From the NCBI GenBank assembly GCA_007751475.1, contig CP036434.1, forward strand, positions 930,001-994,000: a DNA stretch of 64,000 nucleotides. Reading direction: 5' to 3'. The DNA is from Saltatorellus ferox (GTDB lineage Bacteria; Planctomycetota; UBA1135; GCA-002686595). Both the position numbers and the translations under genes were made by a program. Each line of letters starts with the position of its first letter. The first letter of the stretch is position 1. The notes beneath the pieces are model-generated. The model made no database searches. It was not told the DNA's origin and saw only the letters and a list, made by a program, of their open reading frames with translations. This document shows positions 1 to 64,000 of this stretch, in pieces.

Positions 1-818
1 AGGCTCAACGCCGTTGAGCTTCGATGTCCGCGCCTGCATATGATCGCGAGTTCGCGACCCATGGGAAGCTCTCCCGCGCGATCCCAGAGCACACTGAGCG
101 GAATGTTTACCGCGCCTACGATGTGCTCGGTCGCGAACTCCGACGGGGTGCGTACATCGACGACCAGAGGAGGCTCCGACTGGTGCAGTCGCCTGTCGAT
201 CGTCTCTGGCGAGCATTGGCGGGTGGATTCCACGAGATCGTGGCGCCGGAGGGCGACCTCCATCCCTCCCTCCAGAAAGCCCTCGACGAGATCCAGTCCG
301 ATCTGGCGAAGGCGACGCGACGCCTCCTGGGCGTCCTCGGGGCCTGCGACGATCAGGATCGGAATTCCTGGCTCGAGGAGCGCCGCCGCCCACCGGCAGA
401 ATTCGTCGTTGAGCACGAGGTTCACCGCGCCTCGCAGATGGGCCCTGGCGAACTCAGCTGCGGGCCGAACGTCGATCAGGAGGGCGCCGCTTCGCCTGCG
501 CTCGAGGAACGTTTCGAGCGCGAGGGCGGCCAGGGGGGCGCTGCCCTGGGAAGAGTCGGCGAGGGGCCTCGGACCCTGGAGGATCAGATGGCCGAGGCGC
601 GCGCGAAGCTTCTCGTAGCCTTCCAGGTGGGCCGAGTCGAAATGGGTCAGGAGGACCTGCTCGATGGTGGCGCCGTGCGCTTCGGCCTCGTCCACATAGC
701 CTTCGATCGTCGCCGGATCCGGGAGCGGGTTCACCACCGAGGCCGTGCCCGCGCCTTGGTCCACCAGAAGGTAGGAGGCGATTTCGTGGGCTTCGGTCTG
801 GAACTGCTTGACGATCAT
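1..818 (-). CDS. MBL-like/tandem rhodanese protein (3' end outside window)
   Basis: Read directly on the minus strand: an open frame from ATG at 818 to the window edge (272 codons), with a good ribosome site (GGGAGG about 6 nt upstream). Residues 1-85 resemble the start of a metallo-beta-lactamase (glyoxalase II/persulfide dioxygenase type). Two rhodanese domains follow (about 110-190 and 215 onward). The second has the active-site loop ICRRGHRSS with Cys261; the first has no Cys at the equivalent place (IVAGPED), so it is probably non-catalytic. The MBL part is much shorter than usual and its HxHxDH metal motif reads H59-F-D-S-A-H64, so metal binding is probably lost. MBL-rhodanese fusions act in sulfide/persulfide metabolism; here only sulfurtransferase activity of the last domain looks plausible. 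C-terminus not visible. Confidence 0.85.
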   Translation of the reverse strand, partial: MIVKQFQTEAHEIASYLLVDQGAGTASVVNPLPDPATIEGYVDEAEAHGATIEQVLLTHFDSAHLEGYEKLRARLGHLILQGPRPLADSSQGSAPLAALALETFLERRRSGALLIDVRPAAEFARAHLRGAVNLVLNDEFCRWAAALLEPGIPILIVAGPEDAQEASRRLRQIGLDLVEGFLEGGMEVALRRHDLVESTRQCSPETIDRRLHQSEPPLVVDVRTPSEFATEHIVGAVNIPLSVLWDRAGELPMGRELAIICRRGHRSSTALS

Positions 819-1126
819 GGTGCGCCTCCCGGACGGAGTGGAGTGGGGATCACGACGGGTCGGTAACAAGCGGCGTACCAGGTGAAGCCAGGGGGTGGAT
901 TTGATCGTAAGTAGTTTTTGGGTATGGGCTTGCGAGCGATGTGTGGCTGCCGCCCCGCGATGGGCGGCCGCCGTGTTCACGCCCGTGTTCAGGTTGTTGG
1001 TTAGCGCTGTTAACAGTGGTCCTCCAGCGTCTCGATTCCCGCGCGATTGCAACCGCGGGTCCCAGGTGCCCTAAGGTGGCGCCACGCTCTGGAATTCCCC
1101 CTCCCTCCCCTCCACAGCCCCTTTCC
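819..1126. other. Divergent intergenic region
   Basis: Gap of 308 bases between two divergent genes. A weak sigma70-like pair on the plus strand, TTGATC at 901 and TATGGG at 923 (16-nt spacer), could serve the downstream secreted protein. A 10-bp perfect palindrome CTGTTAACAG lies at 1007-1016 and could be an operator. No RNA gene or convincing ORF seen. Confidence 0.3.
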
Positions 1127-2389
1127 ATGCCTCTCCTGACGTTCGCGCTCACCCTCGCCACGGGCCTCCTTCTTCCTTCTGACTCGGACCCCGCCGAGCG
1201 CCGCGTCCCGCTCATCGCCAAGGCCGGCTGGGACGCCTCGCTGGTGCTCGATCGCGGAGCCCTGGGGATCTGGACCGTCAAGGCGTTCCCGGTCTTCGAG
1301 CAGTACCGCGGGCCGCAGGTCGTCGGCCTCGACGACGCGGGACGCTGCTGGATGATGGTCTCCTACAGCGGCAAGTGGACGCCTTTCCCGACCGTCGATG
1401 ACGGCGCGTGGCTGGGGGCCCTCGACCACGGCGACGTGGATCCACGGGTTCCGGGTCCTGAACTCTACACAGGCGGTAAGAAGGGCAACCTCTATCAGAT
1501 CAGGACCTACCCGAACGCAGCGACGGACCACCGCCTGATCGCGACCTTCCCTGGCCTGGAGCTGCATACCGTGGCGGCCGTCGAGATCGATCCGGCCAGC
1601 CCCGGCGAGGAACTGCTGGCCTTCACGAACCCCGGAGGGCTCTTTCTCGTGACTTCGACGGGCGAACACGGGGCCTTCGAGACGAACGAGCTCGAGCGCT
1701 TTCCCGGTCGCATCCGCGACGCGCTCGTGCTTCCTGCGGCCGCCGGCTCGACGCGGGAGCGGCTGGCCACGGTCTCGCGGACCGGGGAGCTGGCTATCCT
1801 GGACTTCGGTCCCGAGGGGCACACCTGGACGACCTTGCATCAGTCACCGGTGGGGAAGGGCCGCATCGCGCTCGCTCCTGGATCGGAGCCGGGTCGGACG
1901 GTTCTTTACTCGGCCCAGGACGACGGAGTGATCCTGCGCCACGCGGAAGCGCGGGGCGGCTGGATGACGACTCCCATCCACTACGGGCACGAGGGACCCC
2001 GGGGGCTGGCCGCCGGGCACTTCGACGAGGATGAGTCCCGCGAGCAGGTGGCAATCTTCGGCTACTCCGGGCGCGTGGAGCTTCTCACGAAGGGAGACGA
2101 GCGCTGGGAAGCCGAGACGATCTTCGAGGACAAGGATCGTGGGCACTGGCTGAACGCGATCGAGATCGACGATCGGAACAGCACCCTGGAGCTGGTGGCG
2201 TCCGGTTATGGCGGGCGGATCGTGCTCCTCTCGAGGCCGCCAGGATACGGGAAGCGGGACGGCGCAGCGGGCTCGGCCCCGGAGCAGAGCCAGCCCCCAG
2301 GGGGACCAGGGGGACCAGGGGGATCAGGAGGGCCCCCCGGAGTAGAAATGGGCCGAGGGGCTCAGGGAATTCCCGCTGGCGACCGATAG
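1127..2389 (+). CDS. Secreted FG-GAP/VCBS-like propeller protein
   Basis: 420 residues from ATG 1127. The frame is open further upstream, but this Met starts a signal peptide (hydrophobic LLTFALTLATGLLL) and the upstream residues are Pro/Arg/Cys-rich noise. The body repeats blocks of the type 'D...PGxELLAxTxxGxLxLVT', as in FG-GAP/VCBS beta-propeller proteins, for example around residues 95-110, 145-165 and 300-330. The last 40 residues are a low-complexity Pro/Gly tail (GGP repeats) ending in a basic residue. Probably exported to the periplasm or cell surface, with binding rather than catalysis as the likely role. No catalytic motif seen; ligand unknown. Followed 35 nt later by the CheW-CZB gene on the same strand, with no obvious functional link. 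Confidence 0.75.
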   Translation: MPLLTFALTLATGLLLPSDSDPAERRVPLIAKAGWDASLVLDRGALGIWTVKAFPVFEQYRGPQVVGLDDAGRCWMMVSYSGKWTPFPTVDDGAWLGALDHGDVDPRVPGPELYTGGKKGNLYQIRTYPNAATDHRLIATFPGLELHTVAAVEIDPASPGEELLAFTNPGGLFLVTSTGEHGAFETNELERFPGRIRDALVLPAAAGSTRERLATVSRTGELAILDFGPEGHTWTTLHQSPVGKGRIALAPGSEPGRTVLYSAQDDGVILRHAEARGGWMTTPIHYGHEGPRGLAAGHFDEDESREQVAIFGYSGRVELLTKGDERWEAETIFEDKDRGHWLNAIEIDDRNSTLELVASGYGGRIVLLSRPPGYGKRDGAAGSAPEQSQPPGGPGGPGGSGGPPGVEMGRGAQGIPAGDR

Positions 2390-2424
2390 CAGACCCGAGT
2401 GTCTCCCTGTCCTCTCGCCGCACC

Positions 2425-3255
2425 GTGAATCAGACCATCACCACCAAGCAAGTCCTGCTACGAATCGCTGGCCAGCTCTTCGGGATCCCGGTGAGCTGCG
2501 TTTCGGAGATGATTCAGACCCCGACGCTGACCCAGCTTCCGCACATGCCGCCGAGCATGCGCGGTGTCTTCATCCAGCGTGGGAAGACCATCGCGGCCTT
2601 CGACCTCCGCGGGGTGATGGGGATGCCGACCCTCGACGTCGAGATCGGAGAGTTCCGTGCGATGCTGGAGCAGCGCGAGCAGGACCACCGGAACTGGATC
2701 CTGGAGCTGGAGGCGAGCGTGGCCGAGGAGCGGCCGTTCGGGCTGGCGACGGACCCGCGCAAGTGTGCCTTCGGTCGGTGGTACGACACCTTCGAGACGG
2801 ACAGCGTGCTGATCGCGAGCCACCTGCGGAAGTTCGAGGGACCGCACAACCGGATCCATGCGCTTGCGGTGGAGGTGAAGGACCTTGTGGCGGAAGGGAA
2901 CGTCGAAGCGGCACGCTGGCGCATCGATGCCGTTCGCAACGGCGAGCTGAGCGAAATGATCGCCCTGTTCCAGCAGTTCAAGGTGCTGCTCGACGAGACC
3001 GCGCGCGAGATCGCGATCGTGCTGCGGGGCAATGACGGCGACGGAGACGGCATCGCCTACTGCGTGGACAGCGTCGAAGGCGTCATGGACGTCCCGCTCC
3101 ATTCGATGATGGACGAAACGGAAGCGAGGTCCGAGGTGCCGCACCTGACCCAGCGAGGCCTCACGGCCACGCTGATCGGCGCCAAGCGGGAACTGGCGCT
3201 GCTCGTGGATGAGCCGACGCTCTACGCGCCGCTCAGGACCGTTTCCCAGACGTAG
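2425..3255 (+). CDS. CheW-like protein with inserted CZB zinc-binding domain
   Basis: 276 residues, GTG start. Residues 1-72 are the first half of a CheW fold (FGIPVSCVSEMI, RGVFIQRGKTIAAFDLR) and 208-270 the second half (IAYCVDSVEGVMDVP, TATLIGAKRELALLVDE). Between them (about 75-200) sits a helical CZB domain: H88, C114 in KCAFGRWYDTF, H141 and H145 are the expected three-His/one-Cys zinc set. CheW couples chemoreceptors to the CheA kinase in the cytoplasm; CZB domains respond to zinc or to oxidants such as HOCl through the cysteine. The split suggests a scaffold whose coupling is tuned by zinc or redox state (inference). No cheA or receptor gene is nearby, so its partner is elsewhere. Confidence 0.88.
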   Translation: MNQTITTKQVLLRIAGQLFGIPVSCVSEMIQTPTLTQLPHMPPSMRGVFIQRGKTIAAFDLRGVMGMPTLDVEIGEFRAMLEQREQDHRNWILELEASVAEERPFGLATDPRKCAFGRWYDTFETDSVLIASHLRKFEGPHNRIHALAVEVKDLVAEGNVEAARWRIDAVRNGELSEMIALFQQFKVLLDETAREIAIVLRGNDGDGDGIAYCVDSVEGVMDVPLHSMMDETEARSEVPHLTQRGLTATLIGAKRELALLVDEPTLYAPLRTVSQT

Positions 3256-3360
3256 CGCTTCTGATTCGGGGCACTTGTGGTCCGGAACAGAAGTCCCTTT
3301 CGTATGTATGGCCCCATTCGAGCCCTGGCTGCGTTGGGTTTCCTCAACGGAACTACGGCG

Positions 3361-4290
3361 TCAGGCACTCGGGACCGACACGCTTTGGGAAGGCTGATTC
3401 CTCACCCTGCGGTCCCTGTCCTTCTGCTTCGCGGTCGCCGGCGCCGCGTGGGGAATGACCTCGTCGAGGTTGCGGCCGAGGACGGCGTTGGCCTGATTGA
3501 CGAAGAGTTCTCGGAGGAGGGGGATATGCGCCACGATCGGCAGGTCCTTGACCGTTCCGTACCGAAGGGACTCGACCCGAACGCCGCTCGACTTCAGCAG
3601 TGACCTGAACTTCTTCACGGTCATCCGGTTCAGGTCCGGTGCGTAGGTGGTCGCTCCGTCCTTCCGATAGAGACTCCGGATGCGGTAGACCGTCCTCTCG
3701 CTGAAGAGGAGGTTGAGCCACGGCCACGGTGCGAAGAAGTGCATGTGGTGCCCGAAGGGCGCGAACCAGAGCGGCCCGAACGTCACGAAGACCCTACCCT
3801 CCGGGGTCAGGGCGGCGACCATCTCGCGAAGGTTCTCCTCGGGCTCCAGGAAGTGCTCGACCGCGTCCAGCGAGATGACCACGTCGAAGCGGCCCTCGGC
3901 CTTCTCGGTGAACTCGACCCCCTCGGTCCGGGTTTCCCCGGCCAGGGCTCTTGCATGCCGGAGTCGGGCCTGGGAAACCTCGACGCCCACCACATCGGCT
4001 GCTCCTGCACGGGCCAGCGCGATGGCCTGAAAGCCGTCACCGCAGCCGTAATCGAGCACGCGCTTGCCCCGGATCGCATCACGGAACCCCGGGAAGACCG
4101 CTTCGAACGGCTGGAGCGCATTGTCCACGGTCCAGGCGGCACCAGGTGCTTCGTAGTCGGAGACGACCTCCACGTCCTCAGGGTGCCTGGATAGCCAGAG
4201 CAGCAGCCGTTCACCCAGCGAGAGCTTGCCAAGCGTGCGCCTGGCCAGCTCGAACTTCGGTGTTCGTGGTCCTCGGGTGGCTGACTTCAT
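3361..4290 (-). CDS. Class I SAM-dependent methyltransferase (type 11-like)
   Basis: 309 residues from ATG 4290; upstream codons in frame do not look like protein. The SAM-binding core starts with VLDYGCGDGFQAIALA (motif I, about residue 80), then VVGVEVSQARL (motif II acidic end) and FDVVISLDAVEHFLEPEENLREM (motif IV region with the EH typical of UbiE/type 11 enzymes). The C-terminal third carries an aromatic, His-rich stretch (FGPLWFAPFGHHMHFF) and basic residues. Substrate unknown; this group often acts on lipids, quinones or glycans. It is convergent with the CheW-CZB gene and divergent from the TonB operon, so it shares the long 4291-4733 control region. Confidence 0.8.
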   Translation of the reverse strand: MKSATRGPRTPKFELARRTLGKLSLGERLLLWLSRHPEDVEVVSDYEAPGAAWTVDNALQPFEAVFPGFRDAIRGKRVLDYGCGDGFQAIALARAGAADVVGVEVSQARLRHARALAGETRTEGVEFTEKAEGRFDVVISLDAVEHFLEPEENLREMVAALTPEGRVFVTFGPLWFAPFGHHMHFFAPWPWLNLLFSERTVYRIRSLYRKDGATTYAPDLNRMTVKKFRSLLKSSGVRVESLRYGTVKDLPIVAHIPLLRELFVNQANAVLGRNLDEVIPHAAPATAKQKDRDRRVRNQPSQSVSVPSA

Positions 4291-4469
4291 GGGATGGATT
4301 GGCTGCGAGCCGTGAGCGTGGGACGAGGGCAGGCGCGACGGTGAAATCCGGCGGAGGGACCCGAGAACGGGGCCAGAGGCACACGACCGCGACGCCAAGT
4401 ATGGCGTCGACCCCATCCGTGGGGGGAGACAGGCCGGTGGTTCTCCCATCCAAGGGGACACGGCGCTGT

Positions 4470-4503
4470 CAGGTGAGAGCCCTCTCGGACCTGGAATTTT
4501 TTT
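4470..4503 (+). terminator. Intrinsic terminator in TonB operon leader
   Basis: Stem CAGGT-GAGAG (4470-4479), short loop, CTCTC, GG, ACCTG, then GAA and seven T (4497-4503). The 10-bp interrupted stem with a T tract is a canonical Rho-independent terminator. Its position 230 nt before the receptor start, with only divergent genes around, suggests premature termination control or the end of a small RNA. Confidence 0.75.
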
Positions 4504-4549
4504 GCCGTCAGCTCCGATCGGGACAGGCCAGGGCCAGTGAGCCCGTCCT

Positions 4550-4579
4550 GGAGGGCCTTGATCGTAAGGCCAACCCTCC
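4550..4579 (+). promoter_or_regulatory. Second leader hairpin
   Basis: GGAG (4550-4553) GGCCTT (4554-4559), six-base loop, AAGGCC (4566-4571), four-base bulge, CTCC (4576-4579). A stable hairpin between the leader terminator and the receptor start; no T tract follows, so it is more likely structural than a terminator. Confidence 0.4.
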
Positions 4580-4733
4580 TTGAACGCTCCTTGATCGCGC
4601 GTCCATAGCGTCTTCGGCCATCAACCCGGCGAGGAGCCCGGGGGCTCGTCCCGGGACGGCCTCGGCTCGACCGTTCGTCCGGATCTCCCCCCTCTCAGGC
4701 TCCCCCCGGAGCCCATCCCGAACGACACTTATC

Positions 4734-7700
4734 GTGGTCAAGCGCTGCGCAATCCGCTGGATTGCTGTGTCCATCGTCTTTCTCGTGTCCAGCGCGAAGG
4801 CCCAGGCTCAGCAGACAGGCTCGATCCGGGGCAACGTCCAGGACGCTGATTTCGAGGCTCCCCTCCCGCTCGGGAAGGTCGAGATCGTCGAAACCGGTCA
4901 GTTCGCCGAGACGGGGACCCAGGGTGAGTACCTACTCACGGGCATCGTCCCGGGGACCTACACGGTCGTCTTCTCCAAGGTCGGGTACACCAAAGAGGTC
5001 TCCGTCGACGTGGCCGTCCTGCCGGGCCAGCTCACGGACCTGGACGCCTCCCTCTCCGGCGACTTCACGGACCTCGACCCCTTCGTGGTCGAGGAGGCGA
5101 TCGTCCTCGGCGGCGCGAGCGAGCTGGGTCTTTTGAACCTGCGCTTCGAAGCGCCCGCGCTCCTCGACACGATCGGGCGGGACCTGATGACCCGGGGCGG
5201 GGCCAGCGACGCGGCCGACGGCCTCAAGCTCGTCTCGGGAGCGACCGTCGCCGCCGACTCGACCGCCGTCGTCCGCGGCCTCCCCGACCGCTACGTCAGC
5301 AGCCAGGTCAACGGCGTCCGACTGCCCTCGGCCAACGAGGACAAGCGCGCCGTCGAGCTCGACCAGTACTCGGCCGTCGTGATCGAGAGCATCCAGGTCT
5401 CCAAGACCTTCACGCCGGACCAGCAGGGCGACGCCTCCGGCGGCGCCGTGAACATCGTGCTGAAGAGCATCCCGGACGAGCCGGTCTTCAGCTTCCAGGG
5501 CGCGACGAGCTACAACACGCAGGTCACGAACAACAAGGCGTTCCTGGGCTACCGCGACGGCGGTGTCGGCGCCCTTGGCCTCGAGGGCGACGAGCGTGGG
5601 CCGCAGCCGATCGGCGAGAACTGGACCGGTGCGGTGGGCGTGAGCCAGGTGGCCCCGCCCACGGACTACAAGTTCTCGAACGCGATCGGCGGTAGCACCG
5701 AGTTCGACAGCGGCTTCAAGGTTGGCGGCTTCTTGAGCATGTTCTACGAGAAGGACAGCTCGTTCGCGCAGAACGCGCGCGACGACTCCTGGTGGGAACG
5801 CGGCCCTGGAGTGGGCCTGACGCCGGAGATCACCGGTTCGGACGGAGGCACCGAACCGGACTCCTGGGACCTGACCACGTCCCTCTTCGACATCCAGCGC
5901 GCCACTCGCTCGGTTCAGTGGGGCGGCGTGGCGGCTGCTGGCGTGGAATGGGACGACAACTCGGTCGGCCTGCGCTTCCTCTACACCCACACCGCCGACG
6001 ATCAAGCCGTTCTGGCCACCGATACGCGCGGCAAGGACTACTACGTTCAGCAGGGCTACGGCGTTCAGTACGACCCCAACGATCCGGCAGGCGCGGGAAA
6101 CCAGACCGAGCAGCTGGACATCGCGCCTTACCTGCGAACCGAGAGCTTGCAGTACACCGAGCGCACGACCAGCACGATTCAGCTCCACGGCGACCATAAG
6201 CTGCCCTTCGGCGAGTGGTCCCTCGGCGAGGCCTTTCAGTTCAAGCGACCGGAGCTGCAGTGGACGATGTCGTCGAGCTTCGCCCAGCTCGATCAGCCGG
6301 ACAAACGTCTCTTCGGCGCGAAGTGGTTCCCAGGCAGCTACAACCCCGCGACCGGCGTCGTGCAGGATCCGTTCTTCGAAGAGTTCAAGCCGGACACGAA
6401 CTTCATCCTCGGCAACCTCCAGCGCATCTACAAGAAGCTCGACGAGGACAGCCTGCAAGGGGCCGTGAACCTGACGCTCCCGTTCGAGCAGTGGGATTCG
6501 CTGGACGGCGCCTTCAAGTTCGGCGTGTTCGAGGACCGCGTCGACCGTACCTTCGACATCAACAGCTTCAGCAACTTCACTCCTCCGACAGGCGGCGTCG
6601 GGACCTTCCCGGGGGAGTTTGGCGACTCCTGGGCCGCCAACTGGGAGAACGAGAATCACCCGATCAGCGACGGCGCGGCTGAGTCTCTCGAGCTCGATGT
6701 CGACTACACGGGAAACATCGATATCTCGGCGTGGTACGGCATGATCGACCTGCCGGTCACCGAGGCCGTTCGCCTCGTCACCGGCGTTCGCGTCGAGTCC
6801 ACGGATATCGGCGTCACCTTGGACCCGGAAGCCCAGGCGACCTGGTTCCCCCAGGGCCAGTTCAACCAATCGGAGCTCCAGCCGGGCGAGGGAGACGTCT
6901 CCATCTCGCAGTCGGACACGCTTCCGTCGATCGGGCTCAGCACCGATCTCACCGACGCGATCGAGATGCGCCTCGGGTTCTCGAAGACCCTGGCGCGACA
7001 GACCTTCAAGGAGCTCACACCCGTCCTCCAGCAGGAGTTCCTCGGGGGCCCGATCTTCATTGGTAACCCCGAACTGGAGCTCTCCAATCTCGACAACTAC
7101 GACCTGCGCTTCGACTATCGGCCGGATGACGGGACCCTCCTCTCCGCATCCTACTTCTACAAGGATATCGACGGACCGATCGAGTACATCCAGCGCGAGA
7201 TCGACTTCAACTTCACGTTCCCGATCAACTACCCCAAGGGCAAGCTCAGCGGCTTCGAGTTCGAGGCCCGGCAGTCCCTGGAGCGCTACTGGGAAGCGCT
7301 CGAGGGACTCAGCTTCGGCGCCAACGCGACGTTCATCCAATCGGAAGTGTCGCTCCCCGACTCCGAGGCCGCCGATTTCGCCAGCTACGGCTACGACCTC
7401 ACGAAGCGCGACGCGACGAATGCGCCCGAGCATCTCTTCAACGTCTACCTGACCTACGACGTGCCCTACACCGGCACGCTGCTCGGTCTCTTCTATACGG
7501 TTCGCGGCGACACGCTCGTCACGGGCGATAGCCTCGCCGACAACGGCACGAAGTACATCCCTGCCGTGTATCAGGAGCAGTTCGACACGCTGAACTTCAG
7601 CGTCGCCCAGCAGCTCAGCAAGCACTTTCGCCTGCAGTTCCGGGCCAAGAACCTGACGAACCCCTCGATCAACGAGATCTACCGCTCCGACTTCGTCGAG

Positions 7701-7775
7701 GGCGAGACGCTCAACACCACCTTCACTCGCGGAATCGAATACTCCGTGAGCATCAGCGCCAACTTCCAGTTCTAG
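4734..7775 (+). CDS. TonB-dependent outer-membrane receptor with N-terminal carboxypeptidase-regulatory-like domain
   Basis: 1013 residues, GTG start, signal peptide to about residue 25 (AKAQAQ). Residues 28-108 form a CarboxypepD_reg/CNA-B-like beta-sandwich (GSIRGNVQDAD, GEYLLTGIVPGTYTVVFSKVGY). The plug domain follows (about 130-250: ADGLKLVSGATVAADSTAVVRGLPDRY, ASGGAVNIVLKSIP), then a 22-strand-type barrel ending in NFQF with terminal Phe, as expected for BAM-assembled proteins. It should import a bulky substrate across the outer membrane using energy from the TonB complex encoded just downstream. It heads a seven-gene operon with short gaps. No substrate motif is visible; the gene set suggests a dedicated energiser rather than a shared one. 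Confidence 0.93.
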   Translation: MVKRCAIRWIAVSIVFLVSSAKAQAQQTGSIRGNVQDADFEAPLPLGKVEIVETGQFAETGTQGEYLLTGIVPGTYTVVFSKVGYTKEVSVDVAVLPGQLTDLDASLSGDFTDLDPFVVEEAIVLGGASELGLLNLRFEAPALLDTIGRDLMTRGGASDAADGLKLVSGATVAADSTAVVRGLPDRYVSSQVNGVRLPSANEDKRAVELDQYSAVVIESIQVSKTFTPDQQGDASGGAVNIVLKSIPDEPVFSFQGATSYNTQVTNNKAFLGYRDGGVGALGLEGDERGPQPIGENWTGAVGVSQVAPPTDYKFSNAIGGSTEFDSGFKVGGFLSMFYEKDSSFAQNARDDSWWERGPGVGLTPEITGSDGGTEPDSWDLTTSLFDIQRATRSVQWGGVAAAGVEWDDNSVGLRFLYTHTADDQAVLATDTRGKDYYVQQGYGVQYDPNDPAGAGNQTEQLDIAPYLRTESLQYTERTTSTIQLHGDHKLPFGEWSLGEAFQFKRPELQWTMSSSFAQLDQPDKRLFGAKWFPGSYNPATGVVQDPFFEEFKPDTNFILGNLQRIYKKLDEDSLQGAVNLTLPFEQWDSLDGAFKFGVFEDRVDRTFDINSFSNFTPPTGGVGTFPGEFGDSWAANWENENHPISDGAAESLELDVDYTGNIDISAWYGMIDLPVTEAVRLVTGVRVESTDIGVTLDPEAQATWFPQGQFNQSELQPGEGDVSISQSDTLPSIGLSTDLTDAIEMRLGFSKTLARQTFKELTPVLQQEFLGGPIFIGNPELELSNLDNYDLRFDYRPDDGTLLSASYFYKDIDGPIEYIQREIDFNFTFPINYPKGKLSGFEFEARQSLERYWEALEGLSFGANATFIQSEVSLPDSEAADFASYGYDLTKRDATNAPEHLFNVYLTYDVPYTGTLLGLFYTVRGDTLVTGDSLADNGTKYIPAVYQEQFDTLNFSVAQQLSKHFRLQFRAKNLTNPSINEIYRSDFVEGETLNTTFTRGIEYSVSISANFQF

Positions 7776-7833
7776 GGCCAACGCGCTCTCGAACGACCCC
7801 CGAAATGGGCCCAACGGGCGGGCCACCAACGTG

Positions 7834-8643
7834 ATGAAGAAAATCAGTGAAGCCAGGAAGCGTGCGGGCTGGGTCCTCGCGCTCGGCGCCGGGGTGGCGC
7901 TGGTCGGTGCGGGCACGAGCGTGTCCGCCAGTCAGGACGAAGGAACGGCCAAGGCGTCCATCGAATCCGCCCTGAGCGGCATCGATACCTGGGTCGAACT
8001 GCGCGGACAGATCGGCAAGGAGCGCGCGCTGCTCGCCGAGAACAAGGCGTTCCTTGCGGATCGCATCGAGCTCATTCGCAGCCAGATCGAGGACACGCGT
8101 GAGGCCACCAAGGCTCGCCGCAGTCAGGTCGACGAGTCGAGGTCGAAGCGCGAAGAGCTGGAGGCCGAGAACGAGACGCTGAAGGCCGCGTCCGAGTCGC
8201 TCCGCGCCCTCATCGGCCCGCTGGAAGCTCGCACGAAGGAGCTCCTCAAGCGCATGCCCGCGCCGCTCGTCGAGCAGGTGCGCGAGCTCTCGCAGAACAT
8301 TCCAGAAGATCCTGAGAACACGACCCTGAGCCTCTCGAAGCGCTTCGGTCAGGTCGTCGGGGTGCTGAACTTCATCGACAAGTTCAACACCGACGTCCAC
8401 GTCACGACGGAGACGCGCGAGATCATGGCAGGGACCACCGCCCAGGTCACCGCGCTCTACCTCGGCATCTCGGGTGCCTACTACGTGAACGGCGCGGGTG
8501 ATCGCGCCGGCCGCGGATACTCCTCCGAGGAGGGCTTCGTCTGGACGCCCGTGAACGAGGCTGCGGCCGAGATCCAGCAGGCGGTGAAGGTGCTCAACGG
8601 TGAGCTTCCGCAGTTCGTTCAGGTCCCGATCGTCATCGACTGA
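7834..8643 (+). CDS. DUF3450 periplasmic coiled-coil protein of TonB system
   Basis: 269 residues from ATG 7834 (a GTG one codon earlier is also possible). Signal peptide to about residue 34, then a long helical/coiled-coil segment (about 45-150, for example ELEAENETLKAAS) and a globular C-terminal half (ALYLGISGAYYVN, GRGYSSEEGFVWTPV) typical of DUF3450. This family is encoded beside TtpC-ExbB-ExbD-TonB sets in Vibrio and related bacteria. It probably acts in the periplasm as an accessory of the TtpC-like protein. 58 nt after the receptor gene and 13 nt before the next start, so clearly in the operon. Confidence 0.9.
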   Translation: MKKISEARKRAGWVLALGAGVALVGAGTSVSASQDEGTAKASIESALSGIDTWVELRGQIGKERALLAENKAFLADRIELIRSQIEDTREATKARRSQVDESRSKREELEAENETLKAASESLRALIGPLEARTKELLKRMPAPLVEQVRELSQNIPEDPENTTLSLSKRFGQVVGVLNFIDKFNTDVHVTTETREIMAGTTAQVTALYLGISGAYYVNGAGDRAGRGYSSEEGFVWTPVNEAAAEIQQAVKVLNGELPQFVQVPIVID

Positions 8644-8656
8644 GGCAGGCCGCACC

Positions 8657-10291
8657 ATGTTCATCCAACCACAGACTCTCCTCACGGGGCTCGTCCTCGC
8701 AGGAAGCCTCGCCCTCTCCAGCAGCGCCACGGTCTCAGCCCAGGCCCCGGCTGCCACCCAGCAGGACGAGGCGAGCGGCTCCGCCATGGCCACGACCGCC
8801 GCGAGCATCACGGCGGACATTCGCGCGGCCGAGGCCGAACTCACGGCATTGCGCGAGCGTGCGACCGCCGAGGTCCTGCCGCTCAGCGCCGAACTTCATC
8901 GCCTCGAGGCCGAGCTCCTCGTCGCCAACAAGGAGCTGACGGCGGCCACGCGCGACCAGGGCGACGCCGCCCAGCAGCTCGTCAACCTCACGAAGACGAT
9001 CCAGGAGCGCCGCGACGAGGCGGCCTACGCTTCTTCGCTCTTCTCCGAGTACGCTCGAAACTTCGAGTCTCGCCTGCACATCGCCGAGGTCCAGCGCTAC
9101 CGCGACGCGATCGACAGCGCCCAGCTCGCCGTCGAGAACAGCAACCTCACGCAGTCCGAGATCTTCGCGGCCCAGGCCGCGCTGCTCGACGTCTCGATCG
9201 AGCGCCTGAAGGAGCTCGGCTCCGGCGTCCGCTTCGATGGCACCGCCGTCGACGAGGAGGGCCTGGTCCGGGACGGCCAGTTCATTCTCCTGGGCCCGAC
9301 CGCGATCTTCCGCTCGAAGGACGGCGAGGCCGTTGGCACGGTCCAGCAGCGACTCGGGTCCCTGGAGCCGATCATCACCGCCTTCGGCGAAGAACCCGAT
9401 CGTCTGGCCGCGTCCGCCGTCGTCGCGAGCGGCGCGGGTCCGATGCCCTTCGACCCGTCGCTCGGCGACGCTCACAAGGTCGAGGCCACCAAGGAAACGC
9501 TGGTCGAGCACGTCCAGAAGGGGGGCGCGATCATCTATCCGATCCTTCTGATGGCCGCGCTCGCGCTTATCGTCGCGCTCTACAAATGGATGTCGCTACT
9601 GTTCGTCGCGAAGCCGTCGCGCAAGAAGTTCAGCGGGCTTCTCTCCGCGGTAGAGGAAGGCGACGAGGACAGCGCGAAGCGCCGGGCCAGCGAGCTTCGC
9701 GGGCCGGGTGGCAAGATGCTTCAGGCGGGCGTCGCGAACATCCGTCGCTCCCGCGATCTGATGGAAGAGGTGATGTACGAGAAGGTGCTCGTGACGAAGA
9801 ACCGGCTCCAGAAGGGGCTCCCGTTCATCGCCGTTTGCGCCGCGTCCGCGCCGCTCCTCGGGCTTCTCGGCACCGTGACCGGCATCATCAACACCTTCAA
9901 GCAGATCACGATCTTCGGATCGGGCGACGTCAAGCAGCTCTCCGGCGGCATCTCCGAGGCGCTCATCACGACGAAGTTCGGCCTGATCGTGGCGATCCCG
10001 TCGCTGCTCCTGCACGCGTACCTCTCGCGCAAGGCGCGCGGCGTCACGGCTCAGATGGAAGCCAGCGCGGTGCAGTTCGCCAACGAGGTCGCGCGCTCGG
10101 ACGAGTTCGGTGAGGGCGCGCCGGGAAGCCAGCGCGCGACCACCTCCGCCGGGATCCACGCCATGCTGGCGCCGGATCAGGACGCGGTTCGCAGCCAGGT
10201 CACCGAGATTCTGAACGAGATGCTGGGTGGGCAGAATGCACGCGCGGGTCAGTCCAGCGCGACGCCCACGAAGGCCAAGGTCAAGGCGTAG
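8657..10291 (+). CDS. TtpC-like MotA/TolQ/ExbB proton-channel protein with long periplasmic N-terminus
   Basis: 544 residues from ATG 8657, which opens a signal peptide cleaved near SAQA (about residue 29). Residues 45-130 are coiled coil, followed by a periplasmic domain. One membrane helix (IIYPILLMAALALIVALYKW, about 290-312) leads into a MotA/TolQ/ExbB domain with two more helices (PLLGLLGTVTGIINTF about 400; GGISEALITTKFGLIVAIPS about 430-455). Length and layout fit TtpC, the extra component of Vibrio TonB2 systems, rather than ordinary ExbB (about 240 residues). It probably couples the ExbB/ExbD motor to the outer-membrane side. Next gene starts 12 nt later. Confidence 0.9.
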   Translation: MFIQPQTLLTGLVLAGSLALSSSATVSAQAPAATQQDEASGSAMATTAASITADIRAAEAELTALRERATAEVLPLSAELHRLEAELLVANKELTAATRDQGDAAQQLVNLTKTIQERRDEAAYASSLFSEYARNFESRLHIAEVQRYRDAIDSAQLAVENSNLTQSEIFAAQAALLDVSIERLKELGSGVRFDGTAVDEEGLVRDGQFILLGPTAIFRSKDGEAVGTVQQRLGSLEPIITAFGEEPDRLAASAVVASGAGPMPFDPSLGDAHKVEATKETLVEHVQKGGAIIYPILLMAALALIVALYKWMSLLFVAKPSRKKFSGLLSAVEEGDEDSAKRRASELRGPGGKMLQAGVANIRRSRDLMEEVMYEKVLVTKNRLQKGLPFIAVCAASAPLLGLLGTVTGIINTFKQITIFGSGDVKQLSGGISEALITTKFGLIVAIPSLLLHAYLSRKARGVTAQMEASAVQFANEVARSDEFGEGAPGSQRATTSAGIHAMLAPDQDAVRSQVTEILNEMLGGQNARAGQSSATPTKAKVKA

Positions 10292-10303
10292 GGGAATCGG
10301 ACC

Positions 10304-11077
10304 ATGTCGATTTTCCAAGACCTCAGGGACTGGTGGTTCGCCCGAGCTGCCGAGACCGAGACGACCCTCTCGAAGGGCATCGATATCTGGACCCAGGGCG
10401 GCTGGGCGATGATCGCACTGTTCATCATCTCCCTCTTCATCTTCTTCATCGGCTTCCAGGTCTTCGTCCGTCTCCTGCGCAAGCGCACGGGCGGCGTCAG
10501 CGAGGCGACCTGGCGGCGCTGGATCCATGAGCCCCGGGACCGAAAGGGCGCGGTGGGCGACATCTTCGACGAGGTCGAGCACGTTCAGCGCGCGGACGGC
10601 AACTCCGTTCACGATGGGTTCGCCGAGGTGCGCACCCGTGAGATGGAGCCGTTCGCCCGCGATCTGCGCCTGATGAACATCGCGGTCGGCGCAGCGCCGC
10701 TCGTCGGCCTGCTCGGCACGGTCACTGGCATGCTCGCCACGTTCGACGCCATGTCCAACGGCGGCGGCGGCGACAAGACGATGTCGATGATCGCCAAGGG
10801 CATCTCGGAGGCCCTCTACACGACGGAGACCGGCCTGATGGTCGCGCTCCCCGGAGTCTTCCTTCACTACTACCTCTCCCGACGCTTCGAGAAGTTCAAG
10901 AAGTTCCTCGCCCACGCCGAGACGGTGTGGACCCAGGAAGCGCTTCTCACGAGTGAGACACGCGTCGAGGAGTCCAACCAGGGACTCGTGCGCGAACTCG
11001 CGATGCGGGAGATCAAGGAGCGCCTTCTCGCGCGCCTTCAGCACCAGCCAACCACTCAGCCCCAGCCGGGCGCCTGA
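10304..11077 (+). CDS. exbB: ExbB-type proton channel subunit
   Basis: 257 residues. Three membrane segments: GGWAMIALFIISLFIFFIGF (about 30-55), AAPLVGLLGTVTGMLATF (about 128-147) and GISEALYTTETGLMVALPGVF (about 166-188), the MotA/TolQ/ExbB signature. With ExbD it forms the inner-membrane proton channel that energises TonB. Compared with E. coli ExbB it has an extended N-terminal segment before the first helix. ATG 12 nt after the TtpC-like stop; ExbD starts 15 nt after its own stop. Confidence 0.93.
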   Translation: MSIFQDLRDWWFARAAETETTLSKGIDIWTQGGWAMIALFIISLFIFFIGFQVFVRLLRKRTGGVSEATWRRWIHEPRDRKGAVGDIFDEVEHVQRADGNSVHDGFAEVRTREMEPFARDLRLMNIAVGAAPLVGLLGTVTGMLATFDAMSNGGGGDKTMSMIAKGISEALYTTETGLMVALPGVFLHYYLSRRFEKFKKFLAHAETVWTQEALLTSETRVEESNQGLVRELAMREIKERLLARLQHQPTTQPQPGA

Positions 11078-11092
11078 CCAGCGAGGTCTACC

Positions 11093-11503
11093 ATGGGACG
11101 ATTCCGCGACTCCAGCGACGACGAGGTCGAAACGGCCATCGATATGTCGCCTCTCATCGACTGCGTGTTCATTCTGCTCATCTTCTTCATCGTGACGACG
11201 GTGTTCGTCGAGGAGACCGGCGTCGAGGTCGACAAGCCCCAGGCGGCCGCGTCCTCGAAGCTGGAGAGCAACAGCATCCTGATCGCGATCACCGAGAATG
11301 GCGACGTGATCTACGCCAAGCGCAACATCGGCGTGCGCGGAGTGGGCTCGCTCGTCAAGCGCATGCTCCAGGCCGAGCCGGAAACGCCGGTCATCGTGCA
11401 GGCGGACAAGGGCGCGAAGACGGGAACGCTCGTTCAGGTCGTGGGCGAGGCCAAGGCGGCCGGCGCTCTGAAGGTGAACATCGCGACCCAGATGGGGTCC
11501 TGA
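11093..11503 (+). CDS. exbD: ExbD/TolR-type biopolymer transport protein
   Basis: 136 residues: short cytoplasmic N-terminus, conserved IDMSPLIDCVFILLIFFIV membrane segment (about 17-38) with the essential proton-path Asp (D24 in PLIDC), then a periplasmic TolR-like domain (VIVQADKGAKTGTLVQVVGEAKAAG). Works with ExbB to turn the proton gradient into movement of TonB. Typical full length for the family and central in the operon. Confidence 0.95.
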   Translation: MGRFRDSSDDEVETAIDMSPLIDCVFILLIFFIVTTVFVEETGVEVDKPQAAASSKLESNSILIAITENGDVIYAKRNIGVRGVGSLVKRMLQAEPETPVIVQADKGAKTGTLVQVVGEAKAAGALKVNIATQMGS

Positions 11504-11522
11504 TCCACACGGGAAGATTGCC

Positions 11523-12194
11523 ATGGTCACCAAGTACGTCAAGGCCGGCGCCATCCACGTCACGCAGAACGCCTTCGCGATCAGCGCCTCCTTGGCGACG
11601 ACCGTGGGCCTCTTCATTCTCCTTCCGGTCATCAACGCGATTGCCGAGGGTGCTCGCGCCGACACCCTGGTGATCCCCGTGGAGTCCTCGGAGATTCCGC
11701 CACCGCCCGACGCGATCGAGGAAGAGGAGCCCGAGCCCGAAGAGCCCGAGGAGGAGGAGGAGCCGCCCGAACTCGAAGAAGAGTCCGAGCCGCTCGACCT
11801 CGCCCAGCTGGAGATGCTGATGTCCAGCGACTTCGGATCCGGTGGCGTCGGCGCGGTCGACTTCAAGATCGATCTCTCCAATGTGACCGGTGGGGGAGGC
11901 GTGGAAGGCCTCTTCGACATGTCCGAACTCGACGGCAAGCCGACGGCCATCGACCGGCCGCAGCCGAGCCTCAACGCCAAGGAGAAGAAGGCGACCCCCG
12001 GGCGCGTGGTCGTGATCTTCATCGTCGACTCCCGCGGCCGAGTGCAGAAGCCGAAGGTCCAGTCCTCTTCCGACCCCGCTCTCGAAGCCGCCGCCCTGCG
12101 CACGGTCAAGAAGTGGCGCTTCCAGCCGGGCACCCGGAAGGGCAAGGCCGTGTCCACCCGCTCCCGCCAGACGATCGATTTCCCCAAGCAGTGA
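11523..12194 (+). CDS. tonB: TonB energy-transducing protein
   Basis: 223 residues. One N-terminal membrane anchor (about 22-42), a spacer of alternating Glu and Pro (about 57-92), and a C-terminal TonB domain (about 145-223: GRVVVIFIVDSRGRVQKPKV, LEAAALRTVKKWRFQP). It spans the periplasm and pulls on the TonB box of the receptor. The spacer is strongly acidic rather than the Pro-Lys/Pro-Glu mix of E. coli TonB, which may matter for partner specificity. Its TGA overlaps the ATG of the next gene (ATGA), indicating translational coupling. Confidence 0.93.
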   Translation: MVTKYVKAGAIHVTQNAFAISASLATTVGLFILLPVINAIAEGARADTLVIPVESSEIPPPPDAIEEEEPEPEEPEEEEEPPELEEESEPLDLAQLEMLMSSDFGSGGVGAVDFKIDLSNVTGGGGVEGLFDMSELDGKPTAIDRPQPSLNAKEKKATPGRVVVIFIVDSRGRVQKPKVQSSSDPALEAAALRTVKKWRFQPGTRKGKAVSTRSRQTIDFPKQ

Positions 12195-13837
12195 TGACTC
12201 CCATGTCCAACCGAACCCTGAACAAGAAGACGTCCCTGGCCGTCGCCTGCTGGATGAGCCTCGCGGCGAGCTGCGCGCAGACCGCGCACCACGTGGAGGC
12301 CGTGGCCGTGTCATCCGCCGGTACGAACGCAGCCACGCTCGACTGGCCCGCTGAGGTCGAGGCCGCTGCCTCCGAGAGCTCAGTTGCTTCCGACACTTCC
12401 GAGGCTTCTGAGGCTTCTGAGGCTTCCGCACCACGCGCGCAAACGGTGGCACTCATGACCGCCGAGCCCGCTGCGGGGCAGCTCCGCACGCAGTCGGAGA
12501 ACGCAGGCATCCTCGACACCGCCTACTTCAAGACCCCTGAGTTCAAGCGCCGCTTCGCGAACAGCTTCCTCTCGGTGTCCGACGTCGAGCCTGGCGTCAC
12601 GCCCGAGGAGGCCGAAGAACTCCAGGAGATCATCGAGCTGATCCAGCAGGAGGGCAAGCGCGAGCGCGCCCTCACCAAGCTCCAGGGCGCGATCAACGAC
12701 ACGTCCAGCGCGAACTACCCTTACCTGATCGGTCAGATTCACCAGGGGGAAGAGCGCTACGACCTCGCGCTCGAGGCCTACCTGGACGCGGTCGATCGCA
12801 CGCCGACCTTCCGCCGCGCCTGGCAGCAGATCGCGCTGCTCTACTACCGCCGGGCGCTCGACGTCGACAACGAGAATCCTTCCGCGGACTACACCGAGTG
12901 CGCGCGCGCGTTCGCCCGGGCCATTTCGCTCGGACTGGTCGACGAGACGTCGTACGGAATGATGGCGGCGTCGCTCCTCAACAGCGATCACGTCCTCGCC
13001 GCGGAGACCGCGTTCCGGATGGCGATCATGATGGGGCCCGGCGAGAAGCAGTGGACGATGGGCCTGGCCCAGTGCTACTTCCGATCCAAGCGCTACGCCG
13101 AGGCCGTTGGCCTGCTCGACGACATGATCGCCGACGATCCGGACAACGCGACGCTCTGGATGTTCCAGGGCAACGCGTACCTCGGGCTCGATCAGCCGAG
13201 GAAGGCCGCGCGCGACTTCCAGGTCGTGGATCAGCTCGGCGGTGGGACCGGCGCCAGCACCAACATTCTCGCCGACATCTACGCCAACGACGGGCTCTTC
13301 GCCGAAGCGGTTCCTGTGTACCTGAAGGCGCTGGAGCTCGATGAGGCCGCGCTGCCCGATCGCGCCATCCGCGCGGCGAAGATGATGACCGGCCGCGGCG
13401 ACGTGGAGTCGGCGAAGACCCTGCTCGCGGGCGTGGAATCCCACTTCGGCGACGAGCTTCCCGACGAGACGGCCACAGAGGTGCTCAAGCTGCGCGCCAA
13501 GATCGCCGTCCGTGAGGGCCGCGGTGAGGACGAGATCGAAGTGCTGCGTCAGATCGTGGATCGCAACCCGCTGGATGGGGACGGGCTCATCCTGCTGGCC
13601 GACGCCCTTTCACGGAACGACAAGATCGACGAGGCGCTCCAGATGCTGGAGACAGCGGCGTCCATCGAGAGCTTCGAGGCCGAGGCCAAGCTCCAGCATG
13701 CCCGCGTTCTCGTGCAGCAGAAGCGTTTCGCAGAGGCGATTCCGCTCCTCAAGTCGTCGCTCCAGCTGAACGACAAGGAGTCGGTCCAGCAGTACTTGGA
13801 GAGCGTCGAGAAGGCCGCGCGGACGGCAGCCAAGTAG
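12194..13837 (+). CDS. TPR-repeat lipoprotein/periplasmic protein of TonB operon
   Basis: 547 residues from the ATG that overlaps the tonB stop at 12194. N-terminal basic and hydrophobic segment with Cys after small residues (LAVAC, C19; SLAASC, C27), so probably a lipoprotein or exported. Residues about 45-75 are low complexity, built on a 9-nt tandem repeat GAGGCTTCT (12401-12427, giving SEA). From about 170 to the end lie many tetratricopeptide repeats (for example YDLALEAYLDAVDRTPTFRRAWQQI, DNATLWMFQGNAYLGLDQPRKA). TPR proteins end equivalent TonB2 operons in Vibrio, where they assist the complex. Last gene of the operon, followed by a clear terminator. Confidence 0.88.
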   Translation: MTPMSNRTLNKKTSLAVACWMSLAASCAQTAHHVEAVAVSSAGTNAATLDWPAEVEAAASESSVASDTSEASEASEASAPRAQTVALMTAEPAAGQLRTQSENAGILDTAYFKTPEFKRRFANSFLSVSDVEPGVTPEEAEELQEIIELIQQEGKRERALTKLQGAINDTSSANYPYLIGQIHQGEERYDLALEAYLDAVDRTPTFRRAWQQIALLYYRRALDVDNENPSADYTECARAFARAISLGLVDETSYGMMAASLLNSDHVLAAETAFRMAIMMGPGEKQWTMGLAQCYFRSKRYAEAVGLLDDMIADDPDNATLWMFQGNAYLGLDQPRKAARDFQVVDQLGGGTGASTNILADIYANDGLFAEAVPVYLKALELDEAALPDRAIRAAKMMTGRGDVESAKTLLAGVESHFGDELPDETATEVLKLRAKIAVREGRGEDEIEVLRQIVDRNPLDGDGLILLADALSRNDKIDEALQMLETAASIESFEAEAKLQHARVLVQQKRFAEAIPLLKSSLQLNDKESVQQYLESVEKAARTAAK

Positions 13838-13874
13838 CCCTCCAATCCCATTCGACCCCCCGTGGTCGACCGAA

Positions 13875-13910
13875 GGCGCGCGTGTCCACCGAACACGCGC
13901 GCCTTTCTTC
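13875..13910 (+). terminator. Terminator of TonB operon
   Basis: Perfect 11-bp GC-rich stem GGCGCGCGTGT (13875-13885) / ACACGCGCGCC (13893-13903), seven-base loop, then TTTCTTC. It closes the operon 37 nt after the TPR gene stop. Confidence 0.9.
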
Positions 13911-14005
13911 GTCTGAGACGATTTTTCGAGCGCCGATCACGCTGTCGAACCGCGCTCACGGCGTCGAGACCAGGCCTAAACGCACGGTTCGAACGCTCTT
14001 GATCG

Positions 14006-14067
14006 GGGCTTGATGCTCGGGCCGCGGGAGAGCCCTAACTTCCCGGCGTCGAAAGGGCATCGAGCCC
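14006..14067 (+). promoter_or_regulatory. Structured element before beta-helix gene
   Basis: Stem GGGCTTGATGC (14006-14016) / GCATCGAGCCC (14057-14067), 11 pairs with one G-T wobble, enclosing a second interrupted stem (GC..CGGGA near 14021-14029 / TCCCGGC 14041-14047). It lies 58 nt before the beta-helix start and downstream of the operon terminator, so probably in that gene's 5' leader. No T tract follows. Confidence 0.45.
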
Positions 14068-14125
14068 GCGCGGAACGTCTCCGCTCTCGGCGCATCTCAC
14101 CACCCAAAAGCTTCGACTCCTTCCT

Positions 14126-16033
14126 GTGAAGAACCTTCTCACCACCCTCCTCGTGGGCGCCACCGCCACGGCCTCGGCCTCCGCCGCCGAGATCTTCGTG
14201 ACCGCCAACATCTCGACGTCCACCACGTGGACCGCCGACAACGTCTACAACCTCCAGCAGCAGATCTACGTGCTGCCGGGCGCCACTCTCACGATCGAGC
14301 CGGGCACCCGCATCGCCAGCACCGCTGGCCTCGGCGGCAGCCTCGCCGTCGCGCGCGGCGCGCAGATCTTCGCCCTCGGCGAGAACGGCGCTCCGATCGT
14401 CTTCACCTCCACAGCCGACAACGGCACCTGGCGCGAAGCCGCTAACGAGTGGGGCAACCTCACGATCATGGGCTCGGGCTACGTTTCCGAGAACGCGATC
14501 CCGACGAACAGCGCCGTTCCGAGCGCGTCGAACTTCGCCAACATGGAAGGCCTTCAGCCGCCCGCGGGCAGCACGATCGGTCAGTACGGCGGCGGCAACG
14601 ACAACGACGACAGCGGCACGATCCGCTACACGAGCTTCCGCTTCGGCGGTCGCGTGATCGGCCTCGGCAACGAGCTGAACGGCCTCTCGCTGGGTGGTAT
14701 CGGTCGCGGCACCGACATCCACCACATCGAGATCATGAACAACGTCGACGACGGCATCGAGATCTGGGGTGGCACGGTCAACCTGAAGTACTTCTCCATC
14801 TGGAACATCGGCGATGACAGCCTCGACGTCGACCAGGGATGGCGCGGTAAAGCGCAGTTCGGCCTGATCGTCCAGGGCTACAGCCTCGACGCGAGCCAGG
14901 GCTCGGGCGTCGGCGACAACGCCATCGAGATGGACGGCGCCGAGGACTCCAACTGGCAGCCGGTCACGACCGCTTCGATCCGCAACATGACCGTGATCGG
15001 TCAGCCCCTCGACGGCGACGGCCTCACGGCCTGGCGCGACGGTGCTCGCGTTCAGTTTCACAACTCGATCTTCATGGACGGCGGCGAGCAGGTCGTTCGC
15101 CCGGACGGTGACGACGGCGACGGCGCTTCGGGCTACGGCTTCGGCGGCACGCTGACCTTCGCCCAGGTCTGGAACACGCCCTATACGAGCCTCTCGACGG
15201 TGAACGCCCCTGCCAACCAGGCCGCGTTCTACCAGTCCCAGGTCTCCGGCAACCTCGCCGAGATCAAGAGCAGCGTCTTCTACCGCAACCTGGCTTCGAA
15301 TGCCTACACCGAGGCGAACGCCCGCGGTGTCTTCGCGGCTGCGAACAACAACATCCAGACGACGAGCTTCCCGATCGCCAGCATCACGCGTCTCGCTCCC
15401 GTCGTCAAAGGCGGCAAGCAGATGCTCCAGGTCGTCGGTCTCGACCCGACGCCGATCAACGCCGCTCTCACCGCGGGCACGAACGCCCCGAACGACGGCT
15501 TCTTCTCGCCCGCGACCTACCGCGGTGCTTTCTCGCCCGCGACCCAGAACAACTGGCTCGCCGGCTGGTCCGCTTCGGCCGAGTTCGGCTTCATCACCGG
15601 TGACGACATCGGCACGAGCTACTGCCAGGCCAACGCCAACTCCACCGGCGTCGCCGCGGAGATCCGCGCTGCGGGCAGCACCTCGGTCGCTGCCAACAAC
15701 GTGACCCTCGAGGCGAGCGGCATCCGCCCGCTGTCCTTCGGCTTCTTCGTGACCAGCCTCGGTCAGGGCTTCGTCGCCAACCCGGCCGGTAGCGCCGGCA
15801 ACCTCTGCCTGAGCGGCGCCATCGGCCGCTACGTCGGCGGTGGCCAGATCCAGCAGGCTGACCTCAACGGCGTCTTCAGCCTCGGCATCAACCTCGCCTC
15901 GATCCCGCAGCCGCTCGGCGCCGTGTCGGCGACCGCCGGTCAGGTCTGGAACTTCCAGGCATGGTTCCGTGACTCCGTGGGCGGCCAGGCCGTCTCGAAC
16001 TTCACGAACGGCGTCTCGATCGAGTTCAACTGA
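14126..16033 (+). CDS. Secreted parallel beta-helix protein with NSTG C-terminal domain
   Basis: 635 residues, GTG start, signal peptide cleaved near SASAA (about residue 20). Residues 25-100 carry the motif WTADNVYNLQQQIYVLPGATLTIEPGTRI, a hallmark of right-handed beta-helix surface proteins often annotated as lipoproteins and found near TonB-dependent receptors. Middle region: repeated short strands, Asp/Gly/Asn-rich. The last 135 residues are the shared domain of this window (SYCQANANSTG, NLCLSGAIGRY, WNFQAWFRDSVGG). Its position directly after the TonB operon and the family's known association suggest a surface partner of that receptor. It has its own leader and lies beyond a terminator, so is transcribed separately. 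Confidence 0.82.
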   Translation: MKNLLTTLLVGATATASASAAEIFVTANISTSTTWTADNVYNLQQQIYVLPGATLTIEPGTRIASTAGLGGSLAVARGAQIFALGENGAPIVFTSTADNGTWREAANEWGNLTIMGSGYVSENAIPTNSAVPSASNFANMEGLQPPAGSTIGQYGGGNDNDDSGTIRYTSFRFGGRVIGLGNELNGLSLGGIGRGTDIHHIEIMNNVDDGIEIWGGTVNLKYFSIWNIGDDSLDVDQGWRGKAQFGLIVQGYSLDASQGSGVGDNAIEMDGAEDSNWQPVTTASIRNMTVIGQPLDGDGLTAWRDGARVQFHNSIFMDGGEQVVRPDGDDGDGASGYGFGGTLTFAQVWNTPYTSLSTVNAPANQAAFYQSQVSGNLAEIKSSVFYRNLASNAYTEANARGVFAAANNNIQTTSFPIASITRLAPVVKGGKQMLQVVGLDPTPINAALTAGTNAPNDGFFSPATYRGAFSPATQNNWLAGWSASAEFGFITGDDIGTSYCQANANSTGVAAEIRAAGSTSVAANNVTLEASGIRPLSFGFFVTSLGQGFVANPAGSAGNLCLSGAIGRYVGGGQIQQADLNGVFSLGINLASIPQPLGAVSATAGQVWNFQAWFRDSVGGQAVSNFTNGVSIEFN

Positions 16034-16044
16034 TCGATTGCCAC

Positions 16045-16125
16045 ACCTCGTCCCGGTCTTTGGACCGTGGACGAGGTCTGATCTCACAGGACGGCCCGCT
16101 CATCCGTAAAGATGGCGGGCCGTCC
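16045..16125 (+). terminator. Two consecutive hairpins after beta-helix gene
   Basis: First hairpin: CCTCGTCC (16045-16052) / GGACGAGG (16068-16075) continued by CGGTC/GACCG. Second: perfect 11-bp stem GGACGGCCCGC (16089-16099) / GCGGGCCGTCC (16115-16125) with a 15-base loop. T tract is weak, so termination strength is uncertain. Confidence 0.6.
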
Positions 16126-16181
16126 TATCATGTCGCCCTTCCCCGCGCTGCCCCAGGTATCCTCGGTAACCGGACTCATCG

Positions 16182-17456
16182 ATGCTGTTCACCCCTTCCC
16201 TCTGGCTCACTCTCCTCGCTTCGTTCCCCTCGCCCGGCCTCACCTGCGCGCAAGGTGAACCAGGGGCCTCCGCGGCGCCGGTGACGGCGCAGGCGAGCGG
16301 AGGAACTCCGCTCGAACTCGCCTTCGAGGCCGTGTCCAGGATGCCGCTGCGTCCGCACGTGAAGACGCGTTCGCGTCTCCAGGCGGACCTCGTGCAGGCA
16401 GCGCTGGACACCGGACGTCTCAAGGAGGCGATGGCGTGGACACAGCGCATCGACAACTGGCGGCGAGGACTCGCCCTGGCGCACATGGCGGTTCACCAGG
16501 CGCAGAGATCGGACGAGGAGACCGCTCGGAAGGCGATTCAGGCGGCCGAGGAGTTCGAGGCCGCGATCCTCGCGGAGGAGGATCAGGGCTGGCGCCGCGA
16601 TCGCGTGCGGGTCCGGATTGCCGAGGCGTACGCTCTCCTCGGCGACACGGCGAAGGCCGCTTCGATCCAGGCGACCGCCACGCCGTCGGAGAGCGGCCGG
16701 CTCGCTGCCATGGCCGTCCGCACGGTCGATGATGCCGACACCGCGGCGCAGATGGAGACGCTGACGACGATCGCGAAGACCGGCGATCTCGAGCAGATCC
16801 GGTACGCGCTCCTGGCGATGGGGGAGTTCTACGGGCGGGCGCTGGAGAAGCCGTCCCAGGAAGACGCAGCGGAAGGGGCGTCCGATCTTCTCGACGCTGA
16901 TGGTATCGAGGAGCGTATCCGCGCTGCCTGGACCGAGCTTCCGATCGAGCCGCGGATCGACATCGTGAGCCGGCTCGTCGACTTCGACATCGCGGCGGCT
17001 TCCGCGGACGCGCCGTCCGAGCGTGCTCTTGCGCATGCGCGGGAGGTCGCTCAGCTCGTGGGAGAGAACCGCTGGAACCCCGAACAGGGCATCGCGCTCC
17101 GCGCTCGCGCTGCCGTTCTGCTCCAGCGTGCCGGTGATTCGAAGGCGGCCCGCGCCCAGGCGAACGACGCGCTCGCGCTCTACGACACCTCGCGCGATGG
17201 CATCGTTAACATCTTCCGAGGGGAAGCGCTGCGTCCGCTGGCCGAGGCGTTCGTCGCGCTCGGCGACAGCTCGACGGCCAGCGTCGTGTACGAGCGCGCC
17301 CTGAAGGAAGCGCTGGAGAATCCGAACTCGAGGCCGCGCGCGACCGATCTCGCGATGACCGCGATCTCGGCGACGACGGCTCCGGGCTATCGGATGCCGA
17401 AGTCGCTGGCCAAGGCGTTTCGGGAGACGGCCAAGGCGATCGGCGATCCCTGGTAG
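16182..17456 (+). CDS. Exported TPR-like helical repeat protein
   Basis: 424 residues from ATG 16182. Hydrophobic signal segment to about residue 24 (LTCAQGEPG), then an Ala-rich linker and helical repeats of TPR type (RLKEAMAWTQRIDNWRRGLALAHMA, DRVRVRIAEAYALLGDTAKAASIQA, ALRPLAEAFVALGDSSTASVVYERA). No catalytic residues. Such repeats make protein-protein contacts; the partner is unknown. Stop lies only four bases from the convergent gene on the other strand. Confidence 0.7.
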   Translation: MLFTPSLWLTLLASFPSPGLTCAQGEPGASAAPVTAQASGGTPLELAFEAVSRMPLRPHVKTRSRLQADLVQAALDTGRLKEAMAWTQRIDNWRRGLALAHMAVHQAQRSDEETARKAIQAAEEFEAAILAEEDQGWRRDRVRVRIAEAYALLGDTAKAASIQATATPSESGRLAAMAVRTVDDADTAAQMETLTTIAKTGDLEQIRYALLAMGEFYGRALEKPSQEDAAEGASDLLDADGIEERIRAAWTELPIEPRIDIVSRLVDFDIAAASADAPSERALAHAREVAQLVGENRWNPEQGIALRARAAVLLQRAGDSKAARAQANDALALYDTSRDGIVNIFRGEALRPLAEAFVALGDSSTASVVYERALKEALENPNSRPRATDLAMTAISATTAPGYRMPKSLAKAFRETAKAIGDPW

Positions 17457-17460
17457 GGGA

Positions 17461-18732
17461 TCAGAAGCTCGCTCCGTGGAGAACGAGGCTCTGCTGGGTC
17501 CCGGGCACGGGGTAGTCGAGCTGGGCTCGGTACATCACGGCTCCGTCCAGGTCCCAGTCGAGCCGTTCGCGCACGTACTCCAGCATCTCGCCGTAGCGCG
17601 TGAATCCCGCGAGGCGCTGGTCGCCGAGTGCACCGTGGGCGTGCTGGACCCCGTCGAGCGGGTCGATGCGGTCCACATCGCGAAGCGGATCGCCCGGGCG
17701 CGCCTGGGACTCGCCGAAGTTTCGGTAGAGGCAGAGTTCCGGCTCTAGCTTGGAAACGAGATCCCGGTGAAGGATGATGTCGAGGACCGCATAGCGGCTC
17801 GGTAACTGAATGAGCTGGCTGAAGAAGGGAGCGCCAGATCCGTTACCGGCTCCCCGCAGCTCGAACTCGCCTGGATTGACTTCGGCGAGCACGAAGTCGC
17901 TCGATGCATTCGGGCCGAAGGTCGGCGTGCGCAGGATGTACTGGTAGCGATCGCCGTAGTGAGCGACCTCGACCGCCGCGGGCGTCCCGTCGCAAAAGGC
18001 GTCGAGGCGGACGCCCTGCCCAACCTGCTCGAGCTCTGCGCCTTCGACGCTCAAGGGGTGCCTTTCTACGCCTTCCGCCGTCATCCGCTCGGTCACGAAT
18101 TTGATGCCTGTGCCTGGTCGGAGGGCGACGATCCCTGTGCGGGCCTGGATGCAGCAGAGGTCGACGCGCTGGCCATCTGCCGAGGGCCGGAGAATCATCG
18201 TGGAGAGGTCGAGGGTGCAGGACGCACCTTCCAGCTCGCTGAGGCCGCGGAAGACGGCCTGACGACGGCGGAGTTCCAGGGTCCGACGAGCCTCGGGAAG
18301 CCAGGCGACGAGTTGTGCATCCAGGGCGGCCCGGTCGCCACCTTCGGTCGCGATCAACGCCTCGAACTCATCCACGGCATCGAGCGCGGTCTTGAGGGTG
18401 CCAGCTTCGGCGCCTTTGCGTCCGGCGGCCTTCACCCAGCGCTTGAGCGGAGCGGGGCCAGGGAAAAGGTGCAGGGCACCGACGGGGCTGGAGGCGGAGA
18501 GGGCTTTGAGGATGCGGCTCGCCATCGGGACGGTCTGTCCGATGTGGTCGGCAGCCCGCTTCGGCCCGCTGCCTGGGGGCAGGACTTCGGCGTGCAGCGC
18601 CGTCATACCCTGCAAGAGCAGGCGGCCGACCTGCTGGCTTCGCTCGAAAAGCGCTTCCTGCCCCTGCTTGGCGGGGGAGGAGGTCTGGCTGGCGAGCTGC
18701 GCTGCGGCGCTGGATGGGGAGTCTTGGAGCAT
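17461..18732 (-). CDS. Uncharacterised protein with possible N-terminal helix-turn-helix
   Basis: 423 residues from ATG 18732. I do not recognise the family. The N-terminal 190 residues are helical with a stretch (KRAADHIGQTVPMASRILKAL, about 58-78) that could be a helix-turn-helix, followed by ALHLFPGPAPLKRWVKAA. The C-terminal half is mixed alpha/beta with Cys pairs (VDLCCIQ) and aromatic-rich strands (RYQYILRTPTFGP, FTRYGEMLEYV). No signal peptide or membrane segment, so cytoplasmic. Divergent from the HAF-repeat gene, convergent with the TPR-like gene. A transcription regulator role is possible but unproven. Confidence 0.7.
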   Translation of the reverse strand: MLQDSPSSAAAQLASQTSSPAKQGQEALFERSQQVGRLLLQGMTALHAEVLPPGSGPKRAADHIGQTVPMASRILKALSASSPVGALHLFPGPAPLKRWVKAAGRKGAEAGTLKTALDAVDEFEALIATEGGDRAALDAQLVAWLPEARRTLELRRRQAVFRGLSELEGASCTLDLSTMILRPSADGQRVDLCCIQARTGIVALRPGTGIKFVTERMTAEGVERHPLSVEGAELEQVGQGVRLDAFCDGTPAAVEVAHYGDRYQYILRTPTFGPNASSDFVLAEVNPGEFELRGAGNGSGAPFFSQLIQLPSRYAVLDIILHRDLVSKLEPELCLYRNFGESQARPGDPLRDVDRIDPLDGVQHAHGALGDQRLAGFTRYGEMLEYVRERLDWDLDGAVMYRAQLDYPVPGTQQSLVLHGASF

Positions 18733-18945
18733 GGGGTGGGGCGCCGCGATCCGTGCGCAAACACAACCTTAGCCCATGGATCGATCGATCTCCACAAAAG
18801 TTGCCCGACAACTTCTCCTGGTACTTGCGGGGGGTGGAGAAATCGGTACTCTCTTCACTTGCACACCGCCGGGGGCCGCGCCCTCGCCGGATTCCCAGAC
18901 CCTCCAAACTCTCCGCCCGAGGCTCGCCCTCTTCGGCCAGTATCC

Positions 18946-20400
18946 ATGCAAAAATCCCTCCTCTTCCTCGCTGGTAGCGCGCTTCTCGCGATCCCGGCCA
19001 GCGCCCAGGCGACCTTCACTCTCATGGGGTCCGGCACCGCTGCCGACATGAACTCCGACGGCACCGCCGTCGTGGGTCGTGACGGCCAAGGCGCCTTCCT
19101 CTGGACCGCCACCGCCGGCTACATGCCCCTCGGCGGCAGCGACGCGGTCTCGGTCTCCGAGGACGGCACCGTCGTGCTCGGCAACTTCACCGACGTCAAC
19201 GGCATGCAGTCCGCTGGCCGCTGGACGGCCGCCACGGGTTGGGTCAGCATCGGGGACCTCGGCAGCAGCTCGGGCACCAGCCTCAGCTCCGCCTACGGCA
19301 TGTCCGGCGACGGCAACCGCGCCACGGGCCTCGGCTGGCTCAACGCCGGCACCGCCGGTGCCTTCGAGTGGACCCCGACGTCTGGCACGCTCCAGCTCCC
19401 GCAGCTGGGCCCGAACAGCAGCCGAGGCAACTGCGTCTCCCTCGACGGTGTGTACATCGGCGGCTGGGACGAGGACCCCACCGGTCCGCGCCGCGCCTCG
19501 ATCTGGGGGCCGTCCGGCACCCAGTTCCTTCCCCTGGTCGATCCGGTGAACAACCCGGAAGGCATCGGCGAGGTCTTCGGGCTCAGCTCGGACGGCGCGT
19601 ACGCCGTGGGCGGCGCCGGCGACACGGCCTGGCTCTACGAGCTGTCGACCGGCACGCTCACGGACTTCGGTCTGCTTCCGAACTGCTGCGGCGGTTTCTT
19701 CGACAGGGGCTTCTCGGAGGCCGTCTCCGACGACGGCCAGCGCGTCGTCGGCCTTTTCGGCTCCGGCCCCTTCAGCTTCGTTGGCACGATCTGGGGACCG
19801 ACCTCCGGCTACGAGCGCCTTTCGGACGTCCTCGTGGCTGCGGGAGCCAACCTCCAGGGCTTCGAGATCACCAGCGGCACCGACATCAGCCCCAACGGCG
19901 GCATCATCCTCGGCAACGCCGTTCCCACCGGTAGCTTCTCCGGTCAGTGGTTCATCGCGACCCTCGATCCCACGTCGGGTCCGGGCACGGTCTACTGCAC
20001 GCCCGCCGCGGCGAACTCGACGGGTGCTCCGGCGACCATCTCGACGAGTGGCAGCGATTCGGTCGCGAACAACGACCTCGTGCTGACGGCCTCGAATCTG
20101 CCGAACAACTCGTTCGCTTACTTCATCAACTCGATGACCCAGGCCATGATCGTCATGCCGGGCGGCTCCCAGGGAACCGTCTGCGTCGGTGGCTCGGTCG
20201 GGCGATTCCTGCAGCAGATCCAGAACTCCGGCTCGAACGGCTCGATCTCGATCAGCGTCGACCTCGTCAACCTGCCCCAGCCGAACGGCCTGGTCAGCGT
20301 GATGCCGGGTGAAACCTGGAACTTCCAGGCCTGGTACCGAGACGCGAACCCGACCTCGACGAGCAATCTCACGGACGCGATCAGCGTCACCTTCCAGTAA
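18946..20400 (+). CDS. Secreted HAF-repeat protein with NSTG C-terminal domain
   Basis: 484 residues; ATG 18946 chosen because it opens a clean signal peptide (MQKSLLFLAGSALLAIPASAQA) while the open frame upstream is non-coding. Residues 25-345 hold HAF-type propeller repeats, recognisable as 'A..MS.DG..V.G......AF.WT...G' (AYGMSGDGNRATGLGW, VFGLSSDGAYAVGG, SEAVSDDGQRVVG). The last 135 residues are the shared domain: VYCTPAAANSTG, TVCVGGSVGRF, WNFQAWYRDANP, ending in FQ. Probably surface or extracellular. The 213-bp divergent gap in front contains a hairpin AAGTTG/CAACTT at 18798-18814. Confidence 0.82.
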   Translation: MQKSLLFLAGSALLAIPASAQATFTLMGSGTAADMNSDGTAVVGRDGQGAFLWTATAGYMPLGGSDAVSVSEDGTVVLGNFTDVNGMQSAGRWTAATGWVSIGDLGSSSGTSLSSAYGMSGDGNRATGLGWLNAGTAGAFEWTPTSGTLQLPQLGPNSSRGNCVSLDGVYIGGWDEDPTGPRRASIWGPSGTQFLPLVDPVNNPEGIGEVFGLSSDGAYAVGGAGDTAWLYELSTGTLTDFGLLPNCCGGFFDRGFSEAVSDDGQRVVGLFGSGPFSFVGTIWGPTSGYERLSDVLVAAGANLQGFEITSGTDISPNGGIILGNAVPTGSFSGQWFIATLDPTSGPGTVYCTPAAANSTGAPATISTSGSDSVANNDLVLTASNLPNNSFAYFINSMTQAMIVMPGGSQGTVCVGGSVGRFLQQIQNSGSNGSISISVDLVNLPQPNGLVSVMPGETWNFQAWYRDANPTSTSNLTDAISVTFQ

Positions 20401-20411
20401 ATCGCTCCCGA

Positions 20412-20459
20412 TTCGCGGCCGATCGCTCGCTCCCCTGGGAGCAGGCGGTCGGCCGCGAA
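20412..20459 (+). terminator. Compound hairpin terminator
   Basis: Outer stem TTCGCGGCCGA (20412-20422) / TCGGCCGCGAA (20449-20459), perfect 11 bp, enclosing a second stem GCTCCC (20429-20434) / GGGAGC (20437-20442). It begins 11 bases after the HAF gene stop, as expected for a terminator, though without a T tract. Confidence 0.65.
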
Positions 20460-20556
20460 CCCACGGCCCCGGCTCGTCTTCCTTCGACAGGACCGCTCCT
20501 TCGCTCGCACCTCCGAACCACCGCATCCGCAAGCCACCTTCTCCGCACGAACTGCC

Positions 20557-21711
20557 ATGCAAGCCAAGTCCACCCTGCTTCTGAAAACGTTCACGGCCCT
20601 CGCTCTGGTGGTTCCCGCGGTCGCGCAGACCGGCCCGCGCGTGGCGATTGCCGCTGCCGCAGCCAACGATCCCACGGACTGCCGCTTCACGGGTCTCCAG
20701 CAGAAGCTGATGCAGACCCAGCGCTTCGCGGTGGTGGACATCCTTGACGTGGCGACGCGTCTACCCACGCTGCAGGAGTTCGAGGCCTACGACGCGATCA
20801 TCACCTGGAGCAACGTGCCCTACTACGACTCGGACTTCCTGGGAACGCGACTGGCCGACTACGTCGACGGTGGCGGTGGAGTCGTCGTGGCTGGCTTTGC
20901 GAACTACTCGACCTCTCCGGGCATGTACCTCGGTGGTAGGTGGCTCACCGGCGGCTACGAGATCATCGAGCACACGGCAGGGCTCCAGTCAGGCCCGGCC
21001 ACGCTGGGGCAGGTACTGGATGCCTCGCACCCGATCGGCCAGGGCGTGACGAACATCTCAGGCATGTTCATGGGACGTCCTTTCCTGATGGAGAACTGGG
21101 CCCTGGCCCAGGGCCATGTGGTCCTCGAGTGGGATGACGGGCGCATGCTAGCAGCCGTCTCGGACACCAACTTTCGTCGAGCGGATCTCGGCCTCTACCC
21201 GGTTGATTCCGACTGTGTATCGGGGTTCCTGGACGCGAACGGCGATGGTGTGACTCTGATCGCCAATGCGCTTCTGCACGTGGCGGGCGGATCGATCGCC
21301 ACGAACTATTGCGCGGCGATCGCCAACTCGACGGGCATTCCAGGCCGCATGATCCTCCAGGGGTCGAGCCTCATCACGGACAACAACCTGACGCTGATGG
21401 CAGAGGATCTGCCGAACGGTTCGTTCGGCTTCTTCCTCGGTGGGCGTTTGCAAGGATCGTCGTACCCGTTCGGGGGCGGTCAGGGCCGGCTCTGCCTGCA
21501 GACCAGCGAACTCGACCTTCGCCAGCACGTGCTCAACTCAGGAACCCTCGGTAGCTTCTCGTTCCAGCTCGACCTCAGCGCGATGCCGACGTCGGGCGGC
21601 AACATCGCCGCCACGGCGGGCGACACCTGGAACTTCCAGGCGTGGTACCGCGACGCCAATCCCCAGATGACGAGCAATCTGACGGATGGCAGCATGATCA
21701 CCCTTCGTTGA
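20557..21711 (+). CDS. Secreted ThuA/GATase-like protein with NSTG C-terminal domain
   Basis: 384 residues, signal peptide to about residue 24 (VVPAVAQT). Residues 28-240 resemble the class I glutamine-amidotransferase-like/ThuA fold found in secreted planctomycete proteins: strand plus FEAYDAIITWSNVPYYDSDFLGTRLADYVDGGGGVVVAGF, then HPIGQGV, a typical ThuA-like motif. No catalytic Cys-His pair is evident. The C-terminal 130 residues are the shared domain (NYCAAIANSTG, RLCLQTSELDL, WNFQAWYRDANP, ending TLR). It is followed after 11 nt by the FG-GAP gene, so the two may be co-transcribed. Confidence 0.75.
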   Translation: MQAKSTLLLKTFTALALVVPAVAQTGPRVAIAAAAANDPTDCRFTGLQQKLMQTQRFAVVDILDVATRLPTLQEFEAYDAIITWSNVPYYDSDFLGTRLADYVDGGGGVVVAGFANYSTSPGMYLGGRWLTGGYEIIEHTAGLQSGPATLGQVLDASHPIGQGVTNISGMFMGRPFLMENWALAQGHVVLEWDDGRMLAAVSDTNFRRADLGLYPVDSDCVSGFLDANGDGVTLIANALLHVAGGSIATNYCAAIANSTGIPGRMILQGSSLITDNNLTLMAEDLPNGSFGFFLGGRLQGSSYPFGGGQGRLCLQTSELDLRQHVLNSGTLGSFSFQLDLSAMPTSGGNIAATAGDTWNFQAWYRDANPQMTSNLTDGSMITLR

Positions 21712-21722
21712 GGAGCTCCGCC

Positions 21723-23292
<1,570 letters not shown>

Positions 23293-23309
<17 letters not shown>

Positions 23310-24429
23310 CCCGCCTCCGCAGGCCGAGGACGTCCAGCTTGACCGCGGCGCCCGCGTGACCTGCCTTGGCGGCGCGCCGGAGCCACGCGACGCCCTCGTC
23401 GCGGGAGCGCTCGACGCCCTGTCCGCGGACGTACATCAGTCCGAGGTTGTATTGCGCGGCGACGAAGCCCTGCTCGGCCGCGAGGCGCATCCAGGCGGCG
23501 GCCTCGACCGCGTCGGCGTCGAAGCGCTCCTCCGATGTGCCGAGGAAGGCGAGCGCCAGACTGGACTGCGAGAGTGCGTCGCCGTCGTTCGCGGCGGCCG
23601 AGAGCCAGGTCTGCGCGGTGGCCGGGTCCTTCTCGACCCCGACGCCCGCGTGGTACATCCAGCCGAGCACGAGCTGGGCGTCGGCGTCGCCCTGACGGGC
23701 GGCCTGCTCCAGCAGTTCTGCGGCGCGGTCTTCGTCGCTCGCGGACCGCTCACCTCGCATCATGATCATGCCGAGCCGGGTCATGGCAGGCGCGTCTCCC
23801 TGGTCGCTCGCGCGTTCGTACTCCCGACGCGCGGCCGTGGTGTCCCGGTCGCCACCGAGACCTTCCTCCAGCATCTGCGCATGGATCCGCTGGGCCTTCG
23901 CGAGTCCGTCGTCGGCCGCCCGCGCGAAGAGTTTGCGGGCGCGAACGAGGTCGCGGGGAACGCCTGCGCCCTGGAGATACAGGACGCCGAGGTTGCTCGT
24001 GGAGAGCGTCGAGCCAGCGTCCATGCCGCGCTCGAACCAGCGGCGCGCCTTGTCGTGTGATCGCTCCACACCCGCACCGTTGTGGTACATGAGCCCGAGA
24101 TTGGTGCAGGCCTCCGGGTGACCCTGGTGCGCGCTCAGGAGGTACCACTCGTGCGCTTCCAGGAAGTCCTGCGGCACACCGCGGCCTTCTTCGAAGAGCG
24201 TCCCGAGAAAGAACTGAGCGTCCGCGTCTCCCTCTTCCGCGAGTGGCGCCCACGTCTGCGCGGCGCCCTGGTAGTCGTGTCGGTCGTAGGCGTTGAGCCC
24301 CGATTGCGTCGTGCCGCAGGCCGAGACGAGACCCAGGAGCATGGCTGCCCCGAACGAGCGCGTCGAGCGTAGGGCGCCAGGTCCGAAGCGGCGGAATGGA
24401 TTCGACGTGGAGGGCTGTGAGACGCGCAT
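23293..24429 (-). CDS. Sel1-repeat lipoprotein
   Basis: 378 residues. Arg-rich N-terminus, hydrophobic segment and lipobox LVSAC (C38) indicate a lipoprotein. From about residue 50 there are roughly eight Sel1-like repeats of 36 residues (GDADAQFFLGTLFEEGRGVPQD, GHPEACTNLGLMYHNGAGVERS, GDADAQLVLGWMYHAGVGVEKD, GFVAAQYNLGLMYVRGQGVERS). Sel1 proteins are adaptors for protein complexes in signalling or envelope processes. The final residues overlap the FG-GAP gene on the opposite strand. Confidence 0.88.
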
Positions 24430-24546
24430 GGGGCATCTATCGACGTCCCCGGGTACGCGTTCCTGAGCCCCGGAGTGTTAAGGCTGCAGGCTGTCTCGCA
24501 CTGACCCATCTGGCCCCGGAACGGCGACCTCAGCGGCTCCTCCTAC

Positions 24547-24563
24547 CGTCGATCTGATCGACG
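24547..24563. promoter_or_regulatory. Perfect dyad, possible operator
   Basis: CGTCGATC-T-GATCGACG, two 8-bp half-sites around one base. The single-base centre makes a hairpin unlikely, so a protein-binding dyad is more plausible. It lies between the divergent Sel1 and RTX-like genes. Confidence 0.35.
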
Positions 24564-24691
24564 CTGAGGGTGTACTTCAATGGGTATGACCGAACAGGCC
24601 TGGATCCGCCATCTTCTTGTCCATACGCGGCGACGAGAGATCGAGCCGCACTCCCTTCGACATCCAGATGACCCCAGGGTCCTGAATCCTC

Positions 24692-25784
24692 ATGTTGAAC
24701 TGCATTCGCTCCTCACGCTCCTCCCTCTCGACGATCGCGGCTCCCGTCCTCGTCGGTTTCGCCGGGCTGGCTGCTACCGGATCGGTCGCCCAGGCCGACG
24801 TTCACGTTCGGGCAGAGCATCCTTCGCATCAACACCGGCTCGGGCGATGATCTCGTGGTCCTGAACGTCGGTCCGGATCCTGGCCGCGTCCAGGTGACCG
24901 GCGCGAGCAGCGGGACGGAGACCTTCACCGGAGTCCGCGCGATCGTGGCGATGACCGGCGCTGGCGAGGACACGTTCCGGGTGACGGGCGCTTCTCCCTA
25001 CCTCCCGCGGCTGTTCCTGGACACAGGAACCGGCGAGTCCGAGGTGCTGATCCAGTTCACCTACACGTCTTCGCCCTTCTTCAGCCGCAACTCCGCGGGG
25101 ATCTTCTTCCAGGGCGGCGACGAGGAAGATGATCTCGAGATCCTGCTCGACGCCGCGGACGTGCCGCTGCTCGCCGTGGTCGACGCGACGCTCGGGAACG
25201 GCATCAACGCCCTGGACCTCACCTTGACCACCCTGGGCGACGACACGGACGCCGAGGGCATCGTGATCGCCTCGGGCGGCAGCGGGCAGGACACGATCGA
25301 GCTGGACGTCGGTTCCCTCAACTCCCTCTCGGCGGTCGCCAACCTCTCGGGCAACCTCGGCGGTGGCAACGATCGCGTGTTCACCGACGTCGAGTCCCGG
25401 TTCAGCGGCGCGTCGACCCTGGTCACTTCGCTGGATCTCGGAGCGGGCAACGACTCGTTCCGAATGGACGCCGACGGCGCCGACGTCTTCCTCGGCGGCA
25501 CCATCGACGGATCCACGGGGGCCGATCAGTTCCAGCTGCGCCCGGAGACCGGCCTCATCGGCGCTCTCACCGTGGAGGCCGGCGCTGGCAACGACACGAT
25601 CACGATGGTGAGTCGCCGGGACAACGCCTCCGCGTCCCAGCTCCGTGGCGGCGACGGCGACGACACCGTCGAGGTTCGAGTTCTCTCGGGCAGTCAGGTG
25701 ACGGATACTTCCAGCGATGGTGGACCGGGGTTGGATACCTTCCGGGGGATCGGTGCTCGGTCGAACTTCGAGATCATTCAGTAA
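24692..25784 (+). pseudogene. Frameshifted secreted RTX-like (GGxGND-repeat) protein
   Basis: ATG 24692 opens a good signal peptide (MLNCIRSSRSSLSTIAAPVL..., cleavage near VAQA) in one frame, which stops at 24848. One frame over, the sequence from 24804 continues as TFGQSILRINTGSGDDLVVLNV and stays open to 25784. The join requires removal of one base within GACGTTCACG (24800-24803). The downstream part has calcium-binding RTX-type repeats (LGAGNDSFRMD, AGAGNDTITMV, GGDGDDTVEV). Intact length would be about 363 residues. A GTG at 24855 could start the second frame but would leave the product without an export signal. Either a real inactivating +1 insertion or a sequencing error. Confidence 0.75.
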
Positions 25785-25864
25785 GGGGGCGCTCCCTCTT
25801 CCTGTCCGGCGAATCGGTGGGGGGGCCTTATCTCCTCGCTTCTTGCGGCGATAGATTGTCCATC

Positions 25865-26746
25865 ATGGGTCCGCTCAACTATCACCACCTCCACTACTTC
25901 TGGACCGTCGCGAACGAGGGCGGGATCGCTGCCGCTTCGCGCCGGCTCCACGTGGGCAGGGCCTCGATCAGCGCACAGATCAAGTCGCTGGAGACGTCGA
26001 TCGGTGCGGCACTGTTCGAGCGCCGCGGGCGGCACCTCGACCTGACCGACACCGGGGCGCTCGTCCTCGAGTACGCCGAAACCATCTTTCGAACCGGAGA
26101 GGAGCTCAGGGACGTCCTGGGCGGGCACTCTCCGGTTCGAACTCGTCCGCTGCGAGTGGGCGTCGTCGATGCGATGATGAAGCTGGTGGCGTTCCGCAGC
26201 CTGGAGCCGCTCCTCGAGCTGGAGGAGCCGGTCCGGATTCGCTGCGTCGAGGGCTCCTCCTCGGCGTTGTTCGGCCAGCTCGCCGTGCATGATCTCGACC
26301 TCGTTCTCTCGGACGTGCCGCCGCCGACCGGGGCGGGCCTGCGCGTTCATACGCGGACGATCGATGACTCCACCGTGAGCGTCTTCGCGGTTCCGAAGCT
26401 GAAGCGCAGGCTGGCCAGGGCTTTTCCTGACTCGCTGGAAGACGCTCCGCTGCTGCTGCCGACGAAGGCCAGCGCGCTTCGACGCAACGTGGACTCCTGG
26501 ATGGTGGAGCGCGGGATACGCCCCCGGCTGGCCGCGACGTTCGACGACAGTGCGCTGCTCAAGGTGTTCGCCGAAGCGGGCCACGGAGGCATGGTCGGCC
26601 CGACGAGCATGGCTGGCGAGATCAAGACCCGCTACGGGCTCCACCTCGTGGGGGAACTCGAGGGCCTTCGCTCGCACTCGTACGCCACGCTCCCGGCGCG
26701 CCGGTACATGCATCCGGCACTCGACGCTCTACCGGCCTTCCAGTGA
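25865..26746 (+). CDS. LysR-family regulator, NhaR-like
   Basis: 293 residues from ATG 25865. N-terminal winged helix (MGPLNYHHLHYFWTVANEGGIAAASRRLHVGRASISAQIKSLE with the LysR helix-turn-helix at about 18-40), then ELF-type linker (ALFERRGRHLDLTDTG) and a substrate-binding domain. The start NYHHLxYFW is typical of NhaR, which controls a Na+/H+ antiporter in E. coli, but no antiporter gene is nearby, so the target is unknown. Located after the frameshifted RTX-like gene and convergent with a Sel1 lipoprotein gene 11 bp away. Confidence 0.85.
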   Translation: MGPLNYHHLHYFWTVANEGGIAAASRRLHVGRASISAQIKSLETSIGAALFERRGRHLDLTDTGALVLEYAETIFRTGEELRDVLGGHSPVRTRPLRVGVVDAMMKLVAFRSLEPLLELEEPVRIRCVEGSSSALFGQLAVHDLDLVLSDVPPPTGAGLRVHTRTIDDSTVSVFAVPKLKRRLARAFPDSLEDAPLLLPTKASALRRNVDSWMVERGIRPRLAATFDDSALLKVFAEAGHGGMVGPTSMAGEIKTRYGLHLVGELEGLRSHSYATLPARRYMHPALDALPAFQ

Positions 26747-26757
26747 GGAGCGGCCCG

Positions 26758-27825
26758 TCACGCGCCGAACGCGGCGAACCAGGCGTCCACCGAGGCGGCG
26801 ACGTTGGCGAGTTCTGACTCGACGAGCGTTTTGCGGAGGTCGTCGCGACGCTGCACGGCGGCCTGGTCGCCCAGTCGCGCGGCGATCTCGTACCACATGA
26901 GCGCGGCCTGGTGATCCTCTTCGACACCGAGGCCTCGGAAGTGGAGGAGGCCGAGGTTGCGCTGCGCCGAGGGGATCCCTGCGTTGGCGGCGGCGGTCAG
27001 CAGGGTCGCCGCGCGTGCCGGGTCCTGGGGCATCGTTTCCGTCCCGCGGGCGAGCATGGCGCCGAGCTGAGCTTGGGCCTCGCGGTGATTCTGGCTCGCG
27101 GCCAGCTCCAGCCAGGCCGTCGCCTGTACCTCGTCCTGCGGCACGCCGCTGCCGCGCTGGTACGCGGCGGCGAGGTAGAACTGTGCGGGGGCGAAGCCAC
27201 GGTCGGCGGCCTTCCGGAAGTTCGCCGCCGCCGCCTCCGGGTCGGCGGGGAATCCGCGGCCGACGGCCTGCATTCTGCCGAGCGCGCAGATCGAGGAAAG
27301 GACGCCCTGGTTCGCCGCCTTCTCCAGCATCCGATAGGCCAGCACATCGTCAGAGGTCGCGCTCCGCCCTTCGAGCAGGATGAGCCCGAGGTTGTTCATC
27401 GCCCGGGCGCTCCCCTGCTCCGCCGCCAGACCGTACCAGCGGACGGCCTCTTCGATGTCAGGCACCACGCCGCTCCCCTGCTCGTAGAAGACGCCCATCG
27501 AATACTGGGCCGAGACCGAGCCTGCTTCGGCGGCCATGCGGTACCACTTCACCGCCTCGGTGGGAGAGGCCTCGACGTTGCGTCCGTCGTAGTAGCTGGA
27601 GCCCAGCTCGAGCATGGCTCGCACGTCACCGGCCTGCGCCCGCGCCTCCATTTCTTCGATAGCCTTTCGGACCTCTTCCGCGTCCGTGCTGAAGCGGATC
27701 CGGTCGCGTTCCGGGCTCGATTCGCAGCCGCTCAGCAGGAAGGCCGACGTCAGGGGAAGCGAAGCGGAGAGAAGCGCGAGGGTGGAAACAGCGAGCCGTT
27801 CGGCTGAGCGAAAGCGAGGTGCCAT
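26758..27825 (-). CDS. Sel1-repeat lipoprotein
   Basis: 355 residues. Signal peptide with classic lipobox LLSGC (C34). About seven Sel1-like repeats from residue 62 (GDVRAMLELGSSYYDGRNVEAS, GSVSAQYSMGVFYEQGSGVVPD, GSARAMNNLGLILLEGRSA, GFAPAQFYLAAAYQRGSGVPQD, GIPSAQRNLGLLHFRGLGVEED). The C-terminal 35 residues are helical. Second Sel1 lipoprotein within 4 kb; the two differ in signal and tail, so this is not a very recent duplication. Likely an envelope adaptor; partner unknown. Confidence 0.88.
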   Translation of the reverse strand: MAPRFRSAERLAVSTLALLSASLPLTSAFLLSGCESSPERDRIRFSTDAEEVRKAIEEMEARAQAGDVRAMLELGSSYYDGRNVEASPTEAVKWYRMAAEAGSVSAQYSMGVFYEQGSGVVPDIEEAVRWYGLAAEQGSARAMNNLGLILLEGRSATSDDVLAYRMLEKAANQGVLSSICALGRMQAVGRGFPADPEAAAANFRKAADRGFAPAQFYLAAAYQRGSGVPQDEVQATAWLELAASQNHREAQAQLGAMLARGTETMPQDPARAATLLTAAANAGIPSAQRNLGLLHFRGLGVEEDHQAALMWYEIAARLGDQAAVQRRDDLRKTLVESELANVAASVDAWFAAFGA

Positions 27826-27895
27826 GGGCGAGTTGTATCAGGTCCGGGAGGCCCCATGGGGAGGCCGACCAGGCCTGACCCCCATGTAATTCTCG

Positions 27896-29382
<1,487 letters not shown>

Positions 29383-29383
<1 letters not shown>

Positions 29384-32300
29384 CAGTCGTTCGTGAGCAC
29401 TTCGTCGAGATTCAGAAGGGTGCTGGCGACCAGCGTCCAAGCCGCGAGTTCGGCCGGGTCGAGCGCGCTGACCGCGTCCGGGAGCGGCAGCATGCCGACG
29501 CCCAGGAGGCCGGCGGCAGCTTCGGGATCGGCGCTGAACTCCGCCTGGAGTTCGGTCGCCAGGCCGGTGAGCGCGGCGCATTCCTCATCCGATGCAGGAT
29601 GCCCCACGACGTGCTCGAAGAGAGCCTGCGCGCGCTGCTCCGGCGAGCGAGCGCCCGAACCCACGATGCCCGCGGCGATGAACTTCGCCGCCTCCACGTA
29701 GGTGGGATCATTGAGCGTCACCAGCGCCTGGAGCGGCGTGTTGGTCCGCTCGCGCTGAACGGTGCAGGTGTCCCGCATCGGCGCGTCGAAGGTCGTCAGG
29801 TTCGGGGGCGGCGCGGTTCGCTTCCAGAACGTGTAGAGGCTGCGTCTTCGCTGGTCGGCTTCGGGCCCGACCTCGTAGCGCACCGTGTTGCTGCGCGTGT
29901 AGCCGACGGCGAACCAGACGCCGTCGGGCTGGTACGGGCGAACGCCGGGGCCGCCCATCGACTCGTCGAGCATCCCCGCGAGATAGAGCGCCTGGTCGCG
30001 CAGGACCTCGCCGTCCAGTCGGTGCCGCGGGCCGCGCGAGACGAGGCCGCCGTCGGGATCGATCTCGGCGCGCTCCGGCGTCAGCACGGAGGACTGGCGG
30101 TAGGCCCTCGAGAGCGCGATCCGCCGGTGCATGGCCTTCATGTCCCAGCCCTCGTCCATGAAGGTCACGGCCAGCCAGTCGAGCAACTTCGGGTGCGTCG
30201 GCCACGCGCCCTGGGAGCCAAAGTCCTCGGGCGTGGAGACGATGCCTCGACCGAAGAAGTGCTGCCAGGCGCGATTGACCCAGACCCGTGCCGCCAGGGG
30301 GTTGTCGCGCGCGACCACCCAGCGTGCCAGCGCCAGCCGGTCCGCGGGGCCGTCCTGCGGCAGGGGCGGGAGGATCGCAGGCGTGGCGGGGCCGACCTCG
30401 TCGCCGAGCCGATCGTAGGCGCCGCGCATCTGGATACGCGCCATGCGCCGTTCGCTGCGCTCCCTGGAGACCAGCGTCGTCGGCAGAGCCTCCTGGAACG
30501 CCTCCACGGCGGCACGCGCGGCCTCGCGGTCTTCGAAGAGCTGCGCCCAGACCGGGTCGACGGCGCGGCGCGCGAGCACGTCGAGTTCGGCGTCGAGGCC
30601 CTCCGTTCCGTCGCCCGACCCGAGGAGCGCGAGGGTCTGGTCTGCGGTCAACTCGTTCTCTCCCGCGGCGTCCCAGAGGCGCCAGGAGAAACCGCTCGCC
30701 CCGCCCGTGTTAACGACCTTCACCACCAGCTCGTTCTGGCCCGGAACCAGGGTGATCGGCACGAGGTCCTGATCCAGGGCCACGGCCCGCGGCGTGCGGT
30801 TCTGGTGAATCAGCTCGCCGCGCAACCAGACCATCAGGCCATCGTCGCTTCCGAGCCGAAGCTGATACGCGCGCTCCTCCCTGGCAAACATCCGGAGGAC
30901 GAGGTAGTGAACGCCGATGCCCGGCTCCAGGGCGTGCAGCGAGTCGGCCGTGAGGCGCGGCTCCGGCATCCACGCGACGCCTGGCGCGGCCTCGCCGAGA
31001 ACGTCGAGGCCGGACGCGATGGCCTCCCGTGGGAGGAACGGCCGGACGTAGAGCCCCTCCGCGCTCTCGGCCTCGAAGTGAGCTCTCCACCAGATCCCCA
31101 GCCCCGGGGCGCCGCCCGCGTCCCCGCGCGTGCTGAAGGCGAGGCGGAAACGGGCGAGGGAGTGGCGCACGTGAACGTCGGAGAAGTGCATCCGAAGGCG
31201 CAGCCGAGTTCCGGATGGGTAGCCCACGGCGACGGCCGGCAGCAGCAGCGCGGAGCGATCCCCGTCGAGCCCGAGTCCGGCCCAGCCATTCTTCAGGCTG
31301 GGGTCCAGGAGCGACGCGACCGGCCAGCCCGTCTGGCTGTGCGTGGCGACGGCCTCTCGGATGGTGACCGGCCGGAACGGCTCGGAGCCATCCAGGGGCT
31401 GACTCTCCACCTCCAGGTACGACAGCACGAAGTTCTTGTTGTCCCCGCGGCCGGGGAGCGTCTCGCCGGGCGGCGCCAGGGCGTCGAGCCGGATGCCGTC
31501 CACCGCGCCCGAGGGAATCTCGAACTCCAGCTCGTACTGCGGCACGTCAGGGTTGGGACCCTGGGCGACGATCTCGCCGCTGACGCTGTCGATGACGAGT
31601 TCGGCGCCGCCGGTCGCTTCGGCGCGCGCCGGGCTCAGGACGCTCCAGTGCTGGAGAAGCTCGTCGCGCTGCTCCTGGATCCACGCGGCGGCGCGGGCCT
31701 CCAGCTCGGGGTTCGCAGCGCTCAGCTGGGCCTCGAGTTCGGCGGAGCGGGAGCGCAGCGTCTCCAGCTCGGACGAGGCGGCCGCGTCGAGCGCCCGAAC
31801 GAACGGGCGCGGGTTCTCGATATTGCGATCCGATGCCTCCTCGTCGATCGAGTTGAAGAACGCGTACATCCCGTAGTAGTCGCGCTGGCTCAGCGGATCG
31901 AACTTGTGGTCGTGGCACTGGGCGCAGCCGAGCGTCAGGCCGAGCCAGACGGTGGCCGTCGTGTCCGCGCGATCCTTGGCGTAGATCGAGAGGTACTCCT
32001 CGGCGATCATGCCGCCCTCGGCGCTCGTCGGATTGCAGCGGTTGAAGCCCGACGCAATCTGCTGGTCGAGCGTCGCGTCGGGAAGCAGATCGCCCGCGAG
32101 CTGCTCCACGGTGAACTCGTCGAAGGGCTTGTTCTCGTTCAGCGCGCTGACGACCCAGTCGCGGTAGGGCCACATGCTGCGGCGGTTGTCGAGGTGCAGG
32201 CCGTGGGTGTCGGCGTAGCGCGCGGCGTCGAGCCAGGTGCGGGCCATGTGGACGCCGTAGCGCGGCGACGCCAGCAGGCGATCGACGGCCGCTGCGTAGG

Positions 32301-33012
32301 CGGTGTCGATGTCGGTGAGGTCGCAGTCGGTCAGGAACGCGGCGCGCTCATCGGCGCTCGGCGGCAGCCCGGTGAGGTCGAGGGTGACGCGCCGGAGCAG
32401 CGTGTAGGGATCGGCCTCTGGCTGGAGGTCGAGGCCGGCAGCCTGCAGCTTCTCCGCGACGAAGGCATCGATCGGGTCCGCGGTGAGGTAGCCGTCGACG
32501 GCGGGTGGGGCGGGGAGCGTGGGCGGGCGGAAACTCCAGTGATCCTCCCAGACCGCGCCTTGCTCGATCCAGCGCGTCAGCGTCCGGATCTCGGCGGCGT
32601 CGAGGGACTTGCCGGAGTCAGCCGGCGGCATGATCTCGTCCTCGGAGAGCGGCGCGATCCGGTAGATCAGCTCGCTATCCTCGGTGTTGCCCGGGACGAC
32701 CGCGTGCCCGCCGCTCTTGAGCGCGGCCAGGGCTCCTTCGGGGGTGTCGAGCCTGAGACCGGCACGGCGGGTCTCGGGGTCAGGGCCGTGGCAGTGGAAG
32801 CAGTTGTCCGAGAGGATCGGGCGGACCTCACGGGCGAAGTCGATCCCGTCACTGCCCGGTGTTGCGCCAGCGGTCGGGCGACCAGCCGCCCGGGCACCTG
32901 AAGTCGGGTCACCTGAAGTCGGGTCACCCGACGTGGCGACGACGCCAGGCGCAGCGCCTGTCACGACGGAAACAGAAGCCAGAGCCACGAGCGCGAAGGG
33001 GAGTCTCGTCAT
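29383..33012 (-). CDS. Planctomycete cytochrome c / DUF1549 / DUF1553 protein
   Basis: 1209 residues from ATG 33012, which begins the signal peptide ([19 protein letters not shown]). Layout: low-complexity linker with TSGDP repeats (27-40), PSC1-type haem domain ([16 protein letters not shown]71-H75; distal MPPADSGK), DUF1549 (about 160-370, with [30 protein letters not shown], a second CXXCH), an inserted beta-rich ligand-binding region (about 420-880), and C-terminal DUF1553 ([44 protein letters not shown]). Always found with DUF1501 genes in this phylum and probably periplasmic. Stop overlaps the downstream DUF1501 start. Divergent from the YihY gene with 58 bp between. Confidence 0.95.
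32895..32924. repeat. 15-nt in-frame tandem repeat
   Basis: Two exact copies of CACCTGAAGTCGGGT followed by a partial third, encoding the TSGDP repeats in the linker after the signal peptide of the cytochrome/DUF1549 gene. In-frame units may vary in number between strains. Confidence 0.85.
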
Positions 33013-33070
33013 GAACGACAGTTTATGGCCTTCCGGCGAGGGAAAGCGGTTCTTATGAACCCAGCACCTC

Positions 33071-34834
33071 ATGAATGAACTGAATCGAGCCGACGAGGAC
33101 AGCAAGCCGCCAGCCGGCGCTGAGCCCGTGACTGAACCCAAGGGAAACAAACCAGCCCCCGGTGCGCCTGATCTGCGTGGCACACGCCGTTTGCGCCCGG
33201 AGCCACGCGGTCGGATCGAAAGCCACGCCGTCGGGCTGCATACCTTTTTTACCCGTGACCTCTGGTCCCGCGAGCTGGCGTCCCTGCCGACGTTCCGTCG
33301 CTGGGGCTACGGAGTGGCGCGCGTCATCCACCTGACGATCACGAACTTCGTCAAGGATCGGTGCAGCTGGCGAGCCGCCGCCCTGACCTACATCACGGTT
33401 CTGTCGCTCGTTCCGATGCTCGCGCTCGGATTTTCGGTGGCCAAGGGGCTCGGCGCCTACGAGACGCTCCTGGCGGAGACGATCATCCCGTTCCTCGATT
33501 CGACCTTCGGGCCCGCGGATGGTGCGCCCACGGAACTCGAGGAGCTGGGCGTCACGTCGGCCAAGCCAGCTCCCACGCCAGAGGCCGCGCCAGCTGGTGA
33601 ACAAGGCAGCGAAATCGGCGAGGACACGGCGGTCCAGGACGGCGACTCGTCGGCGGATCAGGAATCGGGAGACCTCGCCCCCGTGGACCCGGCTCGAGCG
33701 GAAGCCGACTTCGAGGAGGCGATCGAAGAAGGGCTCAAGGAGGAGTTCAAGCAGCAGGGCGGCTCCGAGGTTCGCCGCGCGATCGACACGGTGCTAGGCT
33801 TCGTCCAGAAGACGGACGTGTCGCGGCTCGGCGTGCTCGGCCTGCTGATCGTCGTCTGGACGGTGATTCAGCTGCTCGGTGCGATCGAGAAGTCGTTCAA
33901 CGATATCTGGGGCGTCACGAAGTCGCGGAGCCTACCGCGCAAGCTGGCGGACTATCTCTCGACGATCGTGCTCGTCCCGCTCTTGCTCGTCACGGGAACC
34001 GGCATCCTGGGGCTGGTTCGAAGCGGCTGGCTCAATCAGTACATGGGAGGTGGTGAGGGGCCCGTTTTCGCCATCTTCGGCTCGCTGGCGCCGCTGACCG
34101 TGATCTGGATCGGGTTCGCCTTCGCGTACATTCTGATGCCGAACACGCGCACGCGCGTCACGTCGGCCCTCGTGGGCGGCGTCATCGGCGGCACGATGTG
34201 GCAGCTGTTCCAGTTCGCCCACCTCAAGCTTCAGGTCGGAGTCGCCAATTACAACGCGATCTACTCGACGTTCGCCGCGCTGCCGATCTTTCTCTTCTGG
34301 GTTCATTCGTCCTGGATGACGGTGCTTCTTGGGGCGGAGGCCGCCGCCGCGCACCAGAACCAGGCGCGCCACGGTCAGCTCGTCCGGAGTCGAAACTTCG
34401 ATCTCGCGCTCAAGGAGACGATTGCATTGCGTCTGGCCGTGCGCGTGACGCGTGTCTTCCTGGCCGGTGGGCAGCCGCACTCCATGGATGACCTCGCGGT
34501 CGAGCTGGGCTGTCCGGAGCGGACCATCGAGGAGGTATCCCGCAAGCTCGAGCGCGCTCGGATCCTCGCGATCGTGGAGTCCGAGCCGGACGATCCCGCG
34601 CTCGTCCTCGCGTCGGATCCGGACCGCGTGCGTATGCAGCATGTATTCGATGCCCTGAAGGGAGACGCCCTCGATGCGCGGGATCTCCAGGAGATTGGCG
34701 CATTCGACGAAGAGGATGGCCCGTTAGGGGAAGCGTTCGGACGCTTCCGAAGGATGCAGGACCGCGCAGAAGAGAATCTGTCTCTTCGTGAGCTGGCTCG
34801 AACGGGAAACGGAACGGCTCTCCTCTCGGAGTGA
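33071..34834 (+). CDS. YihY/BrkB-family integral membrane protein with acidic insertion
   Basis: 587 residues. After a charged 80-residue N-terminus come the YihY membrane segments: WRAAALTYITVLSLVPMLALGFSVA (about 100-124), then after a gap VSRLGVLGLLIVVWTVIQLLGAIEKSFNDIWG (250-281), ADYLSTIVLVPLLLVTGTGILG, PLTVIWIGFAFAYILMPNTR and ALPIFLFWVHSSWMTVLLGAE. Residues about 147-230 are a Glu/Asp/Pro-rich insertion absent from short homologues such as E. coli YihY. A C-terminal cytoplasmic tail (440-587) contains a winged-helix-like unit (HSMDDLAVELGCPERTIEEVSRKLERARIL). Family function is unsettled; the old RNase BN label is wrong. Confidence 0.88.
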   Translation: MNELNRADEDSKPPAGAEPVTEPKGNKPAPGAPDLRGTRRLRPEPRGRIESHAVGLHTFFTRDLWSRELASLPTFRRWGYGVARVIHLTITNFVKDRCSWRAAALTYITVLSLVPMLALGFSVAKGLGAYETLLAETIIPFLDSTFGPADGAPTELEELGVTSAKPAPTPEAAPAGEQGSEIGEDTAVQDGDSSADQESGDLAPVDPARAEADFEEAIEEGLKEEFKQQGGSEVRRAIDTVLGFVQKTDVSRLGVLGLLIVVWTVIQLLGAIEKSFNDIWGVTKSRSLPRKLADYLSTIVLVPLLLVTGTGILGLVRSGWLNQYMGGGEGPVFAIFGSLAPLTVIWIGFAFAYILMPNTRTRVTSALVGGVIGGTMWQLFQFAHLKLQVGVANYNAIYSTFAALPIFLFWVHSSWMTVLLGAEAAAAHQNQARHGQLVRSRNFDLALKETIALRLAVRVTRVFLAGGQPHSMDDLAVELGCPERTIEEVSRKLERARILAIVESEPDDPALVLASDPDRVRMQHVFDALKGDALDARDLQEIGAFDEEDGPLGEAFGRFRRMQDRAEENLSLRELARTGNGTALLSE

Positions 34835-34931
34835 GCGCGTTCTCGGATGCCAGGCGGATCAGGTTCCGCGTTTGGGTCCGCGCATATTCGATCCTCCGCA
34901 ATCGTCCCGCAGCGCGTACCGTTCATGGGTA

Positions 34932-34957
34932 GCGGCGTGAGGCTGTTGCCTCGCCGC
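34932..34957 (+). terminator. Hairpin between YihY gene and tandem-domain gene
   Basis: GCGGCG (34932-34937), TG bulge, AGGC / GCCT (34948-34951), CGCCGC (34952-34957). A ten-pair stem with a four-base loop, 98 nt after the YihY stop and 34 nt before the next ATG; no T tract. Either terminator or 5' leader structure. Confidence 0.45.
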
Positions 34958-34991
34958 CGTCATTCCGTCCCTACTCTCCTGCGCGCTCTTC

Positions 34992-36788
34992 ATGAGACTC
35001 TTCCTATCGCTCGCGGCTGCGAGCCTCGCGCCTGCCGCTGCTGCGCAGACCGTCATCCAGATTCCGCTCAACTACAACTTCAACGGAATCGTCCACGCAG
35101 GTGAGGCCGGCGTCCCGGACGATCCCGCGGGATACCGCTCGATCTCGGACCGCGGTCTCGACTTCACCGCGGGCGTGCCCACGAACGCTCAGCTCGCTCC
35201 CTACGCCATCGTCAGCATGCCGGGTGTCCTCGACATCGTCCACGTGGGCGATCGCGACACCGTGGACGGAGGCAACTACCCCTTCGATCTTGCAGCGAAC
35301 GGGGACAACCTCGGCATCCAGCCGACCTGGCTCCCGAGCACCAACCAGACGGGTCCGCAAACGACCGTTCTTCCGTCACCGATCACGCTCGGGCAGACGG
35401 CCAACGTTCGCGTTCTCTTCCAGGTCAGCAACGGCGGCGGCGCGCTCGACGTGGTCCTCGGCTTCCAGAGCGGAGCGACTGCATCGGGGACGATCAGCGC
35501 AGGCGACTGGTTCGGCGGCCCCTACCTCGGAACGGGTTCGACGGATTCGGCCATCGCGGACAATAACCTGTCCCTCACGGAGGGCGTCGTCGACTTCAGC
35601 GCATCGGCCGGTGAGACGCTGACCTCGATCTCCTTCCAGAACCCGTCCAACTTCAACGGGGGCTACGCGATCCTCGCGTGCAACGTCGAGACGAGTTCCT
35701 CGCCGACGACCCTCATCCCGGTGGCGTTGAACTACAACTTCAACGGCATCGTCCACACGAACGAGGACGGCGTTCCGGACGATCCGAACGGCTATCGCTC
35801 CATCTCGGACCGTGCTCTCGACTTCACGACGGGTATCCCTTCGAACCCCATCTCCGATCCCTTCACGATGGTCTCCCAGGCCGGTGTCCTGGACATCGTG
35901 CACCTCGGCGACCGTAACTTCGTGGACGGCGGAAGTCGCCCCTGGGACGCTGTGGCGGATGGAGACAACGTCGGTATCCAGCCGACCTGGCTCGCGAACA
36001 GCGATCAAACCGGACCGCAGACCACCACCCTCGCCAGCCCGGTCCCGGTCGACGCGTCGACGAAGGCTTCGGTCCTCTTCCAGATCAGCAACGGCGGCGG
36101 ATCGTTCGATGTGACGTTCAACTTCCAGTCGGGCACCTCGGTCACGAGCACGCTCGCGGGCGGCGACTGGTTCGGCGGCTCGTTCCTTGGAACGGGTTCC
36201 GAGGACTCCGGCCTCCCGGATGCCAACCTGAACCTCACCGCGACCACGATCGACCTTGCCGCCTCGGCGGGCCAGTCGATCACGTCGATCACGTTCAGCA
36301 ACTCGACCAACGGCAACGCAGGCGTGGCGATCGTTGCGATGAACTTCGAGCAGCTCGGGTTCGGCACGGTCTTCTGCGATCCGGCCGTGGCCAACTCGAC
36401 CGGAGCGTCGGGCATGATGTCGGCGGACGGTTCGTCGCTCGTGTCGGACAACGACGTGACCCTCATCGCGGACTCGCTGCCGAACTTCTCCTTCGGATTC
36501 TTCATCACGAGCCGGACGCAGGGATTCATCGCGAACCCCGGCGGCAGCTCGGGCAACCTCTGCCTGAGCGGCGCCATCGGCCGCTACGTCGGACCGGGTC
36601 AGATCCAGAACAGCGGGGCCAACGGTTCGATCTCCCTGGCGATCGACCTGACGCGTCAACCGACGCCGAACGGACTGATCTCGGTCCTCCCGGGCGATTC
36701 CTGGAGCTTCCAGCTCTGGCACCGTGACTCCGTCGGCGGCTCGACCACGTCGAACTTCACGAACGGCCTCGAGCTCACGTTCCAGTGA
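34992..36788 (+). CDS. Secreted protein with two tandem homologous domains and NSTG C-terminal domain
   Basis: 598 residues; signal peptide to about residue 18. Two consecutive units of about 215 residues (about 20-235 and 240-455) are clear duplicates: LNYNFNGIVHAGEAGVPDDP versus LNYNFNGIVHTNEDGVPDDP, then GYRSISDR, VLDIVH.GDR, DN.GIQPTWL, QTGPQTT and GDWFGG..LGTGS in both. I do not know this domain; its beta-rich, Asn/Asp-rich pattern suggests a jelly-roll carbohydrate-binding fold (inference). The C-terminal 135 residues are the shared domain (VFCDPAVANSTG, NLCLSGAIGRY, WSFQLWHRDSVGG, ending FQ). A 41-base stretch of that domain (36552-36592) is identical to 15797-15837 in the beta-helix gene. 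Confidence 0.8.
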   Translation: MRLFLSLAAASLAPAAAAQTVIQIPLNYNFNGIVHAGEAGVPDDPAGYRSISDRGLDFTAGVPTNAQLAPYAIVSMPGVLDIVHVGDRDTVDGGNYPFDLAANGDNLGIQPTWLPSTNQTGPQTTVLPSPITLGQTANVRVLFQVSNGGGALDVVLGFQSGATASGTISAGDWFGGPYLGTGSTDSAIADNNLSLTEGVVDFSASAGETLTSISFQNPSNFNGGYAILACNVETSSSPTTLIPVALNYNFNGIVHTNEDGVPDDPNGYRSISDRALDFTTGIPSNPISDPFTMVSQAGVLDIVHLGDRNFVDGGSRPWDAVADGDNVGIQPTWLANSDQTGPQTTTLASPVPVDASTKASVLFQISNGGGSFDVTFNFQSGTSVTSTLAGGDWFGGSFLGTGSEDSGLPDANLNLTATTIDLAASAGQSITSITFSNSTNGNAGVAIVAMNFEQLGFGTVFCDPAVANSTGASGMMSADGSSLVSDNDVTLIADSLPNFSFGFFITSRTQGFIANPGGSSGNLCLSGAIGRYVGPGQIQNSGANGSISLAIDLTRQPTPNGLISVLPGDSWSFQLWHRDSVGGSTTSNFTNGLELTFQ

Positions 36789-36890
36789 TGTGGATGGACC
36801 TGTCAACCCCCCTGCGGTGAGGCTTCCGATGGTCTTGTTGGGTTAGCTGAACAGTTGATAGTTCCCCGAAGCGCCCCCGCGTGGTCGCCT

Positions 36891-36960
36891 GGGAGCTTGT
36901 CGCGCATTGACGGATTCGCGTAGTGCGCTACGCGGATTCGTCAATGCGCGACAAACTCCT
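36891..36960. repeat. Long inverted repeat in convergent gap
   Basis: Arms 36891-36923 and 36928-36960 (33 bases each) around a TGCG loop. Pairing is complete except one C/A mismatch (36896/36955) and a few G-T wobbles. It lies between the convergent tandem-domain gene and prmA. The rest of the gap (36789-36890, 36961-37049) shows nothing recognisable. Confidence 0.93.
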
Positions 36961-37049
36961 GGCAGCGACGGCGCGGGGGCGGATCTTGGCGGTCCTCGCG
37001 CGAGTATCGGGCCGAGTCGCGATGGTCCAGCCGCGGGACGGGAATCCGC

Positions 37050-37976
37050 TCAGGCTCGAGCGCCGACGAAGGTGACCCAGCGGCCGCGCTGGCGCTCCTC
37101 GTCGATCCGCAGGCCGACCTCGTTCATTTTCGCGACCGTTGCGTCGCGGTGGTCGAATCGGCATCCGCTGAACGCGAACCAGCCGGTGGGGGCGAGGCGA
37201 CGATGGAATTCGGCCGCGTGGGCCTGGAGCACGTCCGCGTAGATGTTCGCGAGCACGACGTCGAAGCCGATCTCGTCCTCGCGCAGCGCGCTGAAGTCGC
37301 CGGGTCGAAAGTCGCAGCGGGCGGCCACTCCGTTGTCTTCGGCCAGTTCGTCGGCGGTGGGCTTGGATACCGGGTCGATGTCGAAGCCGACGGCGGATTC
37401 AGCGCCGAGCAGAGTGGCGGCGACCGAGAGAATGCCGCTGCCGGTCCCCGCGTCGAGCACGCGCTCGCCGCCGCGGATGCGCTGGTCGATCACGCGCAGG
37501 CACGTGCGCGTGCTGGCGTGCCGGCCCGAGCCGAACGAGCCGGCGGGCTGGATCGTGAAGCGAATATCGGACTCCCGCGGTGGACCCTCCTCGCGCCACG
37601 GCGGAAGGAGGACGAGCCGTCCGACGCGGAACGGCTTCCAGTCCTTGCGCCAGGACGTGGCGTAGTCCTCGGGCGGCAGCGGCTTGAAGTCGGCGCGGAG
37701 CCCCGTGAGTTCCTCGACGCCGATGAGTTCCACGAGTTCGTCGAGCTTGACCTGGACCCTCTGGCGGAACGACGGCGTGTCGTCCTGGGCCATCACGAAC
37801 GTGCGGACGGCGTCGTGGCCTTCCTCGGGCTGGCGAGCCGCGATCGAGGTCGTTCCGAAGGCCACCGTGGTGCAGGGACCGAAGTTGAGAGTCTCGGCGA
37901 CGAGCTCCTGCCAGCCCTGGGGCACGTCGACACGAACCTCGGTCCAGCCCATCTTCGATCGAAGCTCCTTCGTCAT
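37050..37976 (-). CDS. prmA: Ribosomal protein L11 methyltransferase
   Basis: 308 residues from ATG 37976. The N-terminal recognition domain is followed by the PrmA motifs FGSGRHASTRTCLRVID (family FGTGxHxTT), VLDAGTGSGILSVAATLLG (SAM site) and DVVLANIYADVL (catalytic NI). PrmA trimethylates L11 (RplK) in the cytoplasm. Length fits the family (about 300). Divergent from the sulfatase gene with 61 bp between. Confidence 0.9.
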   Translation of the reverse strand: MTKELRSKMGWTEVRVDVPQGWQELVAETLNFGPCTTVAFGTTSIAARQPEEGHDAVRTFVMAQDDTPSFRQRVQVKLDELVELIGVEELTGLRADFKPLPPEDYATSWRKDWKPFRVGRLVLLPPWREEGPPRESDIRFTIQPAGSFGSGRHASTRTCLRVIDQRIRGGERVLDAGTGSGILSVAATLLGAESAVGFDIDPVSKPTADELAEDNGVAARCDFRPGDFSALREDEIGFDVVLANIYADVLQAHAAEFHRRLAPTGWFAFSGCRFDHRDATVAKMNEVGLRIDEERQRGRWVTFVGARA

Positions 37977-38037
37977 GGGAGGGATCCTACCTGTTGAGTT
38001 CCTGCGACGGGCGACCGTTCACGCTATCGTCGGGGCC

Positions 38038-39696
38038 ATGTGGATTTCCTCTCTCTTGGCGCTGGCCAGCGTCCTCGGGGCCCCTCAGGTCGAGGCTTCT
38101 GCCGCTGCGCAGATCGAAGCCTCGACCGCGGAACCGGCCAGGCCGAACATCCTCCTGATCCTGACCGACGACCAGCGCGTCGACACCATCGGGTCCTGGG
38201 GGAACCAGCACATCGCCACTCCGAACATCGACCGCCTCGTGAACGCTGGCACCTCGTTCCGCCGGAACTACTGCATGGGCTCGCCGCATGGAGCTGTGTG
38301 CGCGCCGAGCCGGGCCATGATCCATTCGGGCCGCGCGTATCATTCGATCGATCACAGCGCCCTTCGCGACGTCGAACTCCTGGGCGAGACGCTGCGAGCG
38401 CGCGGCTATCGAACCTACGGCGTCGGCAAGTGGCACAACGGCCAGGAGTCCTTCAAGCGCAGCTTCGACGAGGGGCGCGCCGTGCTCTTCAGCGGTATGT
38501 CCAACCACTTCGACGTGCCGCTCCACGACGTGGGCGCCGACGGCAGCGTGGAGACGCGCGAGCCATCGACCGAGCACTCGTCGGACCTGTTCTCCGCGGC
38601 GGCGATCAGCTTCCTTGAGGATGCAGGGCAGAGCGAGCCGTTCTTCCTCAGCCTGGCGCTCACGGCGCCGCACGATCCGCGCGATCCGCCTGCGGAGTAC
38701 CGCGAGCGCGAGTTGCCGGAGCTGCCCGCCAACTTCAAGCCGCAGCATCCGTTCGACAACGGCCACCTCACGCTGCGCGACGAGAACCTCGCCGCGTGGC
38801 CCCGCGATACGGCGACGGTCCGGCGGCAGCTCGGGGACTACTACGGGCTGGTGGAGCACATGGACGCGGCCATCGGCCGCGTGCTGGACGCGCTCGAAGC
38901 GCGGACGGACGGGCGCGAGACCGTGATCGTCTTCGCGTCGGATCACGGTCTCGCGCTCGGCAGCCACGGACTGCTCGGGAAGCAGAGCGTGTACGAGCAC
39001 AGCCTGCGGGCGCCGCTCGTGATCGTCGGCCCCGGCGTGCCGGCGGGCCAGCACGTGACGGCGCTCACGTACCTCCTGGACATTCACCCGACGCTGCTCG
39101 GGTTCGCGGGGCCTCTGCCGGAGCCGGAGCCCGAAGAAGCAGAAGAAGCCGAAGCGGCGGAGGAGACCGGCGTCGAGGACGAGAACGAAACCGTCGAAGA
39201 AGCACCCGAGCTACCGCTGGAGGGCTCCGATCTCGGCCACGTTTCCCGCGACCTGGCTCCGATCTGGCGCGGCGAGCGCGCCGAGGTCCGCGAGTCGATC
39301 TACCTCGCCCTCGGCCGAACGCAGCGCGCGGTGACGGACGGCCGCTGGAAGCTCAGCGTTTACCCCGCGATCGGCCACAGGCAGCTCTTCGACCTCGCGA
39401 CCGACCCCGACGAGCTGATCGACCTCGCGGGACGCCTGCCCTTTCAGCACCACATCGACAGGCTCATGATCGACCTGGAGCGATGGAGAGAGCGTATCGG
39501 CGACCCCGATCCGCTGACGGTAGGGGAGCTGAAGCCTTTCCACGTCGACCTCACAGGCAGGGCGCGCAAGCCGGACCGCTGGCAGCCCCAGTGGATCCGA
39601 GAGACGTTCTTCGATCCTCAGCCAGAGGAGCCAGCAGTGCCAGCGGTGCCGGAGCCGCCAGCAGAGGCAGAAGCGGCAAAGGAGCCGAAGAAGTGA
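38038..39696 (+). CDS. Type I sulfatase (formylglycine-dependent)
   Basis: 552 residues from ATG 38038, which starts a signal peptide. Sulfatase fold: PNILLILTDDQRVDTIG with metal-binding Asp pair (D44, D45), catalytic CAPSR at 88-92 where C88 becomes formylglycine, GKWHNG, HDPRDPP and ASDHGLALGSHGLLGKQSVYEH with the second metal pair. A Glu-rich insertion (about 365-400) interrupts the domain near a surface loop, and the C-terminus is a Glu/Ala/Pro tail. Closest in feel to choline-/glycan-sulfatases of planctomycetes; the substrate cannot be told. Needs a formylglycine-generating enzyme encoded elsewhere. Confidence 0.92.
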   Translation: MWISSLLALASVLGAPQVEASAAAQIEASTAEPARPNILLILTDDQRVDTIGSWGNQHIATPNIDRLVNAGTSFRRNYCMGSPHGAVCAPSRAMIHSGRAYHSIDHSALRDVELLGETLRARGYRTYGVGKWHNGQESFKRSFDEGRAVLFSGMSNHFDVPLHDVGADGSVETREPSTEHSSDLFSAAAISFLEDAGQSEPFFLSLALTAPHDPRDPPAEYRERELPELPANFKPQHPFDNGHLTLRDENLAAWPRDTATVRRQLGDYYGLVEHMDAAIGRVLDALEARTDGRETVIVFASDHGLALGSHGLLGKQSVYEHSLRAPLVIVGPGVPAGQHVTALTYLLDIHPTLLGFAGPLPEPEPEEAEEAEAAEETGVEDENETVEEAPELPLEGSDLGHVSRDLAPIWRGERAEVRESIYLALGRTQRAVTDGRWKLSVYPAIGHRQLFDLATDPDELIDLAGRLPFQHHIDRLMIDLERWRERIGDPDPLTVGELKPFHVDLTGRARKPDRWQPQWIRETFFDPQPEEPAVPAVPEPPAEAEAAKEPKK

Positions 39697-39768
39697 GCCA
39701 TTCCCGGCCCAAGTCCCCACGCAGGTTGCGACGGGCCGCAGCGGACCGAATAGTGGGCATCCTCCGCC

Positions 39769-40236
39769 ATGACTGAAACTGACTCAACCGACAGGCCGCC
39801 CCTCAACGCAACGCTCACTCCGCTGATCCAGCGGCACGTGCGCGTCGGCTGGGTCGCGATGCTTCTCTTCTTCTTCGGCGGGCTCGTGCTGGAGGCGCTC
39901 CACGGCTTCAAGGTCGATGCCTACCTCGGCGCGGACAACGAAACGAGACGGCATCTCTGGACGCTGGCCCACGCCCACGGAACGCTGCTCGGCCTCGTGA
40001 ACCTCGCGTTCGCCTGGACGCTCTCCCGGCCGCAGCCGTTCCGCGAAGGCGCGGCCCGGTTCGCATCGCGCTGCTTCTTCGGCGCGACGATCCTGATGCC
40101 TGCGGGCTTCTTCCTCGGTGGCGTGGTCTTCTACGGCGGCGACCCGGGCGTCGGGATCGCGCTCCTCCCGCTCGGCGCGCTACTCCTCATCGTGGCGACC
40201 GCGATCACGGCGCGGCAGGTCATTCGGTCAGCATGA
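39769..40236 (+). CDS. Small four-helix membrane protein
   Basis: 155 residues, four predicted membrane segments: WVAMLLFFFGGLVLEALHGF, LAHAHGTLLGLVNLAFAWTL, FFGATILMPAGFFLGGVVF and IALLPLGALLLIVATAI. The HAHG motif in helix 2 could bind metal or haem (inference). I do not recognise a named family. Its last 17 bp overlap the 3' end of the convergent octaheme cytochrome gene, so a membrane redox partner is conceivable but unproven. Confidence 0.75.
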   Translation: MTETDSTDRPPLNATLTPLIQRHVRVGWVAMLLFFFGGLVLEALHGFKVDAYLGADNETRRHLWTLAHAHGTLLGLVNLAFAWTLSRPQPFREGAARFASRCFFGATILMPAGFFLGGVVFYGGDPGVGIALLPLGALLLIVATAITARQVIRSA

Positions 40237-42187
40237 TCGGCGTGTGATCCCGGGCAGCCAGGAGACGCTCGAAAAGCGTCTGGGGGATCGAAACGCGGCC
40301 GTTCTGGTGAAGCGCCTGGTTCGCGCGCCAGGTCTCCAGGACTCCCTCGCGAAGCGCGGACGCGGTCTCGGCGGTCGTGAGGAAGTCCGTCTTGATGGCC
40401 TCGTAGCCCGGCTGGAGCCGGAGCGCGCGCATCGCGTTGAAGCGAGTCGCGTCGTACGGGTCGGCCAGGAACTCTGCGAGGATGCCCGGCATCCAGTCGT
40501 GCTCGGAGGCCGCGAGCGCGGGCTCCCAGGTCATGGCCCAGGCGATGAGCGCGCGCTGGCCCGCGTCTCCGCTCAGTCCGAGGCGCACGCCCGCGGCGAG
40601 GTCGCGCGCATCGGAATCGAGCGCGACGGGGGCCGCGCCGTACCACTCGACGAGCCGGTCTTCGACCCAGCCGAGCGAGCGATCCAGGTGGCACAGGCTG
40701 CACGCGTTCGGGCGGCCGGTCGCGAGTTCGGTCGCCACGCTGGGGGAGTCGATCTCGTGGGAGCGCGTCGCCTTCATCAGGCCCCAGGTGGTGTGGGGCA
40801 TGTGGCAGTTGACGCACTGGCTGCCGCTCGATGCGGCGCCGTGGTGCGTGTGGCGCGCGAGCTCTGTCTCGTCGCCATACGCTTCGTGACACTGGACGCA
40901 GGAGGCGTTGGACTGGCGCTCCTGGGCGAGCATGTCGTCGGCCCATTCCTCGCGCGTCCGCGGGTCCGAGGACGCGCGGTGCGCCGAGTGGCAGGAGGTA
41001 CAGTCCATGATGCCGCGCTCGGCGTCGCCGTGGGCGAAGCAGGGGGAGCGCTGAAGTCCGTTGAACTCTCGCCCGCCGATGCGAACCATGCCGTCGGGCC
41101 AGAAGTGTTCGCGCATGAAGCCCGGCGTGGAACGCGCCAGTTCCTGGGTGCCTCGCTCGCGTCTACCGCCGAAGACGATGTGCGTTTCCTCCAGATCGGC
41201 GCCCGGTCGATAGGGGCTTCCGTTCTCCTGCGCATCCGCGAGCCGCTTCGGCACGAGGGCGTTCACGGAGTGGCACTGGGCGCACACGTGGGCGGAGGCC
41301 TTCGCTTCGAGCCGCTTCGGGTTCACGACCGAGTCGTCGGCCGCGTCCGAGAGGTGCTGCTGGTAGCGGCGCAGGGGGTTGCGATTCAGGGACGCGTGGA
41401 GGTCGCCGGGGCCGTGGCACGCTTCACAGGAGATTCCGAACTCGCCGACCACGGTCTCTGCCGCCGCGATGGCGGCGGGCGTATTCTCCATCACCTTGGC
41501 ACGGGCGTCGGTGGTGTGGCACTTGACGCAGTGAACGTTCCAGCGGCCGACGTCTTCCCTGGGGGCGTGCACGGGCTGCATGAGGAAGACCGAGGACCAG
41601 GGGATCCAGCGTTCTTCGTCGAGGTGATAGTAGAGCGGGAACATGCCGAGGCCGCGCTGGTCGCCGTAGCTGTACCAGAACACCTGGATGTGGTGGCTGC
41701 CGGTGACCTGGGTGAAGCGGACGCGCTTGGTCCGTTCGCCGCCAGCATCGGGCGCTTCGATCGGGAACGTCCCCCAGTATTCGTCGCCGACGCGCTCCAT
41801 GGCGAAGCGCTCGCCGCGGATCGTCAGATCACCATCGAAGCGCGCGAGCACCGTGCCCGGCTCGACGGGCTGCGTCATGGTGCTGTGGTAGGAATCCTGC
41901 CAGCTGGAGTACTGCCCGGGATGGCAGGAACGGCACTCGTTCGAGGTGACGTAGGCATCCGTCGGGACTTCGAGGACGCGGCCCGCGGGCGTAGGGGGCG
42001 CGCGGAAGGATTCCGGTGTCTCGGTGCCGAACCAGAAGCCCGCCAGAAGGGAGACGGCGAGCAGAGCGCCGAGCGCGCGCCAGCCGAGCCGCGGCTGCGA
42101 CGGAAGCAGGCAGGTCAGTCCGAAGAGCGCGCCGAATGCGACCAGCGTGCCGAGGGCGGTGGCGAGAGGGGCGTCGGGGAGGGGCAT
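40220..42187 (-). CDS. Octaheme c-type cytochrome, membrane-anchored
   Basis: 655 residues from ATG 42187. Two N-terminal hydrophobic segments (about 8-28 and 38-54) anchor or export the protein. Eight CXXCH haem sites: CRSCH 85, CVKCH 220, CEACH 254, CAQCH 302, CTSCH 396, CVQCH 430, CVNCH 458, CSLCH 496. The MPHTTW and HLDRSLGW motifs after the last haems recur in planctomycete multihaem proteins with C-terminal helical repeats. Probably a periplasmic electron-transfer protein or reductase; the substrate is not visible. No haem-lyase gene nearby. Confidence 0.9.
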   Translation of the reverse strand: MPLPDAPLATALGTLVAFGALFGLTCLLPSQPRLGWRALGALLAVSLLAGFWFGTETPESFRAPPTPAGRVLEVPTDAYVTSNECRSCHPGQYSSWQDSYHSTMTQPVEPGTVLARFDGDLTIRGERFAMERVGDEYWGTFPIEAPDAGGERTKRVRFTQVTGSHHIQVFWYSYGDQRGLGMFPLYYHLDEERWIPWSSVFLMQPVHAPREDVGRWNVHCVKCHTTDARAKVMENTPAAIAAAETVVGEFGISCEACHGPGDLHASLNRNPLRRYQQHLSDAADDSVVNPKRLEAKASAHVCAQCHSVNALVPKRLADAQENGSPYRPGADLEETHIVFGGRRERGTQELARSTPGFMREHFWPDGMVRIGGREFNGLQRSPCFAHGDAERGIMDCTSCHSAHRASSDPRTREEWADDMLAQERQSNASCVQCHEAYGDETELARHTHHGAASSGSQCVNCHMPHTTWGLMKATRSHEIDSPSVATELATGRPNACSLCHLDRSLGWVEDRLVEWYGAAPVALDSDARDLAAGVRLGLSGDAGQRALIAWAMTWEPALAASEHDWMPGILAEFLADPYDATRFNAMRALRLQPGYEAIKTDFLTTAETASALREGVLETWRANQALHQNGRVSIPQTLFERLLAARDHTPIMLTE

Positions 42188-42354
42188 GGGGGAAAGGCTC
42201 GATGGGCGCGGAGGCCCTCCCCAGTGTAGCTCGTGGCGGAACGACAGCCGGCGAAAGCCGTCGTTCTGGTGGGAGCCGGAGATGCTAGATTGGGACACCG
42301 CTGCCGCTCGATTCGGCGCTACCGCCCGTGGCGGCACCGCGAACCTCCACCGCC

Positions 42355-43941
42355 ATGACCCTCGATCGATCCCGGTGGCAACCTCGTACGACGACCTTCA
42401 TCGTACTGATGGCTGCGGCCAACGCTCTCCTGTACCACGCGCCGCTCTTCTCGTTCGCGGCGGACCATCTGGAGGTCGGTTCCTTCAGTGGCATCCTGAC
42501 GCTGGTCACCGCGCTGGTGGCCTTGTTCTCCTCGACGGCGCTGTTGCTTTCCTTGCTGGCGCTGGTTTCCCACAGGCTGCTGAAGCCGATCTGCATGGTC
42601 CTCGCGATCACCAGCTCGATCGCCGTCTACTTCGTCGCGACCTATCAGGTGGTCCTGGACAGAACGATGATGGGAAACGTGCAGAACACGAACCTCGCCG
42701 AGTCCCTCGAGCTTTTTCACCCGAAGCTCCTGGTGTACCTCGCGCTGCTGGGCCTCCTTCCGGCCGGGCTACTCGCCGGGGTGCGGGTGGAGAAGTCGCC
42801 GCGGCTTCGCGTCGCCGCCATGGCCGCGTCGGTGCTGGTGCTGACCGTGACCTGGGGGTGGATGGCCTCCGGAACCTGGGGCTGGATCGACAAGAACGCC
42901 AAGAGGCTGGGCGGTCTGGTCATGCCATGGTCCTACGTGATGAACACCGTAAGATCCGCGGCGCCGAAGCTGTGGCAATCGGACGTCCAGATTCTCTTGC
43001 CCGAGGCCGCATTCACCGATGACGAGAAGTCGGTCGTCCTCCTCGTCATCGGAGAGTCGGCGCGGGCGCAGAACTTCTCGCTGTACGGCTACGAGCGACC
43101 GACGAATCCGCAGCTGGAGAAGGCGGGTGCGGAGGCGCTCCAGAGTACGATGGCGTCCTCGACCTACACGACGGCGTCGGTGCGCTGCATCCTCTCGCAC
43201 GTGGATTCCAGCTCGGAGTTCTCCACCCGCTACGAGCCCCTGCCTTCGTACTTGCAGAGGCACGGCGTCGATGTGATCTGGCGCAGCAAGAACACGGGCG
43301 AGCCTCCCATCCAGGTCCAGACCTACGAGACGGCGAGGGAGCTAGCCAGGGACTGCCCTGGGCCAGAGCGCGACTACGACGAGGTTGTTCTGACGGGTCT
43401 CGAAGAGCGAATCCGAAGCTCGTCCAGTCAGAAAATCCTCGTGGTCCTCCATCAGGCCGGCAGTCACGGCCCGTCCTACTCGACCAAGTACCCGATCCAC
43501 TTCGAGGTCTTCCGTCAGGTCTGCGAATCGGTCGAGCTGGGAACCTGCAGCGAGGAGGAGCTGTACAACGCCTACGACAACACCATCCTCTACACGGACC
43601 AAATTCTCAGCCGGACCATCGACGTTCTGAAGAGGATCCCGGCCGCTTCGCCCCTTCTGATCTACATCTCGGACCACGGAGAATCGCTCGGCGAATATGG
43701 CCTCTACCTGCACGGCGCGCCCTGGATGATCGCGCCAGATGTCCAAAAGGCCGTCCCCTTCATCGTCTGGATGTCGGAAGAATTCACCGAACGAAGAAAC
43801 GTCCATCCCGCCCAGCTCCAGGCGCAAACCGCACACAGTCAGAGAGACATCTTCCACACGATCCTGGGAGCCCTCTCGATCCAGAGCGAGGTCTACGAGG
43901 AAGAGTACGACATCTTCAACGAGTCCTTCTCGAACCGATGA
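42355..43941 (+). CDS. eptA: Lipid A phosphoethanolamine transferase (EptA-like)
   Basis: 528 residues from ATG 42355 (a GTG nine codons earlier is possible). N-terminal DUF1705 region with five membrane helices, then a periplasmic sulfatase-fold domain: VIGESARAQNFSLYGYERPTNP (metal Glu), STYTTASVRCILS (nucleophile Thr), HQAGSHGPSYSTKYP and SDHGESLGEYGLYLHGAPWMIAP, matching EptA/MCR enzymes almost block for block. It adds phosphoethanolamine to lipid A, lowering negative charge and polymyxin binding, so it implies an LPS-bearing outer membrane. Divergent from the cytochrome gene; its stop codon is three bases from the 161-bp palindrome. Confidence 0.92.
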   Translation: MTLDRSRWQPRTTTFIVLMAAANALLYHAPLFSFAADHLEVGSFSGILTLVTALVALFSSTALLLSLLALVSHRLLKPICMVLAITSSIAVYFVATYQVVLDRTMMGNVQNTNLAESLELFHPKLLVYLALLGLLPAGLLAGVRVEKSPRLRVAAMAASVLVLTVTWGWMASGTWGWIDKNAKRLGGLVMPWSYVMNTVRSAAPKLWQSDVQILLPEAAFTDDEKSVVLLVIGESARAQNFSLYGYERPTNPQLEKAGAEALQSTMASSTYTTASVRCILSHVDSSSEFSTRYEPLPSYLQRHGVDVIWRSKNTGEPPIQVQTYETARELARDCPGPERDYDEVVLTGLEERIRSSSSQKILVVLHQAGSHGPSYSTKYPIHFEVFRQVCESVELGTCSEEELYNAYDNTILYTDQILSRTIDVLKRIPAASPLLIYISDHGESLGEYGLYLHGAPWMIAPDVQKAVPFIVWMSEEFTERRNVHPAQLQAQTAHSQRDIFHTILGALSIQSEVYEEEYDIFNESFSNR

Positions 43942-43944
43942 CCG

Positions 43945-44105
43945 CCCTATCCGACACAAACGGACCAGGTGCATCCATTCCGACACAAACGGACCAGGTG
44001 CAGCTGTACCGATACGAACGGACCTGGTCCGTTTGTATCGGTACAGCTGCACCTGGTCCGTTTGTTTCGGAATGGATGCACCTGGTCCGTTTGTGTCGGA
44101 TAGGG
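43945..44105. repeat. 161-bp near-perfect palindrome between convergent genes
   Basis: Arms of 80 bases around a single T at 44025; I paired every position and found one mismatch (43984/44066) and one G-T wobble (44016/44034). Each arm contains three direct repeats with the core ACAAACGGACCAGGTGCA (first two, near 43955 and 43984) and a variant ACGAACGGACC (44014-44024). It fills the whole gap: the eptA stop ends at 43941 and the sigma factor stop begins at 44107. Confidence 0.97.
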
Positions 44106-44106
44106 G

Positions 44107-46620
44107 TCAGAGGGGTGACAGGCCTTGGGCGTTGAATCGCAATCGTTGGCGGGTTCGGGGGCGGTTCGTCCGGAGTTCTGTGCGCGTTCCTGTCCAGAAG
44201 AGGTAGTCGCCGTACGGGGCCCTGAAACGGTAGCGGCCGTTAGGGGCGACCGTGATCCACTCGGTGGGGCTGCCGACTGCGTTCGTGCCGACCTGTAGTG
44301 GACCACTCGTTTCTTCGGCCAGGACGTGGAGGAACAGGCGGTCTTCGGGGGCGGGGGCAGGAAGAGTGCCCGTCGCGGTGTGGTCGGTTTCTAGCTGGAT
44401 CGTGAGCTCGTTCGCGCCGGGTTGGATCGTGACGAAGCCGTTGGCGCGCGACGAAAGCGTGGTCGAGTGGGGACCATGGGTCATCAGGTGCATCCAGACG
44501 CGACCGGGTGTTGCCGGGACCGTGCGGCTTCGGCGACTCGACCTCAGAAGATGTCGGCGCGTGGTTGACGGGGAGGGACCGTAGTTCAGGACACACAGCG
44601 TGGAAGGGGTCGTGCCCGGGGGGGAAATGTAGTTCACGGTGATCGCTGTGGGGGGGCGCCGCTCGAAGCGGAGCTGCAGGGGTGGCGACTCGCCGTGGAG
44701 GTCTGTCTCGAGCACCGCGTCCTCGAAGTCCGGGTGGTGGGCCGCGATCCGGTAGAAGCCGTCCGGGACCATCTGCCATTCGAAGTGGCCATCCGCGTTG
44801 ACCTTGCCGGGAGGGACACGCTGGCGATAGAGGGCGAGTCGTCGTCCGTCCGCGTCCGGATCACTGAGCAGGGTTCGCTCGATCCACACTCGGGCGTAGT
44901 CGGGATCTGCCACCGAAGCAGGAAAGGCAACGTGGGCCGACTCCTTTCGCGAGGGGCTGAGCTGGATCGTTACCTCCGTGATCTTCGAGGCGAGCGGTTC
45001 GCAGATCGCCATGCACAGGGGAACATCGGTCGGGTCGAAGTCAGGGCCTGGGGTGATGGGGGCGACCGCCTGCACCACGATCGGCTTCGGCGCATCGGCG
45101 AAAGGCAGGGGAATCAGGAAGCGACCTTCTCGAGCGGGCTGGGACAGGTCGAGGTACTTGTAGGCGCCTTCTTCCTCTCGCCATTCCGCGCTGGCTGAGA
45201 CCTTGGAATCCGGGGCTGGCTCGCCGCTTTCACCCAGGACGGTCACGTCGACGTAGGTCGCGATCTCAGCGGGAAGCTTCAGGGATAGATGCCCGGACGC
45301 AGGGATCACGATGGGGGCGAGGTCGTCATCGGCGCTGGCCGCGAACGCGTCCTCCAGGGAGTACGCCAAGCCGTTCTTCTGATGGGTGTACGCGCGTGCC
45401 GTCGAGTTCGTGTAGAGGCAAAGCGGCTGGCCCACGGGGAGGCCGTGGGCCTCGCCGTGCCCGGACGCGTCCACTTTGAGCTCCACCCGAGCGGCTGGCA
45501 TCCGCGAGAACTCCCGATTCGGATCGGCCAGGCTCGGCGCGATCCCGATCACTCGCTGCTTCACCAGGCTCGAGGGGAGCTGGACCTCCAGCATCCCGGC
45601 ATCGGCGGTCGGCTCCGCGAGACTTTTCATTCGCCCGATGGTTCCCGAATTCGCGGGGGCGGGCTGTTCCTGCCTGGCGTCCTGCTCCTCCGGCGAACCC
45701 TCCGCTACAGACCCGGCGCCCTCGAGGAAGGCCTCCGGCTCCGACGAGCCCCCGGCTGCGGAGGCCAAAGCCACTCGGCGTTCTGCTCTGGAACCAGCGG
45801 TCGCGCGCGTCAACGACGAAGAAGCTTGGGAGCTCTGCGCCGCGGAGGTGTCACCCGCCCCGACAAGGGCGGCTGTCCCCTCGCGTGGCGGCGAAGGGCT
45901 TCCTTCGGGTGACGTCGCCCATCCGGTCACGCCCAGGACCGCAGCCGTCATCGCCGCGACAGCGCCCACCGCCATCGCGATCGGACCGGCGGACCACCAG
46001 GTCCCCATCGATGAGGACTTCAGCGAGTCGAGGGCGCGTCCCTTTCCGCCGAGCGCAGTCATTCCCCCGAGCCAGGCCGCAGGGCCACCGCTCGAGTCCT
46101 TGTCGAGCCGACGCCGAAGCGCCTCGAGCCCGCGCGTCACCCTCGACTGGATCGTCGTCACTGGCGCGTTCTCCCGCGCCGCGATCAGGGCGAAGCTCTC
46201 CCCGTGATAGAAGCGAGCGACCACCGCGTCCCTGACCTCCGGCTCCAGCGACCGAACGTGCGCGAGCAGTCGCTCTGCCAGGTCCAGCTGCGCCACGCTA
46301 TCGAAGCTCGACGGCTCCGCTTCCGGGCGCGCCGCCGCTCCTTCGCGATCCGCGCGCCGGGCGCTTGAACGACGTTCGTTGTAGGCCTTGCGCCTGAGCA
46401 CGCGCGCCAGCCAGGGCCGACTCGACCGCCGATCGAGCTGAGTGCCCACCGCCGCCGAGGTCGCCCCGGCGATCAGCGTCTCCTGGGCCAGGTCGTCCGC
46501 CTGGGATGCATCGCGAACGATCTGACGAGCCAGTGCCCGTAAGAAGTTGGCCTGCTCGGCCAGCTCGGGGCTGATGGCCTGGAAAGGGTCAGGGCCCGAG
46601 GGGAGGAAAGGGGGATTCAT
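44107..46620 (-). CDS. ECF sigma factor fused to a membrane helix and large extracytoplasmic region
   Basis: 837 residues from ATG 46620. Residues about 20-90 are sigma region 2 (FLRALARQIVRDASQADDLAQETLI, RPWLARVLRRKAYNERRS) and 115-172 region 4 (LPEVRD-like AVVARFYHGESFALIAARENAPVTTIQSRVTRGLEALRR). A membrane helix (about 212-232, MAVGAVAAMTAAVLGVTGWA) is followed by a Ser/Ala/Glu-rich linker and about 500 residues of beta-rich carboxypeptidase-regulatory-like units (for example PDGFYRIAAHHPDFEDAVLE). So DNA-binding and sensing parts sit on one chain across the membrane, a planctomycete speciality. Probably a self-contained envelope sensor; targets unknown. The palindrome abuts its stop codon. 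Confidence 0.88.
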   Translation of the reverse strand: MNPPFLPSGPDPFQAISPELAEQANFLRALARQIVRDASQADDLAQETLIAGATSAAVGTQLDRRSSRPWLARVLRRKAYNERRSSARRADREGAAARPEAEPSSFDSVAQLDLAERLLAHVRSLEPEVRDAVVARFYHGESFALIAARENAPVTTIQSRVTRGLEALRRRLDKDSSGGPAAWLGGMTALGGKGRALDSLKSSSMGTWWSAGPIAMAVGAVAAMTAAVLGVTGWATSPEGSPSPPREGTAALVGAGDTSAAQSSQASSSLTRATAGSRAERRVALASAAGGSSEPEAFLEGAGSVAEGSPEEQDARQEQPAPANSGTIGRMKSLAEPTADAGMLEVQLPSSLVKQRVIGIAPSLADPNREFSRMPAARVELKVDASGHGEAHGLPVGQPLCLYTNSTARAYTHQKNGLAYSLEDAFAASADDDLAPIVIPASGHLSLKLPAEIATYVDVTVLGESGEPAPDSKVSASAEWREEEGAYKYLDLSQPAREGRFLIPLPFADAPKPIVVQAVAPITPGPDFDPTDVPLCMAICEPLASKITEVTIQLSPSRKESAHVAFPASVADPDYARVWIERTLLSDPDADGRRLALYRQRVPPGKVNADGHFEWQMVPDGFYRIAAHHPDFEDAVLETDLHGESPPLQLRFERRPPTAITVNYISPPGTTPSTLCVLNYGPSPSTTRRHLLRSSRRSRTVPATPGRVWMHLMTHGPHSTTLSSRANGFVTIQPGANELTIQLETDHTATGTLPAPAPEDRLFLHVLAEETSGPLQVGTNAVGSPTEWITVAPNGRYRFRAPYGDYLFWTGTRTELRTNRPRTRQRLRFNAQGLSPL

Positions 46621-46740
46621 GGCTACAGGGGTAGGAAATCGGAGCGCGGCGCTCGCCGCTACCTCGATTCACCGCCTCCCGTCCCCAAAACGACGGAGAT
46701 TCCGATTTGTCGCCTCGCGATCCCTGTGTGGCTATCCTTG

Positions 46741-46750
46741 ACCGATCGGT
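46741..46750. promoter_or_regulatory. Candidate TetR operator
   Basis: Perfect palindrome ACCGATCGGT 23 bp before the TetR ATG, embedded in TTGACCGATCGGTTT, which resembles known TetR-family sites and overlaps a TTGACC -35-like hexamer at 46738. Suggests autoregulation of the TetR and hydrolase genes. Confidence 0.5.
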
Positions 46751-46773
46751 TTCTGTTTGGCAGAGTGGTGCCC

Positions 46774-47376
46774 ATGAGTCCCGGACCCCAGAAGAGCTTC
46801 GACGTCGAGGAGGCCGTCCTGACCGCGCGCGACCTGTTCTGGGAGCGCGGCTACGACGGCACCGGAATCCGCGATCTGGAGGTGGCGATCGGCATCGGGC
46901 GCAAGAGCCTCTACGACACCTTTGGCAGCAAGCGCGAGCTCTACCTGCGCTCGCTCAGGAAGTACGCGGATACCGTCATCCAGAGCATCTGCGACGGGCT
47001 CGAGCGCGAGGGTGTCGGAGCGCTCGCGAACCTCGAGCGCGTCCTCGGCAAGCTCCAGAAGCACCACGGCTCCGACGGCAGCCTCGGGTGCCTGCTCGGT
47101 GTCGCGATCGGGCAGATCGGCGCCGACGACGAGGAGCTGGCGGCGTTCCTACGCGGCGTTCTCGATGGTATGGAGCAGGCGTTCGAGCGCTGTCTCCGCG
47201 AGGCCATGGGCGCAGGAGAGGTTCGCTCGGACCTCCAGCCCAGGGACGCCGCGCGCCAGCTCGTCGCTCTCTCCCAGGGCATGGCGCTCCTCGGCCGCGT
47301 CTCCGACGGCCCCGCGCGCTCCCGTTCGATCATCCGCGCCGCCCTCGCGGCGCTTCGTCCCGTCTCTTCGAGTTGA
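46774..47376 (+). CDS. TetR/AcrR-family transcriptional regulator
   Basis: 200 residues from ATG 46774 (an upstream in-frame Met is less likely because it would overlap the operator-like palindrome). N-terminal helix-turn-helix FDVEEAVLTARDLFWERGYDGTGIRDLEVAIGIGRKSLYDTFGSKRELY is a full TetR_N domain; the C-terminal half (GCLLGVAIGQIGADDEELAAFLRGVLDGMEQ) is the TetR_C type found in AcrR/YxaF regulators. Ligand unknown. The hydrolase gene starts five bases after its stop, so the two form an operon and the hydrolase is the likely regulated gene along with itself. Confidence 0.9.
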   Translation: MSPGPQKSFDVEEAVLTARDLFWERGYDGTGIRDLEVAIGIGRKSLYDTFGSKRELYLRSLRKYADTVIQSICDGLEREGVGALANLERVLGKLQKHHGSDGSLGCLLGVAIGQIGADDEELAAFLRGVLDGMEQAFERCLREAMGAGEVRSDLQPRDAARQLVALSQGMALLGRVSDGPARSRSIIRAALAALRPVSSS

Positions 47377-47381
47377 ATCCC

Positions 47382-49511
47382 ATGAGTCCCACCCTGACCG
47401 CCCTCCTCGCCCTCGCTGCCTTTCAGGGCGCGGACGTCGCCTCGCCGGAAGCCTTTCCCGCTTCCACCCCGATCGCAGAGTCGCTCTCGCCCCAGGTCGT
47501 CGCCGATCTGAGCGAACTCGTCCAGAGCTTCGTCGACGACGGCGAGATCGTCGGCGGCGAGCTGCTCATCCTCAAGAACGGCCGCACCGTGCTCCACGGC
47601 GCCTACGGCTGGCGAGACCAGGCGTCCAGGACCCCGATGGAGCCGGGCGGCGTTTTCTGCGTCCGGTCCATGACCAAGCCGCTCATCGGCACCGCCATCG
47701 CGATGCTGGTGGAGGACAGGGCGATCAAGCTCGGCGACCCGGTCTCGAAGTACCTGCCCGCCTTCGACGCGGCCAGCACGCGCGAGATCACCATCGATCA
47801 GCTCCTGCACCACACGAGCGGCCTGCCGCTTTCGCTCATCATGAGGTCGAACCCGCGCGAGCTGACGAGCCTCCGCTCGGTCGCCGACATGGGCGGCGGA
47901 GTCGAGCTCGAGTTCGAGCCCGGCACCGGATTCCACTACAGCGACCAGGGCACCGATACGCTGACCGCCCTCATCGAGGTCGTGACCGGAGCACCTGCGG
48001 AGGACTTCATCGAGGCGCGCATCCTCGACCCCCTCGGCATGGGGGACAGCGCGTGCCTGATGACGAAAGACGACCCGCTTCGTGCGCGAGGCGTCTCGAA
48101 GTACGCCGGAGCCCAGGGCAGCTGGACCCGATTCTGGTCGCCCGAGGACGAGGCGCTCTTCCCGATCTTCCTCGGGTCCCAGGGGCTCTACTCGACGGCC
48201 GTCGACTACGCGAAGTTCGTCCAGATGTGGATGAAGAAGGGTCGCGGTCCGGACGGACGTCTGCTCCGTGGCTCCTCCGTGCGTCGCGGCCTCGAGCCGG
48301 GCCCTTTTCCCATCGGGGCCCCGACGGGTTTCCCCGGACTGGAGACGGCCTACGGCTCGCTCATGCAGCTCTGGACGCGCCCGACGGCTGACGACGAAGA
48401 CGAAGGCCGCGACGTCGTCGTCTTCGGCCACACGGGCTCCGACGGCACCCACGCCTGGGCCTTCCCCGAGCACAACGCCATGGTGCTCTACTTCACCCAG
48501 TCGCGCGGCACGCTGACGGGTCTGCGCGTCGAGGAGCAGCTCGGCGCACTCCTTCTCGGCGTCCCCTTCGACCCGATCGAGGCCGCCCCGCCCCTGGAAC
48601 AGTACCTCGGCTACTACTGCGAGGACCGGCCCAACGACCGCTACCGCTCGATCATCCTCCACGAGGGCGGGCTCGCCCTGGAGATCCTCGGCAAGGCCGT
48701 GGTGCCGCTCGTGTACGCCGGCGACGACCGCTGGAAGCTCAAGCCCCAGCCGGGCACCGTCATCGCCTTCGATCGTGGGGCAGCCGGGGAAGTCACGGGC
48801 TACCACATCGGCGAGCACCAGGAGTTTCGCTTCGAGCCCGCCGCCGACCTGCCGACCGCCGATGAAGTGGCCGATCACGTCACCGCGACGCATCGGATCG
48901 ACCGGCTGGAATCCCTCGGTGTGCTACGCATGAAGAACGACTTCGAGATGGAGAAGCTCGGGATCTCGGGTCAGCGCATCGCCTGGTACGGCTGGCCGGA
49001 TCTCTGGCGCGTCGACGAAAGCACCGGAGAGGAAACCGCGGCTACCGGCTCGGACGGGAAGGCCGTCCGGATGAAGATCGGAGACAAGCCGACCGAAACG
49101 CTGGAAGGGCTCGCGGTCACGCTCGGCAACCAGAACTCGCTCGGCGCGCGCTTCGGCGACTGGCGAAAGCGCGGCATCGACGCCCGGGTGATCCAGCGCA
49201 TCGAAGAGGACGAGCGTGGAATTCTGCTCGTGCGGCTCGGAGACACTTCAGGGATGGCCACCACGCTCTACGTCGACGAGACCGAGTGGACCGTTGGTCG
49301 CCTCGACGGCATGACCATCCTCCCGGGAATGGGGCTGATCGGCCAGACCATCCAGTTCAGCGACTTCCGCGATCTCGAGGGCATGCGCCTGCCCTATCGG
49401 ACGGAGATGGAACTCGCCAACCCGATGATCGGGAGGATCATCGGGCTGGTGACGGACGCGACGGTCGGTGTGGACGTCGAGGAAGGCTGGTTCAGACTCC
49501 AGAAGGACTGA
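47382..49511 (+). CDS. Exported serine hydrolase (class C beta-lactamase/esterase fold) with C-terminal extension
   Basis: 709 residues from ATG 47382 with a signal-like start (MSPTLTALLALAAFQGADVA). Residues 40-400 form a beta-lactamase-related domain: nucleophile motif SMTK (S96, K99), YSD (Y186) and HTG (350-352) in place of KTG. Residues 400-520 resemble the lipocalin-like tail of such hydrolases. The last 200 residues (ATHRIDRLESLGVLRMKNDFEMEKLGISG, IGQTIQFSDFRDLEGMRLPYRTEME) are a lipoprotein-localisation or peptidase-inhibitor-like beta domain seen in planctomycete proteins. Probably an esterase or D-aminopeptidase rather than an antibiotic-resistance enzyme. Confidence 0.85.
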   Translation: MSPTLTALLALAAFQGADVASPEAFPASTPIAESLSPQVVADLSELVQSFVDDGEIVGGELLILKNGRTVLHGAYGWRDQASRTPMEPGGVFCVRSMTKPLIGTAIAMLVEDRAIKLGDPVSKYLPAFDAASTREITIDQLLHHTSGLPLSLIMRSNPRELTSLRSVADMGGGVELEFEPGTGFHYSDQGTDTLTALIEVVTGAPAEDFIEARILDPLGMGDSACLMTKDDPLRARGVSKYAGAQGSWTRFWSPEDEALFPIFLGSQGLYSTAVDYAKFVQMWMKKGRGPDGRLLRGSSVRRGLEPGPFPIGAPTGFPGLETAYGSLMQLWTRPTADDEDEGRDVVVFGHTGSDGTHAWAFPEHNAMVLYFTQSRGTLTGLRVEEQLGALLLGVPFDPIEAAPPLEQYLGYYCEDRPNDRYRSIILHEGGLALEILGKAVVPLVYAGDDRWKLKPQPGTVIAFDRGAAGEVTGYHIGEHQEFRFEPAADLPTADEVADHVTATHRIDRLESLGVLRMKNDFEMEKLGISGQRIAWYGWPDLWRVDESTGEETAATGSDGKAVRMKIGDKPTETLEGLAVTLGNQNSLGARFGDWRKRGIDARVIQRIEEDERGILLVRLGDTSGMATTLYVDETEWTVGRLDGMTILPGMGLIGQTIQFSDFRDLEGMRLPYRTEMELANPMIGRIIGLVTDATVGVDVEEGWFRLQKD

Positions 49512-49535
49512 TCTCCCTGCGCGCCAGGACCGTTC

Positions 49536-50231
49536 TCACATCCCGTCGTTCGCGGGAGTCATGGACGCGTCTTCGGCGCCCACCGAGCGCGCGTAGGCGC
49601 TCGCCTTGCTGAGCTTCTCGTTCGCAAGCTTGAGACGCTCCGAGGCCTTCGCGACCGCCTCGTTCGCGACTTCCACCTCGCGCTGCTGGGTGGCCACGAT
49701 CTTGCGGAACTCGGCCAGCGGAATCTTACGCACCTCGACGAGGTCCACGTCCTGGACGGCGATCGCCGAGGCTTCCTCGACCTGGGCCTTGCGGAGTTCG
49801 TGGGTTGCCTCGGCGAGGTCCGCCTCCGCTTCGGCGAGTTCCTGCTCGCGCCGCTCGACCGCGAGAACTTCCTTGGCGACCTCGGCCAGCGCCAGGGCCT
49901 TCGAATGCTTGAGCGCCGCCGCCTTCAGTTGATCAGGCGAGCCGCTCTTCTCGGCGACCTCGGCAGCCAGCTTGGACTGCTCCGCCTCGGCTTCGGCCGT
50001 CCTCAGCGCCAGCTTCGCCATCATCACCTCGTCTTCGGCGCGATCCGCCGCCGCCATCGCGATGGCGAGTTCGTCGTTCGCGACGTCACGCTCGGAGCGA
50101 GCGGCGGCGATCGCCGCGCGTGACTCCGGAGTCGCGTGCACCAGCAGGGAGTTGTCGACCGTCGCAGGCTTGCTGCTGGCACAGGCGACGAATCCGAAGA
50201 GGGCAACAGCGGGGAGGAGTGAGGACTTCAT
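49536..50231 (-). CDS. Coiled-coil lipoprotein
   Basis: 231 residues from ATG 50231. Signal peptide with VAC lipobox (C17; Phe at -3 makes it weak). Almost the whole mature part is a Glu/Ala/Lys heptad coiled coil (ERDVANDELAIAMAAADRAEDEV, EVLAVERREQELAEAEADLAEA, KIVATQQREVEVANEAVAKA). Similar to DUF4398-type or OmpH-like envelope lipoproteins. No enzymatic motif. 24 bp from the convergent hydrolase gene. Confidence 0.82.
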   Translation of the reverse strand: MKSSLLPAVALFGFVACASSKPATVDNSLLVHATPESRAAIAAARSERDVANDELAIAMAAADRAEDEVMMAKLALRTAEAEAEQSKLAAEVAEKSGSPDQLKAAALKHSKALALAEVAKEVLAVERREQELAEAEADLAEATHELRKAQVEEASAIAVQDVDLVEVRKIPLAEFRKIVATQQREVEVANEAVAKASERLKLANEKLSKASAYARSVGAEDASMTPANDGM

Positions 50232-50341
50232 GGGGGCCACGGGGATGAGGGGCGTTTTGCGGGGGTAGAACCCTCGTATTCTAACGGACTGGGGCATCGA
50301 AGAGGGTCTGACGGCGCTGTCAGAGAATCCGATCCCGTCGA

Positions 50342-53300
50342 TCAGAAGGGGAGGTCGGACTCGTTGATTTCGAGTGGGCCGTCGTTCGAGTCGAACATCG
50401 CGCCCAGCGGAAGGTCCGGCGAGAGTTCCAGCGGGAGGTCCCTTCCGGCGCGCCGGATGGGCTCGGCCTGCGCGGGCGTCCCGCCCGAGAAGTAGGGGCT
50501 GAGACCCCGCCGCTCCATGTCTGCGAGGAGGCCGAGGTGCGCAAACGCCTCGCGGCTGACGAGGTCGAGGTCGCCCCGCGACATCCTCGCCTTCGCCGCA
50601 GGATCCCATGATCCTGGCCGCTCCACGGGTAGCTCCTTCAGGAAGTGCCCGTGGCGCCTCTCGGTGATGCGGCCGTCGAGCACCATCACCACGCCACGGT
50701 CCGACGCCTTCCGCATCAGGCGGCCAAAGCCCTGGCGGAACTTGGCGAGCGCGCGTGGCATGTAGATGCGCTGGCGCTGGGCGCCGACGCCAATCGCGGC
50801 GCACTGGGCATGGTGGTAGCGATCCGGGACGCCGTAGGGGAGCCGCGCGATGACGAGCGTCTCCAGCGTCTCTCCGGGGAAATCTGCGCCGTACCAGAAC
50901 GTATCGACGCCGAAGAGCGTGGACTCGACGCGCTCGCGGAAGAGGTCCGATAGCTCCTCCTTGCCCGCGGCGTCCATCCCCTGCCAGAAAAGCGGCAGCC
51001 CGCGCGATGCAAACGTCGGGCCCGCGCGCTCCGCGACCTCGCGGATGTCGCGGAGACTCGTGAACAGAACGAGCATCCGCCCACGCGTCCGCTCCGCGTA
51101 CCACGGCAGGTAGCGGCTCAGGAAGTCGAGGTACGCCTCGCGGTTCTGCACCGGCGGGATGCCGCGCGGAACGCCGACGAGCACGCGCTCGTAGTCGAAG
51201 ACCTCGGGCGCGTGGAAGGTCGTCACGCGCCGCGTCCCGGCCGTTCGATCGAACTCACCGGTCTCCTCGTTCTTCTGGGCGACGCGATCGAGCCCGAGGT
51301 AGCTCTTCGCCTGGTCGAAGCTGCCGCCGATGCGCGTCGTCGCCGACACGAACGCCGCGGACCCGAGTTCGGGATAGTAGTACTTGCCGAGCGCGTCGCC
51401 GGGCAGCAGCACGAGCGCCGCCAGCATCAGGTCCTCTCGCACGTTGCGCTCGACGTCGTGGAAGACCATCCCGCCGAGCCGCGGCGCGCCCTCGTCGATC
51501 GGGAGCCACGCGTCCACCGCCTTGCCGACGTCGGCGATCTCGACGCGCGCGAGTTCCAGCGCACGCCGGATCCGCGCCACGCGCTTGAGGCCCATCGTCT
51601 CCAGCTCCTCCGAGAGCTGCGCGAGCGAACCGTCGAGTCGCCCCAGGAACATGACGACGTTGAGCCTCGCGGTCACGAGGTGCTCGGCCTGTCCGCTGGC
51701 GTCGACGTACTCGCGGAACAGGCTGTGCTCCATCGCGTCGGAGCGGCCGACCTGGGCGCTGGCGCGCCAGCGCTCGTACTCCAGGAGCGTCGACTCCAGG
51801 TGCGTGATCGCCGAGGACGCGTTGGTCCAGAGCTGGCGCGATGCGCTCAGGCGCTCGGCGGCGCCGGTGCCGGGCAACAGGTACTTCGTCAGCCGATCGA
51901 GCGGCGGCTTCGCTCGGCGAAAGTAGCCGTCGCGCTCGTTGTCGGGGCTGTGCAGGCGTCGCAGGACGCGCCGCATCTCCGTGAACGAGATCCGGTGGCT
52001 CCAGGCGCTCATCGCCTGGTCGTGCAGGTGCTCGCACTCGTCGAACACGACGCGACGGAAGAACTCGGGACGCGCCAGCGCGAACGATTGATTCGTCAGC
52101 ACGACGTGGCTGCGCTCGGCGCGCCGGCGTGCGATCTCGGCAGCGCAGACCGCGCGGTCTCCCTGGGTACTGCAGCAGCCGCTGCGCCCGCGGACCTGGG
52201 CCACGAGCGAGGCCAGGCTCTGGCGGTAGTGCGTGCTCGAGGTCAATCGCACCGGCGGACGGCGCGGAAATCGATCGAGGTCGCCGTCGCGGTCGCGCAG
52301 TCCGAAGAGCGCGAGAGCGACCCAGCCGAGCCATGTCTCGGGGTCGTCGCCTTCGGCCGGAGCGTGAATACGGAGCGCGCGCCAGCAGAGCGAGTGCTCT
52401 CGCCCCTTCAGGATCGAGACGCGGAAGCCGGGCGACAACCCTGCGCGGTTGAGCGCCTCGAGGGCGCGCGGCACCTCGCGCTCCATGGCCTGGCTCTGCA
52501 GCGCGCGCGTATACGTCGCGATGCCGACGCGCACGCCGTAGCGCCGCGACCACATGAGCGCGGGGAGGAGATAGGCGAGCGTCTTGCCGGTACCGGTGGG
52601 GGCGTGAACGAGAAGCAGCTCATCCGAGCCGAGGCAGCGCGCGACCTCTTCGGCGACGCGGTGCTGGCTCTTGCGATAGAGGGACGCCTGGTTCGACTTG
52701 GAGTTCCCGGCGCCGAAGAGCGCGGGCAGGTGGACCTTGAAGAGATCGTCGAGCAGCGCGAGGTCTTCCTCCAGAAAGGGCGCGGGCTCGTCGACGTCGG
52801 GCTTGAGCGGCGTTTCGTCCGCGAACTCGATGCCGCTCTCGGCGGCAGCGGGATCGACGAGGCCGAGGGGATCGTCCTCGTCGACGAGTTCGGCCTCGGA
52901 ATGGGAGACAAGGCCGTTCTTCAGCCTGCCCGCGGCGAAGAGGTCGACGTCGCCGCCCCAGCTCCCGGGCTGATCGATGATCGAGAGCGAAAGCGAGAGG
53001 CGGCGGGCGGCGGCCTCGTCGGTCGCGCGGAAGAGATCGTGGGCGCGGAGCCAGCCGAACGCGGTCAGCGCGTGGGCCGCGGGTCCGAGGTCGCCGAAGC
53101 GAGCCACCAGCTCGGCGAGTGCCGCGAGCACGTGGGGCGGCTGTAGCGCGCCCGGCGGGGACGGGGCGATCATGGGATCGACGAGCGCCGCGACGAGCTG
53201 GGCGGGGCCCAGCGACGCGAGCGTACCTGGCTCCAGCAGCATGGCGACCTCGTCGAGGCCGATCGGGTCGAGCGGCGTCAGGCGCAGGGCTGCTTCCTGG

Positions 53301-53683
53301 TCCAGGGCATGGGCCCAGGTGGCGACGAGTTCGCCATCGTGGGCGACCACGGGGCGGTCGCCGATGAACTCGCGCAGTCGCGGCCAGACCTCGGCGGCGG
53401 CTGGCGCGCCCTCGAGATCGCGGGAGGAGACTCCGAAGGTCTGGCGGATGCGCTGGGTCGCGCCCGCTCGCTCGCCGGGGAACGGGGAGCAGATCTCCTC
53501 GAAGCTCTCCCAGGCGCCGCCCGACCCGCGCCGGACGGCCAAGAGGCGGACGACGCCGTCGAGGCGCGTGTCGGTGCCGCTCGCCCAGATAACGACGCAT
53601 GCGAGCCCGTTCGGGAGCCGGTCGGGGGCCCAATCTCCCCCGTGCCTGCCCCCGGGAGTGGGCTCATCCATGCGCCTGTGCAT
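50342..53683 (-). CDS. DinG-like ATP-dependent DNA helicase with degenerate exonuclease domain
   Basis: 1113 residues (ATG 53683, or 53671 four codons later). N-terminal 170 residues have the layout of a DEDDh 3'-5' exonuclease (VVAHDGELVATWAHAL resembles ExoII), but the catalytic Asp-x-Glu of ExoI reads WASGTD, so it is probably inactive. Helicase core: Walker A HAPTGTGKT (about 360), DECEH box (VVFDECEHLHD), motif VI QGFGRLMR. Cysteines between motifs (SLCW, GCCSTQ, AVC) fit the Fe-S cluster of DinG/XPD. Such helicases clear R-loops and unwind damaged DNA. A hairpin TCTGAC/GTCAGA lies just after its stop (50307-50324). Confidence 0.9.
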   Translation of the reverse strand: MHRRMDEPTPGGRHGGDWAPDRLPNGLACVVIWASGTDTRLDGVVRLLAVRRGSGGAWESFEEICSPFPGERAGATQRIRQTFGVSSRDLEGAPAAAEVWPRLREFIGDRPVVAHDGELVATWAHALDQEAALRLTPLDPIGLDEVAMLLEPGTLASLGPAQLVAALVDPMIAPSPPGALQPPHVLAALAELVARFGDLGPAAHALTAFGWLRAHDLFRATDEAAARRLSLSLSIIDQPGSWGGDVDLFAAGRLKNGLVSHSEAELVDEDDPLGLVDPAAAESGIEFADETPLKPDVDEPAPFLEEDLALLDDLFKVHLPALFGAGNSKSNQASLYRKSQHRVAEEVARCLGSDELLLVHAPTGTGKTLAYLLPALMWSRRYGVRVGIATYTRALQSQAMEREVPRALEALNRAGLSPGFRVSILKGREHSLCWRALRIHAPAEGDDPETWLGWVALALFGLRDRDGDLDRFPRRPPVRLTSSTHYRQSLASLVAQVRGRSGCCSTQGDRAVCAAEIARRRAERSHVVLTNQSFALARPEFFRRVVFDECEHLHDQAMSAWSHRISFTEMRRVLRRLHSPDNERDGYFRRAKPPLDRLTKYLLPGTGAAERLSASRQLWTNASSAITHLESTLLEYERWRASAQVGRSDAMEHSLFREYVDASGQAEHLVTARLNVVMFLGRLDGSLAQLSEELETMGLKRVARIRRALELARVEIADVGKAVDAWLPIDEGAPRLGGMVFHDVERNVREDLMLAALVLLPGDALGKYYYPELGSAAFVSATTRIGGSFDQAKSYLGLDRVAQKNEETGEFDRTAGTRRVTTFHAPEVFDYERVLVGVPRGIPPVQNREAYLDFLSRYLPWYAERTRGRMLVLFTSLRDIREVAERAGPTFASRGLPLFWQGMDAAGKEELSDLFRERVESTLFGVDTFWYGADFPGETLETLVIARLPYGVPDRYHHAQCAAIGVGAQRQRIYMPRALAKFRQGFGRLMRKASDRGVVMVLDGRITERRHGHFLKELPVERPGSWDPAAKARMSRGDLDLVSREAFAHLGLLADMERRGLSPYFSGGTPAQAEPIRRAGRDLPLELSPDLPLGAMFDSNDGPLEINESDLPF

Positions 53684-53836
53684 CGTCGTTCCTGCGTCTC
53701 TTGGTGGTTTGTGGGCTAATTGGCATGTACCTGGGGATCTCCAGCGAAGATGCCGCAGGCGCGTCCTGGGTATCGCCTGAGACGCAGATCGGGTAGCATT
53801 TTGGCCCGCTGAACGAATTCAGGAGCTGAACCTCGC

Positions 53837-53896
53837 ATGAGAATCCGCGCTCCCTTCCGCACTATCCGCGTGAGCCTATCTTTCCCGCCAGCATGA
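53837..53896 (+). CDS. Possible leader mini-ORF overlapping leucine dehydrogenase start
   Basis: 19 codons from ATG 53837 (product MRIRAPFRTIRVSLSFPPA), whose TGA overlaps the ATG of the next gene (ATGA at 53893-53896). AGGAG at 53821-53825 could serve as its ribosome site, while the downstream start has none visible. The coupling geometry suggests translation of the mini-ORF delivers ribosomes to the dehydrogenase; it may also just be chance. Confidence 0.35.
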   Translation: MRIRAPFRTIRVSLSFPPA

Positions 53897-54948
53897 ACAT
53901 CACAGACATCCCCGTCGAGGGCTACGAGCGCGTTGCGCGCTGCATTGACGAGGCTTCGGGCCTCCATGCCCTCATCGCGGTCCACGATACGACCCTTGGA
54001 CCCGCGCTGGGTGGAATGCGTCTCTGGAACTATGCCACCGAGGAGGAGGCTCTGTTCGATGTGACCCGCCTCGCCAAGGGAATGACCTACAAGTCGGCGG
54101 TGGCGGACACCGGTCTCGGCGGCGGGAAGTGCGTCATCATCGGCGATCCGGACAAGATCAAGTCCCCCGCGCTCTTCGAGGCGATGGGACGTTTCATCGA
54201 TGACTTCGGCGGGACTTACATCACGGCGGAGGACATGAACATCAGCGCCGAGGACCTCCTCAACGTCAAGAAGACGACCGAGTACGTGGCGGGCCTCGAT
54301 CGCGAGCACGGCGGTTCCGGCAACCCCAGTCCCTACACGGCCTACGGCTGCGTGGTCGGCATCGAGACGGCGGCGGCGTACCGCTACGGCTCGAAGGACC
54401 TCAGCCAGAAGCACATCCTCATCCAGGGTGTGGGCGCGGTGGGCGGCGAGATGGCCCGCCTGCTCAAGGAGCGCGGCGCTCGCATCACGATCTGCGACAT
54501 CAAGGAGTCGCGCGTGGCCGAGCTTTGCCAGAAGTACGGCTATGAGTCCGTGCCGGAAGCGACGCATCTCAGCGTCAAGTGCGACATCTACGCCCCCTGC
54601 GCCCGCGGCGCGGGGATCAACGACGAGACGATCCCGCAGCTCACCTGCGACATCATCGCCGGTTGCGCGAACAACATCCTCCTCGAGCCGCACCACGGCG
54701 ACGTGCTGCGTGAGAAGGGCATCCTCTACGCCCCCGACTACGTCGTGAACGCGGCGGGCATCATCAACGTCAGCGTCGAGCGTCACCCCGGCGGCTACAA
54801 CGAAGAGGTCGCGATGGAGAAGATCAACCGAATCGACGACAACCTCACCGAGGTCTTCCAGCTCGCCGACGAAGAGGGAATCGCGACGAATCGCGCCGCG
54901 AACCGTCTGGCGGAGAAGCGAATCGAAGCGGCAAAGCAGCTGCAGTAG
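53893..54948 (+). CDS. Leucine (Glu/Leu/Phe/Val-family) dehydrogenase
   Basis: 351 residues. Catalytic lysines K67 (GMTYKSA) and K79 (GLGGGKCVI) match K68 and K80 of leucine dehydrogenase from Lysinibacillus. NAD-binding fold: HILIQGVGAVGGEMARLLKERGA then ITICDI. NAAGIINV near the C-terminus is typical. Cytoplasmic, interconverts branched-chain amino acids with 2-oxo acids and ammonia. Slightly shorter than the usual 364 residues. Cys follows K79 where Ala is common. Start decided by the ATGA overlap with the mini-ORF and by the conserved first residues. Confidence 0.92.
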   Translation: MNITDIPVEGYERVARCIDEASGLHALIAVHDTTLGPALGGMRLWNYATEEEALFDVTRLAKGMTYKSAVADTGLGGGKCVIIGDPDKIKSPALFEAMGRFIDDFGGTYITAEDMNISAEDLLNVKKTTEYVAGLDREHGGSGNPSPYTAYGCVVGIETAAAYRYGSKDLSQKHILIQGVGAVGGEMARLLKERGARITICDIKESRVAELCQKYGYESVPEATHLSVKCDIYAPCARGAGINDETIPQLTCDIIAGCANNILLEPHHGDVLREKGILYAPDYVVNAAGIINVSVERHPGGYNEEVAMEKINRIDDNLTEVFQLADEEGIATNRAANRLAEKRIEAAKQLQ

Positions 54949-54953
54949 TTCGC

Positions 54954-55115
54954 CCGCAGGACCGACGGCGGTACGAAACCTGGCGGTACGGAACCCGACC
55001 TAAATCCGCCACGTTTTCCGACGCGGCGCAGGGCCGTTCAGAAACGTGGCGGATTTGGGTCGGGTTCCGTACCGCCAGGTTTGGGTCGGGTTCCGTACCG
55101 TCGCTGACCCTGCGG
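54954..55115. repeat. Long inverted repeat with direct-repeat units in convergent gap
   Basis: Core arms 54976-55016 and 55042-55082, 41 bp with a single T-G wobble, around a 25-base loop. Outer bases CCGCAGG (54954-54960) / CCTGCGG (55109-55115) also pair. The right arm carries two exact 21-base direct repeats (55054-55074 and 55080-55100, containing GGGTCGGGTTCCGTACC); the left arm lacks about 12 bases of the second unit. Six bases after the leucine dehydrogenase stop and 19 before the convergent gene's end. Confidence 0.93.
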
Positions 55116-55134
55116 CGGACAGTAGAGGTCTTGG

Positions 55135-57084
55135 TTAGAAGAACTGGACGGTGCGCGCGTTCGAGAAGTTCGACGTGGAGCCACCCGTCGGGAGGATGTC
55201 GCGGTACCAGTACTGCCAGGACCACGTCGTTCCCCCCATGATGCTCACGAGCATCGTGGGCTGAGGGATCTGCGAGAGGTCGAGCGGCAGGCAGACGGCG
55301 CCCGTCGTGCCCGAGTTCCTGATCTGGACGGAGTGGCGGCCATTGCTCACGCTCGCGATGCAGATCGCTCCCTGCGAGCCACCCGGGTAGACCACCGTGA
55401 ACGGGAGGTCAGGCGAGTTGATGAAGTAGCCGAGCGAATTGAGTGGAAGGTTGTGGACCGTCAGTTCGGCCAGGTTGTCGGAGCGAAGGCTGCTGCCGAC
55501 CATCTGGAGGCGCGCCGGTAGCGTGGTCGAATTCTCGAAGCCGTTGCAGATGCTCTGGTTCGTCAAGTAGCCAGGCACACGAACCGCGATCTTCATCCGA
55601 GCGTCGAGGGGCGTCGTCGATTCGATCATCGTCAACGCACCGCTCGAGGTGTTGATCTTGCCGAAGGCTCCCGCGCCATTTCCGAGATCGAGCACGGCGT
55701 AGAGGATTCCTGTGGACCAGTCGAAGTCCACGGATTGCCCGATAGCCATGGGCATGCCCGTGGGGCCGATGTCCTCCGGAGTGCCCGAGGCGGTGTCGAT
55801 TCGAAGCAATCGGTCCATCGTCGTGTCCACCCCATAGAGAACGTTGACCGCGTCCATGGAGATGTCGCTCACCACCTGGGTGCCGATCGAGCCGACGAGG
55901 CTGAACACACCGGTCGTGATGTCGCCCACCCAGAGATTCGTGCCGGAAACGGTGTTCTCACTGAGGTACCAGTCCACTCCGTTCGGCGCTGCCGTCAGGC
56001 CGGAAGCACTGGCCGGGCCGCTGAGCGTACCGGCGGGCGTGAAGGCGCCCGTGACGATGTCGAAGGTGCCCGTCGTGAGGCCATCGATGGCCCAGAGTTC
56101 TCTTCCGTTGGCGGAGAAGTCGAGCGCATCGCACTCGCCGGTATAGCTCGCCAAGGTGCGCTGGTGGTCGCTGTAGTCCTCGACGTCCGTCGTGAAGAGA
56201 CGGTCGTTGCGCAGGTCGACGCCGAAGATCGGCCTTGGAAGCGGCGTCGTCGTCGGGCACGGTCCGACGCGAAAGAACTGCTCCCCTGGGAACAGGTTCA
56301 GGTCGATACCGGCAAGCGTCCCCGTGAAGTTGCCGAGGCCGTCGCCGCCCAGATTGCACTGGGGCGGACGAAGCGCGCGCAGGAACTGGTTGGAAGCGTA
56401 GTTGTGCTGTTCGTTGTTCTGGAAGATGCAGACGCGGATCATCCCCGTGGGGTTGCCGAGGTCCGCGAGCGCGATCGAAAGCTCGAGGCCTGTTTGAGCG
56501 CTGAACGAGTCCGCGAGGGAGGCAGGGCCGCAGCCGCCAAGGACGCCGACCGTGTTGGCGTCGGAGTAGGCCACCTCGATCACCGAAAGGTGGGTCGTAC
56601 CCGGGCCAACCACGCCGATGCCTTCACTGGAGCCGCTGAAGACGTTGGGGTAGGAGTCGAAGTTCGGCGTGCCGAGCTGGCTGAAATCCAGGTCGAACAC
56701 AGGGCCGCCGGAGTCGCCGCGCCGGGCGATCAGGTGGTAGTCCGCTTCGAACTCAGCGTCGAAGCGCATCCCCGCCATGTTCGAACTCAGGTCGTTGCCG
56801 GGGAGTCCACTGAGGACGTTCTCTCCACCGGGGATGGAGTCGATGAAGATCTCCAGCTTGTTGAAGTTCGCCTGGAGGTTGCCCGTGACGGCGAGATAGA
56901 GGCGGCCGCCATCGAGGACGGCGAAGCCGCCGTTGAGTTCGCCTTCGTTGTCGCCGAAACCCGTTTCGACGGACTGGAAGGTGGAGTTGCAGTAGTTGTT
57001 CGCGATGATCGAACCATCGACCACGGTCTGACTGAAGGCCGCCGTGGTGGAACACGCGGCCGCGACGAGAAGGTGACGTTTCAT
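55135..57084 (-). CDS. Large secreted protein with propeller-like region and NSTG-type C-terminal domain
   Basis: 649 residues from ATG 57084, which opens a signal peptide (MKRHLLVAAACSTTAAFSQ). Residues 25-260 are beta-rich (GGFAVLDGGRLYLAVTGNLQANFNKLEIFIDS), resembling exported planctomycete 'choice-of-anchor' sandwich domains. Residues 290-510 look like a YncE/DUF4394-type propeller (DRLFTTDVEDY, ELWAIDGLTTGTFDIVTGAFTPAG, LLRIDTASGTPEDIG). The C-terminus is a divergent copy of the shared domain (SICNGFENST, GAICIASVSNGR, WSWQYWYRD, ending QFF). Surface or extracellular; ligand unknown. Confidence 0.8.
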   Translation of the reverse strand: MKRHLLVAAACSTTAAFSQTVVDGSIIANNYCNSTFQSVETGFGDNEGELNGGFAVLDGGRLYLAVTGNLQANFNKLEIFIDSIPGGENVLSGLPGNDLSSNMAGMRFDAEFEADYHLIARRGDSGGPVFDLDFSQLGTPNFDSYPNVFSGSSEGIGVVGPGTTHLSVIEVAYSDANTVGVLGGCGPASLADSFSAQTGLELSIALADLGNPTGMIRVCIFQNNEQHNYASNQFLRALRPPQCNLGGDGLGNFTGTLAGIDLNLFPGEQFFRVGPCPTTTPLPRPIFGVDLRNDRLFTTDVEDYSDHQRTLASYTGECDALDFSANGRELWAIDGLTTGTFDIVTGAFTPAGTLSGPASASGLTAAPNGVDWYLSENTVSGTNLWVGDITTGVFSLVGSIGTQVVSDISMDAVNVLYGVDTTMDRLLRIDTASGTPEDIGPTGMPMAIGQSVDFDWSTGILYAVLDLGNGAGAFGKINTSSGALTMIESTTPLDARMKIAVRVPGYLTNQSICNGFENSTTLPARLQMVGSSLRSDNLAELTVHNLPLNSLGYFINSPDLPFTVVYPGGSQGAICIASVSNGRHSVQIRNSGTTGAVCLPLDLSQIPQPTMLVSIMGGTTWSWQYWYRDILPTGGSTSNFSNARTVQFF

Positions 57085-57668
57085 TCTTGGGGGGGGGAAG
57101 AGCAGGAGTTTCGCTCGGGTCCTCATGCGGCCCCGAAACGGGCGCGCATCGATGGACGAATCCAGGGCAGGCGATGTGGACCAAAGTGGCCCACTCGTCG
57201 GATTTCGTCGCGAAACCGGGTCCAGGTGCTCTGGCACGACAGGCCTGTTCCCCACGGGCGATCTCCACCGGAAGCTTGTCCGGCCGGGATAGACCTCACC
57301 CCCTGGCCCCTGGAGCTACTGCAACAAGGTCTGAGGGAGCGACTTCTTCCCGGTGATCAGGGGCGCGAGCCAAGGGTCCAGCTCTGCCGCGAAGGGCAAA
57401 AGGCGGACTAAGAGCGACGCAGGCTTCGAGTTTGTTCCCTCATCCTTGGCGGAACTCGTCGTCTCGATTCCAGACCAGCGTCACCCCACTCGCCCAATCA
57501 AACCAGGACCGGTCCCTGGCTCCGCTACCCGGACCCTTTCTGCAGGGAGCTGTCGTTCGAGCCGAAGAGCCGAAGAGCCGAGAGCCCGAGGGCCTGAACC
57601 TGCCAACGGGTAGGTCCCGCCAGCGAGTGAGCGGGCCGAGGACGGTGCGGGTCACATTCCTTCCCGCA
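57085..57668. other. Intergenic region without recognisable gene
   Basis: 584 bases between two minus-strand genes. The only patterns seen are a G tract (57090-57098) before the secreted gene's start and a short GAGCCGAA direct repeat near 57558-57580. Short frames here have no homology I recognise. It should contain the promoter of the secreted gene at its left end and any terminator of... the genes on its left are unaffected; the FlgG-like gene's 3' end lies at its right edge, so its terminator would be near 57600-57668. Confidence 0.4.
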
Positions 57669-58694
57669 TCAGGGAACGAAGACGCCCCGGCTGGAGAGGG
57701 CCAGCCGGATGGCGGCCGCCCGTCGGTCGATGAGTTGAAGAGCGATCGCCTCGTCCGTGAGGTTCACGTTCGAGCGTTCGACGTGGCCTTGCTGAATCAG
57801 GCCCGCCTCCTCGGCGCCAGGCTGGCGCGCTTTGGCCTGGCCCGAGGAGGCCGTTGGAGCGTAGTAGTTGCCGCCCTGGGCGGCGAGGCCACCGGCGTTG
57901 AAGAATGTATGGACCTGCATTCTGCCGGCCTGCCGGTACGAGCGGCGGGCACCTCGCTCGAGGACCTGACCATCGGGGGCCACGGTGATCCCCACGGCGT
58001 CGGCATGGAGGACCACATCACCCGTTAGAAGGAAGCCTTCGCTCGTCACGAGCCTGCCGTTGAAATCCGGCCGAAACCTGCCGTCCCGACGATACAGCAG
58101 GCTTCCGTCCGGGCGCTGCAGCTCGAAGAAGCCGGGCCCTTCGATGGCGAAGTCGAGCGGGTCTTCGGTGGGATCGAGCACTCCCTGCCGCATGTCGCGG
58201 ACCGTCCCGCGGATCTCCGGGGCTTGCGAGCCCTCCCGTTCGATCATCCTGGTCGCGGACTGGAGTCTGCGGCGCTTGTAGCCCGGGACTCCGGCGTTGG
58301 CGATGTTCTCGACGTGGAGAGCGCGCTGGGACTCGGCGACGAGAAGCGCCTCCTTGAGCACCTCGATGTCACGGTTGGCGCCTCCGCGGGCGGGTGCCCA
58401 GGAGGCGAATGCCGCGCTGGACACCTGGCCGCCCCTCGAATCAGCGATGAGCGCACCCAAGTGATTCAGTTGGTCGCCGAGCGCCACGACCCGGGAGATC
58501 AGTTCCATGCCGCCCTGCGGCTCGGAACCCTTCGCCACCAGAAGCGTGTGGAGCCCGTCGATCTTGCGCCTGAATTCCTCCTGGTTCTGCTCTACCTGCG
58601 TCCGCCAGGGACCTTCGGCCTCCGTCGTCGTTGCGGCGCTTTGGCAGGCAGCCAGGAGGAGGACGGTGAAGGCGGGCGTGATGTGCTTCAGCAT
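57669..58694 (-). CDS. FlgG-like rod/hook protein fused to a lipoprotein signal
   Basis: 341 residues from ATG 58694. Residues 1-17 are a lipoprotein signal (LLLAAC, C17), unlike true FlgG, which has none. After a helical spacer (30-90) come the flagellar rod motifs: EALLVAESQRALHVENIANAGVPGYK (115-140), FAIEGPGFFELQRPDG (182-197), LVTSEGFLLTG (215-225), and the C-terminal helix RSNVNLTDEAIALQLIDRRAAA. So the full FlgF/FlgG architecture is present on a membrane-anchored protein. No other flagellar gene is in the window. Could be a variant distal-rod or outer-membrane-ring component, or a repurposed orphan; the former is not supported by context. Confidence 0.85.
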   Translation of the reverse strand: MLKHITPAFTVLLLAACQSAATTTEAEGPWRTQVEQNQEEFRRKIDGLHTLLVAKGSEPQGGMELISRVVALGDQLNHLGALIADSRGGQVSSAAFASWAPARGGANRDIEVLKEALLVAESQRALHVENIANAGVPGYKRRRLQSATRMIEREGSQAPEIRGTVRDMRQGVLDPTEDPLDFAIEGPGFFELQRPDGSLLYRRDGRFRPDFNGRLVTSEGFLLTGDVVLHADAVGITVAPDGQVLERGARRSYRQAGRMQVHTFFNAGGLAAQGGNYYAPTASSGQAKARQPGAEEAGLIQQGHVERSNVNLTDEAIALQLIDRRAAAIRLALSSRGVFVP

Positions 58695-58912
58695 GGGGAT
58701 CTCCTATCGCGACCGAGCGAACCGCCCGCTCCTTCAAGAGCCGATCGGCCAGAATGGATCGGAACTGGAACGTCGATCGCGCAGGAACTTTCCGCACTTG
58801 GAGTCTGCGCCACGGACCGCGATTCCGCGAGCACCGCCAGGATCCGCGCTCGCGGCGTGGCGCCCAACCCCAATGGCTCCTGGAAGCCCCAGGATCAGCC
58901 CAGAAGATCGAC

Positions 58913-58990
58913 CCCCCCAGGTTTTCAAGGCCTCGGGAAGACGAGCCAGGGACAGCGCGTACGCCACCCCGCCGGCGCCCGCTTTCAAGG
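58913..58990 (+). repeat. Non-coding repeat before secretin-N gene (first copy)
   Basis: Starting CCCCCAGGTTTTCAAGGCCT, this stretch recurs at 62589-62663 with few changes. It lies in the 336-base gap 58695-59030 between the divergent FlgG-like and secretin-N genes. Besides this repeat I see no gene in that gap. Confidence 0.75.
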
Positions 58991-59030
58991 CGCCCGTTTC
59001 GCACCAGCGACCCAAACCCACCATTCCGCC

Positions 59031-59921
59031 ATGCTTTCACTCGCACTCGCAGCCGCTCTGCTGCTGCCCCAGGACACCCGGACAGAAGCCATCAGCACCC
59101 TCGCAGGGCTCTTCCCGACTCCCAGCGGGCCGATGACCCTCGTCGTGGACGACCCCGAGAACGCGGATACTTGCTGGTCGATGGTCGAGAAATACGGGGA
59201 GCTCACTGGACAGCACATCACGGCCCATTCAGACACGCAGAGCCTCCTGATGCAGTCACCGGTCCACCTGGATCGAAACATGACGATTCCAGCGGATGAG
59301 GTGCAGACCACGTTCGAGCACATCCTCTTCGCCCGCGACTTCGTCCTGACGCCGCTCAAGCGCGACGGCATGCGCCTCCTCGAGATCCAGAGCCTCTCCA
59401 CGCCAGCCCGCAGCAACATCCGCTCCGCGGCGATCTTCCTCGAGCCGGAAGACCTGCACCTGGCGGCGGCGCACCCGGCCATGATCTTCACCACGGTGGT
59501 GACTCTCCCGCACACGGACGTGCGCCAGGTGTCCAACTCGATGCGGACGATGATCACCGACGCCAACACCCAGCAGCTCCTGCCAGCCGGCAACTCGAAC
59601 TCCATGGTGATCGTGGGCATCGGGCAAAGCCTCGTAGGCCTCGCCGATACGCTGCGAACCATCGATGCAGCCGCCGCCGATGGAGCCGAAAAATACGTCA
59701 CCACCATGGAGCTGATCCGCCTGGAGAACGCCGTCGCCGACGACGTGGTGACCCTCCTCAACGCTGCCTTTGGCGTCGAAGCCGAAACGCAGGGACCGGC
59801 TGGCCTGAAGTTCCTCCCCGACGCCCGGACGAACTCGATTCTGGTGAACGCTCCCGCAAGTCGGCTCGAACGCATCAAGCAGCTGATCGCTGCCCTGGAC
59901 GGCAAGGGCGCCTCGAAGTAG
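59031..59921 (+). CDS. Exported secretin N-domain (GspD N1/N2-like) protein
   Basis: 296 residues from ATG 59031, short signal peptide. Residues about 220-292 match a secretin N-domain: YVTTMELIRLENAVADDVVTLLNAAFG ... LKFLPDARTNSILVNAPASRLERIKQLIAALD (conserved DxRTNSIxV). The N-terminal half (TGQHITAHSDTQSLLMQSPVHLDRNMTIPADEVQTTFEHILFARDF) resembles the preceding N0/N1 repeats. No secretin channel domain follows, so it may be a periplasmic accessory or an orphan of type II/IV pilus machinery. The segment 59292-59385 has a second, decayed copy at 62664-62757. Confidence 0.82.
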   Translation: MLSLALAAALLLPQDTRTEAISTLAGLFPTPSGPMTLVVDDPENADTCWSMVEKYGELTGQHITAHSDTQSLLMQSPVHLDRNMTIPADEVQTTFEHILFARDFVLTPLKRDGMRLLEIQSLSTPARSNIRSAAIFLEPEDLHLAAAHPAMIFTTVVTLPHTDVRQVSNSMRTMITDANTQQLLPAGNSNSMVIVGIGQSLVGLADTLRTIDAAAADGAEKYVTTMELIRLENAVADDVVTLLNAAFGVEAETQGPAGLKFLPDARTNSILVNAPASRLERIKQLIAALDGKGASK

Positions 59922-59934
59922 TTCGGGAAGAACT

Positions 59935-59964
59935 GGCGGTACCGAAACGACGGCCGGTACCGCC
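59935..59964. repeat. Short inverted repeat in convergent gap
   Basis: GGCGGTACCG (59935-59944) / CGGTACCGCC (59955-59964), perfect 10 bp, ten-base loop. It sits between convergent genes and shares GGCGGTAC-G-AA with the palindrome at 54954-55115, so may be a shorter member of the same family. Confidence 0.8.
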
Positions 59965-59978
59965 GCCTGGGCGCTGCA

Positions 59979-62384
59979 TCAGAAGTCGAGGTAGACGACG
60001 TTTGACTGTCGCATCGGCGTACCAGGCGTCGTCGTGTCGGGGTAGACGACCTGGAAGCCCCAGGTCTGACCCGCCATGGCCGAGGAGCCCCCGAGTCCGT
60101 AGGGGAGTGATGTCGGGTCGAAATTGACCGTGGCGCTACCGGTAGAATCCGCGACGAACGGGATTCCTGTCGACTGCGAGACGTCCATGCAAAGTGGCCA
60201 AAGAAAGACGCCATAAGCGTTAGTGGTGGCGCCAGCCGGGCTTGGTCCGGCAAAGGCCAGCGCGAGTCCACCCGGTGGGAGAAAGGAGACAGCAAGGGTC
60301 TTGTAGGATGTCGTGGTTCGATTCCCCCAAAGCACGGCCATGGCTGCGCGGCGAGACGCGTTGTTGCTATTGAAACAGGGCAAGGTGATGCCGATCGCCG
60401 GAGGCGAGTTCGCCGTGAAGAGAGCTCCGCTCACATCCCGCTCGGTCGTCACCCCGGGGCAGTACTTCGACCAGCCGAGGTGCGCATAGCGGCTCGTCTG
60501 AAAGCCTCCCGAGAATCGAGAAGCAACCGCGAGAGGAAAGGGGAAGCCATCGGGGTCGTTGAAGAGGGCGTTGCAACGGTCATACTCCACCATCGCCTCC
60601 GAGGGCACGATCTTGTCTCGGTCCGTCAGGTCGAAGACGCTGACATGCGCCCATCGGTCCTGCGCGACGAGGCGGGTCCAAGGCGAGCCTGTGACGATGA
60701 ATCGCTCGGCCGTGGTACTGACCTGAGCCTGTCGATCTCGACGCCGATGCCTCTGCGTTCCCTGCGACCACCGTACGAGGAGCCTTCGATCGATCAGCGT
60801 GTCATAGCGGATGAAGACGCCGATGAGGCCACGTCGCTCCCAGGCGATCATGTAGGTCGGCTCGGAGTTCCCGAATTTGACGATGCCGTCGGAGACGTCC
60901 ATGTGACTCTTGGTGGGCTGCCCGTTGTAGAGCGGCGCCACGGAATCCCTGTAGAGCGCTCCAGCAATACGAACGCCGTTCGGAGCGAACTGCAGCCCGA
61001 CGACGGCGCGGCTGTAGGGAGCAGTCGTACCGTGCTCTTCGACCGCCACGTTCCAGCGGTTGACGGCGGTCGGGTCTCCTGTTGAGTGGGAAACCTTGAC
61101 TCCCGGCTGTTGATTCGTCGATGGGAAGGTGGCCTGGAGTGGACCGAGGGTGCCCGTGGACGAGACCAGCCTGTGCCGCGCCTGCAGCGACCCGGAATTG
61201 AATTCGCGCGTCCAGCAGACAATGAACTGTGCGTCGGCCGCGTTCCGCTGGGAACCGCCCACGTCGGGATCGCTGTTGTTCCAGTTCGTGGCGTCACCGA
61301 TGACGATTGGCGGACCCACGGTCTGACTGGTGGAGGCCGTGGTCAGGACTCGGCCCATGACTTCGAAGGTCTGGCCGGGCCCCGAAATCCAGCGCCGTGC
61401 CACCACCAGCTGCTGACTGTGGAACTGGGCACTGGCGACCTTCGGCTTGCTCCAGTATTCGGTCGTCAGGTCGACGTAGATTCCACCCACGAAGCCACCC
61501 GAGCTGTCGACGCGGGTGACGTAGATGTCGAGGTCCCCGTTGGTGAAGCCGTCCGTGTACACGTACGTGAAGGTATCGGTGGCGTAGCAGTAGGAAACGT
61601 CCGGCTCGTACTGGGGCGAGATCACGGTGTCGACGGAGAACGTACTGATGAATGGATCGATCACCAGCGTGGAACCGGATCGAGAGACGATTTCGGCGTC
61701 CACCTCCATCCGGAGGGTGGAGCCCTCCAGCTCGACGAAGATCGGCCGCTGCCTCCCGCTCGACTCGACCGCGAAGGGGCGGCTGACGCGGACGCCGCCG
61801 CGCTCACCATCGAAGTTCAGGGCGTTGCCGGCGAGCTTGGTCGCCAGCTCCGTCGTCAGCTCGAACTCGACCACGGCGGCTCCGCTTCGCCCGGCCAGAT
61901 CGACGACGACGGTCTGCGCCACGTGGTCCGTGAAGAGGTCGTAGACGACGTCGACGTCGCCGAGGTCCTGAACGAATTTCTCGTGCGAGTGAAGGGCGCG
62001 GCCGTCGGTCAGAGCCACTTCTTCGCCACCGATCCGAACGCTGGAGAGTCGCCAGGAGACCGGCCAGTGCTGTTTCGCATCGGAGCCGAGGAACGGGAAG
62101 TAGGTGAACTCGTCCCCGGTGACGCGGACCTTGTAGTCGCGCGTACGAGCCCAGAGAACGCCGTCGATCTCGTCGGTGTAGACGATTTCAGGGATCTGAA
62201 GGTCGACCTGAGAGGCGTCAGCGAGCTGTTCGTCCGATCGATGGAAGCTCGGAGCGGGCGCCGGAGCGATCCATTGGGAAGGCTGGAAAACAGCTTCCTG
62301 GGGAGGGCTGGCCCCGTCAGGGGTGGCCACGTCAGGGGTGGTTGCCTGAAGTGAGAGCGCGGCCAGGTAGGCTAGAAGTAGCAT
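59979..62384 (-). CDS. Large secreted beta-rich protein
   Basis: 801 residues from ATG 62384 (signal peptide MLLLAYLAALSLQ). Residues 60-290 contain a conserved-looking region (VVYDLFTDHVAQTVVVDLAGRSGAAVVEFELTTELA); the middle reads as beta-propeller-like repeats with 'W..S.P.VA' and Asn/Asp turns (SYCYATDTFTYVYTDGFTNGDLDIYVTRVDSSGG). The C-terminus (LCMDVSQSTGIPFVADSTG, AGQTWGFQVVYPDTTTPG) is a reduced relative of the shared C-terminal domain, lacking the second cysteine. Exported; function unknown. Confidence 0.75.
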   Translation of the reverse strand: MLLLAYLAALSLQATTPDVATPDGASPPQEAVFQPSQWIAPAPAPSFHRSDEQLADASQVDLQIPEIVYTDEIDGVLWARTRDYKVRVTGDEFTYFPFLGSDAKQHWPVSWRLSSVRIGGEEVALTDGRALHSHEKFVQDLGDVDVVYDLFTDHVAQTVVVDLAGRSGAAVVEFELTTELATKLAGNALNFDGERGGVRVSRPFAVESSGRQRPIFVELEGSTLRMEVDAEIVSRSGSTLVIDPFISTFSVDTVISPQYEPDVSYCYATDTFTYVYTDGFTNGDLDIYVTRVDSSGGFVGGIYVDLTTEYWSKPKVASAQFHSQQLVVARRWISGPGQTFEVMGRVLTTASTSQTVGPPIVIGDATNWNNSDPDVGGSQRNAADAQFIVCWTREFNSGSLQARHRLVSSTGTLGPLQATFPSTNQQPGVKVSHSTGDPTAVNRWNVAVEEHGTTAPYSRAVVGLQFAPNGVRIAGALYRDSVAPLYNGQPTKSHMDVSDGIVKFGNSEPTYMIAWERRGLIGVFIRYDTLIDRRLLVRWSQGTQRHRRRDRQAQVSTTAERFIVTGSPWTRLVAQDRWAHVSVFDLTDRDKIVPSEAMVEYDRCNALFNDPDGFPFPLAVASRFSGGFQTSRYAHLGWSKYCPGVTTERDVSGALFTANSPPAIGITLPCFNSNNASRRAAMAVLWGNRTTTSYKTLAVSFLPPGGLALAFAGPSPAGATTNAYGVFLWPLCMDVSQSTGIPFVADSTGSATVNFDPTSLPYGLGGSSAMAGQTWGFQVVYPDTTTPGTPMRQSNVVYLDF

Positions 62385-62588
62385 GGGAGGTTGCCGTTGG
62401 AGAAGGGCTTTGCCAGGTCGGACGTCGACCATGGCCGCTCTCCGATCTGCCGCGCGTAACCGGGCTTCACGGCTTTCCGGGGATTTCTTCTGCGACGTCT
62501 CTTGGCCCTCGTCGCGGTCCCCTGGTCTTCCTTTGCTGGGCGGTACCGATTCCGAGTTCTGGACCGCCCTTTCCAACCGGGTCCGGTT

Positions 62589-62757
62589 CCCCCAGGTTTC
62601 CAAGGCCTCGGGAAGACGGGCCGAAGACAGCGCGAATGCCACTCCGCCGGCGCACGGTTTCGAGCGGATGAGGTGCAGACCACGTTCGAGCACATTCTCT
62701 CCGCCCGCGATTTCATTCTGACGCCGCTCAAACGCGATGGTTTGCGCTTCCTCCCGG
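62589..62757 (+). pseudogene. Decayed duplicate of secretin-N locus
   Basis: 62589-62663 repeats the non-coding sequence 58913-58990; directly fused to it, 62664-62757 repeats codons 88-118 of the secretin-N gene (59292-59385: ADEVQTTFEHIL...DFxLTPLKRDG). The intervening 300 bases of the original are missing. Most differences in the coding part are synonymous or conservative, so the copy was maintained as a gene for some time before the deletion. The remaining 438-base gap (62385-62822) holds nothing else I recognise. Confidence 0.75.
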
Positions 62758-62822
62758 TGCGCTCCTCGCCGGAATCGCTGAAAACTCGGTGGCGGCCCGT
62801 CGGTCTCCCGCAGGAGAGCCAT

Positions 62823-64000
62823 ATGAAGCTCTCATTCGACACCGTGGTCCTCGTCCATATCTCCTTTCTGGCCTCCACGGGGCTCGGCGGAGCACAGAAT
62901 GCGGGCCATATCGTCGTCCAGACAGGAGACGTCCTGGCGAACGGCTGGGAGGTTGCAGACTTCTCTGATTCGATCGCCATGAGCGAGGCCGGGGCATGGG
63001 CTGCGCTGGTCCATACGACCGAGCCAAGCTCTTCCAGGGATTCCGTCGTTCTGGTCGATGGCCAGATCGTTCTCGCGGAGGGCGACACCCTCGCGAACGG
63101 AGACGTCGTGGAGTTCCTGACCGGGATGGACCTCGATCGTGACGGGACGCTGGCGCTGGCCTATCGGTATGCTCCCGCTTCCGGCTCGGCCGTTCATTCA
63201 CGCTTGTCGATCGGTTCCACGTTCACGCTGGATAGCGGCGCGCTGGTGGGCGCGCCGGGCGTGCCTGCCTCTGCGACCTATCGACGTTTCGACCACGTCG
63301 CCGTCGCGCTGCCCTACGCCGTCGTCGCCGCGACGGTAGGGGTCCCGGGCTCGGTCGACGTGGAAGCGGCCTTTCTCCTCGACTTCACGAACGGCGGCCT
63401 CGCCGGGTCGCCCGGCGTTTCGTTGCTCGCCGCCGAGGGTTCCTCGCCGGCGGCGCTCGCCGGGCCGATCACGTGGATCGGTCAGCGTCCGGCAGTCGCG
63501 AGCGACGGGACGTACGCTGTGTCCGTCGCCTTCGACGACGCCGGAACGTTCCGCCACGCCGTGGCCACGAGCGGAGGCGTCATCGCGGTCCCTGGCACGG
63601 GATCGCCCGCGGCCTCGGGGCATCCGTGGACTGGCCTCTTCGGGATCACCGTTGCCGCTGCGCCGGGCGGGATCCGGGCCGTCTCCGCGACCGTCGGAAC
63701 CCCACAGACCACGATCGGGTTGCTCGTCTCGACGGCGGGTGGCGTGCTGGCGGAGGAGAGCCAGTTGCTTGCGGCTCGCCCGACAGAGATCGTCTATTCC
63801 TTCGACAACACCAGCTTGGAGCTCTCGGACTCCGGGGAAGCGGCCTTCATCGTCCGGCTTGGAGGAGGGAAGGTCCTCGTTTATGGCGACGATGTCGTGC
63901 TGGAGTCGGGCGTCAGTCTCGTGAGTGGGCAGCTCGTCACCGACATGTTCGTGGCGAGCCCGACGCTCGCGATCGGCCGTTCGGGCGAGGCCCTGCTCGC
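62823..64000 (+). CDS. Secreted repeat protein (3' end outside window)
   Basis: 392 codons from ATG 62823, open to the right edge, read directly. AGGAGAG at 62812-62818 is a good ribosome site. Signal peptide to about residue 24 (LASTGLGGAQN). The body is built of beta-rich repeats of about 60-70 residues with 'G..LANG..V' and 'DG..A......' patterns (VVQTGDVLANGWEVADF, VLAEGDTLANGDVVEFL), resembling DUF7453-like secreted planctomycete proteins. It is preceded by the decayed secretin-N copy. Function unknown. Confidence 0.78.
   Translation, partial: MKLSFDTVVLVHISFLASTGLGGAQNAGHIVVQTGDVLANGWEVADFSDSIAMSEAGAWAALVHTTEPSSSRDSVVLVDGQIVLAEGDTLANGDVVEFLTGMDLDRDGTLALAYRYAPASGSAVHSRLSIGSTFTLDSGALVGAPGVPASATYRRFDHVAVALPYAVVAATVGVPGSVDVEAAFLLDFTNGGLAGSPGVSLLAAEGSSPAALAGPITWIGQRPAVASDGTYAVSVAFDDAGTFRHAVATSGGVIAVPGTGSPAASGHPWTGLFGITVAAAPGGIRAVSATVGTPQTTIGLLVSTAGGVLAEESQLLAARPTEIVYSFDNTSLELSDSGEAAFIVRLGGGKVLVYGDDVVLESGVSLVSGQLVTDMFVASPTLAIGRSGEALL

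Follow-up and report, generated by a model that had tools for sequence, protein, structure and literature searches.

The stretch of Saltatorellus ferox DNA analysed here (64,000 nucleotides in length, hereafter "the window") carries, between two convergent genes, a long palindrome. The features of the locus are as follows:

42409-43941, plus strand: left gene, EptA/EptB-type phosphoethanolamine transferase (sulfatase domain), stop codon TGA at 43939-43941, start codon unsure
43945-44105, no strand: palindrome, the whole element with its mirrored 6-bp flank CCCTAT/ATAGGG
43945-44024, plus strand: left arm, 80 nt
43950-43978, plus strand: 29-bp unit 1, containing the terminal half-unit CCGACACAAACGGACC
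43979-44007, plus strand: 29-bp unit 2
43997-44010, minus strand: half-unit GGTACAGCTGCACC, found among the 45 clusters described below only here and at its mirror place
44008-44036, plus strand: 29-bp unit 3, across the central dyad
44025, no strand: central T, in the ACCTGGT dyad of the lattice
44026-44105, minus strand: right arm, 80 nt
44040-44053, plus strand: mirror partner of the half-unit at 43997-44010
44107-46620, minus strand: right gene, sigma-70 regions 2 and 4 (ECF-like) with a long C-terminal part, stop codon at 44107-44109

The left gene has one named match, in an Oleiharenicola MAG (68%). The protein of the right gene has 75 matches in the S. ferox genome, as well as 44 in G001 and 62 in the congener G006; those listed fall mostly on the sigma-factor end and lie inside frames of several hundred to more than 1000 aa.

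Base pairing of the palindrome bears out the arms of 80 bp around a central T described in an earlier note on this DNA: the arms are 98% complementary with a spacer of 1 nt (T), and the only departures from pairing are one C/T mismatch and one G/T wobble. The same note counted three repeats of a core in each arm; three units per arm at 29-bp spacing are indeed present, although in the left arm the third of them, ACGAACGGACC, departs by one letter from the core as given there. The intergenic gap is also, as claimed, filled nearly end to end, with 3 bases to the left of the palindrome and 1 base to the right separating it from the stop codons. Allowing up to 3 mismatches, the window contains five copies of the 18-nt core unit where 0.06 would be expected, and palindromes with a score of at least 14 number only six in a 464-kb sample of the S. 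ferox genome, comprising the window and 20 stretches of 20 kb. The RNA of 43935-44115 is predicted to fold with -171.3 kcal/mol, compared with -61.2 +/- 4.1 for 200 shuffled sequences (z -26.7). No T-run follows the stem on either side, and a terminator scan of 34000-53900 gave 10 sites (8.1 in shuffles), none of them at the palindrome. An Rfam identity was rejected: all ten matches (E up to 1) lie under the gathering scores, nine of them being to microRNA precursor families and one to mraW, and such weak matches arise because the stem is long.

The palindrome is not unique. In the single contig of 7,718,526 bp, of which the window is positions 930001-994000, we found at least 45 clusters of related repeats with 167 ACCWGGT-type nodes, which we call family 1. 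The clusters were located in 43 regions, and their number is a lower bound, as the similarity search scored the best 40 of 53 candidate places and the pattern search covers part of the 129 matches mentioned below. At up to one mismatch the pattern CAAACGGACCAGGTGC occurs 129 times in the contig, and its reversed control not at all. In 60 relatives the same search gave one or two matches in each of eight genomes, and in eight congeners none. A longer lattice pattern, also at up to one mismatch, has 222 matches in this genome and a single match in each of 3 of the 153 other genomes of the order, while its reversed control has none here and scattered single matches elsewhere. The exact unit pattern gave no match in a collection of 84,980 species, in which near records are perhaps absent, or in viral contigs; diverged units would escape both searches. 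None of the titles and abstract openings returned by literature searches describes family 1, by which we do not claim its absence from print. Among the genomes searched, family 1 thus occurs only in this one. That the family and its anatomy are real we hold with high confidence, and on present evidence the palindrome at 43945-44105 is likewise a real sequence and not an artefact.

Analysis of the clusters reveals a common design. Half-units of ~14.5 bp, each spanning the interval from a CCGG-type dyad (TTCCGGAA) to an ACCWGGT dyad, are strung together in every cluster, so that two of them make up 29 bp, with variable linkers; there are between 1 and 10 nodes in a cluster, and units occur in plus and minus orientation at 29-bp spacing. 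The middle letters of the half-units vary (66 distinct 14-mers), and their starts depend on position: 225 of the 244 inner half-units begin with GGAAC, GGAAT or GGTAC, while GACAC begins 58 of the 90 outer half-units and only 6 of the 244 inner ones. Judged by eye, the sequence at the outer ends is (A/T)NSCGACACAAACGGACC; A or T occupies the second position beyond the element in 88 of the 90 flanks. Two conserved, inverted ends with a hairpin-forming interior are present in family 1, though not in its one-way arrays (L064, L070, L084 and L090), which are poorly mirrored. A target-site duplication was considered and rejected, since direct repeats of at least 5 nt are no more frequent than chance (2/45 clusters, i.e. 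4.4%, vs 3.2% in mixed-locus flank pairs); for repeats of at least 4 nt the values are 22% at cluster ends and 13% in flank pairs of different loci.

Nearly all copies of family 1 are intergenic, most of them a short way downstream of a stop codon. Gene calls were made with a crude Markov model rather than a standard gene finder, with unsure start codons, and 44 loci were placed, the lone unit of L070 not being counted. Of these 21 are convergent, 20 co-directional and 3 divergent, whereas the 302 gaps of the 464-kb sample comprise 45 convergent, 208 co-directional and 49 divergent ones (p 2.6e-7 for the convergent enrichment). With the first gene model none of the 44 loci lies inside a gene; with a second model one of 45 does, apparently L078, where a call of score 25 overlaps the element. 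Neighbouring gene 3' ends lie 0-30 nt from the element in 41 of 63 cases, seven of them at exactly 1 nt. The suggestion that further copies should be sought genome-wide near gene ends thus had a positive outcome, and as far as distribution goes the dispersed REP/MITE-like family of the earlier note is supported. The earlier note also stressed that the palindrome exactly fills its convergent gap. The fit itself is real but calls for no special cause, because the remainder resembles a native short gap: the convergent gap minus the element has a median of 31 nt (n=21), compared with 34 nt for native convergent gaps (n=44; p 0.68).

In family 1 the linkers vary between loci, yet within one locus the two arms mirror each other's linkers far above chance. 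Among the 14-mer half-unit variants seen exactly twice in the 45 clusters, of which there are 16, ten are mirror partners within one palindrome (GGTACAGCTGC of the window palindrome is one of these), three recur at other places of the same locus and three at different loci. For 39 elements, i.e. leaving aside six clusters with a single node or another spacing, we compared mirrored pairs about the geometric centre: 80 of 156 are identical, while a control in which the second arm was taken from another element of equal size gave 14% on average and at most 24% in 5000 shuffles. The inner mirrored pairs alone are identical in 56 of 117 cases (11% in the control). When the best dyad is chosen instead of the geometric centre, 84 of 143 pairs are identical; this dyad lies off centre in 13 of the 39 elements, as expected of one-sided gain or loss of units. 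A higher figure (79/96) was discarded as inflated because it was restricted to well-scoring dyads. No whole-element duplicates were found among the 39 elements. Changes of several bases mirrored inside one stem, the pattern that template switching would leave, are present.

In some loci the mirroring extends into the flanking DNA. An inverted repeat beyond the terminal half-unit reaches a score of at least 8 in 12 of the 45 clusters, compared with 1 of 1980 mixed-locus pairs, and a score of at least 10 in eight clusters, compared with none of the mixed pairs. At L083 28 bp are mirrored without mismatch and at L087 45 bp with 2 mismatches; the 23-nt core of the L087 flank occurs in the genome only in its two arms, with no third copy even when 3 mismatches are allowed. 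Convergent gaps of the sample often carry stems of their own (score of at least 10 in 10/39, a count that includes the palindrome of the window and some stems resembling the second family described below, vs 1.5% of 194 genic controls), and for this reason the flank stems of 8-17 bp may be older hairpins; such an origin fits the stems of 28 and 45 bp less easily. Palindromes without a family-1 node were also seen at L080 (G000:C1:4519480-4519542, 31-bp arms) and L085 (G000:C1:5752477-5752528, 26-bp arms), and positions 36892-36959 of the window hold, in a convergent gap, an inverted repeat with 34-bp arms and 4 mismatches, which by eye resembles neither family.

One pair of loci, L081 and L096, belongs to a segmental duplication (92.7% identity over 1066 bp and 93.3% over 253 bp), with a family-1 element at the matching place in both. 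L081 has two nodes and contains a perfect 62-bp palindrome, and L096 has three nodes. The second half-unit is GGAACGGACGG in L096 and GGAACAACTGC in L081; the latter is also the third half-unit of both, and in L081 the second half-unit equals its mirror partner. This comparison, a single case, shows that the number of units and a block of half-unit sequence changed, in one direction or the other, while the flanks diverged by 7%. Among the best 40 of 121 candidates, which were scored, there is one further paralogue of the segment, at 75% identity (L178); it has a different neighbour and neither a family-1 element nor a palindrome nearby. In 371 kb of two congeners there is no relative suitable for an empty-site alignment but only distant orthologues, the best full-length neighbour having 56% protein identity. 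The congener G006 contains a 114-bp palindrome of other sequence (L167:6716-6829), and the congeners may have palindrome families of their own.

The genome has 11 matches to Y1_Tnp, but by coordinates all of them are more than 10 kb from the known family-1 copies (the nearest locus is ~10.8 kb away). The family-1 core was absent, at up to 3 mismatches, from about 1.5 kb on either side of 10 Y1 loci, and from L139, which covers the eleventh match. On present evidence a Y1 link for family 1 is therefore rejected, and the RAYT with matching ends that the earlier note proposed to look for was not found in a transposase search covering Y1 (RAYT-type) enzymes. A second, unrelated family of palindromes of ~97-123 bp is built around GGCGGTACCGAACCCGACCCAAAGCCGCCACGTTTCC (GGCGGTACCGAACCCGACCC...). 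It gave 96 matches, with both strands of a place counted, and the best 40 of 93 candidate places were scored; copies lie at 54979-55079 of the window, L145:9449-9571, L136:2733-2831 and L129:2064-2160. The copy in L129 adjoins a Y1 gene with a half copy on the gene's other side, and in contrast to family 1 this pair looks like an ordinary RAYT/REPIN pair; in L126 another copy and a different type of Y1 gene are ~0.55 kb apart. We also found a multi-copy element of ~1.2-1.4 kb (L124-L128, L131-L133) with a Y1_Tnp gene, which in five copies is a 233-aa frame, and with inverted repeats of ~100-150 nt near the ends.

Intrinsic bidirectional terminators place a hairpin between the stop codons of convergent genes, and so does the palindrome at 43945-44105; unlike them, it has an 80-bp near-perfect stem and no T-run, and it belongs to a repeat family. 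Among known repeats, the REP/BIME sequences are described as regularly spaced palindromic units in alternating orientation, extragenic, species-specific and mostly located between convergent or co-directional genes, with palindromes maintained by paired changes (PMC2817692, PMC3733652, as far as the available text of these reports goes). Family 1 shares with them, as so described, the many extragenic copies, the short palindromic units, the regular spacing and the alternating orientation. It differs in its 29-bp lattice with two dyads, in whole arrays mirrored about one dyad, in the mirrored flanking DNA of some loci and in having no RAYT linked to it. The REP tag is described as being of the GTAG or CGTC type, the CGTC form with a stem of 8-9 bp and a loop of 4-5 nt (PMC3733652, available portion). 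No tag of either type was seen by eye at the ends of family 1; TGTC, listed there as a CGTC variant, occurs inside GTGTCGG of family 1 without the small stem-loop described. Family 1 is thus BIME/REP-like in anatomy and placement, but its membership among REPs is not established, because there is neither a GTAG/CGTC-type end nor a Y1 gene near the copies. REPINs, in the text available to us (PMC3116915), are inverted repeats that form one hairpin, conserved at their outer ends and more variable inside, and family 1 agrees with them in all these respects; it has, however, 1 to 10 nodes rather than a doublet, no whole-element duplicates among 39 and no matching RAYT. Template switching has been described as capable of making and mending perfect stems, as inferred in RNA genes (PMC8794818, part of the text). 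The stems of family 1 may similarly be attributed to reverse-complement copying, but unlike the hairpins of RNA genes they are dispersed repeats on a 29-bp lattice.

We propose that family 1 is an extragenic family in which the 29-bp units form mostly long inverted repeats behind stop codons and in which copying in place probably maintains the likeness of the two arms, so that the transcripts of both genes flanking the window palindrome would end in a long hairpin; we assign this reading a probability of about one half. A hairpin-forming array met by the polymerase during DNA replication would provoke template switching or snap-back synthesis, in which the polymerase copies the other arm, and sometimes the DNA beyond it, before it returns. 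The mirroring would thus result from templated copying, with block-wise arm identity, locus-specific mirrored sequence and mirrored flanks as its products, and units would be gained or lost in 29-bp steps. RNA hairpins would form and either have no effect or serve as 3' ends or terminators; gene 3' ends would be the sites where hairpins do least harm and possibly bring some benefit as ends of transcripts. New loci could be seeded by a transposase acting in trans. This reading agrees with the pairing of rare half-units within loci (10/16) and the excess of identical mirrored pairs (80/156 vs a mean of 14%), with the absence of any two alike among the 39 whole elements, with the mirrored flanks of 12 of the 45 clusters (28 bp at L083, 45 bp at L087), and with the block change between L081 and L096 and the off-centre dyads in 13 of 39 elements; template switching is moreover said to make as well as repair stems (PMC8794818, part of the text). 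On the other hand, the specialised GACAC ends better suit a defined mobile unit than free growth, flanks of 8-17 bp could be older hairpins given the stems in 10 of 39 convergent gaps, the one-way arrays L064, L070, L084 and L090 are poorly mirrored, the paralogue pair is one case, and the 371 kb of two congeners hold no relative near enough for an empty-site alignment. Compensatory changes in REPs, too, have been interpreted in the literature as selection (PMC2817692, in the portion available).

The most serious alternative, which we nevertheless consider unlikely, is a REPIN- or MITE-like mobile element: ready-made hairpins would be spread as single-stranded DNA by a transposase supplied in trans, of the Y1 (HUH) or another type, and would owe their mirroring to the parent element. 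Such an element, which the earlier note had suggested, is consistent with the dispersed, species-specific copies (at least 45 clusters, enriched in convergent gaps), and its defined termini would be the GACAC of 58/90 outer half-units with A or T as the second outside base in 88/90 flanks. The 11 Y1_Tnp matches and the second palindrome family beside Y1 genes also speak for it. Neither a Y1 gene with matching ends nor a target-site duplication was detected, however; the Y1 matches and the known family-1 copies are more than 10 kb apart, 10 Y1 loci have no core within about 1.5 kb, the 39 whole elements are all different, and moving a finished element leaves the mirrored flanks of L083 and L087 unexplained. 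It is the specialised ends that lead us to retain a mobile origin with the enzyme in trans among the explanations.

Selection on base pairing could instead keep the stem perfect if the palindrome served as a bidirectional terminator or as a stabiliser of mRNA 3' ends, which we hold to be improbable. The concentration in convergent gaps (21/44 loci vs 45/302 gaps), the 41 of 63 neighbouring 3' ends within 0-30 nt and the very stable predicted RNA fold would all suit this role, but purifying selection against damage to promoters or genes would leave the same placement, the stem lacks a T-run, and the terminator scan places no site at the palindrome. Furthermore, the mirrored rare linkers are several letters off the common ones, and each would require several paired substitutions. 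More improbable still is that the repeat went precisely into the tips of hairpins or terminators that already existed, whence the mirrored flanks. The native stems in 10/39 convergent gaps (this element counted) and the REPs described within palindromic sequences (PMC3733652, available portion) speak for it, but it leaves the mirrored rare linkers inside the element unexplained and does not easily explain the flank stems of 28-45 bp. An assembly or sequencing fold-back, to which the perfect arms of some palindromes (e.g. L083) might point, is hardly credible, since 45 clusters share the design with different sequences, the arms often differ (at 43945-44105 in two places), unlike DNA resumes on either side and the copies are enriched at gene ends. 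As to the replication or repair signal of the earlier note, no observation in our analysis favours such a role.

SbcCD-type enzymes cut palindromes. SbcD scored over the NCBIfam curated cut-off in none of the nine genomes of the genus, compared with 8 of 14 control genomes, and the S. ferox genome has two weaker Mre11/SbcD-like matches. One family-1 element (L076, G000:C1:4241988-4242116) lies ~100 bp upstream of a gene (4242236 onward) with sub-cut-off Mre11/SbcD-like matches, which may be a coincidence.

If copying in place is the correct reading, the palindromes of family 1 could be self-perfecting, an extension that we put forward tentatively and with less confidence than the reading itself: once an array has come to lie behind a gene, replication would copy arm onto arm and into the flanks, and near-perfect hairpins of 60-200 bp would arise, lengthen and diverge at gene ends without a transposase, in a genome without SbcD over the curated cut-off. 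This genome retains many palindromes of 60-200 bp, and in E. coli the longer of these should be targets of SbcCD. Paired changes in perfect RNA stems are usually taken to prove selection on base pairing; family 1, with its mirrored linkers and flanks, provides a dispersed natural set in which copying from arm to arm could be separated from such selection. Mirrored flanks might also explain the REPs that, in two genomes, have been described inside longer palindromes found nowhere else in the genome (PMC3733652, available portion).
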